Assembly: GCF_000003815.2 (NCBI RefSeq)
Contig: NC_049996.1
Coordinates: forward strand, 16,066,258 to 16,130,257
Origin: Branchiostoma floridae
Taxonomy: Eukaryota; Chordata; Leptocardii; Amphioxiformes; Branchiostomatidae
Length of the DNA: 64,000 bases
Direction: 5' to 3'
Shown here: positions 1 to 64,000 of the stretch, one piece after another
Position numbering within the stretch: the first letter of the stretch is position 1
Layout: every line of letters begins with the position of its first letter
Notes under the pieces: generated by a model
Databases searched by the model: none
What the model was told of the DNA's origin: nothing
Seen by the model: the letters and a program-made list of their open reading frames with translations, nothing else
Position numbers and translations under genes: made by a program

Positions 1-181
1 GACTAACCATATATGGCCAGAAGACTTACCATATATGGCCTGAAGACTAACCATATATGGCCTGAAGACTTACCATATATGACCCGAAGACTTACCATAT
101 ATGGCTTGAAGATTATCATCTATGGCCAGAAGACTTACCATATATGGCCATAACAATACCATATATGGCCAGAAGACTTAC
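1..181 (-). repeat. boundary minisatellite: donor of the DFG exon, ~22-bp unit
   Basis: About nine imperfect 22-bp units, each resembling CATATATGGTAAGTCTTC on the minus strand. The unit starts with the last bases of the exon ending at 182 (ATATATG) followed by its donor GTAAGT. Most copies keep the GTAAGT; some carry GTTAGT or other changes. Confidence 0.85.
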
Positions 182-356
182 CATATATCAGCTTTTCTGC
201 CGTAACCTTCCCCGTTGATGACCTCTGGGCTCATCCAATATGGCGTCCCCGTGACCGTGCGCATTCCGGTGGCGCTGCAGATCGTCTGGATCCGCTTCGA
301 CGCCCCGAAATCTCCCAGCTTCACGTTTCCTGAGGAGTCCCTCAATATATTTGCAC
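182..356 (-). CDS. MAP3K2/3: MAP3K2/3 kinase exon: DFG and activation loop
   Basis: Encodes [40 protein letters not shown] and [18 protein letters not shown]. It carries the DFG motif, the activation-loop Ser/Thr residues and the P+1 loop (GTPYWMSPE). The acceptor is GTTCCCAG; the donor TATATG|GTAAGT splits a Trp codon. Later exons lie outside the window. Confidence 0.95.
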
Positions 357-2427
357 CTGGGAACAACGAGGGGACATGTTAGGGGGTAGGTTCATATATC
401 TGTTGATATATCTATCCCTCGGAAAGGACGTTAAATGGAGGTCCCGTGTCTGGGGAGAGCCATACCCATGCACGTCAAAGATCCCAAATGTGCGATGGTG
501 CGGTGTGCGATGGTGCAAATTCTTCTGTCTGGAGTTGGTGATTCACTACAAATCACCCGGATGGAGGTCTGGCGAACCTCCATACCGTATCAGCCACATG
601 GTGATTTACATCATTCACCCGGACGGGAGACCTGGCGCATCGACGTCTTGTAATTAGCCAGCGAAAGGGTAAGTCACTCCGTAAGGGGCGGTATAACCCT
701 GTCGTGTGTAAGCAGGTTGACTGCCGGATGATGATGAATATATCTAGTTTCCTAGCAACGTGTTTTGGCACTCCCAGTCAGTATAGTCCTACTGCTGGCT
801 CTAGTGTGTCCCATGCAGATAACATGTTGCTATGTAGATAACATGTTGCTATGCAGATATCATGTTGCTATGGAGATATCATGTTGCTATGGAGATATCA
901 TGTTGCTATGCAGATATCATATCTAGATGGCCGTACCTTTGATATCCCTGTGGACGATCATGTTGCTATGCAGATATCATGTTGCTATGCAGATATCATA
1001 TTGCTATGCAGATATCATGTTGCTATGCAGATATCATATTGCTATGCAGATATCATATTGCTATGCAGATATCATATCTAGATGAACGAACCTTTGATAT
1101 CCCTGTGGACGATCATGTTGCTATGCAGATATCATATTGCTATGCAGATATTATGTTGCTATGCAGATATCATGTTGATATGCAGATATCATGTCACTAT
1201 GCAGATATCATATCTAGATGAACGTACCTTTGATATCCCTGTGGACAATCATGTTGCTATGCAGATATCATGTTGCTATGCAGATATCATATTAAGATGA
1301 ACATACCTTTGATATCCCTGTGGACAATCATGTTGCTATGCAGATAGAGAATTCCCTCCAGTATCTGCCGTGTGTATTTCCGTGTTACATTCTCGGTAAG
1401 AGCTCCATACTGTCGGATCTGGTCCTTAACAGAGCCCTACAACAAACAGACAAACAAACAATAGTATTAACATGTGACAACTCATAGAGGGTTAAGGTTT
1501 GAAATATGTAAGTGTGAAACTGAGTATATGTGTGTGTGAATGTGTGTGATTCTATGCTCAAGCCAGGCATGTACTTCACATGTGTGTGCATGTATGTGTG
1601 TGTGTGTCTGTGTGTGTGTGTCTGTGTTGTGTGTGTGTGTGTGTGTGTGACTGTGTGTGTGTGCCTGTGTGTGTGTGTCTGTGTGTGTGTGTCTGTGTGT
1701 TATGTGTTCTCGTGTGTTCTCATGTTTGTTCTCATGTTTGTTCTCATGTTTGTTCTCAAGTGTGTTCTCATGTGAGGGAAGTTAGTACTCACCCCCAGCG
1801 AAGATACAGTGCCTGTTCTCGTGTGTGCCCTCATGTGTGTTCTTGTGTGTGTGTGTGTGAGAGAGACAGAGAGAGAGTATGTGTGAGAGGGAAGTTAGTA
1901 CTCACCCCCGGCATGTACTCCATGAAGACGCAGAGCCTGTTGTCTCATGTATGAGTGTGTGTGTGTGTGTATGTGAGTGTGTGAGCATGCGTGCATGTGT
2001 GCGTGTGTACTCACCCCCAGCATGTACTCCATGAAGATGCAGAGCCTGTTTTGTGCTAGTGTGTGTGTGCATGTGAGTGTGTGTGTGTGTGTGTGTGTAT
2101 GCAAGATTGTGTGAGCATGACAGTGTGTATGTTTGTGTTTTAGTGAGTGTACTCACCCCCGGCATGTACTCCATGAAGATGCAGAGCCTGTTCTCATGTG
2201 TGTGTGTGTGTGTGAGTGTTCTAGTGTGTATGTGTGAGTGTGTGAGAGTATGTGTGTGAGTGTGCTATAATACTCACCCCCGGCATGTACTCCATGAAGA
2301 TGCAGAGCCTATTCTCGTGTGTGTGTGAGTATGTGTGCCTGTGTGTGTACGTGTGTTTGTGTGTACTCACCCCCGGCATGTACTCCATGAAGATGCAGAG
2401 CCTGTTCTGTGTTAGTGTGTGTGTGAG

Positions 2428-2465
<38 letters not shown>

Positions 2466-5400
2466 TATGTATGTGAGTGTGCTATAATGCTTACCCCCGG
2501 CATGTACTCCATGAAGATGCAGAGCCTGTTCTCGTCCTGGATGCAGCCGTAGTACTGAACTATCCTCTCGTGCTGCAGGTTCTTCAACAGCTGGATCTCA
2601 CACTCCAGAGCTTTCACTTCCTGCTGTAAACAACAAACAACAAACAACTTTCACTTCCTGCTGTAAACAACAAACAACTTTCACTTTCTGCTGCACAACA
2701 CAAACAACAACTTTCACTTCCTACTGAACACAGAAAAATTCCTGTTGTAGACAAACAACTTTCACTTCCAGATGCTGTAAACAACAAACAACTTTCAATT
2801 CCTGCTGCACAACACAAACAAAAGCTTTCACTTTCTGCTTCACAACACTAACAACGTTTACTTCCTGCTGCACAACACTAACAACTTTTACTTCCTGCTG
2901 CACAACACTAACAACTTTTACTTCCTGCTGCACAACACTAACAACTTTTACTTCCTGCTGCACGACACAAACAACTTTCACTTCCTGCTGCACAACATAA
3001 ACAACTTTCACTTTCGGGTGCAGAACAACAACTTTCACTTTCTGCTGCACAACAAAAACAACAAAGCTTTCACTTTCTGCTACACAACACAAACAACTTT
3101 CACTTCCAATTGAACAACACAAACAAACAACTTTCACTTTCTGCTAACAGAAATAACTTTCCCTTCTAGCACAACACTCTCAGAACTCTAACACTGCAAT
3201 ACCACAACCAGCAATAGCAGACTGGATCTCACACTCCAGAGCTTTCACTTCCTACTGTAAACAACAAACAACAAACAACTTTCATTTTCTGCTGCACAAC
3301 ACAAACAACTTTCACTTCCAACTGAACAACACACAAAACTTTCTGTTGTAAACAAACAACTTTCACTTTCAGATGTTGTACACAAACAACTTTCACTTCC
3401 AACTGCACAACATAAACAACTACTTTCACTTTCTGATACACATTAAAAACAACTTTCACTTTCTACTGCACAACACAAACAAGAACTTTCACTTCCTTAT
3501 GTACAACACAAACAAGAACTTTCACTGTCTGCTGCACAATGCAAACAACAACTTTCACTTCCTCCCGTAAACAACAAACAACTTTCACTTTCTGCTTCAC
3601 AACACAAACAACTTTCACTTCCTGCTGTAAACAACAAACAACTTTCACTTCCTGCTGCACAACACAAACGACAAACATTTTTCACTGCTTCCTGCAAAAC
3701 ACAAGCAACAAAAAATTTTCATTTCCTTCATAACACTCTCAGAACCCAGGCAGCAGCATCATTAACCAGCAATAACTAGACTGACCTTTGAGGCCTCCAC
3801 GTTTTTGGGGTCGAGGTGGACCTGTTTGAGCGCGAGTTCTCGGCCGGTGTCGGCGTCGTAGCAGAGATACACCTGTCCGAAGGCGCCCTGCCCGAGCAGC
3901 TTGCCCTGTCGCCAGTTGGTGGGAGCTCTCGGTGCTGTGGAAACATGGAAGGTGTTAGGGACCTGCTCATATCAACACACACGTGTGACAAACTGCAGAG
4001 GGTTGGACAATTCCCGATTATCCCAGGCAAGTAAAAGTGCCCATCGAGCAAGCACAGGTCCTACACCACTTGACCGATCGGGCAAGTAAGATTTTTCCAT
4101 GATTGAGATTGCAATATACATACTTGTTACATCTCAAAGTCATGGCATCGAGAATTGGCTACATGGAAACATAGAGCCAATTATAATTAGATGTGGCTTC
4201 CATTGCTGGAAGTGAAAATACATAGAAAAGAAACATAATTCAAATTTTGGGCAAGTGAAAAGTTGGTTTGGGCTAGTAGTAGTGAATTTTTTTATGTACT
4301 TGCCCAATAGGATAAGTACAAAGCTTGTCCAACCCCGCTACTGCTCCTATAACAACTATGCAAACTGCCTAAACCACAGCTGTCACCTTTTCAATCTTGG
4401 GAGGGAAGGTCAAAGGTTAGTACATGAGCAGTCACCATGGCTACGACCTTTCACCTGCCCAGTGGCATACGACCCTTGACCCTTCACCTGAAGTTAGTCC
4501 CATTCTCCCACCAATGGTTTTACACAATAGGAAAGTCATACATGTGGCGGATCCTCGGTTTGCTACCAGCAACATCCACGGCTTTCTCTGGTACGCATTG
4601 TACAGAGCTACTGTGGTGGAATCTCTCCCCGCTACTGCAATATAAACAACACTCATCACGCAGGGCCGAGCTAGCCTAGGGGGTCTCTACTGACAGACTT
4701 ACCCTCCCTGCTACTGCATTACAAACAACACTCATCACGCAAGGCTCGGCTAGCCTAGGGGGTCTCTACTGACAGACTTACCCTCACTGCTACTGCAAGA
4801 CAAACAACACTCATCACGCGGGGCTCGGCAGGCCTAGGGGGTCTCTACTGACAGACTTACATGTACCCTCCCAACTACTGCAATACCACCAACATTTATC
4901 ATGTAAGGTTGGGCTAGCCTTGGGGGTCTCTACTGACAGACTTACCCTCCCTGCTACAGCAATATGCGTGTAAACAACAGTCATCACGCAGGGCTGGGCT
5001 AGCCTAGGGGGTCTCTACTGACAGACTTACCCCATAACCTAGAGCTCCCCACTACTACAATACGAAAAACACTCATCACAGTTGGCTGAATTAACTTAGG
5101 GGGTGTCTACTGACAGACTTACCCTCTCGTCTAGTGAAATACAAACAACACTCATCATGCACTGCTGGGCTAGCCTTGGGGGTCTTTACTGACAAATTCA
5201 ACCCCCCAACTACTGAAATACAGCCAACACTCATCACCCACAGCTGAGCTAGCCTAGGGTGACTTAAATGAGTCACTGACAGACTTTCCAAAGAATACAA
5301 CCAACATTCATCACACATGAGCGGGCTAGCCTAGGGGGTCTCTACTAACAGACTTACATAACCATCATTCACACAACATTCACAACACTCATCATGCGGG

Positions 5401-8400
5401 TAATATCACCATAGGGCATCTTTTCAGACAAGAGAGGTACTACAAGCCTATTTTTGCTTTTACTCAAAGGTCACCACGGAACACGACCGGAAGGTCACTT
5501 CAAGGTGTGACGCGAAGGCCATTCCAAGGTAACAGGTTACATAAGTTTTACACCTAAGGCTAACTGAAAAACTAAAAAACTGAAAAAGCATCTCTTCTCA
5601 CTTACGCATTGAGACCTGCACAACTGCTCACTAGTAAGAGTGAGGACTAACTGACCCAATAGCCGAGTACTCATTTACATGTACTACCGACTCCTTGTTA
5701 TACACTTCTGTTTCCTGTAGAAAATACAGCATGGTTACACATCAATGCTAGTTTACCTTTCTCCACTGGGTAACCTATTTCTATTGCTATTAGATGGTAT
5801 TCATTGATATCAAATCAATGGACGGTTCAAATGGCAATATTTTCAAAATATTGCAGTTTGAAACCACCATGTGCTGACGTGATATCCCTGTTTTCAAAAG
5901 CAACGGATATAGGATATAAAGCAGATAACCGGATGAACTAGCATCACAGGAGTACAATGCAAAACTTTCTTCCAACACAAAGGAATACACAGATCAAACT
6001 TTCAATGACTACTGTATCCCTTTGTGTTGGAAAAAAGTTAAGCATTGTACTATGATAACAAAACAGATAAACTTCCATGATGGTTGAATGTAAGTTCATC
6101 TGTGACGGTAGTCAACATTATGTTACAATTTTAAGACACTATATCCGTAGGCCATTTACATCAGAGCCCACCAACCTTCCCTCAACCGAGACGGGGGCCG
6201 ATACCGACTGCCAAGCACCTTTGACCCTTTAATGACGTCACACTTCCCGTACGGATATGTGACTTAGGCTTTGGGTCATTTCAACTTGAGAAGGATCAGA
6301 GGACTGATCGAAAGCTTGTTGGTAAGCGCTTTCTTTTGTGTACGGATATAGGATCTTAATATTGTAACATACATTTGCATAATTCCACCAGGTGTCATTA
6401 TACCGCCACCTCAAAAAACATTGTTATAGAGGCCTTTTCAAGATCGTCTTCAACACCTAAATATCTGAATTGTATTACATTTAGGATATTTAACATTCGG
6501 TTTCAAGACAATCTTGGGAAGACCTCTATACTAACGTTTTTTGAGGTGGCGGTATTATGGCACCTGGTGGAATTATGATAGTCGATGTTAACATAATCTT
6601 CTATGATCATGGTGTTTAAAAAAAGTAGAAAGCAGCGGCGGTGTGTGCGTCGCGGGCGCGGAACTTACATGACTTACATCTCGCCGGGTTGAGGTCCTGG
6701 AGACTCAGGACGGCAAGGTCGTAATCGCTGTCTCGTCTCTCGGAGTCCGTCACCAGCCCGCTGCTGCTGCTGCTGTTGCTAAGGGAACGCTCGCTGCCCG
6801 ACCTTGGACTGAACGTGCCCACCGGTCTTCTCAAGGTCGGACTGGGCTGCGGTCTTCTCGTTCTGGGGAATGTTTTACGCCCTGCGGAGAAAAACCGGGC
6901 CGTTATACAGGTCCTGGGGCTGAAAGCATACGTTATACAGGTTCTGGAGCAGAAAACACACTTTAATTATACATGTTCTGGGGCAGAAAAACTCCATATC
7001 TATACATGTTCAGGGGCAGAAAACACCCTTATAATTGAAATAAAAATGCAGTTCTTAAATGTTGGGAGATGGACGTTTCTTAGACAAGAGAGATTCCCAG
7101 TTACACACTAGTAGTATTAATATACTAGTACATGTTCTGTAATGAGACAAGAGATTTTAAGTTATACTCTTGCATGTTTTGTAGTGAGATTCTCCATGTC
7201 GCTGTTGGGGAGGTGGTGTGGATGAATTGAGATGACTGGTAAATTAGTGACTAGGTTGATAAGTTAGGGACATGTTTGCGAGGAAAGAAGACTAGCTTTT
7301 CTCACCGTCGCTGTAGTCGTGATGCGGGTTCGTCATGATGGTGGATCTTCTGGGGTACGTTCCACCTTTCCCGGCGCGCTCCACATGGGCCAGCTCGTGT
7401 TCTGGGCAGGGAACAATCAATTGATCAATCAATTAATCAATCAACTAATTAATCAAATAAATAATCAACCAAAACAGAAAGACAAGACACATTGACATCA
7501 GCTCGTGTTCTGGACAGGAAACAATCCAGCGATCCATCAATTTATCAGCCAATCAATCAATCATTCAATCAATTAATTAATCAACCAGAGCAGCTTACTC
7601 CACATGGGCCAGCTCATGCTCTGGGCAGGAAACAATCCAGCAATTTATCAATGAATGAATGAATCAATCAATCAATCGTATCATGTCCAAAATCATATCC
7701 AGTTGCTTGAGTAACTGCTTTTTTTGCGTATCTTATTACCTGGATGTCTGACCTTCATTGACCAATCACTCACTCACTCAATCAATCAATCAATCAATCA
7801 ATAAACAAATTGATCAATCAATCAATGAAACCAGAAAGATAGAACAAACCTGTACATGGGCCAGGTAACAACATCTATCTTATATATCTATTTATGAATC
7901 TTTAACTAAGTTTTACGTAATGCCTTTAGTTAAGTGATTTCCAGGGAAGCCCAAGCAGACTGGAGGCATACACATCCATCATGCACCAGGGCACTGTAAC
8001 ACACCCAGAATGCAACAGGGTAGCAACACCCAGCATGCACCAGGGCAATGTCATACCCAGAATGCACCTGGGCAATGTCACACCCAGAATGCACTAGGGC
8101 ACTGTAAGAGGACCACAAAGTTGAAGGTTGAACAAAGACACAGAGCAAATAGTACGTGAATACTGAACAATATCTATAGATTCTTCATGTTTGCTTTCAC
8201 ATCTTCTTCCCTGACCTTGGAATTGATGTTGCCAATCTATGAATGTATATGCTTTCCGATACATTTTTTCTTCGATCTACGGCACGTTTCTTAATTTTTG
8301 CAGCTGCTTTGTTCGACATTCAGTACGGTTAAAACATTCTCTTTTTGGAAACAGCTGAAAAGTGCAGATGTTATCAATATTTTCAAAGCAACATGTCCTT

Positions 8401-11400
8401 AGTGTAGTTCACAACAGCCTTTGCAGAAATCAGGCTGCAGCCATTTGCTGTGTCCACGGTTCAGCCATATTGGGCCAGGCAAAGCTTCATGTACATGTAG
8501 TTTCTAACCACTGAAAACCACACAGACACGACACGACGTAACAAGAAGTGAGGATGTTTACCTGAGACCCAAGAACGAGGGCCTAAAAACCCAGCTGGCA
8601 GCGGAAAAAAAGACAAAGCGTAAGAGCAGAACTACGGTATCATCAGGGAAATTTCGGCATTTTTCTACGAACCGCTCTAAAAATCATGTTACCACAAATA
8701 CACAATGGTAATCGATGGGTAACAATTATAAAGGGCAATACAATTCATAAAGTGAAAGTACTGGTTTACAAAGTTTACCCTCCTTTGTTTTTCACACGCA
8801 TGTGCTAAACAACATTGTCAATCTCGTTGTGTGAACTTACATAGCAGTGTGTCAGGTTGGGTCAGAAGCATGAGGAAACAGCACAACATTAGTACAACAA
8901 CAACACAGTACTGTGACAATATCAGTGTTCTCGCCAGGATTTCTTTCACAGCGTATGTAGAGGCATCTTAGTACTGCAAAGCCATGTGGTGAGTAATGCA
9001 GAAGTGAGCATTGTAGGGGGTCTGGGAGAATCCTCCCCTTGGAAGTTTTAAAGTTTTTAACCATCAGAAACAACATTTTGCTATATTTTGAGAGCCAAAT
9101 TTAGTAACATAAAGCCAACATTTTTAACCCTTTGTTCTAAAACAACAGAAAAGCCCCATACACTGGTTGAAACATAGCATAGGGGCCAAAATCACAACAT
9201 AGAGCCAAAATCACAGCATAGGGGCAAAAATCTCAGCATAGGGACCTCAATCACAGCATAGGAGCCAAAATCACAGTGTAGGAGCCCGCTATGCTGAAAA
9301 GGCCTGGCGAGACCACTGAATATTAGTAATATAACAACACATTACTAACAACATATTTTGGGTTTTACATTTGTACAAGAGCTTGAATATTTGCTGCAAC
9401 AACTTGTATTCAAATTGTAGATCAATCCTCACTTGAGACTTTACTTATTACAAAGATAAGTCCCTTGACTCCTTAAGAAAACAGACTTACCGCCAAGGAA
9501 CTCGTCTGAGAAGGCAGAGGAGCTCTTGGTCCGACTCATCCGTAGTCTGTTATAGTAGCTGTCACTACTGGCAGAAAGGAGAAGTCAGTCCAACGAACAG
9601 AGAACAATAGGTACAACAATACAACAAACATAATTTTACATTAATTGCAAAAGTATTTCTATTTATGCCATAGGTTCAGACCTGCACCTGAACCTCTGGA
9701 CCCGAGTCCAGACCAAACATAAACAAGAGGTTCGGTATGCAGCACTTCTTCAAGGTGTTTAGGACAAAAGATTTATTACTTAATAGACAGGACTTGTGCC
9801 ACTCATGTGCTTGTTTTATAAATGCTATATCAATGTTATTGACAATAAAGTTTAACCATTTTGCTTCTCTGACTCACGTGGCTTATTCAGTTATTACAGG
9901 AACCAACCATGCCTTGTGACACCATACACACCTCAAGACAAGCCATTACCCATATACTGTGCCCCCAAATTGCCCATATAAAGCGATTCCGTACCTTAGT
10001 CTGTCGAGCGAGGCAGAACTGCCCGAGTTTTCTGGACTACTGTACTCCAGAGGGTCGACCGACTAGAACAGAGAAGACATAATTAGAAATAAGGAATGCT
10101 CCTTCACACTTAAGACATCAGAAGACCCTTGAAATAAGAAAGTGGGTGCCTGCAAGACAATACAAACAAGACATTGGGTGTTTGAAAGACATTAGAAACT
10201 AGCGTGGCAACATTTTCAAGAAAATGCAGGATGTTTCCCTTACAGTAATATATAGCATTTGGCTCAGCCCTAAGGCTTCGCCAAGAAAAAGACCACTTTA
10301 CATTAGCTGCAGTATTTTGAAATTGCTGATATTTTGTTCATATTTGCTCTAACAGCTGATATGCCAATGCCAAAGGCAAATCTAAGCTCTGATGGTTCAG
10401 AACAGAACCTTCGGGAAATATAATAAGACAGTTTATCTCTGTAAGGTAAGAATCGGCAGCTCCTAGACACCATAAGATTAGACACTGGACATTAGACAGT
10501 GGGTGTCTGAAATAAGAAAGAGGGTATCTGTAAGACATTAGAAATAAGACGTGGGCGTAAGCCAAGAATTGCCATCCCCTTACCTCTGAGTCCAGACTTG
10601 ACTCAGGTATGAGGTGCCCTCCCCCTCGATGGAAGTGTAGGGGATGTAGCCCGTGTGTGTGTAAGACATTAGAAATAAGACACTGGGTGTCTGCAAGGTG
10701 AGAATTGCCATCTCCTTACCTCCGAGTCCAGACTTGACTCAGGTATGAAGGTGCCCTCCCCTTCGATGGAAGTGTAGGAACTACTGTGTCGCACTTCAGA
10801 GTCGGGGATGTAGCCAGTGTGTGTGTGTAAGACATTAGAAATAAGACACTGGGTGTCTGCAAGGTAAGAATCCCCATGTCCTTACCTCCGAGTCCAGACT
10901 TGACTCAGGTATGAAGGTTCCCTCCCCCTCGATGGAAGTGTAGGAACTACTGTGTCGCACTTCGGAGTCGGGGATGTAGCCCGGAGGCGGAGACTGTCGA
11001 TCCGTCTTCTTCTTGGTGGCGTCCGTGGTGGACTTGGACCTGGAGATGGGCACCGGTTTGGTACCCGTGGTCTGTGGGAGACAGGTTGGGGAGGTGAATA
11101 CAGTTAGGTTAGGGAAGTAAATACAGTCAGGTTGGGGATGTTAACACAGTCAAACCTGACCAAGATGACCACACAAGGGACCAGTGCACCAGTTTGGTAC
11201 CCGTGGTCTGTGGGAGACAGGTTGGGGAGGTGAATACATGAATGAATGAAGACCTTTATTTATTGTACATGAATGTAAGTTCATCTATGACAGTAGTCAA
11301 CATTATGTTACAATTCTTAACTTTACATCCGTACACAAACTAAAGCCCTTACCAACAAGCTTCTGACCAGTCTTCTGAACCCTATTAAGTTGAAAGAGGC

Positions 11401-14400
11401 CATCAACCTCACTTCCAGTCTGGATGTGTGACATAAGCTTTTGGTCATTTTAACTTGATGAGGATCAGAGGACTGATCGAAAGCTTGTTGGTATGCGCAT
11501 TATTTTGCGCACGGATGTAAAGTTTAAAATTGTAACATAACGTCACAGATGAACTTACATTCAAGTATTCACTTTCATTGTTACACAGTCAGACTCAGTA
11601 AAGGTATACTCTAGACTTAAGTCTTGTTTCGTTTCTACATAATAAAACCTGCACATTCACCTTTTTCACACAGCGCACNNNNNNNNNNNNNNNNNNNNNN
11701 NNNNNNNNNNNNNNNNNNNNNNNNNNNNNNNNNNNNNNNNNNNNNNNNNNNNNNNNNNNNNNNNNNNNNNNNNNNNNNNNNNNNNNNNNNNNNNNNNNNN
11801 NNNNNNNNNNNNNNNNNNNNNNNNNNNNNNNNNNNNNNNNNNNNNNNNNNNNNNNNNNNNNNNNNNNNNNNNNNNNNNNNNNNNNNNNNNNNNNNNNNNN
11901 NNNNNNNNNNNNNNNNNNNNNNNNNNNNNNNNNNNNNNNNNNNNNNNNNNNNNNNNNNNNNNNNNNNNNNNNNNNNNNNNNNNNNNNNNNNNNNNNNNNN
12001 NNNNNNNNNNNNNNNNNNNNNNNNNNNNNNNNNNNNNNNNNNNNNNNNNNNNNNNNNNNNNNNNNNNNNNNCTGTTCTAAAGAGGAATTTGCCAAAGAAA
12101 TACTAGTACATTAATCGATTTAATGGACTGAATACTTACAAAAGACTAAGTTGGTAGTCTTTCGTTTTTAGTGTCGTATTTAACGTACCCACAATTTATG
12201 TACTTCTTAGACAGAGTATACATAGTAACATTTTTGCAGATCATCTTGCCAACAATGAACAAAGTAGTTTTCAATTTACAATTTTTGTGTATTCCTTGTT
12301 GTAAATATCGTAGGGTCCGGAGGATAGGACGCTAGGGGGGGTTGAATCTACGTGTTACGGCGTCATAACCAACGTGGAACGGGGCCTTCTGATTGGTCCG
12401 CGGCGCCTGGCTATATGATAATACACAATAAAAACCTGTATAAAATAATGACTAAACAATACAAAATAAAAACCTGTAGAATATCGTCATCAACAAAAGT
12501 TCTCAAGGAAACAAAACAACATCTCATGAGTCATAAGGAGAAAGCAAAGAAAATCGTAAGAAATGAAAAGAAGAAGAAAAAGTCGCTGTCACAAAGAGGT
12601 TATGGGAACATCAAGGTCACATCAAGGTCACGTCCACGACTTGACTAGAGTCTTACGGATTCTTCTCCGTCGACTTCTTCCCCCGCATCTTCCAAGGCCT
12701 CAGCCTCGGAACCAGCCTCCTTAATTGACTCTTCGATATCTTCTTGAGGAGGAACAGAAGACGTGTCTGAAATAGCCTCTTTCGCTGAGTCGTCAGGAAT
12801 GCTGGTGTCTTCCTTGACCGAGGAAGTGTCCGAGTTGTGTTCCTTGACGGAAGAAGTGTCGGAAATTGTCTCCTTGACGTCGGCGAGCTCCTCCTTAGCG
12901 GAGGTGCTGCCCGTGTCTCCGACGGACGCAGCTTCCGAGGTGTCTTCTCGCGTGGAAACGGACACTTCCGACGCCGTGTCCTCCTTAAGGAGGGTTCCAA
13001 GGAGCAGCAGGAGCAAAGGAAGGTGTGCGTTAGAATAAGGAATAAGGCAAGAACTTTCACTTTCAGTAGGACAGACAAGAACTTTCACTTTCAATAGGTC
13101 AGGAAAGAACTTTCACTTTCAGTAGGACAGGAAAGAACTTTCACTTTCAACAGGACAGGAGAGAACTTTCACTTTCAACAGGACAGGCAAGAACTTTCAC
13201 TTTCAATAGGACAGGAAAGAACTTTCACTTTCAGTAGGACAGGCAAGAACTTTCACAGGCAAGAACTTTCACTTTCAATAGGGCAGGAAAGAACTTTCAC
13301 TTTCAATAGGACAGGAAAGAACTTTCCCTTTCAATAGGACAGGCAAGAACTTTCACTTTCAATAGGACAGGCAAGAACTTTCACTTTCAATGGGACAGGA
13401 AAGAACTTTCACTTTCAATGGGCCAGGAAAGAACTTTCACTTTCAATAGGGCAGGCAAGAACTTTCACTTTCAGTAGGACAGGCAAGAACTTTCACTTTC
13501 AATAGGACAGGAAAGAACTTTCCCTTTCAATAGGCCAGGAAAGAACTTTCACTTTCAGTAGGACAAGAAACAACTTTCACTTTCAATAGGACAAGCAATA
13601 ACTTTAACTTTTAATCGGACAGGCAAAAACTTTCACTTTCAATTGGACAGGCAAGAACTTTCACTTTCAATAGGAGAGGCAAGAAGAGTCTTTAAGTCAC
13701 AGCCAAGACGTCTTGACATCAACATTGAACAGTGTTAGTCACAGTGAGTCTATTATGGTATTTTAGAAAAGCTTGTTCAGGACAAAGTGTAGAATGAAAA
13801 AGAGACTTTGGAAACATCCTCAGTATAGCAACTGTACCTGGGTTCAGGTATGATATAACTAATGGTGAAGGACTGTTTTCAGGTGTTATTGACAATGTTT
13901 ACAATGTATTAGGGTTCTCACCAGGATTTTTTAAGGATCTTACTTCAGTGGTACAGGCATAAGCATTGTAGGGGGTCTGGGGTATTATCCCTCTGAAAAT
14001 GTTTGAATTTATAACTCTCAGAGATACCATTTTCTGCATTCTTAGAGCCAAGTTTAAGCATAGGGACCCAAATAAAAGCATAGGTGATACAAATTACAGC
14101 ACAGGAGGATACAAATCATAGCATAGGGCTATGACATAATGACAGGTGTTTTTTTTTTCTTTTAAGGTGTCCTTAACATGTTGTTGACAGTANNNNNNNN
14201 NNNNNNNNNNNNNNNNNNNNNNNNNNNNNNNNNNNNNNNNNNNNNNNNNNNNNNNNNNNNNNNNNNNNNNNNNNNNNNNNNNNNNNNNNNNNNNNNNNNN
14301 NNNNNNNNNNNNNNNNNNNNNNNNNNNNNNNNNNNNNNNNNNNNNNNNNNNNNNNNNNNNNNNNNNNNNNNNNNNNNNNNNNNNNNNNNNNNNNNNNNNN

Positions 14401-17302
14401 NNNNNNNNNNNNNNNNNNNNNNNNNNNNNNNNNNNNNNNNNNNNNNNNNNNNNNNNNNNNNNNNNNNNNNNNNNNNNNTTAATGGTTGAAATTTTTGTTT
14501 TCTGCAGTGCAAAACATATTTTTTTGTTTGCTTGATTGTTCCTACATTTTAGGGTGGTTAAAGAGTATGTTTTGTTTGTTTTAACATCAATGTTGTGTAT
14601 AACATGTGTTCACTCTTACCTCAGTGTAAAACATGTTTGTTTGTTTGTTTGTTTGTTCTTACCTCAGTGTTAGTGTAGAACATGTTTGTTTGTTTGTTTG
14701 CTCGTTCTTACCTCAGTGTTCGTGTAGAACATGTTTGTTTGTTTGTTTGTTTGTTCTTACCTCAGTGTTAGTGTAGAACATGTTTGTTTGTTTGTTTGCT
14801 CGTTCTTACCTCAGTGTTAGTGTAGAACATGTTTGTTTGTTTGTTTGTTTGTTCTTACATCAGTGTTAGTGTAGAACATGTTTGTTTGTTTGTTTGTTTG
14901 TTCTTACCTCAGTGTTAGTGTAGAACATGTTTGTTTGTTTGTTTGCTCGTTCTTACCTCAGTGTTAGTGTAGAACATGTTTGTTTGTTTGTTTGCTCGTT
15001 CTTACCTCAGTGTTCGTGTAGAACATGTTTGTTTGTTTGTTTGTTTGTTCTTACCTCAGTGTTAGTGTAGAACATGTTTGTTTGTTTGTTTGTTTGTTCT
15101 TACCTCAGTGTTAGTGTAGAACATGTTTGTTTGTTTGTTTGTTTGTTCTTACCTCAGTGTTAGTGTAGAACATGGTGAGTAGCTGCCCGTACGCCGTCTT
15201 CACTTTATTTTGTAAATCCTGGAAGTTGACTGGTCGGGGGACCTGGATTATTCTGGGGTGAGGAAAAAACAACAAACAAATAAATAAAACAGCTTCTCTC
15301 AAGTCTCATGACGACATGTATATGTTTCTTACATGTGTCTAACCTAAGGTTTTGAAATGATGGTGGAAGCAAAGGTCTGTTAAGGTTTCATCATTGTCTC
15401 ACTTATTTGGTAGTATGATGTTACGTATATATTGTTGTTCTTTGGTTTTGCTACAAAGAATTTTGTCCAACATTTTTAGTACTTATCTTGTAACTTTGAC
15501 TGAGATGATGCATATGAATTTTGAACAAGGTTTCCCTCCTGAGACACACTAAAAAGTGCCATATGGCAAATTGTTTTGCCCAGTGTATCTGTATCTGTAT
15601 CGATATAGCCGGTATATCCGCCCTTCAGCGTAACACACCAGCTTCAAACAAGCCAGTGAAACAAACAAGAGCGGTACCTTTTCTCCCCCTGGAACTCGAA
15701 CTTGACCCTGACATCAGTCTGTGAGGAGGATTTGGAGCTGGAATGCGACTTGTGCCAGGCCGACTGCTTCATGCCGGCAGCCAGGTCATTCTTGATGGAG
15801 TTCAAAGCCTCTTTTTCATCTGCAACAGACACAACAGCACACTTTTAATATTTGTTTTACACTTAAAGAAAACAATAAATACATGACAATGAAATATAAA
15901 AGAACATAAAAGTGCAAGGGAGGCCAGAGGTTTCTTCCCTTTAAGAACTTGTTACCATTTATATAAATTTTTTATTTTTTTTTTTTTTATTTACTTAGAG
16001 GTCACCGCAAAACAAGGCTCATGGAGCCACTCAAGCGTTTTGGGTTACATTACTGAATTGTGAAGAGAGATGTTTGTTTACCCTTAATTTAAACAGTTTC
16101 AGGCTGTACCCTGTGGGGAAGCAAGTCCGTGGAAGCTTATTCCATAGCGATGTTGTTCTAGGAAAAAAGCTCTGAGCGTGGAACTTCCTCCTGTTAGGTG
16201 GATTGTGTAGGAAAAAAGGATGATTTGTTTCCGTGGAAGTGGCTAAACGGGTTCTTGCTGTGAAGGTTCGTATTGAGGGCACAAGTGAATGAAGTTCTGC
16301 CGAGCATTTACCATGGAAGTACCGATAGAAAAGTGCTAGGCTAGCTACATCACGCCTTTGGGCCAATGGTTGTAGTGTGGCGAATAAGTCGCTGCCAACA
16401 ATGTTCCTTAACCGTTTTTGTACTCTATTGAGGCAGGTCAGGGAGTTCTGGGAGGCTCCAGCCCAAATGTGACAACAATATTCCATTTTGGGCCTTATCT
16501 GTGTCTTATATAGATAAAGAATAGCAGAGGGGGTAAGATATTTTCTGGTTCGGTACAAAGAGCCCACCATTTTCCCAGCTTCCTTGGCAACGGATTGAAT
16601 GTAACAATTCCACTTAAGATCAGGTGTAAATTTTAGGCCCAAGAGTCGCTCAAAGCATGGGGCTTCTTTTAGTAGAGTCCCACCCATTTGGACCGGTGGC
16701 AGGTTCGGATCGGATCTTTTATGATGGTACGAAAGAAGGTTTGTTTTTGAAGGGTTGAAGGTCACAAGCCACGTTTTGCCCCATTGAACTGTATGATCAA
16801 GGTCAGCAGAGAGATTAGCTGCAAGGGAGCGGTCATTACATCTCTTGGATGTGTGGCCAAATACTGAAGTGTCATCAGCATATATGTCGACAAATGATCT
16901 CAGTATATGATCAGGCAGATCATTTATGTAGATTAAAAATAATGTTGGACCGAGGATGGATCCTTGCGGTACTCCAGCATTGATGCTATGACATTCTGAT
17001 TTTTGACCATTTATAATGACCTTCAGAGATCTGCAGAACAGGAAGGATTTTATTGTTGCTAGAATCTTGCCGCAGATGCCATAGCTGGCAAGTTTATGCA
17101 GTAAACCTCTATGCCATACCTTGTCAATTAAACAAAAGAAATAAGTATGGATAATAAATACTATGTCAGAGGTTTTCCCACATAGAGACTCACAGTACTG
17201 TCCATGGCAACATTTTATTTAACAATTCGGAAAAGGAGAAGAACAAATAGGACAAATATACAAATGTATCATGGTGACGATAAAAGTTCTATACTGACCC
17301 AT
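182..17302 (-). CDS. MAP3K2/3: MAP3K2/MAP3K3-like MAP kinase kinase kinase (partial, 3' end outside window)
   Basis: Cytoplasmic Ser/Thr kinase of the MEKK2/3 family, which phosphorylates MAP2Ks (MEK5, MKK4/7) in the ERK5 and JNK pathways. Exons, in transcription order: 17302-17299, 15819-15678, 15252-15153, (gaps; candidate 12983-12657), 11071-10886, 10062-9995, 9567-9491, 7401-7306, 6881-6678, 3934-3786, 2620-2495, 1436-1307, 356-182. The joins tested keep the frame, with GT donors and AG acceptors. The N-terminus [10 protein letters not shown] and the block [13 protein letters not shown] are typical of MEKK2/3 before and into the PB1 domain; [19 protein letters not shown] and KTFPRTRR match its linker; the kinase has the glycine loop [12 protein letters not shown], the lysine in ALKQV, HRDIKGAN and the DFG loop. 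The end of PB1 is missing, probably in the 11679-12071 or 14193-14478 gaps. The kinase C-lobe after ADIW lies beyond the window. I cannot decide between MAP3K2 and MAP3K3; a pre-duplication single orthologue is likely. Confidence 0.93.
388..745 (+). repeat. SINE-like dispersed repeat in a MAP3K2/3 intron
   Basis: The segment with CACCCGGATGGAGG, CCGTATCAGCCACA and TCATTCACCCGGACG recurs at 22550-22745 with the same order of blocks. The opening part (CCCTCGG, ATGGAGGTCC, GTG, then GAGAGCCA) also resembles the tail of the tRNA-like element at 17400-17720. It is best read as a SINE family member; the coding appearance of its frames is not supported. Confidence 0.55.
820..1300 (-). repeat. boundary minisatellite: HRD-exon donor, compound units
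   Basis: A short unit of about 19 bp (GCAGATATCATGTTGCTAT on the plus strand) is repeated, and three larger units near 936-960, 1088-1112 and 1224-1248 reproduce the 3' end of the exon at 1307-1436, including codons VHRDIK and the donor AAAG|GTACG. Copies lie in the intron downstream of the real donor. Confidence 0.88.
1307..1436 (-). CDS. MAP3K2/3: MAP3K2/3 kinase exon: catalytic HRD loop
   Basis: Encodes [20 protein letters not shown], then [18 protein letters not shown] and HRDIK plus one base. It contains the HRD aspartate. The acceptor is TTGTAG and the donor AAAG|GTATG. The hinge joins as MEYMPG+GSVKDQ, identical in layout to vertebrate MEKK2/3. Confidence 0.95.
1520..1780 (+). repeat. 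(TG)n microsatellite
   Basis: Near-continuous TGTGTG with short interruptions. Similar TG-rich blocks separate the donor copies up to 2470. No gene is expected here. Confidence 0.9.
1780..2490 (-). repeat. boundary minisatellite: hinge-exon donor (six copies) in GT-rich DNA
   Basis: Six copies (near 1786, 1901, 2011, 2151, 2271, 2366) reproduce about 42 bases of the end of the exon at 2495-2620 (codons [11 protein letters not shown]) plus the donor GTGAGT. They are separated by long (TG)n-rich simple sequence, spaced about 95-140 bp. All lie in the intron downstream of the true donor. Confidence 0.9.
2495..2620 (-). CDS. MAP3K2/3: MAP3K2/3 kinase exon: C-helix to hinge
   Basis: Forty-two codons: [20 protein letters not shown], then [20 protein letters not shown] and PG. 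It carries the C-helix glutamate and the hinge MEYMPG. The acceptor is a tandem NAGNAG (ACAGCAG), so a variant with one extra Gln (start 2623) is possible; the family consensus (SKEV) favours the second AG. Both edges of this exon have been copied into the flanking introns. Confidence 0.95.
2622..3775 (-). repeat. boundary minisatellite: acceptor of the C-helix exon, ~30 copies
   Basis: Roughly thirty units of 28-40 bp read, on the minus strand, TTGTGCAGCAGGAAGTGAAAG and variants: polypyrimidine/TG-rich stretch, NAGNAG acceptor and the first codons of the exon at 2495-2620. A longer copy at 3215-3260 also includes codons for ALECEIQ. All lie in the intron upstream of the true acceptor. Confidence 0.9.
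3786..3934 (-). CDS. MAP3K2/3: MAP3K2/3 kinase exon: glycine loop and catalytic lysine
   Basis: Encodes [20 protein letters not shown], then [20 protein letters not shown] and [10 protein letters not shown]. It contains the nucleotide-binding loop GQGAFGQV and the lysine of strand 3 (ALKQV). The acceptor is TTCCACAG and the donor AAG|GTCAGT, phase 0 out. Confidence 0.95.
4085..4600. other. MAP3K2/3 intron, no gene seen
   Basis: Intron between the exons ending at 3934 and 6678. AT-rich unique-looking sequence; no conserved frame or repeat recognised. Confidence 0.5.
4610..5345 (-). repeat. ~75-bp tandem repeat with donor-like motif
   Basis: About nine imperfect copies of a unit containing GCTAGCCTAGGGGGTCTC, TACTGACAGACTTACCCTC and CAACACTCATCACGC. 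On the minus strand each unit holds GAGGGTAAGTCTGTCA, which resembles a strong 5' splice site, but I find no conserved exon from which it derives. Confidence 0.8.
5780..6060. mobile_element. dispersed repeat with inverted ends
   Basis: An inverted repeat (CTTCCAACACAAAGG near 5970 and CCTTTGTGTTGGAA near 6020, extended by GTACAATGC/GCATTGTAC) sits in a segment whose ATATTGCAGTTTGAAACCAC block recurs near 58235. It is probably a non-autonomous element fragment. Confidence 0.45.
6085..6372. mobile_element. MITE, TGAATGTAAGTTCATC family (copy 1, right end disrupted)
   Basis: The left end TGAATGTAAGTTCATCTGTG and internal blocks (AACATTATGTTACAATT, GGATCAGAGGACTGATCGAA, AGCTTGTTGGTA) match the complete copy at 11270-11563. 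The right terminal repeat is missing where another hairpin element begins at about 6378, suggesting nested insertion. Confidence 0.7.
6378..6578. mobile_element. hairpin MITE with ~55-bp inverted ends
   Basis: The ends CATAATTCCACCAGGTG, TACCGCCACCTCAAAAAAC (left) and GTTTTTTGAGGTGGCGGTA, CACCTGGTGGAATTATG (right) form long inverted repeats, continued inward by ATAGAGG...CCTCTAT. No coding capacity. Confidence 0.8.
6678..6881 (-). CDS. MAP3K2/3: MAP3K2/3 linker exon (KTFPRTRR) before the kinase domain
   Basis: Encodes [20 protein letters not shown], then a Ser-rich stretch coded by GCT/AGC runs, and ends [10 protein letters not shown]. Human MAP3K2/3 has RKTFPR and a Ser-rich segment at the same place. 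The acceptor is CTCCGCAG. Two donors stand nine bases apart (AGAT|GTAAGTCAT|GTAAGTTC). The first joins in frame to SPRAPTNWR. Confidence 0.9.
6885..7040 (-). repeat. degenerate repeats upstream of the KTFPRTRR exon
   Basis: Three or four copies of a 35-40-bp unit (TTATACAGGTTCTGGAGCAGAAAA and variants) lie immediately upstream of the acceptor at 6882. The GGGGCAGAAAA part resembles the acceptor flank GCGGAGAAAAA, so a boundary origin is possible but weaker than elsewhere. Confidence 0.55.
7306..7401 (-). CDS. MAP3K2/3: MAP3K2/3 linker exon (KGGTYPRR)
   Basis: Encodes [19 protein letters not shown], then [14 protein letters not shown]. The motif GKGGTYPRR is diagnostic of MEKK2/3. The acceptor is CTGCCCAG and the donor ACG|GTGAG. 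Acceptor-plus-exon copies lie in the upstream intron near 7500 and 7600. Confidence 0.9.
7402..7860 (-). repeat. acceptor copies of the KGGTYPRR exon within (ATCA)n repeats
   Basis: Copies of the acceptor plus exon start (TGCCCAG/AACACGAGCTGGCCCATG and variants) occur near 7500-7525 and 7592-7630, with a further remnant near 7855. They are embedded in (ATCA)n simple repeats in the intron upstream of the real acceptor at 7402. Confidence 0.8.
7955..8110 (+). repeat. short tandem repeat (~34 bp)
   Basis: Four to five imperfect copies of ACACCCAGAATGCACCAGG with GGCA(A/C)TGT between them. Intronic; no coding signal. Confidence 0.7.
8925..9305 (-). repeat. dispersed repeat, 'agcatagggg' family
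   Basis: The blocks GTTCTCGCCAGGATTT, GCATTGTAGGGGGTCTGGG and repeated ATCACAGCATAGGGGCC recur at 13910-14130 and partly at 52020-52110 (CTAGCCAGGATTTCATTTTAGCATAG) and 53360-53440. It is an interspersed repeat of unknown class. Confidence 0.6.
9491..9567 (-). CDS. MAP3K2/3: MAP3K2/3 linker exon (Ser/Arg-rich)
   Basis: Encodes [20 protein letters not shown] and then DEFLG. The split serine codon (AG + T) joins exactly to the preceding exon. The acceptor is TGCCAG and the donor GCG|GTAAGT. RTKSSS could be a phosphorylation site of the 14-3-3 type, but that is inference. Confidence 0.85.
9995..10062 (-). CDS. MAP3K2/3: MAP3K2/3 linker exon (SSPENSGS)
   Basis: Encodes [20 protein letters not shown] and the following RL. 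The SSPENSGS block matches the human MAP3K2/3 linker. The acceptor is TTCTAG and the donor AAG|GTACGG; it starts in phase 0 and leaves two bases of a codon. Confidence 0.87.
10575..10885 (-). repeat. two partial copies of the [11 protein letters not shown] exon with donor
   Basis: A copy at about 10718-10812 reproduces codons [31 protein letters not shown] and the donor GAG|GTAAGG. A shorter copy at about 10582-10652 has one base deleted in the codons for TFIPE, which shifts its frame. Unit spacing is about 165 bp, with a shared spacer (GACATTAGAAATAAGACACT). No full acceptor is seen for either copy, so they look like decoy donors rather than alternative exons. Confidence 0.88.
10886..11071 (-). 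CDS. MAP3K2/3: MAP3K2/3 linker exon with [11 protein letters not shown] motif
   Basis: Sixty-two codons, phase 0 to 0. The acceptor is CTCCCACAG and the donor GAG|GTAAGG. It encodes a basic stretch ([12 protein letters not shown]), then [29 protein letters not shown] and SLDSE, matching the conserved linker of MAP3K2 ([14 protein letters not shown] and EGEFIPES). The 3' part and donor are duplicated twice in the following intron. Confidence 0.9.
11270..11563. mobile_element. MITE, TGAATGTAAGTTCATC family (complete copy)
   Basis: Inverted ends TGAATGTAAGTTCATCTATGAC and GTCACAGATGAACTTACATTCA with an internally palindromic body (CATCCGTACACAAA ... GCGCACGGATG; ACCAACAAGCTT ... AAGCTTGTTGGTA). 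It is preceded by GAATGAATGAAGACCTTTATTTA, a motif that also flanks other insertions (51285-51310). Confidence 0.85.
11679..12071. other. assembly gap (393 N)
   Basis: Run of N. It falls between the PB1 exon and the linker exon of MAP3K2/3 and may hide the missing PB1 C-terminal exon. Confidence 0.99.
12657..12983 (-). CDS. candidate Ser/Glu/Asp-rich exon in the MAP3K2/3 locus
   Basis: An open stretch of 109 codons, phase 0 at both ends, begins after a pyrimidine-rich acceptor CTCCTTAAG and ends at the donor TCC|GTAAGA. The product is acidic, with imperfect repeats of SDTSSVKE. Length, phase and strand would fit between the PB1 exon and the 11071 exon, but vertebrate MEKK2/3 has no such segment that I recall, and the acceptor is the less favoured AAG. 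It may be a lineage-specific linker exon or a non-coding repeat-derived frame. Confidence 0.35.
13030..13690 (-). repeat. 28-bp tandem repeat upstream of the candidate acidic exon
   Basis: About 22 units of AAGAACTTTCACTTTCAA/TAGGACAGG. On the minus strand each unit reads CCTATTGAAAGTGAAAGTTC. The last unit merges into the sequence 40-50 bp upstream of the candidate acceptor at 12983. The AGTGAAAG element is shared with the repeat at 2622-3775. Confidence 0.9.
13910..14135 (-). repeat. dispersed repeat, second copy of the 8925-9305 family
   Basis: Shares GTTCTCACCAGGATTTT, GCATTGTAGGGGGTCTGGG and the tail of repeated AGCATAGGGACC with the copy at 8925-9305. Confidence 0.6.
14193..14478. other. 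assembly gap (286 N)
   Basis: Run of N inside the MAP3K2/3 intron following the PB1 exon. Confidence 0.99.
14600..15150 (-). repeat. boundary minisatellite: PB1-exon donor, 49-bp unit x ~11
   Basis: Regular 49-bp units. On the minus strand each has CTACACTAACACTGAG|GTAAGAAC, that is the last 16 bases of the exon at 15153-15252 plus its donor, followed by a CAAACAAACAAA-rich spacer. The period is nearly constant and most units are almost identical, so the array is young. One unit has the donor changed to GATGTAAG. Confidence 0.93.
15153..15252 (-). CDS. MAP3K2/3: MAP3K2/3 exon 3: PB1 domain core
   Basis: Encodes [18 protein letters not shown] followed by [16 protein letters not shown], the middle of the PB1 fold that pairs MEKK2/3 with MEK5. 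The acceptor is CACCCCAG. The donor GAG|GTAAGAAC is the first of about twelve copies of the same donor downstream (see the repeat at 14605-15150). It ends in phase 0, so the missing PB1 exon must start in phase 0. Confidence 0.9.
15678..15819 (-). CDS. MAP3K2/3: MAP3K2/3 exon 2: N-terminus and start of PB1
   Basis: Encodes [19 protein letters not shown], a Ser-rich spacer and [12 protein letters not shown]. The acceptor is TTGCAG and the donor AAG|GTACC. The phase fits both neighbours. This matches the human family pattern, in which the conserved N-terminal helix is followed by the first PB1 strand. Confidence 0.9.
15968..17130 (-). mobile_element. 5'-truncated non-LTR retrotransposon (LINE, CR1/Jockey-like reverse transcriptase)
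   Basis: A single uninterrupted frame from about 17126 to the stop near 16031 encodes the C-terminal half of a reverse transcriptase. It has [12 protein letters not shown], the motif [20 protein letters not shown], the catalytic IYADD (about 16874-16890), [10 protein letters not shown], and the typical tail [17 protein letters not shown] and LNRVQKRL. The 5' part, with endonuclease and the first RT motifs, is missing. After the stop comes a short 3' UTR and a poly(A)-like tract at 15968-16000. The element sits in MAP3K2/3 intron 1 in the same orientation as the host gene. The absence of frameshifts or stops suggests recent insertion. Assignment to a clade would need a phylogeny. Confidence 0.88.
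17299..17302 (-). CDS. MAP3K2/3: MAP3K2/3 coding exon 1: start codon plus one base
   Basis: Only four coding bases, ATG G, precede a donor (G|GTCAGT). Joined to exon 2 they give [10 protein letters not shown], matching the known family start. The 5' UTR part of this exon probably begins at an AG near 17346-17356 (CTCCCCACAG or the next AG 10 bases on). An upstream out-of-frame ATG at 17337 opens a 13-codon reading frame ([13 protein letters not shown]) whose stop is formed across the splice junction and overlaps the main start. Confidence 0.8.
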
Positions 17303-17399
17303 GGTAATGGTGATGGCTGTCTGTTGTGTCGCTCATCAATCTTCAGACCTGTTTAGACCTGTGGGGAGACAAACATCGACAAACTTCAGTTAACATGGA

Positions 17400-17720
17400 A
17401 GCTTATCTGTGTGCCACACAATCTCACCGTGTGGTGCAATCGGCGGGGTGTTCGGTTCACAACCCAGACGTTCTGGGTTCGAATCCGATGACGTGCCACA
17501 GATCTTGTGCCCTTGGGAAAGGCACTTACACGACTTTCCTCACTTCACTCAGGTGAAAATAAGTACCTAGCTTCAGTTAGGGGCCGTCCCTCGGATAATG
17601 GAGGTCCTGTGTTTGAAGAGAGCCACAACTCAAGCACGTTACAGAACCCACCGCACTTGTCGAAAAGAGTAGGGGACCTTCCCGGTGTGAGAGGGTCAAA
17701 TAAGACTGTTCAGTAGAAAC
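17400..17720 (+). repeat. tRNA-derived SINE
   Basis: A tRNA-like head with a B-box-like GGTTCGAATCC (near 17477) is followed by the tail TTGTGCCCTTGGGAAAGGCA. The same tail motif follows the tRNA-like head at 62810-62990. It lies upstream of the MAP3K2/3 start. Confidence 0.65.
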
Positions 17721-17866
17721 CTGGTGTGTTATACCTTAAGGCAGTTTACTGGGTGTGCAAAAAAACAAACAAAAACAAAACCGTCGTTTTGGAACGTCGT
17801 GACAAAGTCAAAATACTTGACACTGAACATGACTACTTTTTATGGTGTATAACTTAAGGGAGGCCA

Positions 17867-18080
17867 TATACTGTATATGCAGAACTATTTGCAGTGGTTT
17901 TATGCTTGCAGTTTTCACATTGCCAATTCGCCACAAACTTAAAACCACCGTGAACATTTGAACTGTAAGTAAGAGACCACAGTGCACGGCACTACTGCTA
18001 ACTTAAAACCATCACGGACGGTCCTTTTTTCCGCTACCACGAAATTAAATCCCTGAGAACTAAATTGTATTCATAGTATA
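17867..18080. mobile_element. MITE, 'CGCGGT' family (decayed copy)
   Basis: Ends TACTGTATATGCAGAA and a degenerate right end, with internal CCACCGTGAACATTTG and GTAAGAGACCACAGTGCA blocks. Better preserved copies are at 21391-21587, 47943-48154 and 51348-51559. Confidence 0.7.
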
Positions 18081-18354
18081 TCAGGTCAGGGCACTCCAGC
18101 CATCACTGAACAGAGACGGTGGGCGTTCGACACGTATTCACAAAGTCATGTGTTAATTTCACCAAGTGTTCATAACTATCTTGACTTAATGTTCTAAAGT
18201 GATCAGTCATCAGTATTGATCCTGAAGAAGGCAACAGTAGTGGTTAAAGTTTGATCCGTGTACACTTTTGTGTTGGCAGAAAGTTTAGCAAATTGTACTA
18301 TAAACTTCAGTTAAACTGACAGGTCCTGATGCCTACTGCTCTGACTCTACAAAA

Positions 18355-19275
18355 ATGTAATCAACAGACTCTGTACGTTTGTGGGACAGTTTTAACAGAA
18401 TGGTGTGTGCTTAGGAGCCAGTTCCATACGTTTGTGACACAGTTTTAACATAATGATAATAACAGAATGGTGTGCTATGGTTAGCCAATTTTGTATGTTT
18501 TTTTTTATGGGACAGTTTCAACAGGATGGTACGTTTGTGGGACAGTTTTAACACAATAAGTTGATAACAGAATGGTGTGCTATATACAGTATGGTTAGCC
18601 AATTCTGTATGTTTGTGGCACAGTTTTAACAGGATGGAATGTTTGTGACACAGTTTTTACACAATAACAGAATGGTGTGCTATGATTAGCCAATTCTGTA
18701 TGTCTATGGAACAGTTTTAGCAGGATGGTATGTTTAGGAACCAGTTCTGTACCTTTGTGGGACAGTTTTAACAGAATGATGTGCTTATAGTGAAGTTCAA
18801 GTTATACTCCTGTCACATTATCCACGATCTTCGGGCGTATTGATGGAAGATCGGCCATATTTAAGATCGACAGAGGGTTGCGCATATTTTTCACCTAAAA
18901 ACCGTCCGTCACATGCCATACTTTGTACCTTGTACAATTGTTGTGCAATAAAGTTATTATTATAAGCCAGGATCGGGCGATTGCCGCAGAATCGTCGTCC
19001 GATCGATTTTCGCCAAATGTGACAGGGGTATTAGGAACTAGTTCTGTACGTTTGTGGGAGTCAGTTTTAACACAATAACAGAATGGTGTGCTATGGTTAG
19101 CCATTCTGTATGTTTGTGTGACAGTTTTAACAAGATGATGTGCGGTCAGGAACCAGCTCTGTACGTTTGTGGGACAGTTTTAACAAAATCAACTCCTTGG
19201 TTAAGGTTAGCCAATTCTGTATGTTTGTGGGACAGTTTTAACAGGATGTGCTATGCATGCATGTATTTAACAGGA
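18355..19275. repeat. ~90-bp tandem repeat interrupted by a MITE
   Basis: Units contain TCTGTACGTTTGTGGGACAG, TTTTAACAGAATGGTGTGC and TATGGTTAGCCAA. About ten copies are present, split by the MITE at 18804-19031. The last unit runs into a GC-rich block (19285-19480): GTGCGGTCAGGAACCAGCTC in a repeat corresponds to GTGCGGTCCAGAGCCAGTCC at its edge, so this too may derive from an exon boundary. Confidence 0.75.
18804..19031. mobile_element. MITE, 'TGTGACAGGGGTA' family (copy 1)
   Basis: About 228 bp, inverted ends TACTCCTGTCACAT and AATGTGACAGGGGTA; internal ATCGACAGAGGGTTGCGC and GTACAATTGTTGTGCAATAA. A close copy is at 62554-62790. Confidence 0.85.
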
Positions 19276-19284
19276 TGATGTGCG

Positions 19285-19480
19285 GTCCAGAGCCAGTCCT
19301 GTGCGTTCCCGAGCCCGTAAAAACCTCCCCGGGCGGAGCCTTGCTTTGATCTCGGCCCTCCCGGCTTCAGGCTCCGCCGCACCTTTTGTTTTGTGCCGCT
19401 CCAGTGACGCTGCTCGGGCTGGAATGTGAACGCCCCCCACCCCACCTGCCTGTAAACCCGACTCAAAATGCACCCTTAAC
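19285..19480 (-). other. GC-rich block, possible MAP3K2/3 5' UTR exon
   Basis: A short GC-rich stretch in AT-rich surroundings, upstream of the MAP3K2/3 start on the same strand. The adjacent tandem repeat ends at its edge. I see no clear donor, so a first exon is only a suggestion. Confidence 0.25.
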
Positions 19481-20699
19481 TCACGTACAAAACAGCTCTA
19501 CAAGGCTTTAACCCAACCTTAGACTGACAGAGCTAACCCTCCCGCAAACATAGTACCCAATCCAGCCGGAAAACATACACAGGAAAAACTGAGAAACGCT
19601 GTAAGGAACTCTTACGCCAACCGACCGCAAATTATGGCGTGTTTATTATGGTACCTGGCACTGGCCTTAAGGGGGAGGGGGAGGGACGGTTTTTCTCTTC
19701 TGTAAGCCCAGGAAAAACTACTGATATGGCGGGCTAACGCGAATCGGGGAAGGGGAAGGCGACCTACGGAGGTTTGGTGGTCTGAAATGGAGGTAAAACC
19801 GAGCTGTGGAGGCGGTTCGGGGCCTGAACTGTCCTCGGAACATCCGCCATCTTTAAACTACAAAAATGGTGGATGGTCTGAATCTTGTAGGGGCTTTAAG
19901 GAGAATTAAAAAATGTACAGAATAATGGCTATAACGGGGAGGTTTGGGGCTGTGGGAGGGTTGTTTGTTTGTTTGTATTTATTTGCTAGAGGCGTTTGAA
20001 TGCATTTGTGATCACAGTAAAAACCAGTATTGCACACTTACCTGACAAGAGTAAATATCCGCAGGTAATATCCACAGTGCAGTGCGCTACAGTCCCGCGT
20101 TTACAGCGCAGGTTCGCGGTCCTGTAGACGGGCCACACACACGTACAGCGCCGCAGGAAGGGTCCCACGCACTCTCGGGACGGTAGGACGGGTCCCACAC
20201 ACGCACAGGGCGGCAAGATGGTCTGGAACGAGCACTATTAAGGTTGGCTTGTCTCGATCAGTGCAAACAAACATGGAGAAATCGAGCCGCGGTAGAGGCC
20301 CGAAAAACTAGCCATATATCCACACAGAACGGCGACACAGGCGCACATCCAGGCATCCTAAGGGTGGGAAAACATCTCCCTCACTTCCACAACATTCCCA
20401 GAGACGCGATCTTCCTCAAAAACGCACAAAATCCCGCAGTTTTGCCGGGATGTTTTTGGGTTATATGTTCTGCTAAAATCCCAGGTCTGATGCTGTCAAA
20501 AACGCTACAAATTAGTAGTTTAACTGAGATAAAAATATTAAACACCATGTATGACAAAATGCATTATTATGATTTAATCTTTAATAGATAATATAATATA
20601 TGGCCAGTAGTAGAGAGATATACTGTAATATCTAGCTGTAATAGGTTTAAATATTCGGGATTGGGTGCGTGTTGCTGCGGTACCTTCCTTCTAGCTGAA

Positions 20700-20762
20700 C
20701 GGTGACGTCACCGTGTTTACCTCATGACGTCACCCAGCGGGTCACAGGGTTTTGGCGCGAAG
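20700..20762. promoter_or_regulatory. candidate promoter: two CRE palindromes and an E2F-like site
   Basis: Two perfect TGACGTCA palindromes (about 20703 and 20725) lie 22 bp apart and are followed by TTTTGGCGCGAA, an E2F-type site. It is 3.4 kb upstream of the MAP3K2/3 start codon and could serve that gene through a distal non-coding exon. No transcript evidence is available. Confidence 0.35.
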
Positions 20763-21390
20763 GGAAGGAGGATAACTGGGCTTTTCGTGATAATAGATGT
20801 TTTACGTCAATTCTAACAACATGATTGACATGGTCATCGGCCAGTTGTTTGAAGAATAGACAAGGCGAGTAAAAAAAACGTTTGGGTGTCTCCGAACCCC
20901 GCTTTGACGTAACCAACAGTTCTGCTATTACAACATCAGAGAAACCCACACACAATCAGAAAGGGTGCGATCCTTCTTCTTCCACTGTCTCAGAAAAAGG
21001 AGTCAAACCCAATAAATTGTATTTTAGCATTAGACTTAAGATAGTAGTTGCTGTTTACCATTGCTGAGCATTTTATGTCACTAGCCCTCGGGCAAGAATT
21101 TACAATAAACCTTTTCTCTTTGTTATTCACCTTCCAACTTCGAGTTTTGTTTTGTTTTATTAAAGATTTTACCTTGGTTTCATTCAGATCTCCGTTTATT
21201 AATAGTGTGGGCTGGAAAACATACGACCGTATAATGGTCAAAATGGTGGTGGGGATGGCCAAAATGGCATTTCCTGACCACAAACCACGCCTATTACTAA
21301 GCTTATACATCCTCCTACGCACGGTCCCCAACAGGCAGTTAGTAGGAGGATGAGCTTATAAGGAAGGACGCAGAGCACTATACGATCCTT

Positions 21391-21587
21391 TATAAATGCA
21401 TTTAAGTTCGCGGGGATTTAATTTCGCGGTAGCGGGTAAAAGGATTTTCGCGGTGGATTTAAGTTCGCGGTAACACCATAGACTGCAGTCTAGTACAATG
21501 TTTGCGGTGGTTTTAAATTCGCGGTGAAGTGGTCACAGCTAAAACCGCGAACATTAATCCACCGCGAACATTTCTGCATTTACAGTA
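21391..21587. mobile_element. MITE, 'CGCGGT' family
   Basis: Ends TATAAATGCATTTAAGTTCG and TTTCTGCATTTACAGTA, with repeated TTCGCGGTGG/CCACCGCGAA in both orientations. Same family as 47943-48154. Confidence 0.8.
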
Positions 21588-22174
21588 CATTTTGTACTAT
21601 ACTGTCAGTACAGTCAGTCTATACAGACTATGACTCTACGCAAAGGAAGCTAGACGACAATGGAGACTACAATAGTCTTTAATGTACAAAACAGAATACA
21701 TAAACTTAATGTTAAAACTTAGCAATTATTAATCCAAAGTCAAAATGCAGACCACAGTCAGTGGAGAAAGATGAAGAAAGACTGAATGCATCTACATGAC
21801 CTTTCAAAGACTGTAGATGCAGAACACAGTGAATGATGATGATGATGATTACTACTGGTTTCCATGGTTACAAGCATACCCTGCGAGACTGACGTTCCAC
21901 ACTCATGAAAATTTGCAAAGCTGGCTCAAATCAAACGAACCAACCACCGACAAATGGCACATATCACTGCGGCTTTGCAATCCCGCCGAGGAAAACTGCA
22001 GTGTGCGAGTCAGCCGAAAGGGAGCAGCCTGGCACAAGGTCTACCAACAAAAATAAACAGTCTGTCCGTAACGTAAATTACTCTATTATCAAAATACAAT
22101 GGCTCGCTCACTCATTCACTCATTCACTCACTCGCGCACACACACCTACTCGCTCACTGTCCCACTCACTCACA

Positions 22175-22350
22175 TGAGATTTTACTATAAGTCACTCGTC
22201 CTAAATGTGAGATTTTATTTCATGGCACTCATCCTAAATGTGAGATTTTACTCCGTGGCACTCGTCCTAAATGTGAGATTTTACTCCGTGGCACTCGTCC
22301 TAAATGTGAGATTTTACTCCGTGGCACTCGTCCTAAATGTGAGATTTACC
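22175..22350 (+). repeat. 32-bp tandem repeat x5
   Basis: Units contain AAATGTGAGATTTTACTCCG and TGGCACTCGTCCT. Degenerate relatives (TAATGTGAGTTTTACCCTAG, GGGCACCAGTC) continue at 22510-22550 and near 22745, on both sides of the SINE-like block. Confidence 0.85.
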
Positions 22351-22549
22351 TTTGGGCATCGGTCCTGAATATTTTTCAACCTTTATTTAGCCTTGAGTAC
22401 AATCCCTTCGGCTTAAGCCTGTTTTCGAGGGTTCGAGGAGGTCAAGAGGTCTTTCAATACACATATGGTTATTTACAGTAACACAATAATTCGCTATTCC
22501 ATAATGAGTTTAATGAATATTCTAATGTGAGTTTTACCCTAGGGCACCA

Positions 22550-22745
22550 GTCACCCGGATGGAGGCCTGGCAAACCTCCTTACCGTATCAGCCACACGGT
22601 GATTTACATCATTCACCCGGACGAGAGACCTGGCGCGTTCCTTCTCTTCGTATTCAGCTAGAAGAAAAGGTATGCCACCCCATAATGCGGCGGTATAACC
22701 CCAACGGTGCTGTTATACACCGTGTGACTTTGACTGACTGACCAG
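22550..22745 (+). repeat. SINE-like repeat (second copy of the 388-745 element)
   Basis: Same ordered blocks as at 560-720: CACCCGGATGGAGG, CCTTACCGTATCAGCCACA, TCATTCACCCGGACG and GAGACCTGGCGC. Confidence 0.6.
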
Positions 22746-22799
22746 TCCTGAATACGAGTTTTTAATCAAGCGCACTATCCCTAAATTTAAGTTTATTTG

Positions 22800-24600
22800 G
22801 ATAGCTTGATCATCCACAATTCCACACTAGGTACCTGCTGCACCGCGTAATACGTATGCGTTGTGCTGATACGGACACACGATTCTTAGCACTTCTCATT
22901 TGCTCCGCTAGGAGTCGCAACAACTACATGAATTGCACAGGTCAGTAGACAGACAGACCGACTAGCAGGCTTTCCCTGTCCTTGGTGCTAACTGCATCGC
23001 CTGTTCAGCAGCGATGCTGCTGAGATTAGCTTTGATTTTATTTGTATCAACAGTTAGCATGACATTTCTGCTACCTGTATTCTTCCTGTTGCCATATAAA
23101 TGAATATTTTATCATCGTCATCTTTATATATTTAATTCGCATTATTTTTCACGTCCGACTGAATGACAAGTCATCCCTGTAAGAGCAGCTGAAAATCAGC
23201 TCACCGATGCTAATTTCTGTCATGTAAACGGCCGTCGCCTTTCCAAAAGGTCGTGGCCTTTTCATGTTTATTAGAGCGTTCCATTATCAAGTGTACATAC
23301 ATTAGCATTATGCTCAATCCGCGACGTTTCGTGGCGTAGTTGATAAGGGGTTCGGACTAAGTCTTTTGACTCAGATTTTAACCGTTGGCCAAAGTGATAG
23401 TTGCTGTTTTAATTTAACACGGTACTGTCGTACATTTGTAACTGAAATATTGGCTTACATGCTGGTTTATAAAATGCTTCTTGTCAGCCCCCCCCCCCCA
23501 AAAAAAAGTTAAGAAACTCTCGGCTATGTTAAATATCGTACACCAACTAAACTGCTGAACTGAACAAATTTTGCCCAAACCGGGAAAGCTTGCACGCTAC
23601 CTGCCACTTCCTACTCAAAGGTCTCCAGATTGGGCAAAAAATTTCACGGAAAAGAAGGACTTTTGAAATGATTCTTAGGTGGCACTATAATCTATACCAT
23701 GTTGAGCGCTCCACTTCACAACGCAACTCCGATATCATCCCTATACTACAATCGGGTACAGATACACAAACAAACCCAGACGAGGTCTTCAACAATGATT
23801 TAATGATCTTCTGTGTGAGGAACGCTTTTTGAGGGATTTACACATTCCCCTACTTCTGCATCCCTCTATTGTCCATTTCTCCGGATTAATTTGTAAATTA
23901 GCACATATGTACAAATTTTGAACAATATGATAGGATTATGAGGCGTCCGTAATTTACAGATTCAGCTTTGATCCGCGGCGTCAGCCTCAGGCCATGTAGA
24001 TTTGATTATACAGATGGCTTCATTGCGCATCAAACCACCCACCCCCACCCCCAATACTGTGGGTAGTACAAAGCTGCTGCAACATGAGGAAATATGCGCA
24101 CATCATGCGCCGTAGATACAGAATATCGGAAAACTTGTATCAATATGTCAAAACATTCCAAGGTCTATTCCAGGTCAAAGATCTAGAAGGAAATGTGAAC
24201 GAACAAAATGGGAAATCTGTTGTTCCGTACGCGTGTACCATACTCTGTGTGTCCATTTGTTCAACCTTCCTGACCAATTAGATTTTTATGATGAAGGCAA
24301 CTTTTTGGCCCATTTTGTTTCATCCACACGCTCCCATCAGTTTTTGGGTTCCCAGGGATGTCATCCATATAATCAAATCAACATGGCTTCAGCTAGGAAA
24401 CCCAAACCAGCGGACCCTCAACCGCAGAATGGACCCTCCCAACAATGATTTATTGAACAAATACAGAACATGTCTAAAACTAAAAAATCTCATAACATCT
24501 CTGTAACAGAAAACGTGTTCAGTACAAACCTACACCTTGTAGTGACCACAGTCGTACAACATAAATTGTTTTAAACACGAAATTAGTACCTACGGGAGAT
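22800..24600. other. intergenic, nothing recognised
   Basis: AT-rich sequence with a poly(C)/poly(A) run near 23490-23506 and no conserved frame. Short open frames here have no recognisable composition or splice context. Confidence 0.5.
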
Positions 24601-24608
24601 CTCGCACT

Positions 24609-25225
24609 TCCTTATACAGTACCTTTATTTTCTCATCTCCACACGAAGCCAGAGCCACGGCAAAATTTGATGATGATGACTTCTTTGAGCTCTCCGTTGT
24701 GTTCTTCATTCAGCGAAAAGGTAAGTTTGTACGCGTACTGGAAACCCTGGCTGATTCTGGGCTCCAAACTATATACTCTGTCTCTGCCCATGACCACTCC
24801 CCCACCCCACGCAGAAGCAATAATATACATGTGTACATTCACAATCATTGATGTCAGTATGGCAGTGCTGGACGTCTTTTACTTCATCCTCACCCCTGCA
24901 CCAATGGAAAATCATTATAGTACATATTTACAATCATTTATGTACGACAGGGCAGGATGCCGTCTTCTTCCTCTTTCTGAGTCCCCTCCTGTCTTTTTCC
25001 TTGTCTTCAGTTCCCCCATCTTTTTCCCTTCCTGTACCCCCCAACCCCCTCAAATCTTTTTCCTCTTCCTGAACTCCGCCCGTCTTCCTTCTCTTCCTGC
25101 GCACAATATTGTCTTTTCCTCTTAATGAAGAACACAACGGACAGCTCAAAGAAGTCATCATCATCAAATTTAGCCGTGGCTCTGGCTTCGTGTGGAGATG
25201 AGAAAATAAAGGTACTGTATAAGGA
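24609..25225. repeat. inverted repeat with ~102-bp arms beside a gap
   Basis: 24609-24711 and 25124-25225 are inverted copies with only a few differences, separated by about 412 bp. The right arm runs directly into the 25226-25325 gap. In each arm one frame reads LNEEHNG(E/Q)LKEVIIIKF and (C/S)RGSGFVWR then stop. Either a true inverted duplication or a mis-joined assembly palindrome. Confidence 0.75.
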
Positions 25226-25325
25226 NNNNNNNNNNNNNNNNNNNNNNNNNNNNNNNNNNNNNNNNNNNNNNNNNNNNNNNNNNNNNNNNNNNNNNNNNNN
25301 NNNNNNNNNNNNNNNNNNNNNNNNN
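25226..25325. other. assembly gap (100 N, size arbitrary)
   Basis: Run of exactly 100 N, one base beyond the stop codon of the gene at 25327-31747, so the 3' UTR is not visible. Confidence 0.99.
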
Positions 25326-25326
25326 C

Positions 25327-28300
25327 TCATGTCTTTTTCCTCTTCCTGAGCTCCTCCACGGCCGCCTCGCGCTCCCGCAGAATCTCCTTCAGGCGCCGGA
25401 CCCGCTCGTCCTGGATGGTCTCGTTGGGTCGTGGCGGCTCCAACCGGAAGATCTTACTGGGCGGCAGGCTAGGGGGGCCCGAGGGGTCCTGCCCCATGGA
25501 CACGGTGGACTTCCCCAGGGGGGTCGTGCGCACCATCAGCGCTGTGACCGAGCGTTTCACCTGGGGGGCGGGGGGCTCGGGCGTCTCCGCCTTGCCCTTG
25601 GCGTAGCTGTGGTACATCTCCGTCACGGATTTAGGGGTGGTCACGGATTTAGGGGAGGGCTGTTTCTCCGCGGGTTTCGGGCGTTTTATCGGGGAGGCGG
25701 GAGGCGTCGCCGGTTTGGTTTCTGCGGGCTCCAACCGTTTCGTTGCCGTCTGGGTGACGGGAGTCTGTGTTGAGGCGCGAGGTGGGGAGGGGGGCACGGC
25801 CGGTTTGTTGGGGTAAACAACGATGTACTTTTGGGGCGTATTGACGACGGCAGAGTGGATGTTTGCGATATTTTTCAGGGTGCTGGCTGCGCTGCTATTC
25901 TGCGTGATGGTCTGTGCGCTGATGGAGGGTCTACATGGGGAAGTACCCGGAGCTTTGGAGGCATCTTTGAGACTGTAAACACTGTCAATCTTCAGATTCA
26001 CTGACCCTTCTCCAGCCTCGCTACTCTCCGGATCCTTAGATTCGACAGGAGAGGCTTCGGATGCGGTCTCCGTCTCCGAACCTGACCTCTCGTCAGTTCT
26101 TAAACTTCCCTCCGAGACTGACGTCACGCCCCCAGCAGTGCTGGTAGATGCGGTCACTTGGGTCTGCGTTAAGGCTGTGTTGTTGGATGCCGTCACTTGA
26201 GTCTGAGTGGCATGGCCAACAACCGCGCTAAACGTCACCGTGGTCGGAGCCACCGTATGAACGGAGGAGACCGTTACCTTGGCGGGGGCTGACGCCTTGG
26301 AGCCCGCCGAGCTGATCGGTACCTTGACGGTAGCCGCGGTCTGGACCGCCGCAGAGCTGACCGTAGCGGCGGCGGCGGTGGACTTGAGTGCGTCCACGGG
26401 GATGTGGGTGGTGGTGGGGCACGGCACCAGCTTGTAGGGTTGCCCGTTGATCAGCACGACGTTCTCGTTCTGCTGGACCATGGACACGTGTTTGGGCGCG
26501 GCCGGGACCGTGGAAGTGCCGGAGGTTGGCACAACAACTCTGGCTGTCGCCTGGGCCGAGACTGTGCTGGTATGTGGGATGATCATGTTAGTTGTTTGTG
26601 CCGGGACTGTGGTCTGTGGCACAATCACGATCTTGTGCTGTCCCGCCGACGTAGCAACCATTGGCTTTCCAACAGGTAGGGTCGTGTGCGTCTTCACGAT
26701 AGTGGGCTTGGCCGAGGTCGTGGATTTGACGGTGGGTGTTACCACAGCCACGCTGCCGAGGGCCGCGCTGGTCCGAGGGCCCAGGCTTTGCGTCACGCCC
26801 GTGGACGGCGCGGACACAACCACCAGCCGCGTGTTGGGACCGATCGTTAATGTTCCGCCCGGGGGAGGAGGGGTCACTTTGATGATGTTGTAGACAGCCG
26901 AGGGACTCGCCATGGAAGTACCAGGTACCTGGATAACGGTGCTGCCGGGCTTTACCGGTGTGGTTACGGGCGCCGCCGGCGGCAAAACCACCTTACCCCC
27001 GGGAGCGATGGTCGGCGTTACGGCGATCACCTTCCCTATGGCACCAGTCGTACTCTGTCCTCCGGAACTACTGATGACTGTTCCCGGCGCTACCGATGCG
27101 ACTTTCCCGTCCTTCCCCGGTCGGGCTCCACCGGCCGCTGCTGTGGTGCCGGCGGGGCTGAGCACGTGTACCACCGCCGAGGTTCCCGACGCCGCCGTCG
27201 AGCCGGGCTGCTGCGCCACCTTCACCTGCTGCAGGACGAACTTACTGTTACCGGCCGGCAGCTGAGAGGAGGAGCTCGCGACGGGGGATCGGACAGTTGG
27301 CTGCTGCACCTGTGTAAACAACAATAACACACATTTAACAACAAGTAAACAAAAAAAACAACTAGAATGACAACATTTTCCAGAAAATGCAGTAATATAC
27401 CTTTTGTCAAGCTACTTGCACATAATACTATTCCATTAAGCTCGTCATTATGTATTTCATGGTTGCTTTTTGTGCTGTTTGTGCGCCTACAATACAGAAG
27501 GCTGCTGTGTAATCTTTAGCGTTTTGCATCAACAGTTTATTGGAAACTCTTGCCCGCGGGCTGCCCTCATGGCAGAAGAACAACAAGAAAGACCAAGGAA
27601 GAAGGTCATCGTGGTTTGGAAATGTGACGTAGACCTTAATAAAAAGGAAGAAACAGCAGTTACCGCGCTTACCACCTTGACTCCCGCTGTGACGACCTTT
27701 GGCATGGACGGTACCATGTTGAGCGGCATGAGGAGGCGGCACTGCACGCCGTTCTGCACGACCGGCACCACCTGGTACAGCTGATGCGTCCCGTTAGCGG
27801 CGGGCGGGCTGGACAGCTGGGCGGTCCCGCCGGAGATGGACAGCTCGGAGGTCACCTTGGCAACGGGAGGATTGGATGGCTCTGTTTTTACCTTGGCAAC
27901 CGACGGCTCGGGTGTAACCTTGGCAACCGGCGGCTCGGATGTCACCTTGGCAACCGACGGCTCGGGTACCGGTGTAACCTTGGCAACCGACGGTTCGGAT
28001 GTCACCTTGGCAACCGACGGCTCGGGTTTCACCTTGGCAACCGGTGGCTCGGATGTCACCTTGGCAACCGGTGGTTCGGACAGCTCGGATGTCACCTTGG
28101 CAACCGGTGGTTCGGACAGCTCGGATGTCACCTTGGCAACCGGTGGTTCGGACAGCTTGGATGTCACCTTGGCAACCGGTGGTTCGGACAGCTCGGATGT
28201 CACCTTGGCAACCAGCGGTTCGGACAGCTCGGATGTCACCTTGGCAACTGGCGGTTCGGACAGCTCGGATGTCACCTTGGCAACCGGCGGTTCGGACAGC

Positions 28301-31300
28301 TCGGATGTCACCTTTCCGCCAGACGGGCTGGACAGCTGGGCGGTGCCGTCAGAGTCGGGCGGGTCGGACAGCTCGGGGGTCACCTTCGCGGCGGGCGGGG
28401 TGAACGGCTGGACGGTCCCGTTAGTGGCAGGCGGGTCGGACAACTTTGGGGTCATCTCGGCAGCGGGCGGGCTGGACAACAGGTCAGCGGAAGTGCTGGG
28501 AGGAAACAGCACAAGAAAGGATAAGAGAGATCTACTAACATGCATATGTGTGTAAAACAAGTTGCCGGAGGACTGACAGTGCAATTATTATCATATTGAC
28601 GACAATCATTAGAAGAAAATGATACATGAGATTTTCTCAAAGACGGAGCGCGAATTTCAAACAAGATGTAAGGACCGGGCTTACTAATGTCGGTTTTTGT
28701 AAAAACTGTGTACTGTGTACCTCGTCCTAAAATGTAAATTTGTAGAGAAGAGTTCTAAGGGTTGTAATAACAGACTGATAACACTGAGAATGGGCCAGAC
28801 GCTTTCGTCTGCGTGTGGATTAACATAACGCCGCAAAGGTCAATCAGTACGCTACGTACGCGTCATTGTCAACACGGAAGAATACCCGGAAGTAATGATC
28901 ATGGCAAAAACTCCATTTTGCACAAATCAACTTTTAAATATTTCATGGCAGATTACGAGCGTCAAACACAAATGATTGGATCCATTCGTCATGTTTTTGC
29001 CGTGCACTTCCGCGCTTTCAGGTTTCTCAATTTTTCCATTTTAGATCGTCACCTACGCTAACGTGGTGCAATGCTGGGCGAGATGATCGTTAGATCGACG
29101 TCAAAATAAACTCTTAAGTATACAAGAACGACGTGATCTATTTATTTATTCATTGAGCTTTTCCGCAAAAGTGGACGGTATGGTGAAACAGGTGTTCCTT
29201 CAAAACGTCGCGTTTAAGGCAACCATAACGATATAAACGTAACAAACTAATAAATATTCGATAAATAATGGTACAAAAGAAGAAACCATTTGAACTGCAA
29301 CACAGCGGGACAGTTTTTGACGGAGGTGTTCGAAATAGAACAATGATCGAACAGGGGGTGGGGTTTGGGGATCCATACCATAACAACAAATGGTACCAGG
29401 TTAACTCATCAATTTTTATCGTTTCTCGTCAGAAGAATTTTTGCTGTTTATTACCGGGCCATGTTTAATGTAAATTTGATATTTTTGAAAAAAAGATATT
29501 GCAAAACTCCATCCAGCGAGGTCACAAAAGCGTTGGACACCAATTAGCAAGCGCATATAAATTTCTCTTGGATCAACAGCCTACGAAATATATAACACAA
29601 ACAATTTTGATTTCGTTTCAAAGATTTCAATACGAGCGATCGCTCGATTCAATGTTTGTTCCTCGGAAGTTCCATGTGTCATCTTTCAAAGCACATGTAT
29701 AAGGATAAGTTATTATGTAGATTGATATGTTTCTTTCACATATAACCCTTCACTTCAACGCTAGCGTTCCCATAATTCATTTTATAGATTTCAAGACCCT
29801 TATTTGTCGTCACATGTGTACGCTTAAACAAGTATATAAGAGATTTAAAATGTTTAATTATGTAATTTAGACTTATTCCTTTGCTTACGTATGTATACCT
29901 TATAACAACAACGCTCCACTAGCACTCTCATACTCATAAGTGTTGGGGGAGACCCATGAAAACCCCTCTACTAGTTCACTACTAGTATAGGTTTGCCTCA
30001 TCTGCCTATTCTTAACTTTTACTGCTATAAAAAAAAATAATACAGTTGCGCGCAAACATTTGATAACTTAAGGTGGACTCTCATTGCACTTGCGGCACCG
30101 GGGCGGCACTGCGGGGTTCGTAGATGACTCGATGTATTACATACATAACTTATGAGAACGAATTTTCTTACGTTTGGTGTATTTTGTTGTCTTCTAAGTC
30201 ATACTTTTACGTATTACGCAATATCTAAATTATGAAAAGTTGCGAAAATAACACAACAGTGCCGCAGTGAACGAAGCCCGCAGTGCCGCACCGGTGCCCC
30301 AAGTGCAGTGAGAGTGCACCTTTACAAAAGGAAAGTGATCTCGATCCAGTTTTAGCTCACTGAAGAGCTAGTCTTCCATTGGTCGTGACAGAGAGGACAG
30401 ACTCTATGTACAGTATTTATAGGTTCATTGTACCGGGGAAATTCCCCTAGCTCTTTTCGACAAGCACAATGAACAGTGGACCACAGCTTAAAGTCCCGTC
30501 TTAAGGACTGCAACCCTTTCCGGTAGCGTGCATGTCGGGTGAGCGACACAGCCGGAATCGAACTCACGGCTTCTAGTTCCAGAGGCAGGGCTGCTAACCA
30601 CTGGACTACGCGCGCTATTTCAGAGACCATGAGAACGCCGTGCGGACATCTAACGCTACAATAACATACGCGCCGCTTTCTTGGCAGCGACATCTACTGA
30701 TCGCTCCCGGCAGCCGATATGACCGGTCAGGTCACATGTTTGATACGTCACGGGGTTAACCCCCAGATTGAAACGCTCGTTCGAGGAGTTTGCTGAGGAC
30801 ATGTTGGAGGCTTGTGTAGATGAAGCAGTCAAAAATATGTCCTCATTTTGTAGCTTCTATTATACGAACGACAGCATCCAAAGGGTTCGCGCTAGCGCGG
30901 CGCCATTTGATACCGGGCAAAAACAACTCATATTTCCAACCTTTCGTGGTGCAGGCTGCTTAATGCTGTGTAAATCTTTAGCGTTTCATCAATAGTTTAT
31001 TGGAAACTCTTGCCCGCGTGCTAATTGCGTGTAACTTGAAAGGGGACAAAACAAATAGTGTGGAACAATATAGCATGATGTGTTTACTCTAGTCTGAATG
31101 CTATCGGTCATTGTAACATGTTGGGGTCAACTTATTTTTAATGAATGATGAGGGATGCGCTCTGCTGACGCAACCTTACTAGTTAGTCTGCTATCAGTCA
31201 AGGAAAAACTATTGCATTTCTAGCAAGTTTACCTTAGATAGTCGTAAAAAAAAAACCATGAAAATCATGATTCATGACGAACCCCTTTTCTTCTGCACCA

Positions 31301-31747
31301 GTGGGATATCTAAAGAAATCAAACGTATGGTGAATTGGTGATTATCAAATATTACTCACATATATGTCTAGGTAGAGTAGGGTGCATATTTATCAAAGTA
31401 ACCGAGAAGCGGCCTTATAATTACCTGGCCATTACGGTAGTTTGCACGGCCGAGGTTGGAGGATCAGTCGTCACGTGAGCCGAGGTTGCAGCTATGGGGG
31501 TTACGTGAGCTGGTGTTGCAACTACGGGGGTCACGTGAGCGGTCACGTGAGTCGAGGTTGTAGATGTTGTATTCACGTGAGTCGAGGTTGTAGATGTTGT
31601 ATTCACGTGAGCCGAGGTTGTAACTACCCGGGTCACGTGACCCGATGTCGTTGTGTTTGCCACGTGACCCGGAGTTGCAGACGTCACGTCGTCTGACGTA
31701 GCAGCGACTGAGGTCACAACTTCGGTGTCTTCATCGTTCGACGTCAT
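25327..31747 (-). CDS. unrecognised Thr/Ser/Val/Pro-rich protein, 1042 aa, three exons
   Basis: Exons 31747-31425 (323 nt), 28495-27673 (823 nt) and 27309-25327 (1983 nt) join in frame (phases 2 and 0) with donors CAG|GTAATT and GTG|GTAAGC and acceptors CTCCCAG and ACACAG, giving 1042 residues and a stop. Exon 1 starts MTSNDEDTEVV and is rich in TTSTHV repeats. Exon 2 carries tandem 11-12-residue repeats of SELSEPPVAKVT, coded by 33-nt DNA repeats, then YQVVPVVQNGVQCRLLMPLN. Exon 3 is low-complexity (long TVV/APT stretches) with islands such as VYNIIKVTPPPPGG, VVLINGQPYKLVPCP, YIVVYPNKP and SKIFRLEPPRP. It ends in a charged, probably helical tail, DERVRRLKEILREREAAVEE then LRKRKKT. Basic patches (IKRPKPAEK) suggest nuclear import. 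The composition resembles metazoan transcription cofactors, but I cannot name the family. The exon joins are well supported by phase; function is inference. Confidence 0.75.
27860..28320 (-). repeat. 33-nt coding tandem repeat in exon 2 of the Thr/Pro-rich gene
   Basis: Nine or more 33-nt units (CACCTTGGCAACCGGTGG and TTCGGACAGCTCGGATGT on the plus strand) followed by shorter 18-30-nt variants (EPSVAKVT). All units keep the frame, so the array is maintained as protein; copy number is likely polymorphic. Confidence 0.9.
28600..30060. other. intron 1 of the Thr/Pro-rich gene, nothing recognised
   Basis: AT-rich unique-looking intron sequence without conserved frames. Confidence 0.45.
30070..30322. 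mobile_element. MITE, 'AAGGTGNACTCTCA' family (copy 1)
   Basis: Inverted ends AAGGTGGACTCTCATTGCAC and GTGCAGTGAGAGTGCACCTT, with the sub-terminal blocks CACTGCGGGGTTCGTAGA and ACGAAGCCCGCAGTG inverted too. A second copy is at 40777-41015. Confidence 0.85.
30355..30620 (-). repeat. tRNA-derived SINE (minus strand)
   Basis: On the minus strand the head reads GCGTAGTCCAGTGGTTAGCA, followed by a B-box-like GAGTTCGATTCCGGC, then a long tail ending near the 30355 side. Typical tRNA-head SINE layout, in the intron of the Thr/Pro-rich gene. Confidence 0.7.
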
Positions 31748-32929
31748 GCTCTGAAATCTAATTAACCAACATAATCAAGAGACTGGATCAAAATGGCTGC
31801 CGACATTTGTGGGTCGAGACTTAACAGAGAGTATTTCAAAAGATAATTTGTCTTTTCTGGTGAGTAACCCATTATCCACCGTAAACTTAATCTACGCGTG
31901 GAAGAAAAGGCATTGATGTACACCTGGAGAGAGTTAGAGGCTTCAAAGAATGTATACAGAGAGATTTCAACCATGCAGTGCATGCCAAAACTAACAAGAG
32001 AAGAGAAGAAGAAGAAGTAGAGTACAGTAATAACAAATAACAATGTTATAAACAACTTGTTTCGTGGATAAAGGTTAGACATCCAGGTACAGTTAATATG
32101 ATATGCACGCATGTCAACATTGAGTACTCAAGCGACTGGATAAAATCTAGAATCGGCCAGATGTCTTTCGTGATCCGTCAGTGATTTTGAAAGACATTGC
32201 ACAGTGGATGCTGTCTAACTCTAAGACGCCGTAAGGAGATACATAATTTGAACCAAGGAGGGTTAATACAGGAAGATTAGTAACCTCCCGGTAGTCCTTA
32301 CCTGAAATCCGCAGTCCAGTGGCCGGACCTGGCCAGTTACGAGACTATCAGACGAGACCTCTATAATTTCTTAGACTACTAAAGAAGAATACCTCTCTTT
32401 ACGAGACAAACCGACATAGGCGACCTTTCCATAAGCTTTTTGTTAGGACAGAGGTCACGAGCACTGTGGCCAACTTCAAACTTGGCAGAATAACCAAGTC
32501 ACAATGATTCACCGGAAGTCAAAACCCTTTGTGCCTATGGAAAGTTCTAGATTAACTTGTATATATGGCTACATTAGACGAATTTCGGAGGAAAATCCCA
32601 GGCTGCCATTGCAATCATGGACGCCATTCCTACAAAGCCTGACGAATAGTCTAATTCTCCCTACCAATAGGCATGTTTGCAGCTGCGCAGAAGTCCATGC
32701 GCATGACGTAGAGTGATGCGTGCTCGGCAGGATATGTGCGAAAATTGCCCCGTTTGACCAAGAAAAAAAACGCCAACACGTGCAAAACAACCCATCTAAG
32801 GTTCAGTCTTCTCATTCCTAATTCATTTCGTGTTCCTGAGAGCGACTTTTTACGTAGATATCACTCAAATATCGACATTCATCCCGCCATACTACATGTC
32901 GATGCGGACGTGACCCAACCGGAAACAAA

Positions 32930-33015
32930 TTACGACGCGCAAAGGTCATCTGAAACCCACCAATCAGGTGGCGCCGAACGCGCTTGTCACGTGATAAGTT
33001 TACTTCCGGCTGCGC
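32930..33015. promoter_or_regulatory. candidate promoter: CCAAT, E-box and ETS-like sites
   Basis: Within 60 bp are CCAATCA (32960), GGCGCCGAACGCGC, CACGTG (32988) and ACTTCCGG (33001). The cluster lies between the divergent start codons of the Thr/Pro-rich gene (31747, minus) and TMEM230 (35403, plus), so it could be a shared CpG-type promoter with upstream non-coding exons. Sequence evidence only. Confidence 0.35.
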
Positions 33016-34099
33016 CTGTTTTGGGTCGTGCCATTTTTCCGTGTTACATGCAGGACGTACAAATCAGAGTGGAGAGATTTGGGCAATGGGCGCTGCAGAT
33101 GGCAAATTTCGTAGTCCCGTGTGAGAGATAAAAACTTGAGTTAGATTTTGGTATGATTTTATTCCCACAAAAGGTTTAGCAAGTCATCCCCTTTTTACCC
33201 GGCGTGCCCAAGAGAAAATACGAGCGCAGCGGTACGATACACGTACACTTGTCGGACACGTATGTACACATTTCCACCTGTACTGGTGCCTCTATTTCAT
33301 TTCACTAGGAGAGGCTTGTTCTAACGTTAGTGGTAGTGACTAAGTCTGTCTTCTTGGCTTCTCTGCTTTCTGCATGCCGTCGACGCGCTAGGGAAGGCTG
33401 TAGACATTATTGTCAAGAATGGATGTACGCAGACACGAAGGCCCTCGGTGTAGGGGAACCCACACATAATCATCTGTGACAATTAGATGCAAGATCGATA
33501 GCGTAATGCTTCTGATTGGAGCATCCCAAACCCACCACGTAGTTCGAAGGTTCGAAGAGGCATAGTCACGAATCATGTAGGGTAGAGTCTTCGTTCAGGT
33601 ATATTATTCACCCTTTACCTCTCATTTTATAGGAGTTCGCATTACCTGCACAGCCTTTGTTCGTGTTTTATGTTACAACTCACGTCGATGAAATTTAGAT
33701 ACCCACGCAATACTTTAAGACGACTGGTAAACTCTACGCTGGCTGTACTCTATATTATAGAGAGAATAAGTTGCTATGGCCACCATATATGGTTTGACCG
33801 CCGACCGGAGGGGGCAGACTCTCTCGGCCAGTCATTCCCTTTTTGTCGAATTTTGTAGAAAGGCCTTGCCGCACAGTGACCCAACCTAAGACAATTCTGT
33901 TCTCCCTTGGCCTTACTTGAAGTTGTTTTATTTGATTGTTGTTGACCTTTGACCGCGCGGCTGAACCTTGACCCCTTGAAAACAAAAGGCGAATGTTTGA
34001 AACGCGTTTTCTGTCCAGTTGTTGTGTTAATAAGGAACACGGTTTGCTTGGGTATAACATCAAAGTGTGCAGTAAACGTAGAGTTGCGATATTTGCATT

Positions 34100-34920
34100 G
34101 CAAGGGTACAATGCAATATGAAGCCTGTGTTTACACAATCTCTCGCTGGCTGGGGTTAATGACCGTAGGGGTGGCAATTGTTGGGCCGGCCGCTTGGAGC
34201 GCGATTTTTAGTCGGGCTACAATATGAAATATTAGCTGGTGTGTTACGCCGAACGGCGGTTATACCGGCTATATAGATACAGATACAGATAAATGTGGTG
34301 CCATGGGTGCACAAGGAAGCGGATATGTTGTGCACCACAAACATGAAATGTGCATTTGAAATGCAATGTAATACCAGACTAACTACAATGCAAATAGTTA
34401 ATACAATCAGAATCAACACAGATCATAATATATTGAGTGATGAACTCAGTAAGCTGTGAAATTAAGCAACCTCTTTCCAAACTACGCATCCCTTACAAAA
34501 TTAATTTCAATAATTTGTTGTGGACTGGTTTGTTTTACTTTGCTTTGAAGACAGGATTTAGTGATTTTTTGTGGTGGCCCGGCGAAGGAAAGAGGTGCTT
34601 TATGGGACAGACGTTACAATTTGGGAAACATGATGGGAAAAATTAAGAAATAAGTTTTATCTTTTTCGTGCAATAAAATGAAATTTTCGAAAGCATCAGA
34701 GTCGTTGGTTGTGGTTAAAGATTTTTCTTGAAGTAGCCTTTTTTTCTTCAGATTTTGCGGCGCCAGTTAACTATCTGGGGACATATCGTGATTATCATTG
34801 TGTTCAGTGCATATCTAGTGTTGAATCTCTAGCCTGTGTTTACACAATCTATCGCTGGCTGGGGTTAATGACCCCCAACCCGATGGCCGACCGCTAGGAG
34901 CACGATATTAGTCAGTCTAT
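34100..34920 (+). repeat. direct repeat of ~75 bp
   Basis: AGCCTGTGTTTACACAATCT, CGCTGGCTGGGGTTAATGAC and a GGCCG(A/C)CCGCT(A/T)GGAGC end occur at about 34120-34215 and again at 34830-34910. An adjoining block (GTTACGCCGAACGGCGGTTA, TACCGGCTATATAGATACAG) has an inverted relative at 15585-15640, so this is a dispersed repeat family. Confidence 0.6.
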
Positions 34921-35189
34921 TCAAGGTTGTTAAACCTCCTTGGTCTATTGAATCCCTAGCCACATAAAAAAATTCCAAATTACATGTAGTAGTTAACAAG
35001 TTTTAGAGTTAGCAATTCAAACAATCTTGTGTTTTTGCTTTGGTCTTGTTTATTGCAAATAGCCTTTTCCTATTGCCAACGTTAGTCTGGTATAAACTAG
35101 TTATTATACTGTATCTGTCCTACAGACTAAACCGAGACCCGCCCGCAACCGAAGGCTTCCCAGACGATTTCGACTTGCTTCCAGGAATC

Positions 35190-35400
35190 TTGCTTCCAAA
35201 TTCCCGGAGTCCCGCTTCCCGGAGCCTTGCTTCCCGGAGCCCCGCTTCCCGGAGTCCCGACGGTCTCGCCCCGATTCCCGTAGTCTCGCCATTCCCGTAG
35301 TCTCGCCATTCTCGGAGTCTCGCCATTCCCGGAGTCTCGCCATTCCCGGAGTCTCGCCATTCCCGGAGTCTCGTCCCGCTTCCAGGAGTCTTGCTTCCCG
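35190..35400 (+). repeat. 17-bp tandem repeats directly before the TMEM230 start codon
   Basis: Two related units, CTTCCCGGAGCC(C)CG and CATTCCCGGAGTCTCGC, fill the 200 bp before the ATG, the last repeat ending within 10 bases of it. This would be 5' UTR if the exon extends upstream. Confidence 0.85.
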
Positions 35401-35402
35401 CC

Positions 35403-36121
35403 ATGAGGATGAGAAACTCCCGCCCCAACACGGGCGGGGCGCGGTACAGCCGTCTGCCACAGGATGATGACGGATTCATCGGTAAGTATTTGTTTCATCA
35501 AGGAGGTCCTTGGTTTCATGGACACTATCTTCTTTTGAATAGCTCCACCATGCGGATGGCTGAAGTCCTGCTATTCAAGCGGCTGTTCTAACTTCGTGTC
35601 TCCTTCCCCATGGCCAGACATGCAGTTCTAGGGGCTGTTCTAACTTCGTGTCTCCTTCCCCAGAGTTGCAGGGACGAACGGATACGGACTATGAACACTG
35701 AACTTTCGCCCTACTATATGTCTTGTACTATGTATGTGTATTGATCCTTACCTCCCTCATGACCTCAATGAAAAGCAGCCTGTAGACCGATTTGATCTTC
35801 TCAATGAGTTCTAGCGGCTGTTCTAACCCTGTGTCTTCCTCTCCAGACTTGCAGTTCGAGAGGCCTCCCCGGAAGATCCCGTACAAGGCGATCGGGCTGG
35901 CGACCATCCTGTTCCTTCTCGGTACGGCCCTCCTGACGGTCGGCTCGCTGCTGCTGGCCGGGGTGTACATCGATCCGCAGTACGCCGACCGGACCTGGCC
36001 CGTCCTGCTCCTCGGACTGCTGGTCTTCATCCCCGGAGGCTATCACGTCTTCATCGCGTACAACGCCTGGAGGGGCGTCAAGGGGTACTCGTTCGACGAC
36101 ATTCCGGATTACAACGACTAG
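35403..36121 (+). CDS. TMEM230: TMEM230, two-TM endomembrane protein
   Basis: Exons 35403-35481 and 35847-36121 join in phase 1 (ATC G|GTAAGT; TCTCCAG|AC TTG) to give 117 residues, against 120 in human. The protein starts [20 protein letters not shown], continues [20 protein letters not shown] and has two membrane segments (about residues 42-66 and 75-95, [20 protein letters not shown] and [20 protein letters not shown]). It ends [15 protein letters not shown]. The motifs YSRL, DLQF, IPYKAI and GYS(F/Y)DDIPD are shared with vertebrate TMEM230, a secretory/recycling vesicle protein. Met 35403 is chosen as the first ATG in frame; a second lies two codons on. Acceptor-region copies lie in its intron and CDS-end copies in the 3' flank. 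Confidence 0.95.
35575..35680 (+). repeat. boundary repeat: two acceptor copies of TMEM230 exon 2
   Basis: GGCTGTTCTAACTTCGTGTC, TCCTTCCCCA(G) occurs twice (about 35580-35620 and 35633-35670). Both match the true acceptor region GGCTGTTCTAACCCTGTGTC, TTCCTCTCCAG at 35816-35846, and each is followed by a relic of ACTTGCAGTTC (ACATGCAGTTCTA, AGTTGCAGGG). One copy retains a usable CCCCAG. Confidence 0.88.
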
Positions 36122-36560
36122 AATACAGGCTACAAAGTCCGGTGTATAACGGCTAAAGTAAAGACTTAAAAGATCCGGACCAAAGGCGAATCTGGTGTCC
36201 TTTAGTCTTAAAGAGTGGAAGTTTGGCGTACAATGACTAAGAGCTACAAAGTCGGATTACAACGACAAAATAAAGACTTGAAAACCCGGTGTACGACCAA
36301 AGACTGCAAAACCCAGGGTCCTGTAGTCATGAAAGACTGCAAATCCGACGTACAACAAAAAAGAGATAAGAATGCAAAATCCGGAGTACAGCAACCAAAA
36401 GGTACAAAATCCGGAGTACAACGGCTAAAAGCTAAGAAGTCCGGAGGAAACTGACCAAAGACTACAAATCCGGAGCAAAAAGACTAAAGCCTGCAAATCC
36501 GGTGTACTAAAAGGAGTAACAGCGACGAGAAAATACAAAAACCGGAGCTACGAAAGTCAT
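36122..36560 (+). repeat. degenerate repeats after the TMEM230 stop, derived from the CDS end
   Basis: Units with (TC)CGGATTACAACGAC, AAAATCCGGAGTACAAC, GGCTAAAAGC and GACTAC/GCAAA resemble the last codons and first UTR bases (CCGGATTACAACGACTAG, AATACAGGCTACAAAGTCCGG). Period about 25-35 bp, strongly diverged. Confidence 0.65.
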
Positions 36561-37232
36561 CAATTCAACGACAACGTTGTAACGTCGCTGATCATGAGTA
36601 CAAAATAGAGACTAGAAAATTCTGAATATGACAGACATCCATTGTTCCGTAGAAATACACGTAGAGTATGCGAGTTCGGCTAAGCCGCTTTTTCTCCGAT
36701 TCTTGGTCAATATTCCGGGCGTTTATGAACACTCCTGAGAAGTAGATATAGATGAAGATATCTCCCAAAACATGGTAATAATCCATTGAATGAATCTTGT
36801 GTAGATTTTGAGTCATTAAAGACATAGTACTTTTGTCATTATGTGTGTCTGTTTTACTATGTCTGTCTATCAGAGATTAGCATTGAAGAAGACGAGTGAG
36901 TGAATGAGCTAGTGAGAGTGATATAGTGAGTGAGTGAGTGGGGCACGTTTGAAGGAGCCACAATGCGAGAATGGGGTTAGCAGTAAATAAATTGTGAAAA
37001 TGCCACTCTTGTATCTTCCGAAGGCGGCCTTATGTGGAGTAGTGTCAAATTTATTTCCTCTACGTACGAAGTACATGAGCTGTGATGTCATACATGAGCC
37101 GTGATAACATTCGATATGGTGTTCCGGACCGAGCTATAACTTGCCGTGTCAAATTGGGTTCTTAGTTATACCACACGGGCTTCCATGGAATAAATCGAAC
37201 GCACTCCGTGCGCGCACCAAGTGCTAGCCTCC

Positions 37233-37318
37233 ATTTGTACTCGGTCGATGATTGCTGGCGTTTTCTGATAGCCGGCCTCCAATCAGTAAACGCCAGCAAT
37301 CAGCGACCGAGTACAAAT
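37233..37318. repeat. 86-bp hairpin with 31-bp arms
   Basis: Arms 37233-37263 and 37288-37318 are inverted copies with one mismatch, separated by 24 bp. The core of the arm is TTGCTGGCGTTT/AAACGCCAGCAA. A basic open frame of 131 codons starts five bases after it (37323). Confidence 0.85.
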
Positions 37319-37322
37319 AGAA

Positions 37323-37718
37323 ATGGCCAGCAAAAGTGTATTACGAGCCAAAAAAAGGCCCCAGAAAGCCTGCTATGGAGGCTACCAAGTGCGGCGTGTT
37401 CGAAAATTCAAATATCGGATTCAGAAGTTGGAATCGCTGTTGCTACACCGTGTTGTTATCGGCACCAAATTTTCTAAACTTCCGGGGCATTTCGCATTGA
37501 AACTTGTATTTTGCATGTTTTGTCGGGCGGGCGGGCATGACATGAATAAACTAGAGTTCCACGAACACATACCTTTGCCAAATAAACCAGGTTTGTTATG
37601 TAGAATGATGTCTGTAGACATAAATGTGTTACTCATTACATTTTATTTTATATGCCCCGAGTTGGTTCATAACATTTTGCCGTTGCTTATGCAAATTAGA
37701 TACCTATTTACATCATGA
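37323..37718 (+). CDS. uncharacterised open frame, 131 codons
   Basis: Begins MASKSVLRAKKRPQKACYGG with a strongly basic first 45 residues (RRVRKFKYRIQKLESLLLHR), then turns hydrophobic and ends in AT-rich repeat DNA. I do not recognise it. The basic N-terminal part could be an exon; the later part overlaps the AT-rich dispersed repeat, so the full frame is unlikely to be real. Confidence 0.2.
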   Translation: MASKSVLRAKKRPQKACYGGYQVRRVRKFKYRIQKLESLLLHRVVIGTKFSKLPGHFALKLVFCMFCRAGGHDMNKLEFHEHIPLPNKPGLLCRMMSVDINVLLITFYFICPELVHNILPLLMQIRYLFTS

Positions 37719-38900
37719 TATTAAATTGTATCAAGCATCACTTAAGCTATCAGCATACCAAAATTAATGATGATCCTTTCATCCCTTCTTGACTTATTCT
37801 CTTTCAAATTAGGAAACTAAACCGGCTCCTGCAGTTCAAGAAAAGACGTTACCGGACCCAAACATACACCTCTTAGTCTCTGCCATCTTTCTCAGTTCCA
37901 TATGTGTCAAGTTTGAAAGTCCTATCATGGAATGCAGTGGATTTATCAACTTTCCGCATTAATTATGCAAATTGTTAATTTATATAATTAGTATCTCATT
38001 ATGTAAGTTTTTACTTAGGATATCTACATACCGAAAATCATGACGATCCGTCAACATGTTCATATTTTGCCATTAATTATGCAAATGAGATCATCATCTG
38101 CATAATTAATAAGTATAGATATTTCTTTCTTTCTCAGCTACAAATTTGACAAGTTTGAAAGTCCTATAAAGGAATGCAGTGGATTTACAAGCTTTCCTCA
38201 TTGATTAGGCAAATTAGCTGTCGACTTGCATAATTAGAATTTCATCATGTAAGTCTTCTCTTTGGCCATCTACATAGCAAGAATCATGACGATCCGTCAA
38301 CACGTTCATATTTTCTCATTCATTATGCAAATGAGTTCGTCATTTGCATAATTAATATGGATTGATTTTTCTCTCTTTCTCATCTATATTTATGACAAGT
38401 TTGAAAGTCCTATCATGAAATGCAGCGGATTTATAAACTTTCCTCATTAATTATGCAAAGTAGTTGCTGATTTGCATAATTAATATTCCATAATGTACAT
38501 TGTTACTTGGGCTATCTACATACCAAAAATCGTGACGATCCATCAACACGTTCTCGAGTTATTCTCGTCCAAAGTTTGAAAGGAAATCGGCGACTGCAGT
38601 TCCAAACAAGCCGCTAGGGGGTCCAAACTTATAGTACTTACTCTCTGCCTCAAGGTCTATCTACCACTCAAAAATCATAACCACAGCATGTCCAGATCAC
38701 GAGATAAAAAAATTGAGGTTCTGCTGCAGTACCTTAGCAAGCCGCTAGGGGCCCATTATCGAACTTGACCTTCGTTTTCCCGACCCCTATCCACCTACCA
38801 AATATCATCGGGATCCATCCAAGGCTTCTTGAGTTATGCTGTTAACACACACAGACAGACAGACTCACAAGCCTAAAACATAACCTTAGCCATTCTGGCA
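37660..38900 (+). repeat. AT-rich dispersed repeat, four ~240-bp diverged units
   Basis: Units contain TTATGCAAAT(T/G)AG, TTTGCATAATTAATA, ACATACCAAAAATCATGACG, ATCCGTCAACACGTTC and GACAAGTTTGAAAGTCCTAT. The end (CACACAGACAGACAGACTCA, AACCTTAGCCATTCTGGCAA, AGGTAAT) recurs at about 42240-42275. Related TTTGCATAATTAATGAG blocks occur at 52620-53100. Confidence 0.75.
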
Positions 38901-39199
38901 AAGGTAATTACAACACGCGGACGGTCGATTCCGCATCACCCTCAGTCCGAGGCCTTGGAGCGATACTGCAGTCGGGCTGGTACTAAGGGTGATGCGGAAT
39001 ACACCATGCTTAACTCTATCGCTAGCCTTTTTACAAATGCTCCTCTGAGACTCGATCGATTGTGCCACCACTCCGAAATGATTTTTTTTTTTTTTTTGGA
39101 TAAAAAAATGGCAAAAATTATACACAAAATTTCAAAATCTCTTAAGAAAGAAAAGATAAATAATGTAATTTCTAAGGCAAAACTGACAAAATGTACATG

Positions 39200-40420
39200 A
39201 ATGCCTAGGCGTATGGCCTGAATGTTTTCTCTCTTTAATAAAGTTTTAGGTCTTTTGGCCGAAATTCCATGGAAGGGTATATGAAGTGATTTGAGGTATG
39301 TTCGTACCACGGGTAAACAAATAAGTCAGTCTGTCGAGGTGTAGGGTTGACGATTAAGCTTTTCAAGCCTGGGTGAACAAACCATAATCCAATTGGTGTA
39401 GCGCAAACGTCTTAGTTTTACAGCCGATAGACAAGACCGCAACGTTTTCGGGTACGTCATACCTATTGTGCAATTCTGGGAGAAGCCGACAGGTATCGCT
39501 GTGGTGCCATCACCTAACACAGTCCATTCGTACAGAAGCACAACAGAATATCAAATATCCTCATTTCATTAGATAAAAGGGTTTCAAAGTGGGAATACTT
39601 TTGAGCACCTTTAAGAGCGATTTTTGGAGAATTTTGACCAGACCTTAAGTAAATCTCCCATGGCAACACTCACGCAGTCACTTATCCTCGCCGCTTATCA
39701 GACTTCGCTGACGCCTGCCGTCATTGTTCTCCACACTTTTCTGTCTTCTGCTGATCGTTGCACAACTTACAACTCCCAGGTGCATCCCATCTCGCTCTAC
39801 AGTTCTCCTCCATGTCATGGCTTGTCCCCGGCTCTTGTCTCCAATGGCAATAGCCCTGTATTCCCCCTGTAAGCATTCTACGACTAGAAAGGCGATCACA
39901 CGATGACGTCACACACGTCCCTATCAAACATTAATGGTGAAGCCGCTCGTTCTGTCTGCTTGTTTCGACGCTGGAATTTTCCGTCTCATAAACAGTTGCC
40001 GCCTTTCCGACTGGGACACTCTAAACTGAGCTCGATCCAAGGCAGTCAGAACTCGCGACAACATGCTCAGATCAGATGGGGCCAGGCTTCAAGTTCAGCC
40101 TACCCCTACAGCTGTGGGAAATTTGTTATTTGTTATTGGTTGGGCCGACTACTCTCTCATGGTAACCAGGGGCTGCACTGTGACTGTGAGGAGCTTTACA
40201 AAAGGCGGTGTCTTTCTTGGGCGAAGGTACCAAAATCCACCAACTCTGGCGAAGACATTGTCATTGATACTTCCCGGACCTATTTCTTAGACAGACGGAA
40301 GAATTTTGCGTAGGGATTTCCCCATAGTCATAGAGAAGACTCTTTGATACAAGTCATGTCAGCTACAGATAGCTACTGGTCCATCCAGACTATGTAAATT
40401 GTTCACAAGAACTTCTCCTG
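39200..40420. other. intergenic, no gene recognised
   Basis: Several overlapping frames of 60-136 codons on both strands but none with recognisable motifs or splice context. Confidence 0.4.
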
Positions 40421-40423
40421 ACC

Positions 40424-40710
40424 ATCCTCCTACGCAGGGACATCCAACAGCGAGACCGCCGGCCTGTCTGGATGTACCCTGCTCTCTCTCCCTTAGTTCC
40501 TGTGCCCCCCCCCCCCCCCAACCAGCTGTCAGCCAATCAGAGAATAGGCCTTTCAGTTTTCAAAAGGGGTCTAGCATATATAATGGTAAGCTCATTAATA
40601 TTTATAAGCAGGGTAGTCAGGAACTAATGGTGACGATTGAAAGAGCAAGGTACGTACATAGTACATCCAGACAGGCGGTTTCGCTGTTGGATGTCCCTGC
40701 GTAGGAGGAC
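40424..40710. mobile_element. foldback MITE with ~50-bp inverted ends
   Basis: Left arm TCCTCCTACGCAGGGACATC, CAACAGCGAGACCGCC, GGCCTGTCTGGATGTAC; the right arm repeats it inverted (GTACATCCAGACAGGCGG, TTTCGCTGTTGGATGTCC, CTGCGTAGGAGGA). The body contains a C14 run and AT-rich DNA. Confidence 0.88.
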
Positions 40711-40776
40711 GCTCCTGACTTGGTCACTGAAACACGTTTAGGACTCTCCTTCACCACCTTTAGCACCCCACGCCTA

Positions 40777-41015
40777 AAGGTGCACTCTCACTGCAATTGC
40801 GTCACTGCGGGGTTCGAAAGATACTCCACGAATTTCAGAGATAAAGAACGAATTTTCTTACTTGTTTGTGTATTTTGTCGTCTTCCAAGTAATAATTTTA
40901 CGTAGTACCCAATATCTAAATTACAAAAAATCGGAGAAAATAACGAAACAGTGACGCATGCAGTCAACGAACCCCGCAGTGACGTAAGCTTGACGCAAGT
41001 GCAGTGAGAGAGCTT
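40777..41015. mobile_element. MITE, 'AAGGTGNACTCTCA' family (copy 2)
   Basis: Ends AAGGTGCACTCTCACTGCAA and GCAAGTGCAGTGAGAGAGCTT; internal ACGAATTTTCTTAC and CAATATCTAAATTA shared with the copy at 30070-30322. Confidence 0.85.
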
Positions 41016-42671
41016 GGCACCTCACACCTACGGGGGTTCGTGGATCATAGAATTCTGGGGGGAAAATCGGCCAGGGGTGGCCTGTGTAACACAAACTCTG
41101 CTGTCCGGGGCTTTAACTGGCCCCTCTAGGAGGCCGGCGGATGTTGGACGGGCTGCTATAATAAGAGATTTCATCAGGCTTGGCCAGGGGAGTCAGTCCA
41201 CGCTTAGGTCAATGTTTTCCTGCTGCGCGGCGGGGCCAACTCCTCTGGTAGCAAAACTTCCCTAGCAAATTATTCTCCCTATAACAGCCAGCGTGGTCAG
41301 TCTGGTAGAGACTACCGTAGTGGCTACTGGGTACCGAAATGATCACGAAAAGATTGAGCCCACCACGCCAGCCAGAGAAAATATATTGCGCCAGTGGTTA
41401 CTACCTAGACTCTTCATTCCAACGGCAAAGCTCAATTCGTCAGGTTCGCTTCGGCACAAAAGTGGATGGTGAAATCGCCATTTGAAAGAGCTACTGGGGC
41501 CTGGGTTCGTAACACGTACCTGGGTCAGAGAACGCGTTTTCTGTGCAAAGTGTGCTGGGAGGAGTATCCTGGCGACAACATGATTTACATTTGAGGAACA
41601 TTTCAACGATCCTTAGGAGTTAGTGAATTGACCTGTCTTTTCTAATTAGCTGTACTTGTATTGAATTGTTCTGCCAGTTCATTCCAGTGACGCTGATCAA
41701 AGAGTGATGGATGTCACTCGAAACGTCGGAAAGTAAATCTCTAATTCTATCCAGTTGTAGAGATTGAATTGTATTTGAAGACTGATAAACTGTGTGCAAT
41801 ATCCTACTTGTGATATTCTTTATACACCGTACGGTTTGTATATACGGTCTATGTGTTCTTGTGTGTCAATGTTTTTGTGCTTATATGTTTGTTGCTAAGG
41901 ACCACAGAAAGAGTAGCTGCAATGTACATCATACTCGCTGTCAAGCTAATCGTGAATCTGAACGAAAAACTCCTGACCTGATCAGCCTTTGAAAAACGGC
42001 GAAGGCCGAAGCGATGTATTTTTCAAGGTTAAATAAACGTCGTAAAAGGTACAACAATTGGAAATTAAAGACAAATGGAATGTCTTCGCTTCTTGCAAGA
42101 CTGCGTTAAGTCCTGGACATACTGTACTTCTCATGCTTAATGTTGACTGAAGGTTGAAAAAATACAGCTTAACTCACAACTGGCACTAAAAGACAAAGGA
42201 AGGTCATCTTGCAAGGCACAACATCATGTCTCTACTCAAACCATAACCTTGCCATTCTGGCGAAGGTAATGACAAAGGAAGGGTACCTTGCAAGGCTACA
42301 CCAAGGACAAACTGGCGGACACGTTCTATTCAACACGTAGCATGTTTAATTCAACAATGTGACATGACGCTGTGGACAAAGTGGCGACTTTTTGTAACAA
42401 AGTAGCGGGTTGTCTTCGACTATTTTGTGACGTTTTGATCGACAATGTGACATTCTACTCAACAATGGGCAGTGTTTAACTCTTACACATGAACCCTGGG
42501 CTGAGTTTAACACGTAATTTCTCAGTTTACCAAGTCATTAACTGTGGTGTTTCGTGTAATTGCAGCAGTGAAGATCATGTGCAAACTTCAAGTTACAAGT
42601 AGTGTGAAAGTGTGGATGGAGATATTCGAAGTGCAAGTGTACGATTGAACACTGGGACTTGTGTGTGAATG

Positions 42672-42752
42672 TAGCCTGAGTACCATCCTTCGTAGCTTGC
42701 AAGCGAAAGTACTGAGCCAGCGGTCACTACGGAGGATGGTACTCAGGCTAGT
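42672..42752. repeat. short hairpin
   Basis: TAGCCTGAGTACCATCCT and AGGATGGTACTCAGGCTA flank a 40-bp loop; arms extend a few bases with CGTAG/CTACG. Possibly a solo foldback element. Confidence 0.75.
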
Positions 42753-42769
42753 GTGAATGTGGGGAAATT

Positions 42770-43135
42770 CCCAATGTATATGTTGAGACACATCTGTGTA
42801 AATGTGAGGATTTTTTCCCAATGCAAATGAAGGACTGAACACATCTGTGTTAATGTGAGGGCATTCCTAGTGTAAATGTGAGACACTGAACACATCAATG
42901 TAAATGTGAGGATATTCCAAGTGTAAGTGTAAGACGGAACAGTGGATGTGAGGATGTTTTCAGTGTAAATGTGAGACGAAACGCTTGTGTAAATGTGAGA
43001 CTGTACTGTGAACACATCAGTGTAAATGTGAGGATATTCCCAAGGTAAATGTGAGACTGAAAACATCTGTGTAAATGTGAGATTATTCCCAGTGTTAAGT
43101 GTGAGGTATCTTTTGTGTAGGTGTACTGTTGTATA
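42770..43135. repeat. tandem repeat, GTGTAAATGTGAG units
   Basis: About nine 35-45-bp units with CATCTGTGTAAATGTGAG and GATATTCCCAGTGTAAATG. Intergenic, downstream of the receptor gene. Confidence 0.85.
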
Positions 43136-43739
43136 TTTGAGGTACAAGAATCAGGTTTCTGCCTTGGAGATGAAAGGTCACGTCAGTTGTTTTTGTGGCA
43201 AGAGACGACCGAAACACGGTATCACACCAGCACAGCACTAAGTCTCCTCTAAGTGTTCGGAGTACAGCCTACTACAAGAGTTACACGTAAGACTTTTTTC
43301 GGTACTGGCCATAAATGTACAAGCTTGAATTTTAAGTTACAATGCATGGTTAGGAGGATGTATTGTACAAAGTTAATGCAGAATATAGCAAATTATTTAC
43401 AAACAGACCACTTACCAGTTCAGACCAAATACCATTCATATACAATAGAACACTTTGGGGTCTGATATCATGACAGTTAGTTAACTGTTGCATTGATGGC
43501 AAAAATAGACGTATTTGCACACTTCTACAGGTACATGTACAGGCTATATGGGAATATCTAAGGATACATACAGCTATATTATATACACACAATCATACAT
43601 TATGCAACAGTGCTGGTATCATACTACAACGATGGAGCTAAATTTCAAATTATTTCCTAACCAACAGTTCATGAAGATGTTATTTTAGCATAGCTTGTCC
43701 TCCTATCATGGCTTAAAGTCCAGTGTCAAACATTTCAGG

Positions 43740-44440
43740 TCATCTGCAACTGTCATCTGAGACATTACAACTGTAGGACATTACTGCAGTAATGTGTGCT
43801 GTAGAAATGCTGTAGTAATGTGTGCTTAAGTACTACTGTAGTAGTGTGCTGCAGTAATACTACAGTAATATGTGCTACAGTAATACCACAGTAATGTGTG
43901 CTGTAGTAATATTCTGCAGTACTGCTGCAGCAATGTGTGCTGCAGTAATGTCCTGCAGTAATCTGATGTGGTTATGTGTTGTAGTAACGCTGCAGTAATG
44001 TGTGCTGCAGAAGTGTTGTAGTAATGTGTGCTGCAGTACTGATGTAGTAATGTTTGCTGCAGTAATGCTACAGTAATGTGTGCCGCAGTAATGTGTGCTG
44101 CAGTAATGTGCTTCAGTAATATGTTCTGTAGTAATGCTACAGTAATGTGTGCTACAGTAATGTGTGCTGCAGTAATGTGTGCTGTAGTAACACGGCAGTA
44201 ATGCTGAAGTAACGTGTGCTGTAGTAATGTGTGCTACAGTAATACTGCAGTAATGTGTGCTGCAGTAATGCTACAGTAATGTGTGATGTAGTAATACTGA
44301 AGTAATGCTACAGCACTTTGTGCAACAGTAATGCTGCAGTAATCTGCTGCAATTATATCTGCTGTAGTAAGGTGTGCTGCACCTTTGCACTAATGCAATA
44401 CTACAGTAGTCTTGCAGTAATGTCTGCTGCAGTGATGCAA
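43740..44440. repeat. trinucleotide-like minisatellite, GCTGCAGTAATGTGT units
   Basis: Several dozen short (9-22 bp) units of GC(T/A)(G/A)CAGTAATGTGTG. Intergenic, downstream of the receptor gene. Confidence 0.9.
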
Positions 44441-44867
44441 ATCAATTCATTCTTTGGTTGACATTAAAATCCTACGTGAGCACAGCTGTCAAATTACAGA
44501 ATCTTGCACTGAGGAAAAGCATCTTACATTATCTGCTACAGTTCATTAACATAACCTGTCACGCTGCCCATCCATACAGGACATATGAATCAGATATATA
44601 TAAATATACATTATGTACACTCCTTTTGGCCTTTCTAAGGTTGCTAGCTTTGCCATGATTCTCCCCTACCCTTGGCACCCACTGGAAGGGCAAGGTGTAA
44701 TAAACAGCTAAATGAGTGAGCTACACCCAACAAGATCTCTGGAAGTCACAACAATTGCTGCTAAATTTTCTCTGCTTTTCACTGTTTAGACTCAAATCTT
44801 GGAGGCAATTATAATTAGAGCATTATGTTTGAAGTACAAATACAGATTACCCTTCTTCAGGAAATGT

Positions 44868-45190
44868 AGACGGTAACCAAGGTGATGGTTACCCCGAGAG
44901 ATTGTTACCAAGGTGATGGTTACCCCTGGAGATTGTTACCAATGTGATGGTTACCCCCAGAGATTGATACCAAGGTGGTCACCCTGGAGATTGTTTCCTC
45001 TGGAGATTGTTACCCTGGTGATGGTTACCCCTGGAGATTGTTACCAAGGTGGTTACCAAGGAGATGGTTACCCCTGGAGATTGTTATCACAGTGATGGTT
45101 ACCCCCGGAGATTGTTACCAGGTGATGGTTACCCTGGAGATGGTTACCATGGTGATGTTTACCCATGGCAACAGTAACCCCTGACGATGG
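44868..45190. repeat. tandem repeat, GGTGATGGTTACCCC units
   Basis: About eleven units of 25-31 bp with GAGATTGTTACCAAGGTGA and TGGTTACCCCTGGAG. It lies 600-900 bp beyond the receptor stop codon and may fall in a long 3' UTR. Confidence 0.88.
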
Positions 45191-45789
45191 TTATCCTTGG
45201 TACTGATCACAAGGTCCTGACATGCAAAGCTGCTGATTGACTCCACACTTTCCTTACACTGTACAGACTGGTAAGTAAAATGCAATCTGCGCCTCTGATA
45301 ACACATTTGTGCTTCAGAGTTTTTCACAGCACAGCAAGTCCTGATTCTTGTTCTGATACCTATGCCTGTATTGGCACAACTGTACTGTCATGGCTAGAAA
45401 ATCTGCATCAAATTTTGTCTCTACTTTTAAATTTCAATACCCTTCACAATAGAATCATGTATCCTGCGTCCTACTTGAATTAATACCTTCAAACAAATTT
45501 GATCTACTACCCCCCTAATTTTCTGTACGAATGCTGGAACTTCCCATAGTTTCTGCACTGATGCAGCAACTTCTTATCATAATTTATACACTAGCGCTAC
45601 AACTTCCCATGCTTTTTACAGGAATGCCACAGCCCACATAATCTCTGCACTAATTGTGATACCAGCACTTCCTGTAGTTTCTGCAGGAAGCTGTAGCTTG
45701 AATAGCTTCTATAGGAATGCTGCAACTCCTTGCAGCCCCATGTTTCTCCACTAATGCTGCAGCCCCCTACTTTCTGCAGAATTCCGCAG

Positions 45790-59225
<13,436 letters not shown>

Positions 59226-59229
59226 GTTG

Positions 59230-60830
59230 TCACTAGACAGTCGGTCTTCGGCTCACATCACTGCCCAGGCGAAGCACGCCGTGACGTCAGTGATATCAGT
59301 CCGCGGGGCGGTGATATGGGGGAGAACCGTTTGATATGTGTATGGGGTGTGGCAAGAACGAAGGTGTGTGTGCTAATATCATGGCTAGTTTTACGCCTTT
59401 GGGTGCTTCTGATGATGATAAAAGGCTTCGCAACACACGCATTACAAAGTGAACCTGTAGTTTAGAGAGGTTCAAGTGGTCGCTATGCCAGTAACTACCG
59501 AAAAACGATAAGGACACAGACTAAGCTGATGTTTATATGGGAAACGGCCACTGGATTTGATATTTCGAAAACTACTAGTATTCATTTTTCAGATTTGAAG
59601 AGATTGAGTATAACTCTTAGCCATACGAAAATCCGAGCAGCCTATCTAACGTTACGTCACAAGGATTAAAAAATCTAATGTGTTAATCTGATAATAAAAA
59701 AAAAGCGTTGAACTTCTCTTCTTCTTGCGTCATGCTTACAGGCATCTTCGTGACCTTCTACACGACCTTGAGCAGGCGATGTGATGTCATGGTGACACCA
59801 TGGTGATGTTCCCCGCGTTCCCTGTGGCCTCCCTGCTGATTAGATGCGTCGCCTTGTCTGTCATGACGTGGGTCGGGTTTTGCCGAGTAGATAAAAGTAT
59901 TAAAACCTTCTTGGTTTTACGTGATTCCTCACGCAACTATTAACGTTAGGTTTTCTGGCGGTGGAAGGCTGCTGTGAAAAAAACTACTAGTATCTACTCA
60001 GAAGGATAGGCTGAGCATGGCATAAATTGTATAAAAATCCATAGACACTTTTTGTCAGCTACGCTTCTTCTGTAACCCTTATCCCCTATAGAAGGCCTTT
60101 TCCAGTGTTCTAACTACTGTATAACGTTAACTTTATAAGCCATCGCTTTGATATACATTAACAGGTTAAAGTCAAATTTCTGCATTTATAAATTCTTGAT
60201 TTGCACACACCTCCATAAAACTATTTTGTTCTTCTAGCATTAAAAAAAGTGCGCATACCAGGCAGAAGATTTGAAGTACCAATTTTTATTCACAATCATT
60301 CCAAAAAGAAGAAAATGAATGTGTTACTTAAATGCTAACCTCCAGAAAAATCTCTACTGGCACTAGCCGGTTAAATATTAGCCATGTCCATTTGCCCCAG
60401 TAAAACTTGATTATTAAAGAAGTCAAACCCAGAGCCAACACTAGTATTCGAGTAGTCTCTTTTTACAATAATATCTATCATTATCCATTGTCACATGTAA
60501 CGTTACGACTTATGACCCCTATGTTTTTACCATGTACTTGCAATTAGCATCCGGTATGAACTTACAAATAAACTTTCACCATTAAAATGCAAGTACGTAT
60601 ACTAGTACTGTCGTCGAAGAAAACAACAAAGACCCTTTCTACACATAAGAACTGAAGAAAACTGTTTCCTATTAAAATAACTAAAATTACTGATACCTGT
60701 AGTATTCTCAAACACCAATAGAATATGCCGTATTGTATATATGAAATATCCGCGTTTGTTATTGTTATTGTAGTGCAGAAATAATAGACCAAAAGCTATT
60801 TGGTTTGCAATGTATACGAACTTTTGGGCC
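59230..60830. other. intergenic, no gene recognised
   Basis: Upstream flank of the receptor gene. GC-moderate near 59230-59330 (GACGTCAGTGATATCAGTCC), then AT-rich without conserved frames. Confidence 0.5.
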
Positions 60831-60834
60831 AGTC

Positions 60835-60957
60835 CTTTTAAGAACCTTCCTAATAAGCAATTTCGTTGTTCCAAAGGCGCATGCACGACGAGGCGTATTT
60901 TGGGTAAGATGTCAAAGGTGAAGGCTCCTAACTTATAACACTGTTGTTGTCTAGATC
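60835..60957 (+). repeat. ~125-bp direct repeat, copy 1
   Basis: AATAAGCAATTTCGTTGTTC, CGCATGCACGACGAGGCGTA, GATGTCAAAGGTGAAGGCTC and TTGTTGTCTAGA are shared with 63645-63775. The GCGCATGCACG core resembles an NRF1 site, hinting at a duplicated promoter segment. Confidence 0.8.
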
Positions 60958-61309
60958 ACTGTTTGAAACAAACGTGTTTTGCTACTGTTTCAGGGGTTTT
61001 AAGTCTTTAAACACACTGGCGCGCCAAATCTTTTTTGTTGTTGTTGGGGGTGGTGGGTGGGTGGGTGGGGGGGGGGGGGCGAGAGGTTCGGTGCGCGTCA
61101 CTCCACCGTCGTGGTGCGTATATCGCGTAAAGTGCCTTTTTCAGGGAAAAATCACCGGTGAGTATCGAACACGAAACATATCAGTTTTGAGCCCATCTCT
61201 TCAGCCGTTACGCCACACTGACGCCATATGACAATGTACCCGCAACGCACCTTATTGCGCATGAGCACTTGGAACCACGATAACGCTTATTGTGGCAATT
61301 TGTTACTCA

Positions 61310-61650
61310 GCGGGCTAGGGTAAGTGCTAGGGCTAGGGTAAGGTTAAGGGTTATGGCAACTTATGGTCTTTGTTAGCGTTATTTAAGGGTTTGCGTTACG
61401 GTTTGGGTTAGGGTTAGGTTAGGTTAGGTTACGTTAGGGTAAGGGTTAGGGTAAATGGTGGGGTTTGGGTTTAGTGCATGTAGTGTTAGAGTTAGGGTTA
61501 GCGATAGTGTTAGGCTCAGGAGTTTGGGTTTGTGTTAAGGATAGGGTAAGGGTAAGTGTAAGTGTGGGGGTTAGGGTTAGGGTTAGGGTTAGGGTTAAAG
61601 TTAGGGTTAGGGTTAGGGTTAGCGTTAGGGTAAGTGTAAGGGTTAGGGTT
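61310..61650. repeat. interstitial telomere-like (TTAGGG)n and variants
   Basis: Runs of GGGTTAGGGTTAGGGTTA with degenerate units (GGTAAG, GGTTAGCG). The purest part is 61570-61630. It adjoins and overlaps the end of the claudin-like reading frame. Confidence 0.92.
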
Positions 61651-62377
61651 TTTAAGCTTGCGCCCGGCGAAAATGAAGCCGACCCCTCCCCCCAACGCGA
61701 AGAACACTTGTACAATCATCATCACGAAAGAGTAGCTTAACGTGACAGACTCTCCAGGTAGGCTCTCCTTGGCGGACGCCGGTAAAACTATCGGTGGCGG
61801 CGAAGATGCCGGCAGCGATGCGGCATAGACGATGGCAGCCATGACACCACAGATCCCTGTAGAAAATAAATCAATTACTAGTACCGAAAATAATTTTATC
61901 AGGTTGGTAGAACATAGGATATTGGAGATTTCTTTTGCGCAACCAGAATGTCTCTCACTTGCTGACGTTTCGATGTCTGTCAGACATCTTCCTCAGAGCT
62001 TCTAACTGGAGTTCTGCTTCTCGCCACTATATGTAGCCAATGTAGGTGGCGCCTTTTTCGACAACTGTATATAGATTTAGTTAATGTTTAGTTAAGTGGA
62101 AGTGTACAATCCAACTAGGCTTCTTCCCTCCTCCAGCACCTTTATTTACTTTCTTTACTTTAATTTATTGTTATTGTTTTTTATATGTGCGAAAGAAATA
62201 AACAAATACCTCCGGCGATGACCATGGCCCCGCCGATCTTCAGAGCCGTCTTGTTGCCCTTGGTTATGCACTTCCCGGCGGCGAGGCAGCCCAGAGCCGC
62301 CCCGACGGTGAGGAGCAGCAGCCCGAGAACGGCGAACACGCGGGTGGCATAGAAGGAACTGAGCAGCTGACTGGTGT
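61516..62377 (-). CDS. claudin/PMP22-like tetraspan membrane protein, last two exons (partial)
   Basis: Exons 62377-62210 and 61855-61516 join in phase 1 (GGAG|GTATTT; CTACAG|GG). They encode DTSQLLSSFYATRVFAVLGL, LLLTVGAALGCLAAGKCITK, GNKTALKIGGAMVIAGGICG, VMAAIVYAASL, then a short polar loop and YSFVMMIVQVFFALGGGVGF, IFAGRKL. This gives three hydrophobic segments (the second has the (A/G)G(I/L)CG pattern), as in TM2-TM4 of the PMP22/EMP/claudin superfamily; TM1 and the first loop would be in an upstream exon, not found. After RKL the frame stays open through telomere-like repeats as PN-rich residues until a stop at 61516-61518. Subfamily is not determined. Confidence 0.72.
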
Positions 62378-62429
62378 CTAAAGGAAATATAAGAGCTCGT
62401 CATTGCATCAACAATCCCTCAACCGAGAC

Positions 62430-62535
62430 GGGGGCCGATACCGAATTCCCCGACTGTGAGGAGCAGCAGCCCAAGCACGGCGATGGCGCGGGTGGCATAG
62501 AAGGCACCGGGCAGCTGACTGGCGTCTAAAGGAAA
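62430..62535 (-). repeat. boundary repeat: acceptor and 5' half of the claudin-like exon
   Basis: GTTTCCTTTAG|ACGCCAGTC and codons DASQLPGAFYATRAIAVLGL, LLLTVG reproduce the start of the exon at 62377 (DTSQLLSSFYATRVFAVLGL). The copy breaks off after VGE, without a donor, next to an ACCGAGACGGGGGCCGATAC block that also occurs near 6190. Confidence 0.88.
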
Positions 62536-62553
62536 CAACGAACAACGGGACAC

Positions 62554-62790
62554 TACTACTGTCACATCATCCACGATATTCGGGCGTATCGATTGAAGTT
62601 CGGCCATATCTAAGATCGACAGAGGGTTGCGCGTATTTTTCACCTGAAAACCGCCCCTGTCACATATAAGCCATACTTTGTACTTGTACAATTGTTGTGC
62701 AATAAAGTTATAATTATAAGCGAGGCTCGAGCGATTGCCGCAGCTGCAGAATCGTCGTTCGATCGACTTTCGTCAAATGTGACAGGGGTA
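62554..62790. mobile_element. MITE, 'TGTGACAGGGGTA' family (copy 2)
   Basis: Close match to 18804-19031: ATCGACAGAGGGTTGCGC, GTACAATTGTTGTGCAATAA and the right end AAATGTGACAGGGGTATA. Confidence 0.87.
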
Positions 62791-62799
62791 TAAAGACAG

Positions 62800-62995
62800 T
62801 TGGTGGCGTCGCCTGTGGCATAACTGGTAGACTGGGGCCAAAAGGTCCCGAGTTCGATAACCGCCGTGCCCCCGACATTGTGCCCTTGGGAAATGCACTT
62901 TACCCAGGTGTCAACATGGGTCCCTGACTTCGGTCGGGAGATGAAAGACTACCTTTACCTTCTCTCTGCTAGAAGGTACTTTAAAAATAAGCTAC
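62800..62995 (+). repeat. tRNA-derived SINE
   Basis: Head GCCTGTGGCATAACTGGTAG, B-box-like GGTCCCGAGTTCGATAACC, tail ATTGTGCCCTTGGGAAATGC and ACTTCGGTCGGGAGATGAAA; a second tail-like segment (ACTTCGGTTGGGGAAGTAAA) follows at 63090-63130. Confidence 0.72.
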
Positions 62996-63644
62996 TAACG
63001 TGTTAACAAACTAAAGTGCAGTGCCACATATTGTTTTCGTGTGTCCAAAAAGCAAATAACAGAAAGACAGTTTAATCCGTCCAACCAGGTGTAAAATGGG
63101 TACTTGACTTCGGTTGGGGAAGTAAAAGGCAGTGGACGGAGAGATATCGGCTCTGCCTTCCAATACCGTGCCCTAGACACAGGGGATAACAACCCACTGC
63201 CCCTACAGCCTGTAACAGGCTATGGGACTACCTTTACATTTTGCCTTTTACCCATGACCCTAGCCCTAGGCATATTACAGTGGTGCGACTTCTTACAACA
63301 ATTAAGCTCAAACAACCACACCTTAATATCTATTCTATTCTATAATGGGAAGGTATGAATCATGACAGTCTTTTTGTTCTGGCGGACGTTTCGTTCGTTC
63401 ACAGCCGATGGACCCGCCTGTGAGAAACAAGGCTAGTTCTGAATACATACGAGAGATATACTATATAGTACGTGCCTCCTGGTTTCAGCTAGTTTGTAAA
63501 GCTAATAACGTCACATTTCCACAAAGGGCCCCGGTCGGGCAGTTTTGGGGAACGAAAAGTACGACATAAAAGACAAAAAAAAACCCCACAAAACGGACCA
63601 AAGATAATTCAACAGCATGCCTTGTGCATATTTACTGGCCCCGG

Positions 63645-63775
63645 GTCAGCCCTTTTAAGATCCACCCTAATAAGCGAATTCGTTGTTCCAAGCGCGCATG
63701 CACGACGAGACGTATTGTGGGTAATATGTCAAAGGTGAAGGCTCCTAACTTGTAAACAGCTGTTGTCTAGACCAT
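63645..63775 (+). repeat. ~125-bp direct repeat, copy 2
   Basis: Second copy of 60835-60957, 2.8 kb away, same orientation; the two flank the claudin-like exons. Followed at 63800 and 63955-64000 by more (TTAGGG)-like sequence. Confidence 0.8.
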
Positions 63776-64000
63776 GCTTGATACAATCGTCGTTAAAGGT
63801 TAGGGTTAGTTTCCTATCCACACCGCGCACTCATTGGATCATCCTTCATATGTGATTAAGATATGGGGATAGCGCCGAAGTCGCGCGGCAAAGCCGGAAC
63901 CCTTGCCAGCTGTTAACAAATATAACGAAGGGCCAATGAGCGCGCAGTGAAGATAGCGTTAGGGTTAGAGTTAGGGTTTGGATTGGGTAAGGGTAAGTGT

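Follow-up and report, generated by a model that had tools for sequence, protein, structure and literature searches.

The window (the whole stretch of Branchiostoma floridae DNA analysed here, 64,000 nucleotides) contains two kinase genes, MAP3K2 and TGFBR1, both read from the minus strand. The MAP3K2 product is identical to B. floridae protein model P0133 at 406/406 amino acids, and the joined TGFBR1 model matches P0001 at 517/520 positions; by these protein identities, the host of the boundary arrays is a cephalochordate. Exons 182–356, 1307–1436 and 2495–2623 are real MAP3K2 exons, as indicated by Branchiostoma protein matches together with fitting splice junctions. Copies of exon edges with the adjacent splice site lie in the introns of both genes. 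The MAP3K2 features are as follows:

1–181, minus strand: donor array of exon 182–356, 22-bp unit with seven exon nt plus GTAAGTC; five copies above threshold (5/5 GT), 8.6 units by TRF
182–356, minus strand: MAP3K2 exon, parent of a donor array (protein match)
820–1306, minus strand: donor array of exon 1307–1436; 16 matches, of which three have 40 exon nt plus donor (3/3 GT) and the other 13 are pieces of about 19 nt with exon sequence only
1307–1436, minus strand: MAP3K2 exon, parent of a donor array (protein match)
1780–2494, minus strand: donor array of exon 2495–2623, about 40 exon nt plus donor, CA-rich intron spacers
2495–2623, minus strand: MAP3K2 exon flanked on both sides by its arrays, with a CAGCAG tandem acceptor (protein match)
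2624–3730, minus strand: acceptor array of exon 2495–2623, unit of about 30 bp
4542–4634, minus strand: alternative MAP3K2 exon, parent of an acceptor array (protein match)
4635–5394, minus strand: acceptor array of exon 4542–4634, 79-bp unit; seven copies to the dinucleotide, five AG
7306–7401, minus strand: MAP3K2 exon with two upstream acceptor copies (7499–7534 and 7598–7637)
10572–10885, minus strand: donor array of exon 10886–11071; two copies, one with 58 and the other with 75 exon nt plus donor
10886–11071, minus strand: MAP3K2 exon whose donor and acceptor sides both have copies (protein match)
11186–11232, minus strand: acceptor copy of exon 10886–11071
14571–15152, minus strand: donor array of exon 15153–15252, 49-bp unit; 12 copies (12/12 GT), 96% matches by TRF

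The TGFBR1 copies outside the GS region are the following:

46025–46093, minus strand: acceptor copy of the last exon (45790–45921), 47 exon nt, AG intact
46913–47541, minus strand: donor array of exon 47542–47666; four matches, two with GT
48417–48470, minus strand: acceptor copy of exon 48208–48364, 39 exon nt, AG intact
48560–48978, minus strand: donor array of exon 48979–49146; four matches with GT, one intron-only
49553–50153, minus strand: donor array of exon 50154–50384; four copies with 57–75 exon nt (4/4 GT)

Census and anatomy of the boundary copies

The original prediction had described four boundary arrays within 1–3775. All four exist, with best match scores of 62–95 against 16–35 for the best of 100 intron shuffles. 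For the acceptor of exon 2495–2623, where about 30 copies had been proposed, there are 28 matches, one of which is simply the flank of the true site. All 27 remaining copies include the dinucleotide position, which is AG in 22, and 90% of the sampled positions in this intron are repeat-covered. The donor of the same exon yields seven matches, and the six that reach the dinucleotide (five GT) equal the number given for 1780–2490. The three donor copies plus subunits reported at 820–1300 correspond to three copies with GT and 13 exon-only pieces, and the nine or so at 1–181 to five copies above threshold and 8.6 TRF units. No copy was found of the acceptors of exons 1307–1436 and 182–356.

Over both genes, 46 boundaries were tested, and exon-edge copies including the splice site were found at 9/23 donors and 6/23 acceptors, that is, at 15/46 or about one third. 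Six of these boundaries belong to TGFBR1 (45.9–51.2 kb), and those of MAP3K2 extend as far as 15153, well past the interval originally described. Since copies flank 7/12 tested MAP3K2 exons on at least one side, the statement that nearly every exon of the kinase gene is affected was too strong. The LRIF1-like third gene has copies at 0/2 boundaries of its sole verified intron (27310–27672), the donor at 56196 of the first TGFBR1 ectodomain exon (placed by P0001) has no spanning copy, and a Pfam search with ten further open reading frames of the window gave no match.

A match was counted only if it crossed the boundary by at least 6 nt. Under this rule the acceptor of exon 50154–50384 (score 25, best shuffle 20, spanning 5 nt) was scored negative, as were, in the first census, the donors at 3786 and 51150 and the acceptor at 50814, which scored above shuffles with non-spanning matches. 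The donor of exon 51150–51276 became positive only when the search was extended past the micro-exon described below. The donor of exon 15153–15252 was scored positive by hand, outside the rule, which it failed because its intron side is microsatellite-masked. The 46 boundaries exclude an alternative exon at about 12652–12985 and an exon inside an N gap. A 28-bp array (13045–13685) sits upstream of an alternative exon.

The arrays had been said to start exactly at the boundary. They do not, because the units straddle it, with an exon part that measures under 10 nt in the shortest and 75 nt or more in the longest, the query itself having ended at 75 exon nt. TRF periods in the window include 22, 30, 49, 79, 149–151, 166 and 217 bp, with up to 27 copies, and the copies at 11186, 48417 and 46025 are single duplications, not arrays. 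Copy identity is 0.94 over 1920 exon nt and 0.90 over 1273 intron nt.

The splice dinucleotide (GT or AG) is kept in 70/80 copies that reach it (0.88), a set that contains none of the six acceptor rows representing the site's own flank; one donor row is intron-only. This retention, one annotated isoform that includes a copy, and the scores of the donor copies, 30/41 of which equal or exceed the true site (against 6/39 for acceptor copies), could be read as selection keeping the copies for alternative splicing or as regulatory decoys. We regard this as improbable: the general copy identity alone predicts a retention of 0.85, close to that observed, and the location of arrays seems to vary from species to species. 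For instance, a B. lanceolatum model contains a copy of the donor of exon 3786–3934, for which the window has no boundary-spanning copy.

The anatomy fits that of the amphioxus "mirages", which are already known from Adh3, globins, troponin C and PGBD5. In Adh3 (Canestro et al. 2002, as reported in PMC3087553 and PMC3902484), these are boundary-spanning tandem repeats with units of 10–72 bp, showing length and somatic instability while splicing is reported as undisturbed. The window shares with them the tandem repeats across exon–intron boundaries of Branchiostoma genes, and differs in adding two further genes, 15/46 boundaries, arrays of up to 27 copies and TRF periods of 22–217 bp. The globins BflGb6 and BflGb9 carry mirages on the acceptor and donor sides, many copies retaining AG or GT (PMC3087553), and both features recur here. 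Splice-site tandem repeats are also described in lancelet PGBD5, where the authors argue from re-sequencing against assembly error (PMC3902484); that case concerns one gene, and the available text does not mention a conserved new exon. Boundary minisatellites may yield new introns in human genes within segmental duplications (PMC2812944), but those are coding repeats of recent paralogues, not intronic arrays of boundary copies. The available part of a huntingtin paper mentions tandem repeats, not boundaries.

We conclude, with a probability of about 0.8, that the arrays are amphioxus mirages, in which boundary-straddling DNA was duplicated in tandem and then expanded and partly decayed within the intron; the likeness to mirages drawn in the original prediction was correct, given that the window is from Branchiostoma and the anatomy fits. 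An artefact, with reads of one boundary wrongly stacked in a draft assembly, is very unlikely. There are N gaps in the window, one of 100 nt lying beside the TGFBR1 micro-exon, but the copies are not uniform, varying in spacing as well as by base changes, protein models from three assemblies include the micro-exon, and two BflGb6 haplotypes with 6 and 3 units have been reported (PMC3087553).

Origin of the copies and a possible bias towards junctions

Under the mirage reading, short segments straddling a donor or an acceptor would be duplicated in tandem at the DNA level, by what we infer to be slippage or unequal crossing-over, and the copies would then grow in number and partly decay within the intron. 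They could persist because such a duplication, crossing only one splice site, leaves a functional site and the body of the exon in place. We also infer, from the deposited protein models, that splicing takes place at the nearest site, so that the site adjacent to the exon body would be used and the intact copies would act as decoys. The restriction of the arrays to introns needs no special mechanism, since by geometry such a copy spares the exon body.

The original prediction had further suggested a process acting at exon–intron junctions, through slippage at R-loops or repair templated by spliced ends. In a first-pass comparison (score 38), 13/46 boundaries were set against random intron positions (137/600 downstream, 151/600 upstream), and by this raw measure there was no boundary effect. 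The later comparisons used 45 boundaries, omitting the acceptor of exon 15678–15819, whose intron is defined at this end only. Against a null of raw intron repeat coverage, 14/45 boundaries had copies versus 11.0 expected (p=0.15, score 38), with p=0.06–0.08 at scores 46–62. A founder-copy control, added after the raw comparison and counting only those intron positions where an array has its first or last copy, gave 3.8 expected (p=2.7e-6), or 7.6 (p=0.006) in the worst case in which conserved parents double detectability. By side, the control gave 8/23 donors versus 1.8 expected and 6/22 acceptors versus 2.0. With 45 boundaries in two genes, the size of the boundary excess depends on the null chosen.

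A mechanism aimed at the junctions (R-loops or co-transcriptional damage) is therefore only partly supported, and we consider it possible but doubtful: the founder-copy excess speaks for it on both sides of the exon and in the worst case, whereas raw coverage already predicts most of the count, and donors and acceptors are both affected. Sense-strand GC skew, measured in 11/15 arrays, was positive in six and negative in five; it is positive in 3/3 acceptor arrays, in line with such a mechanism, but in only 3/8 donor arrays, and this want of a common sign leaves R-loop slippage unsupported overall. Spliced RNA or cDNA as a template, whether by repair from spliced ends or by retroposition, is contradicted and can be considered extremely improbable, as 0/25 exon–exon junctions are copied (26-mers, up to 3 mismatches, both strands) versus 12/46 unspliced boundary 26-mers. 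The founding duplications appear instead to be part of the heavy minisatellite turnover in these introns, perhaps with a modest boundary bias.

A boundary copy as a putative coding exon in TGFBR1

Occasionally a copy may enter the mRNA, and the clearest case would be in TGFBR1:

51150–51276, minus strand: TGFBR1 exon whose end encodes the first GS box (MTTSGSGS/G), parent of the micro-exon (protein match)
50776–50814, minus strand: 39-nt micro-exon, 12 residues between split G codons, putatively an exonised duplicate of the parent exon's end with its donor
50686–50710, minus strand: second copy of the parent exon's end region, 24/25 nt, intronic in the joined model

The micro-exon lies in frame in the joined TGFBR1 model. 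Its donor is identical to the parent donor at 26/28 nt, GTGAG included, and no other 28-mer in the whole window, on either strand, reaches a 20/28 match to it. The GS box is doubled (a 21-residue stretch) in P0001, P0002 and P0003, the three Branchiostoma proteins, and in 0/117 of the others among the best 120 of 5106 matches. The micro-exon is thus present in 3/3 listed Branchiostoma TGFBR1 models, from three assemblies, between which models may be propagated. The 100-nt N gap (50866–50965) lies between micro-exon and parent and conceals part of the intron.

From these similarities, the micro-exon appears to be a donor-side boundary copy turned exon; with an acceptor in front of it, such a copy would encode the second GS box. 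Phase 1-1 cassette exons are common, and the micro-exon might be an ordinary alternative exon whose GS likeness arose by convergence or whole-exon duplication. This is unlikely, considering that the match runs beyond the coding end into the donor GTGAG, that 5/7 repeated codons are identical between micro-exon and parent exon end, and that a further copy of the same end region (24/25 nt) follows 65 nt beyond the micro-exon.

Inclusion of a boundary copy can also be seen in one MAP3K2 protein model. In the B. lanceolatum model P0136, a 15-residue stretch occurs twice, the included copy being that of the donor of exon 3786–3934, and VS directly follows the first stretch, as the donor GTCAGT would read. 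Among the 29 closest MAP3K2 protein models, 28 of them named Branchiostoma, this is the only one with a repeated exon edge of at least 8 aa (28/29 without), a test that would miss shorter exon parts; indirectly, the 28 suggest that splicing may proceed normally past the intact copies. Boundary minisatellites have probably supplied lancelets with new exons: the TGFBR1 copy would have been recruited before the sampled Branchiostoma species split and kept since, doubling the GS box, while others, such as that of the B. lanceolatum MAP3K2 isoform, would have been tried and lost.

The authors of the globin study proposed that a mirage copy could become an exon, thereby creating an intron (PMC3087553). 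Exonisation is a hypothesis there, whereas the TGFBR1 case is a putatively copy-derived coding micro-exon in protein models from three assemblies, and it shows what that model describes, a copy of the neighbouring exon edge with its splice site (26/28 and 24/25 nt). A literature search, which mostly covered sources other than subscription papers, turned up no report of GS-box doubling in amphioxus. The boundary arrays themselves appear to be a known lancelet oddity, and the new point appears to be this micro-exon, which, if real, is a concrete case of a boundary duplication giving rise to a new coding exon. It would alter the GS motif TTSGSGSG, which the type II receptor phosphorylates to switch on the type I receptor (PMC3333473, in the text available).

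The earlier mirage papers, in their available text, proceed gene by gene, and here two kinase genes are affected in one window. With copies at about one third of the tested splice sites, these genes offer natural tests of how the spliceosome chooses among near-identical sites.

MAP3K2, TGFBR1 and their boundary arrays

Gene names were assigned through protein searches, and exon limits were defined by alignment to the proteins found together with GT/AG. Three genes, all on the minus strand (3/3), were recognized: MAP3K2, TGFBR1 and, between them, an LRIF1-like gene. The joined MAP3K2 exons (438 aa) are identical to B. floridae MAP3K2 (P0133) at 406/406 aligned residues, while joined TGFBR1 matches P0001, a B. 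floridae x B. japonicum protein, at 517/520 end to end. Judged from these identities, the DNA is that of a lancelet, nearest to Branchiostoma floridae. The top solved-structure matches are TGF-beta receptor type-1 and MAP3K2.

The boundary copies originally noted around MAP3K2 exons 182-356, 1307-1436 and 2495-2620 are present as described, and the same anatomy extends to further boundaries of both genes.

Further splice sites with boundary copies (minus strand)
MAP3K2 donors: 10886, 15153
MAP3K2 acceptors: 4634, 7401, 11071
TGFBR1 donors: 47542, 48979, 50154, 51150
TGFBR1 acceptors: 45921, 48364

At least one copy was found at 9/23 donors (seven by the boundary-spanning rule, 15153 by hand and 51150 from a later copy search) and 6/23 acceptors (all by that rule) tested in the window, involving 7 of the 12 MAP3K2 and 6 of the 12 TGFBR1 exons tested. 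The repeat unit straddles the boundary, and its exon share varies from less than 10 nt to 75 nt or more. Copying also acts on units nested inside units, since 13 of the 16 matches at exon 1307-1436 are an exon-only piece of ~19 nt. The arrays are, as anticipated, amphioxus mirages, a kind already known, with many new members and a limited boundary bias.

Other repeats were observed. Upstream of an alternative exon (~12652-12985), which other Branchiostoma proteins contain, lies a 28-bp array (13045-13685; TRF, 23.3 copies) that shares GTGAAAGTT with the acceptor array 2624-3730. Minisatellites 27890-28478 and 31470-31622 fall within stretches matching LRIF1-like Branchiostoma proteins, which likewise carry repeats at the matching places. 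MAP3K2 exon 2495-2623 has a tandem acceptor, CAGCAG (2620-2623), the extra Q being present in some Branchiostoma models and absent in others; in exon 6669-6881, two donors are separated by 9 nt (6669-6678; GTAAGTCATGTAAGT), and the MAP3K2 models inspected over that stretch choose the downstream one. Upstream of MAP3K2 lies an RVT_1 reverse transcriptase fragment (16031-17218, minus strand, E 1.8e-17).

A probable boundary bias and the proposed copying mechanism

A spanning copy was detected at 14/45 boundaries (score 38), against 11.0/45 predicted from the raw repeat coverage of the introns concerned (p=0.15, and 0.06-0.08 at scores 46-62); all p-values assume independent boundaries and come from two genes only. 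Because just one unit per array can be the parent, a founder-copy control (the rate at which intron positions are the first or last copy of an array) was designed after the raw-coverage control. It gives 3.8/45 expected versus 14 observed (p=2.7e-6, score 38), or 7.6 (p=0.006) when the expectation is doubled as a worst case, conserved parents being detectable longer. At the strictest score, 62, 10/45 were observed against 3.0 expected (p=1e-4), or 5.9 if doubled (p=0.025). Both comparisons together make a modest boundary bias likely in MAP3K2 and TGFBR1; a strong bias was not shown, and the proposed junction-directed mechanism is only partly supported.

Copies of spliced junctions were not found in the window (0/25), versus 12/46 unspliced boundary 26-mers recurring with at most three mismatches. 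Copying thus takes place at the DNA level, which contradicts the suggested repair templated by spliced ends. Nor does GC skew indicate, at donors, the R-loops also suggested earlier: sense-strand skew is positive in six and negative in five of the 11 arrays measured, with positive values in 3/8 donor and 3/3 acceptor arrays. Most simply, the arrays would have arisen through slippage during replication or through unequal exchange within introns rich in repeats. For Adh3, unstable array length and somatic changes are reported in PMC3087553, which cites the Adh3 paper.

Eighty copies extend to the splice dinucleotide, with GT retained in 38/41 donor copies and AG in 32/39 acceptor copies; 30/41 and 6/39, respectively, equal or exceed the score of the true site by the weights used. 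The exon parts of the copies average 0.94 identity and the intron parts 0.90. GT and AG have been preserved to roughly the same degree as the rest of the copied sequence, so these 80 copies give no sign of selection on the dinucleotides.

The B. lanceolatum MAP3K2 model P0136 contains an exon edge twice, with VS directly after the first. The model appears to extend into a donor-side copy, because VS is what the GTCAGT donor of exon 3786-3934 encodes if read through. That donor has no spanning copy in the window, and arrays thus seem to be gained and lost between species. P0136 is the one such case among 29 MAP3K2 models (28 named Branchiostoma) checked for 8-aa internal repeats; the sole other repeated word, SDTSSVKE (five models), is repeated inside an alternative exon.

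The TGFBR1 micro-exon

50776-50814, minus strand: 39-nt micro-exon, phase 1-1, between TGFBR1 exons 51150-51276 and 50154-50384

The predicted micro-exon codes for 12 residues plus split glycines on both sides. The 28 nt made up of its terminal part and its donor agree at 26 positions with the corresponding stretch (exon end plus donor) of the preceding exon, 51150-51276, and no place besides this parent reaches 20/28 nt on either strand of the window. The parent's end region recurs once more at 50686-50710 (24/25 nt), which the joined model places in an intron. A doubled GS box (TTSGSGSG-(M/L)...) is shared by the three Branchiostoma proteins listed (floridae x japonicum, belcheri and lanceolatum); of the 117 other proteins among the best 120 of 5106 matches, none has it. 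From these alignments, one boundary copy appears to have turned into a conserved coding exon; no published account of such an event was found, most subscription literature lying outside the search. The type II receptor activates the type I receptor by phosphorylating TTSGSGSG, and the GS domain is bound by FKBP12 (PMC3333473). The second GS box may be functional.

TGFBR1 also has two alternative ectodomain exons: 56196-56459 is matched by P0001 (isoform X2), and the proteins listed for B. belcheri and B. lanceolatum fit 55449-55712 better.
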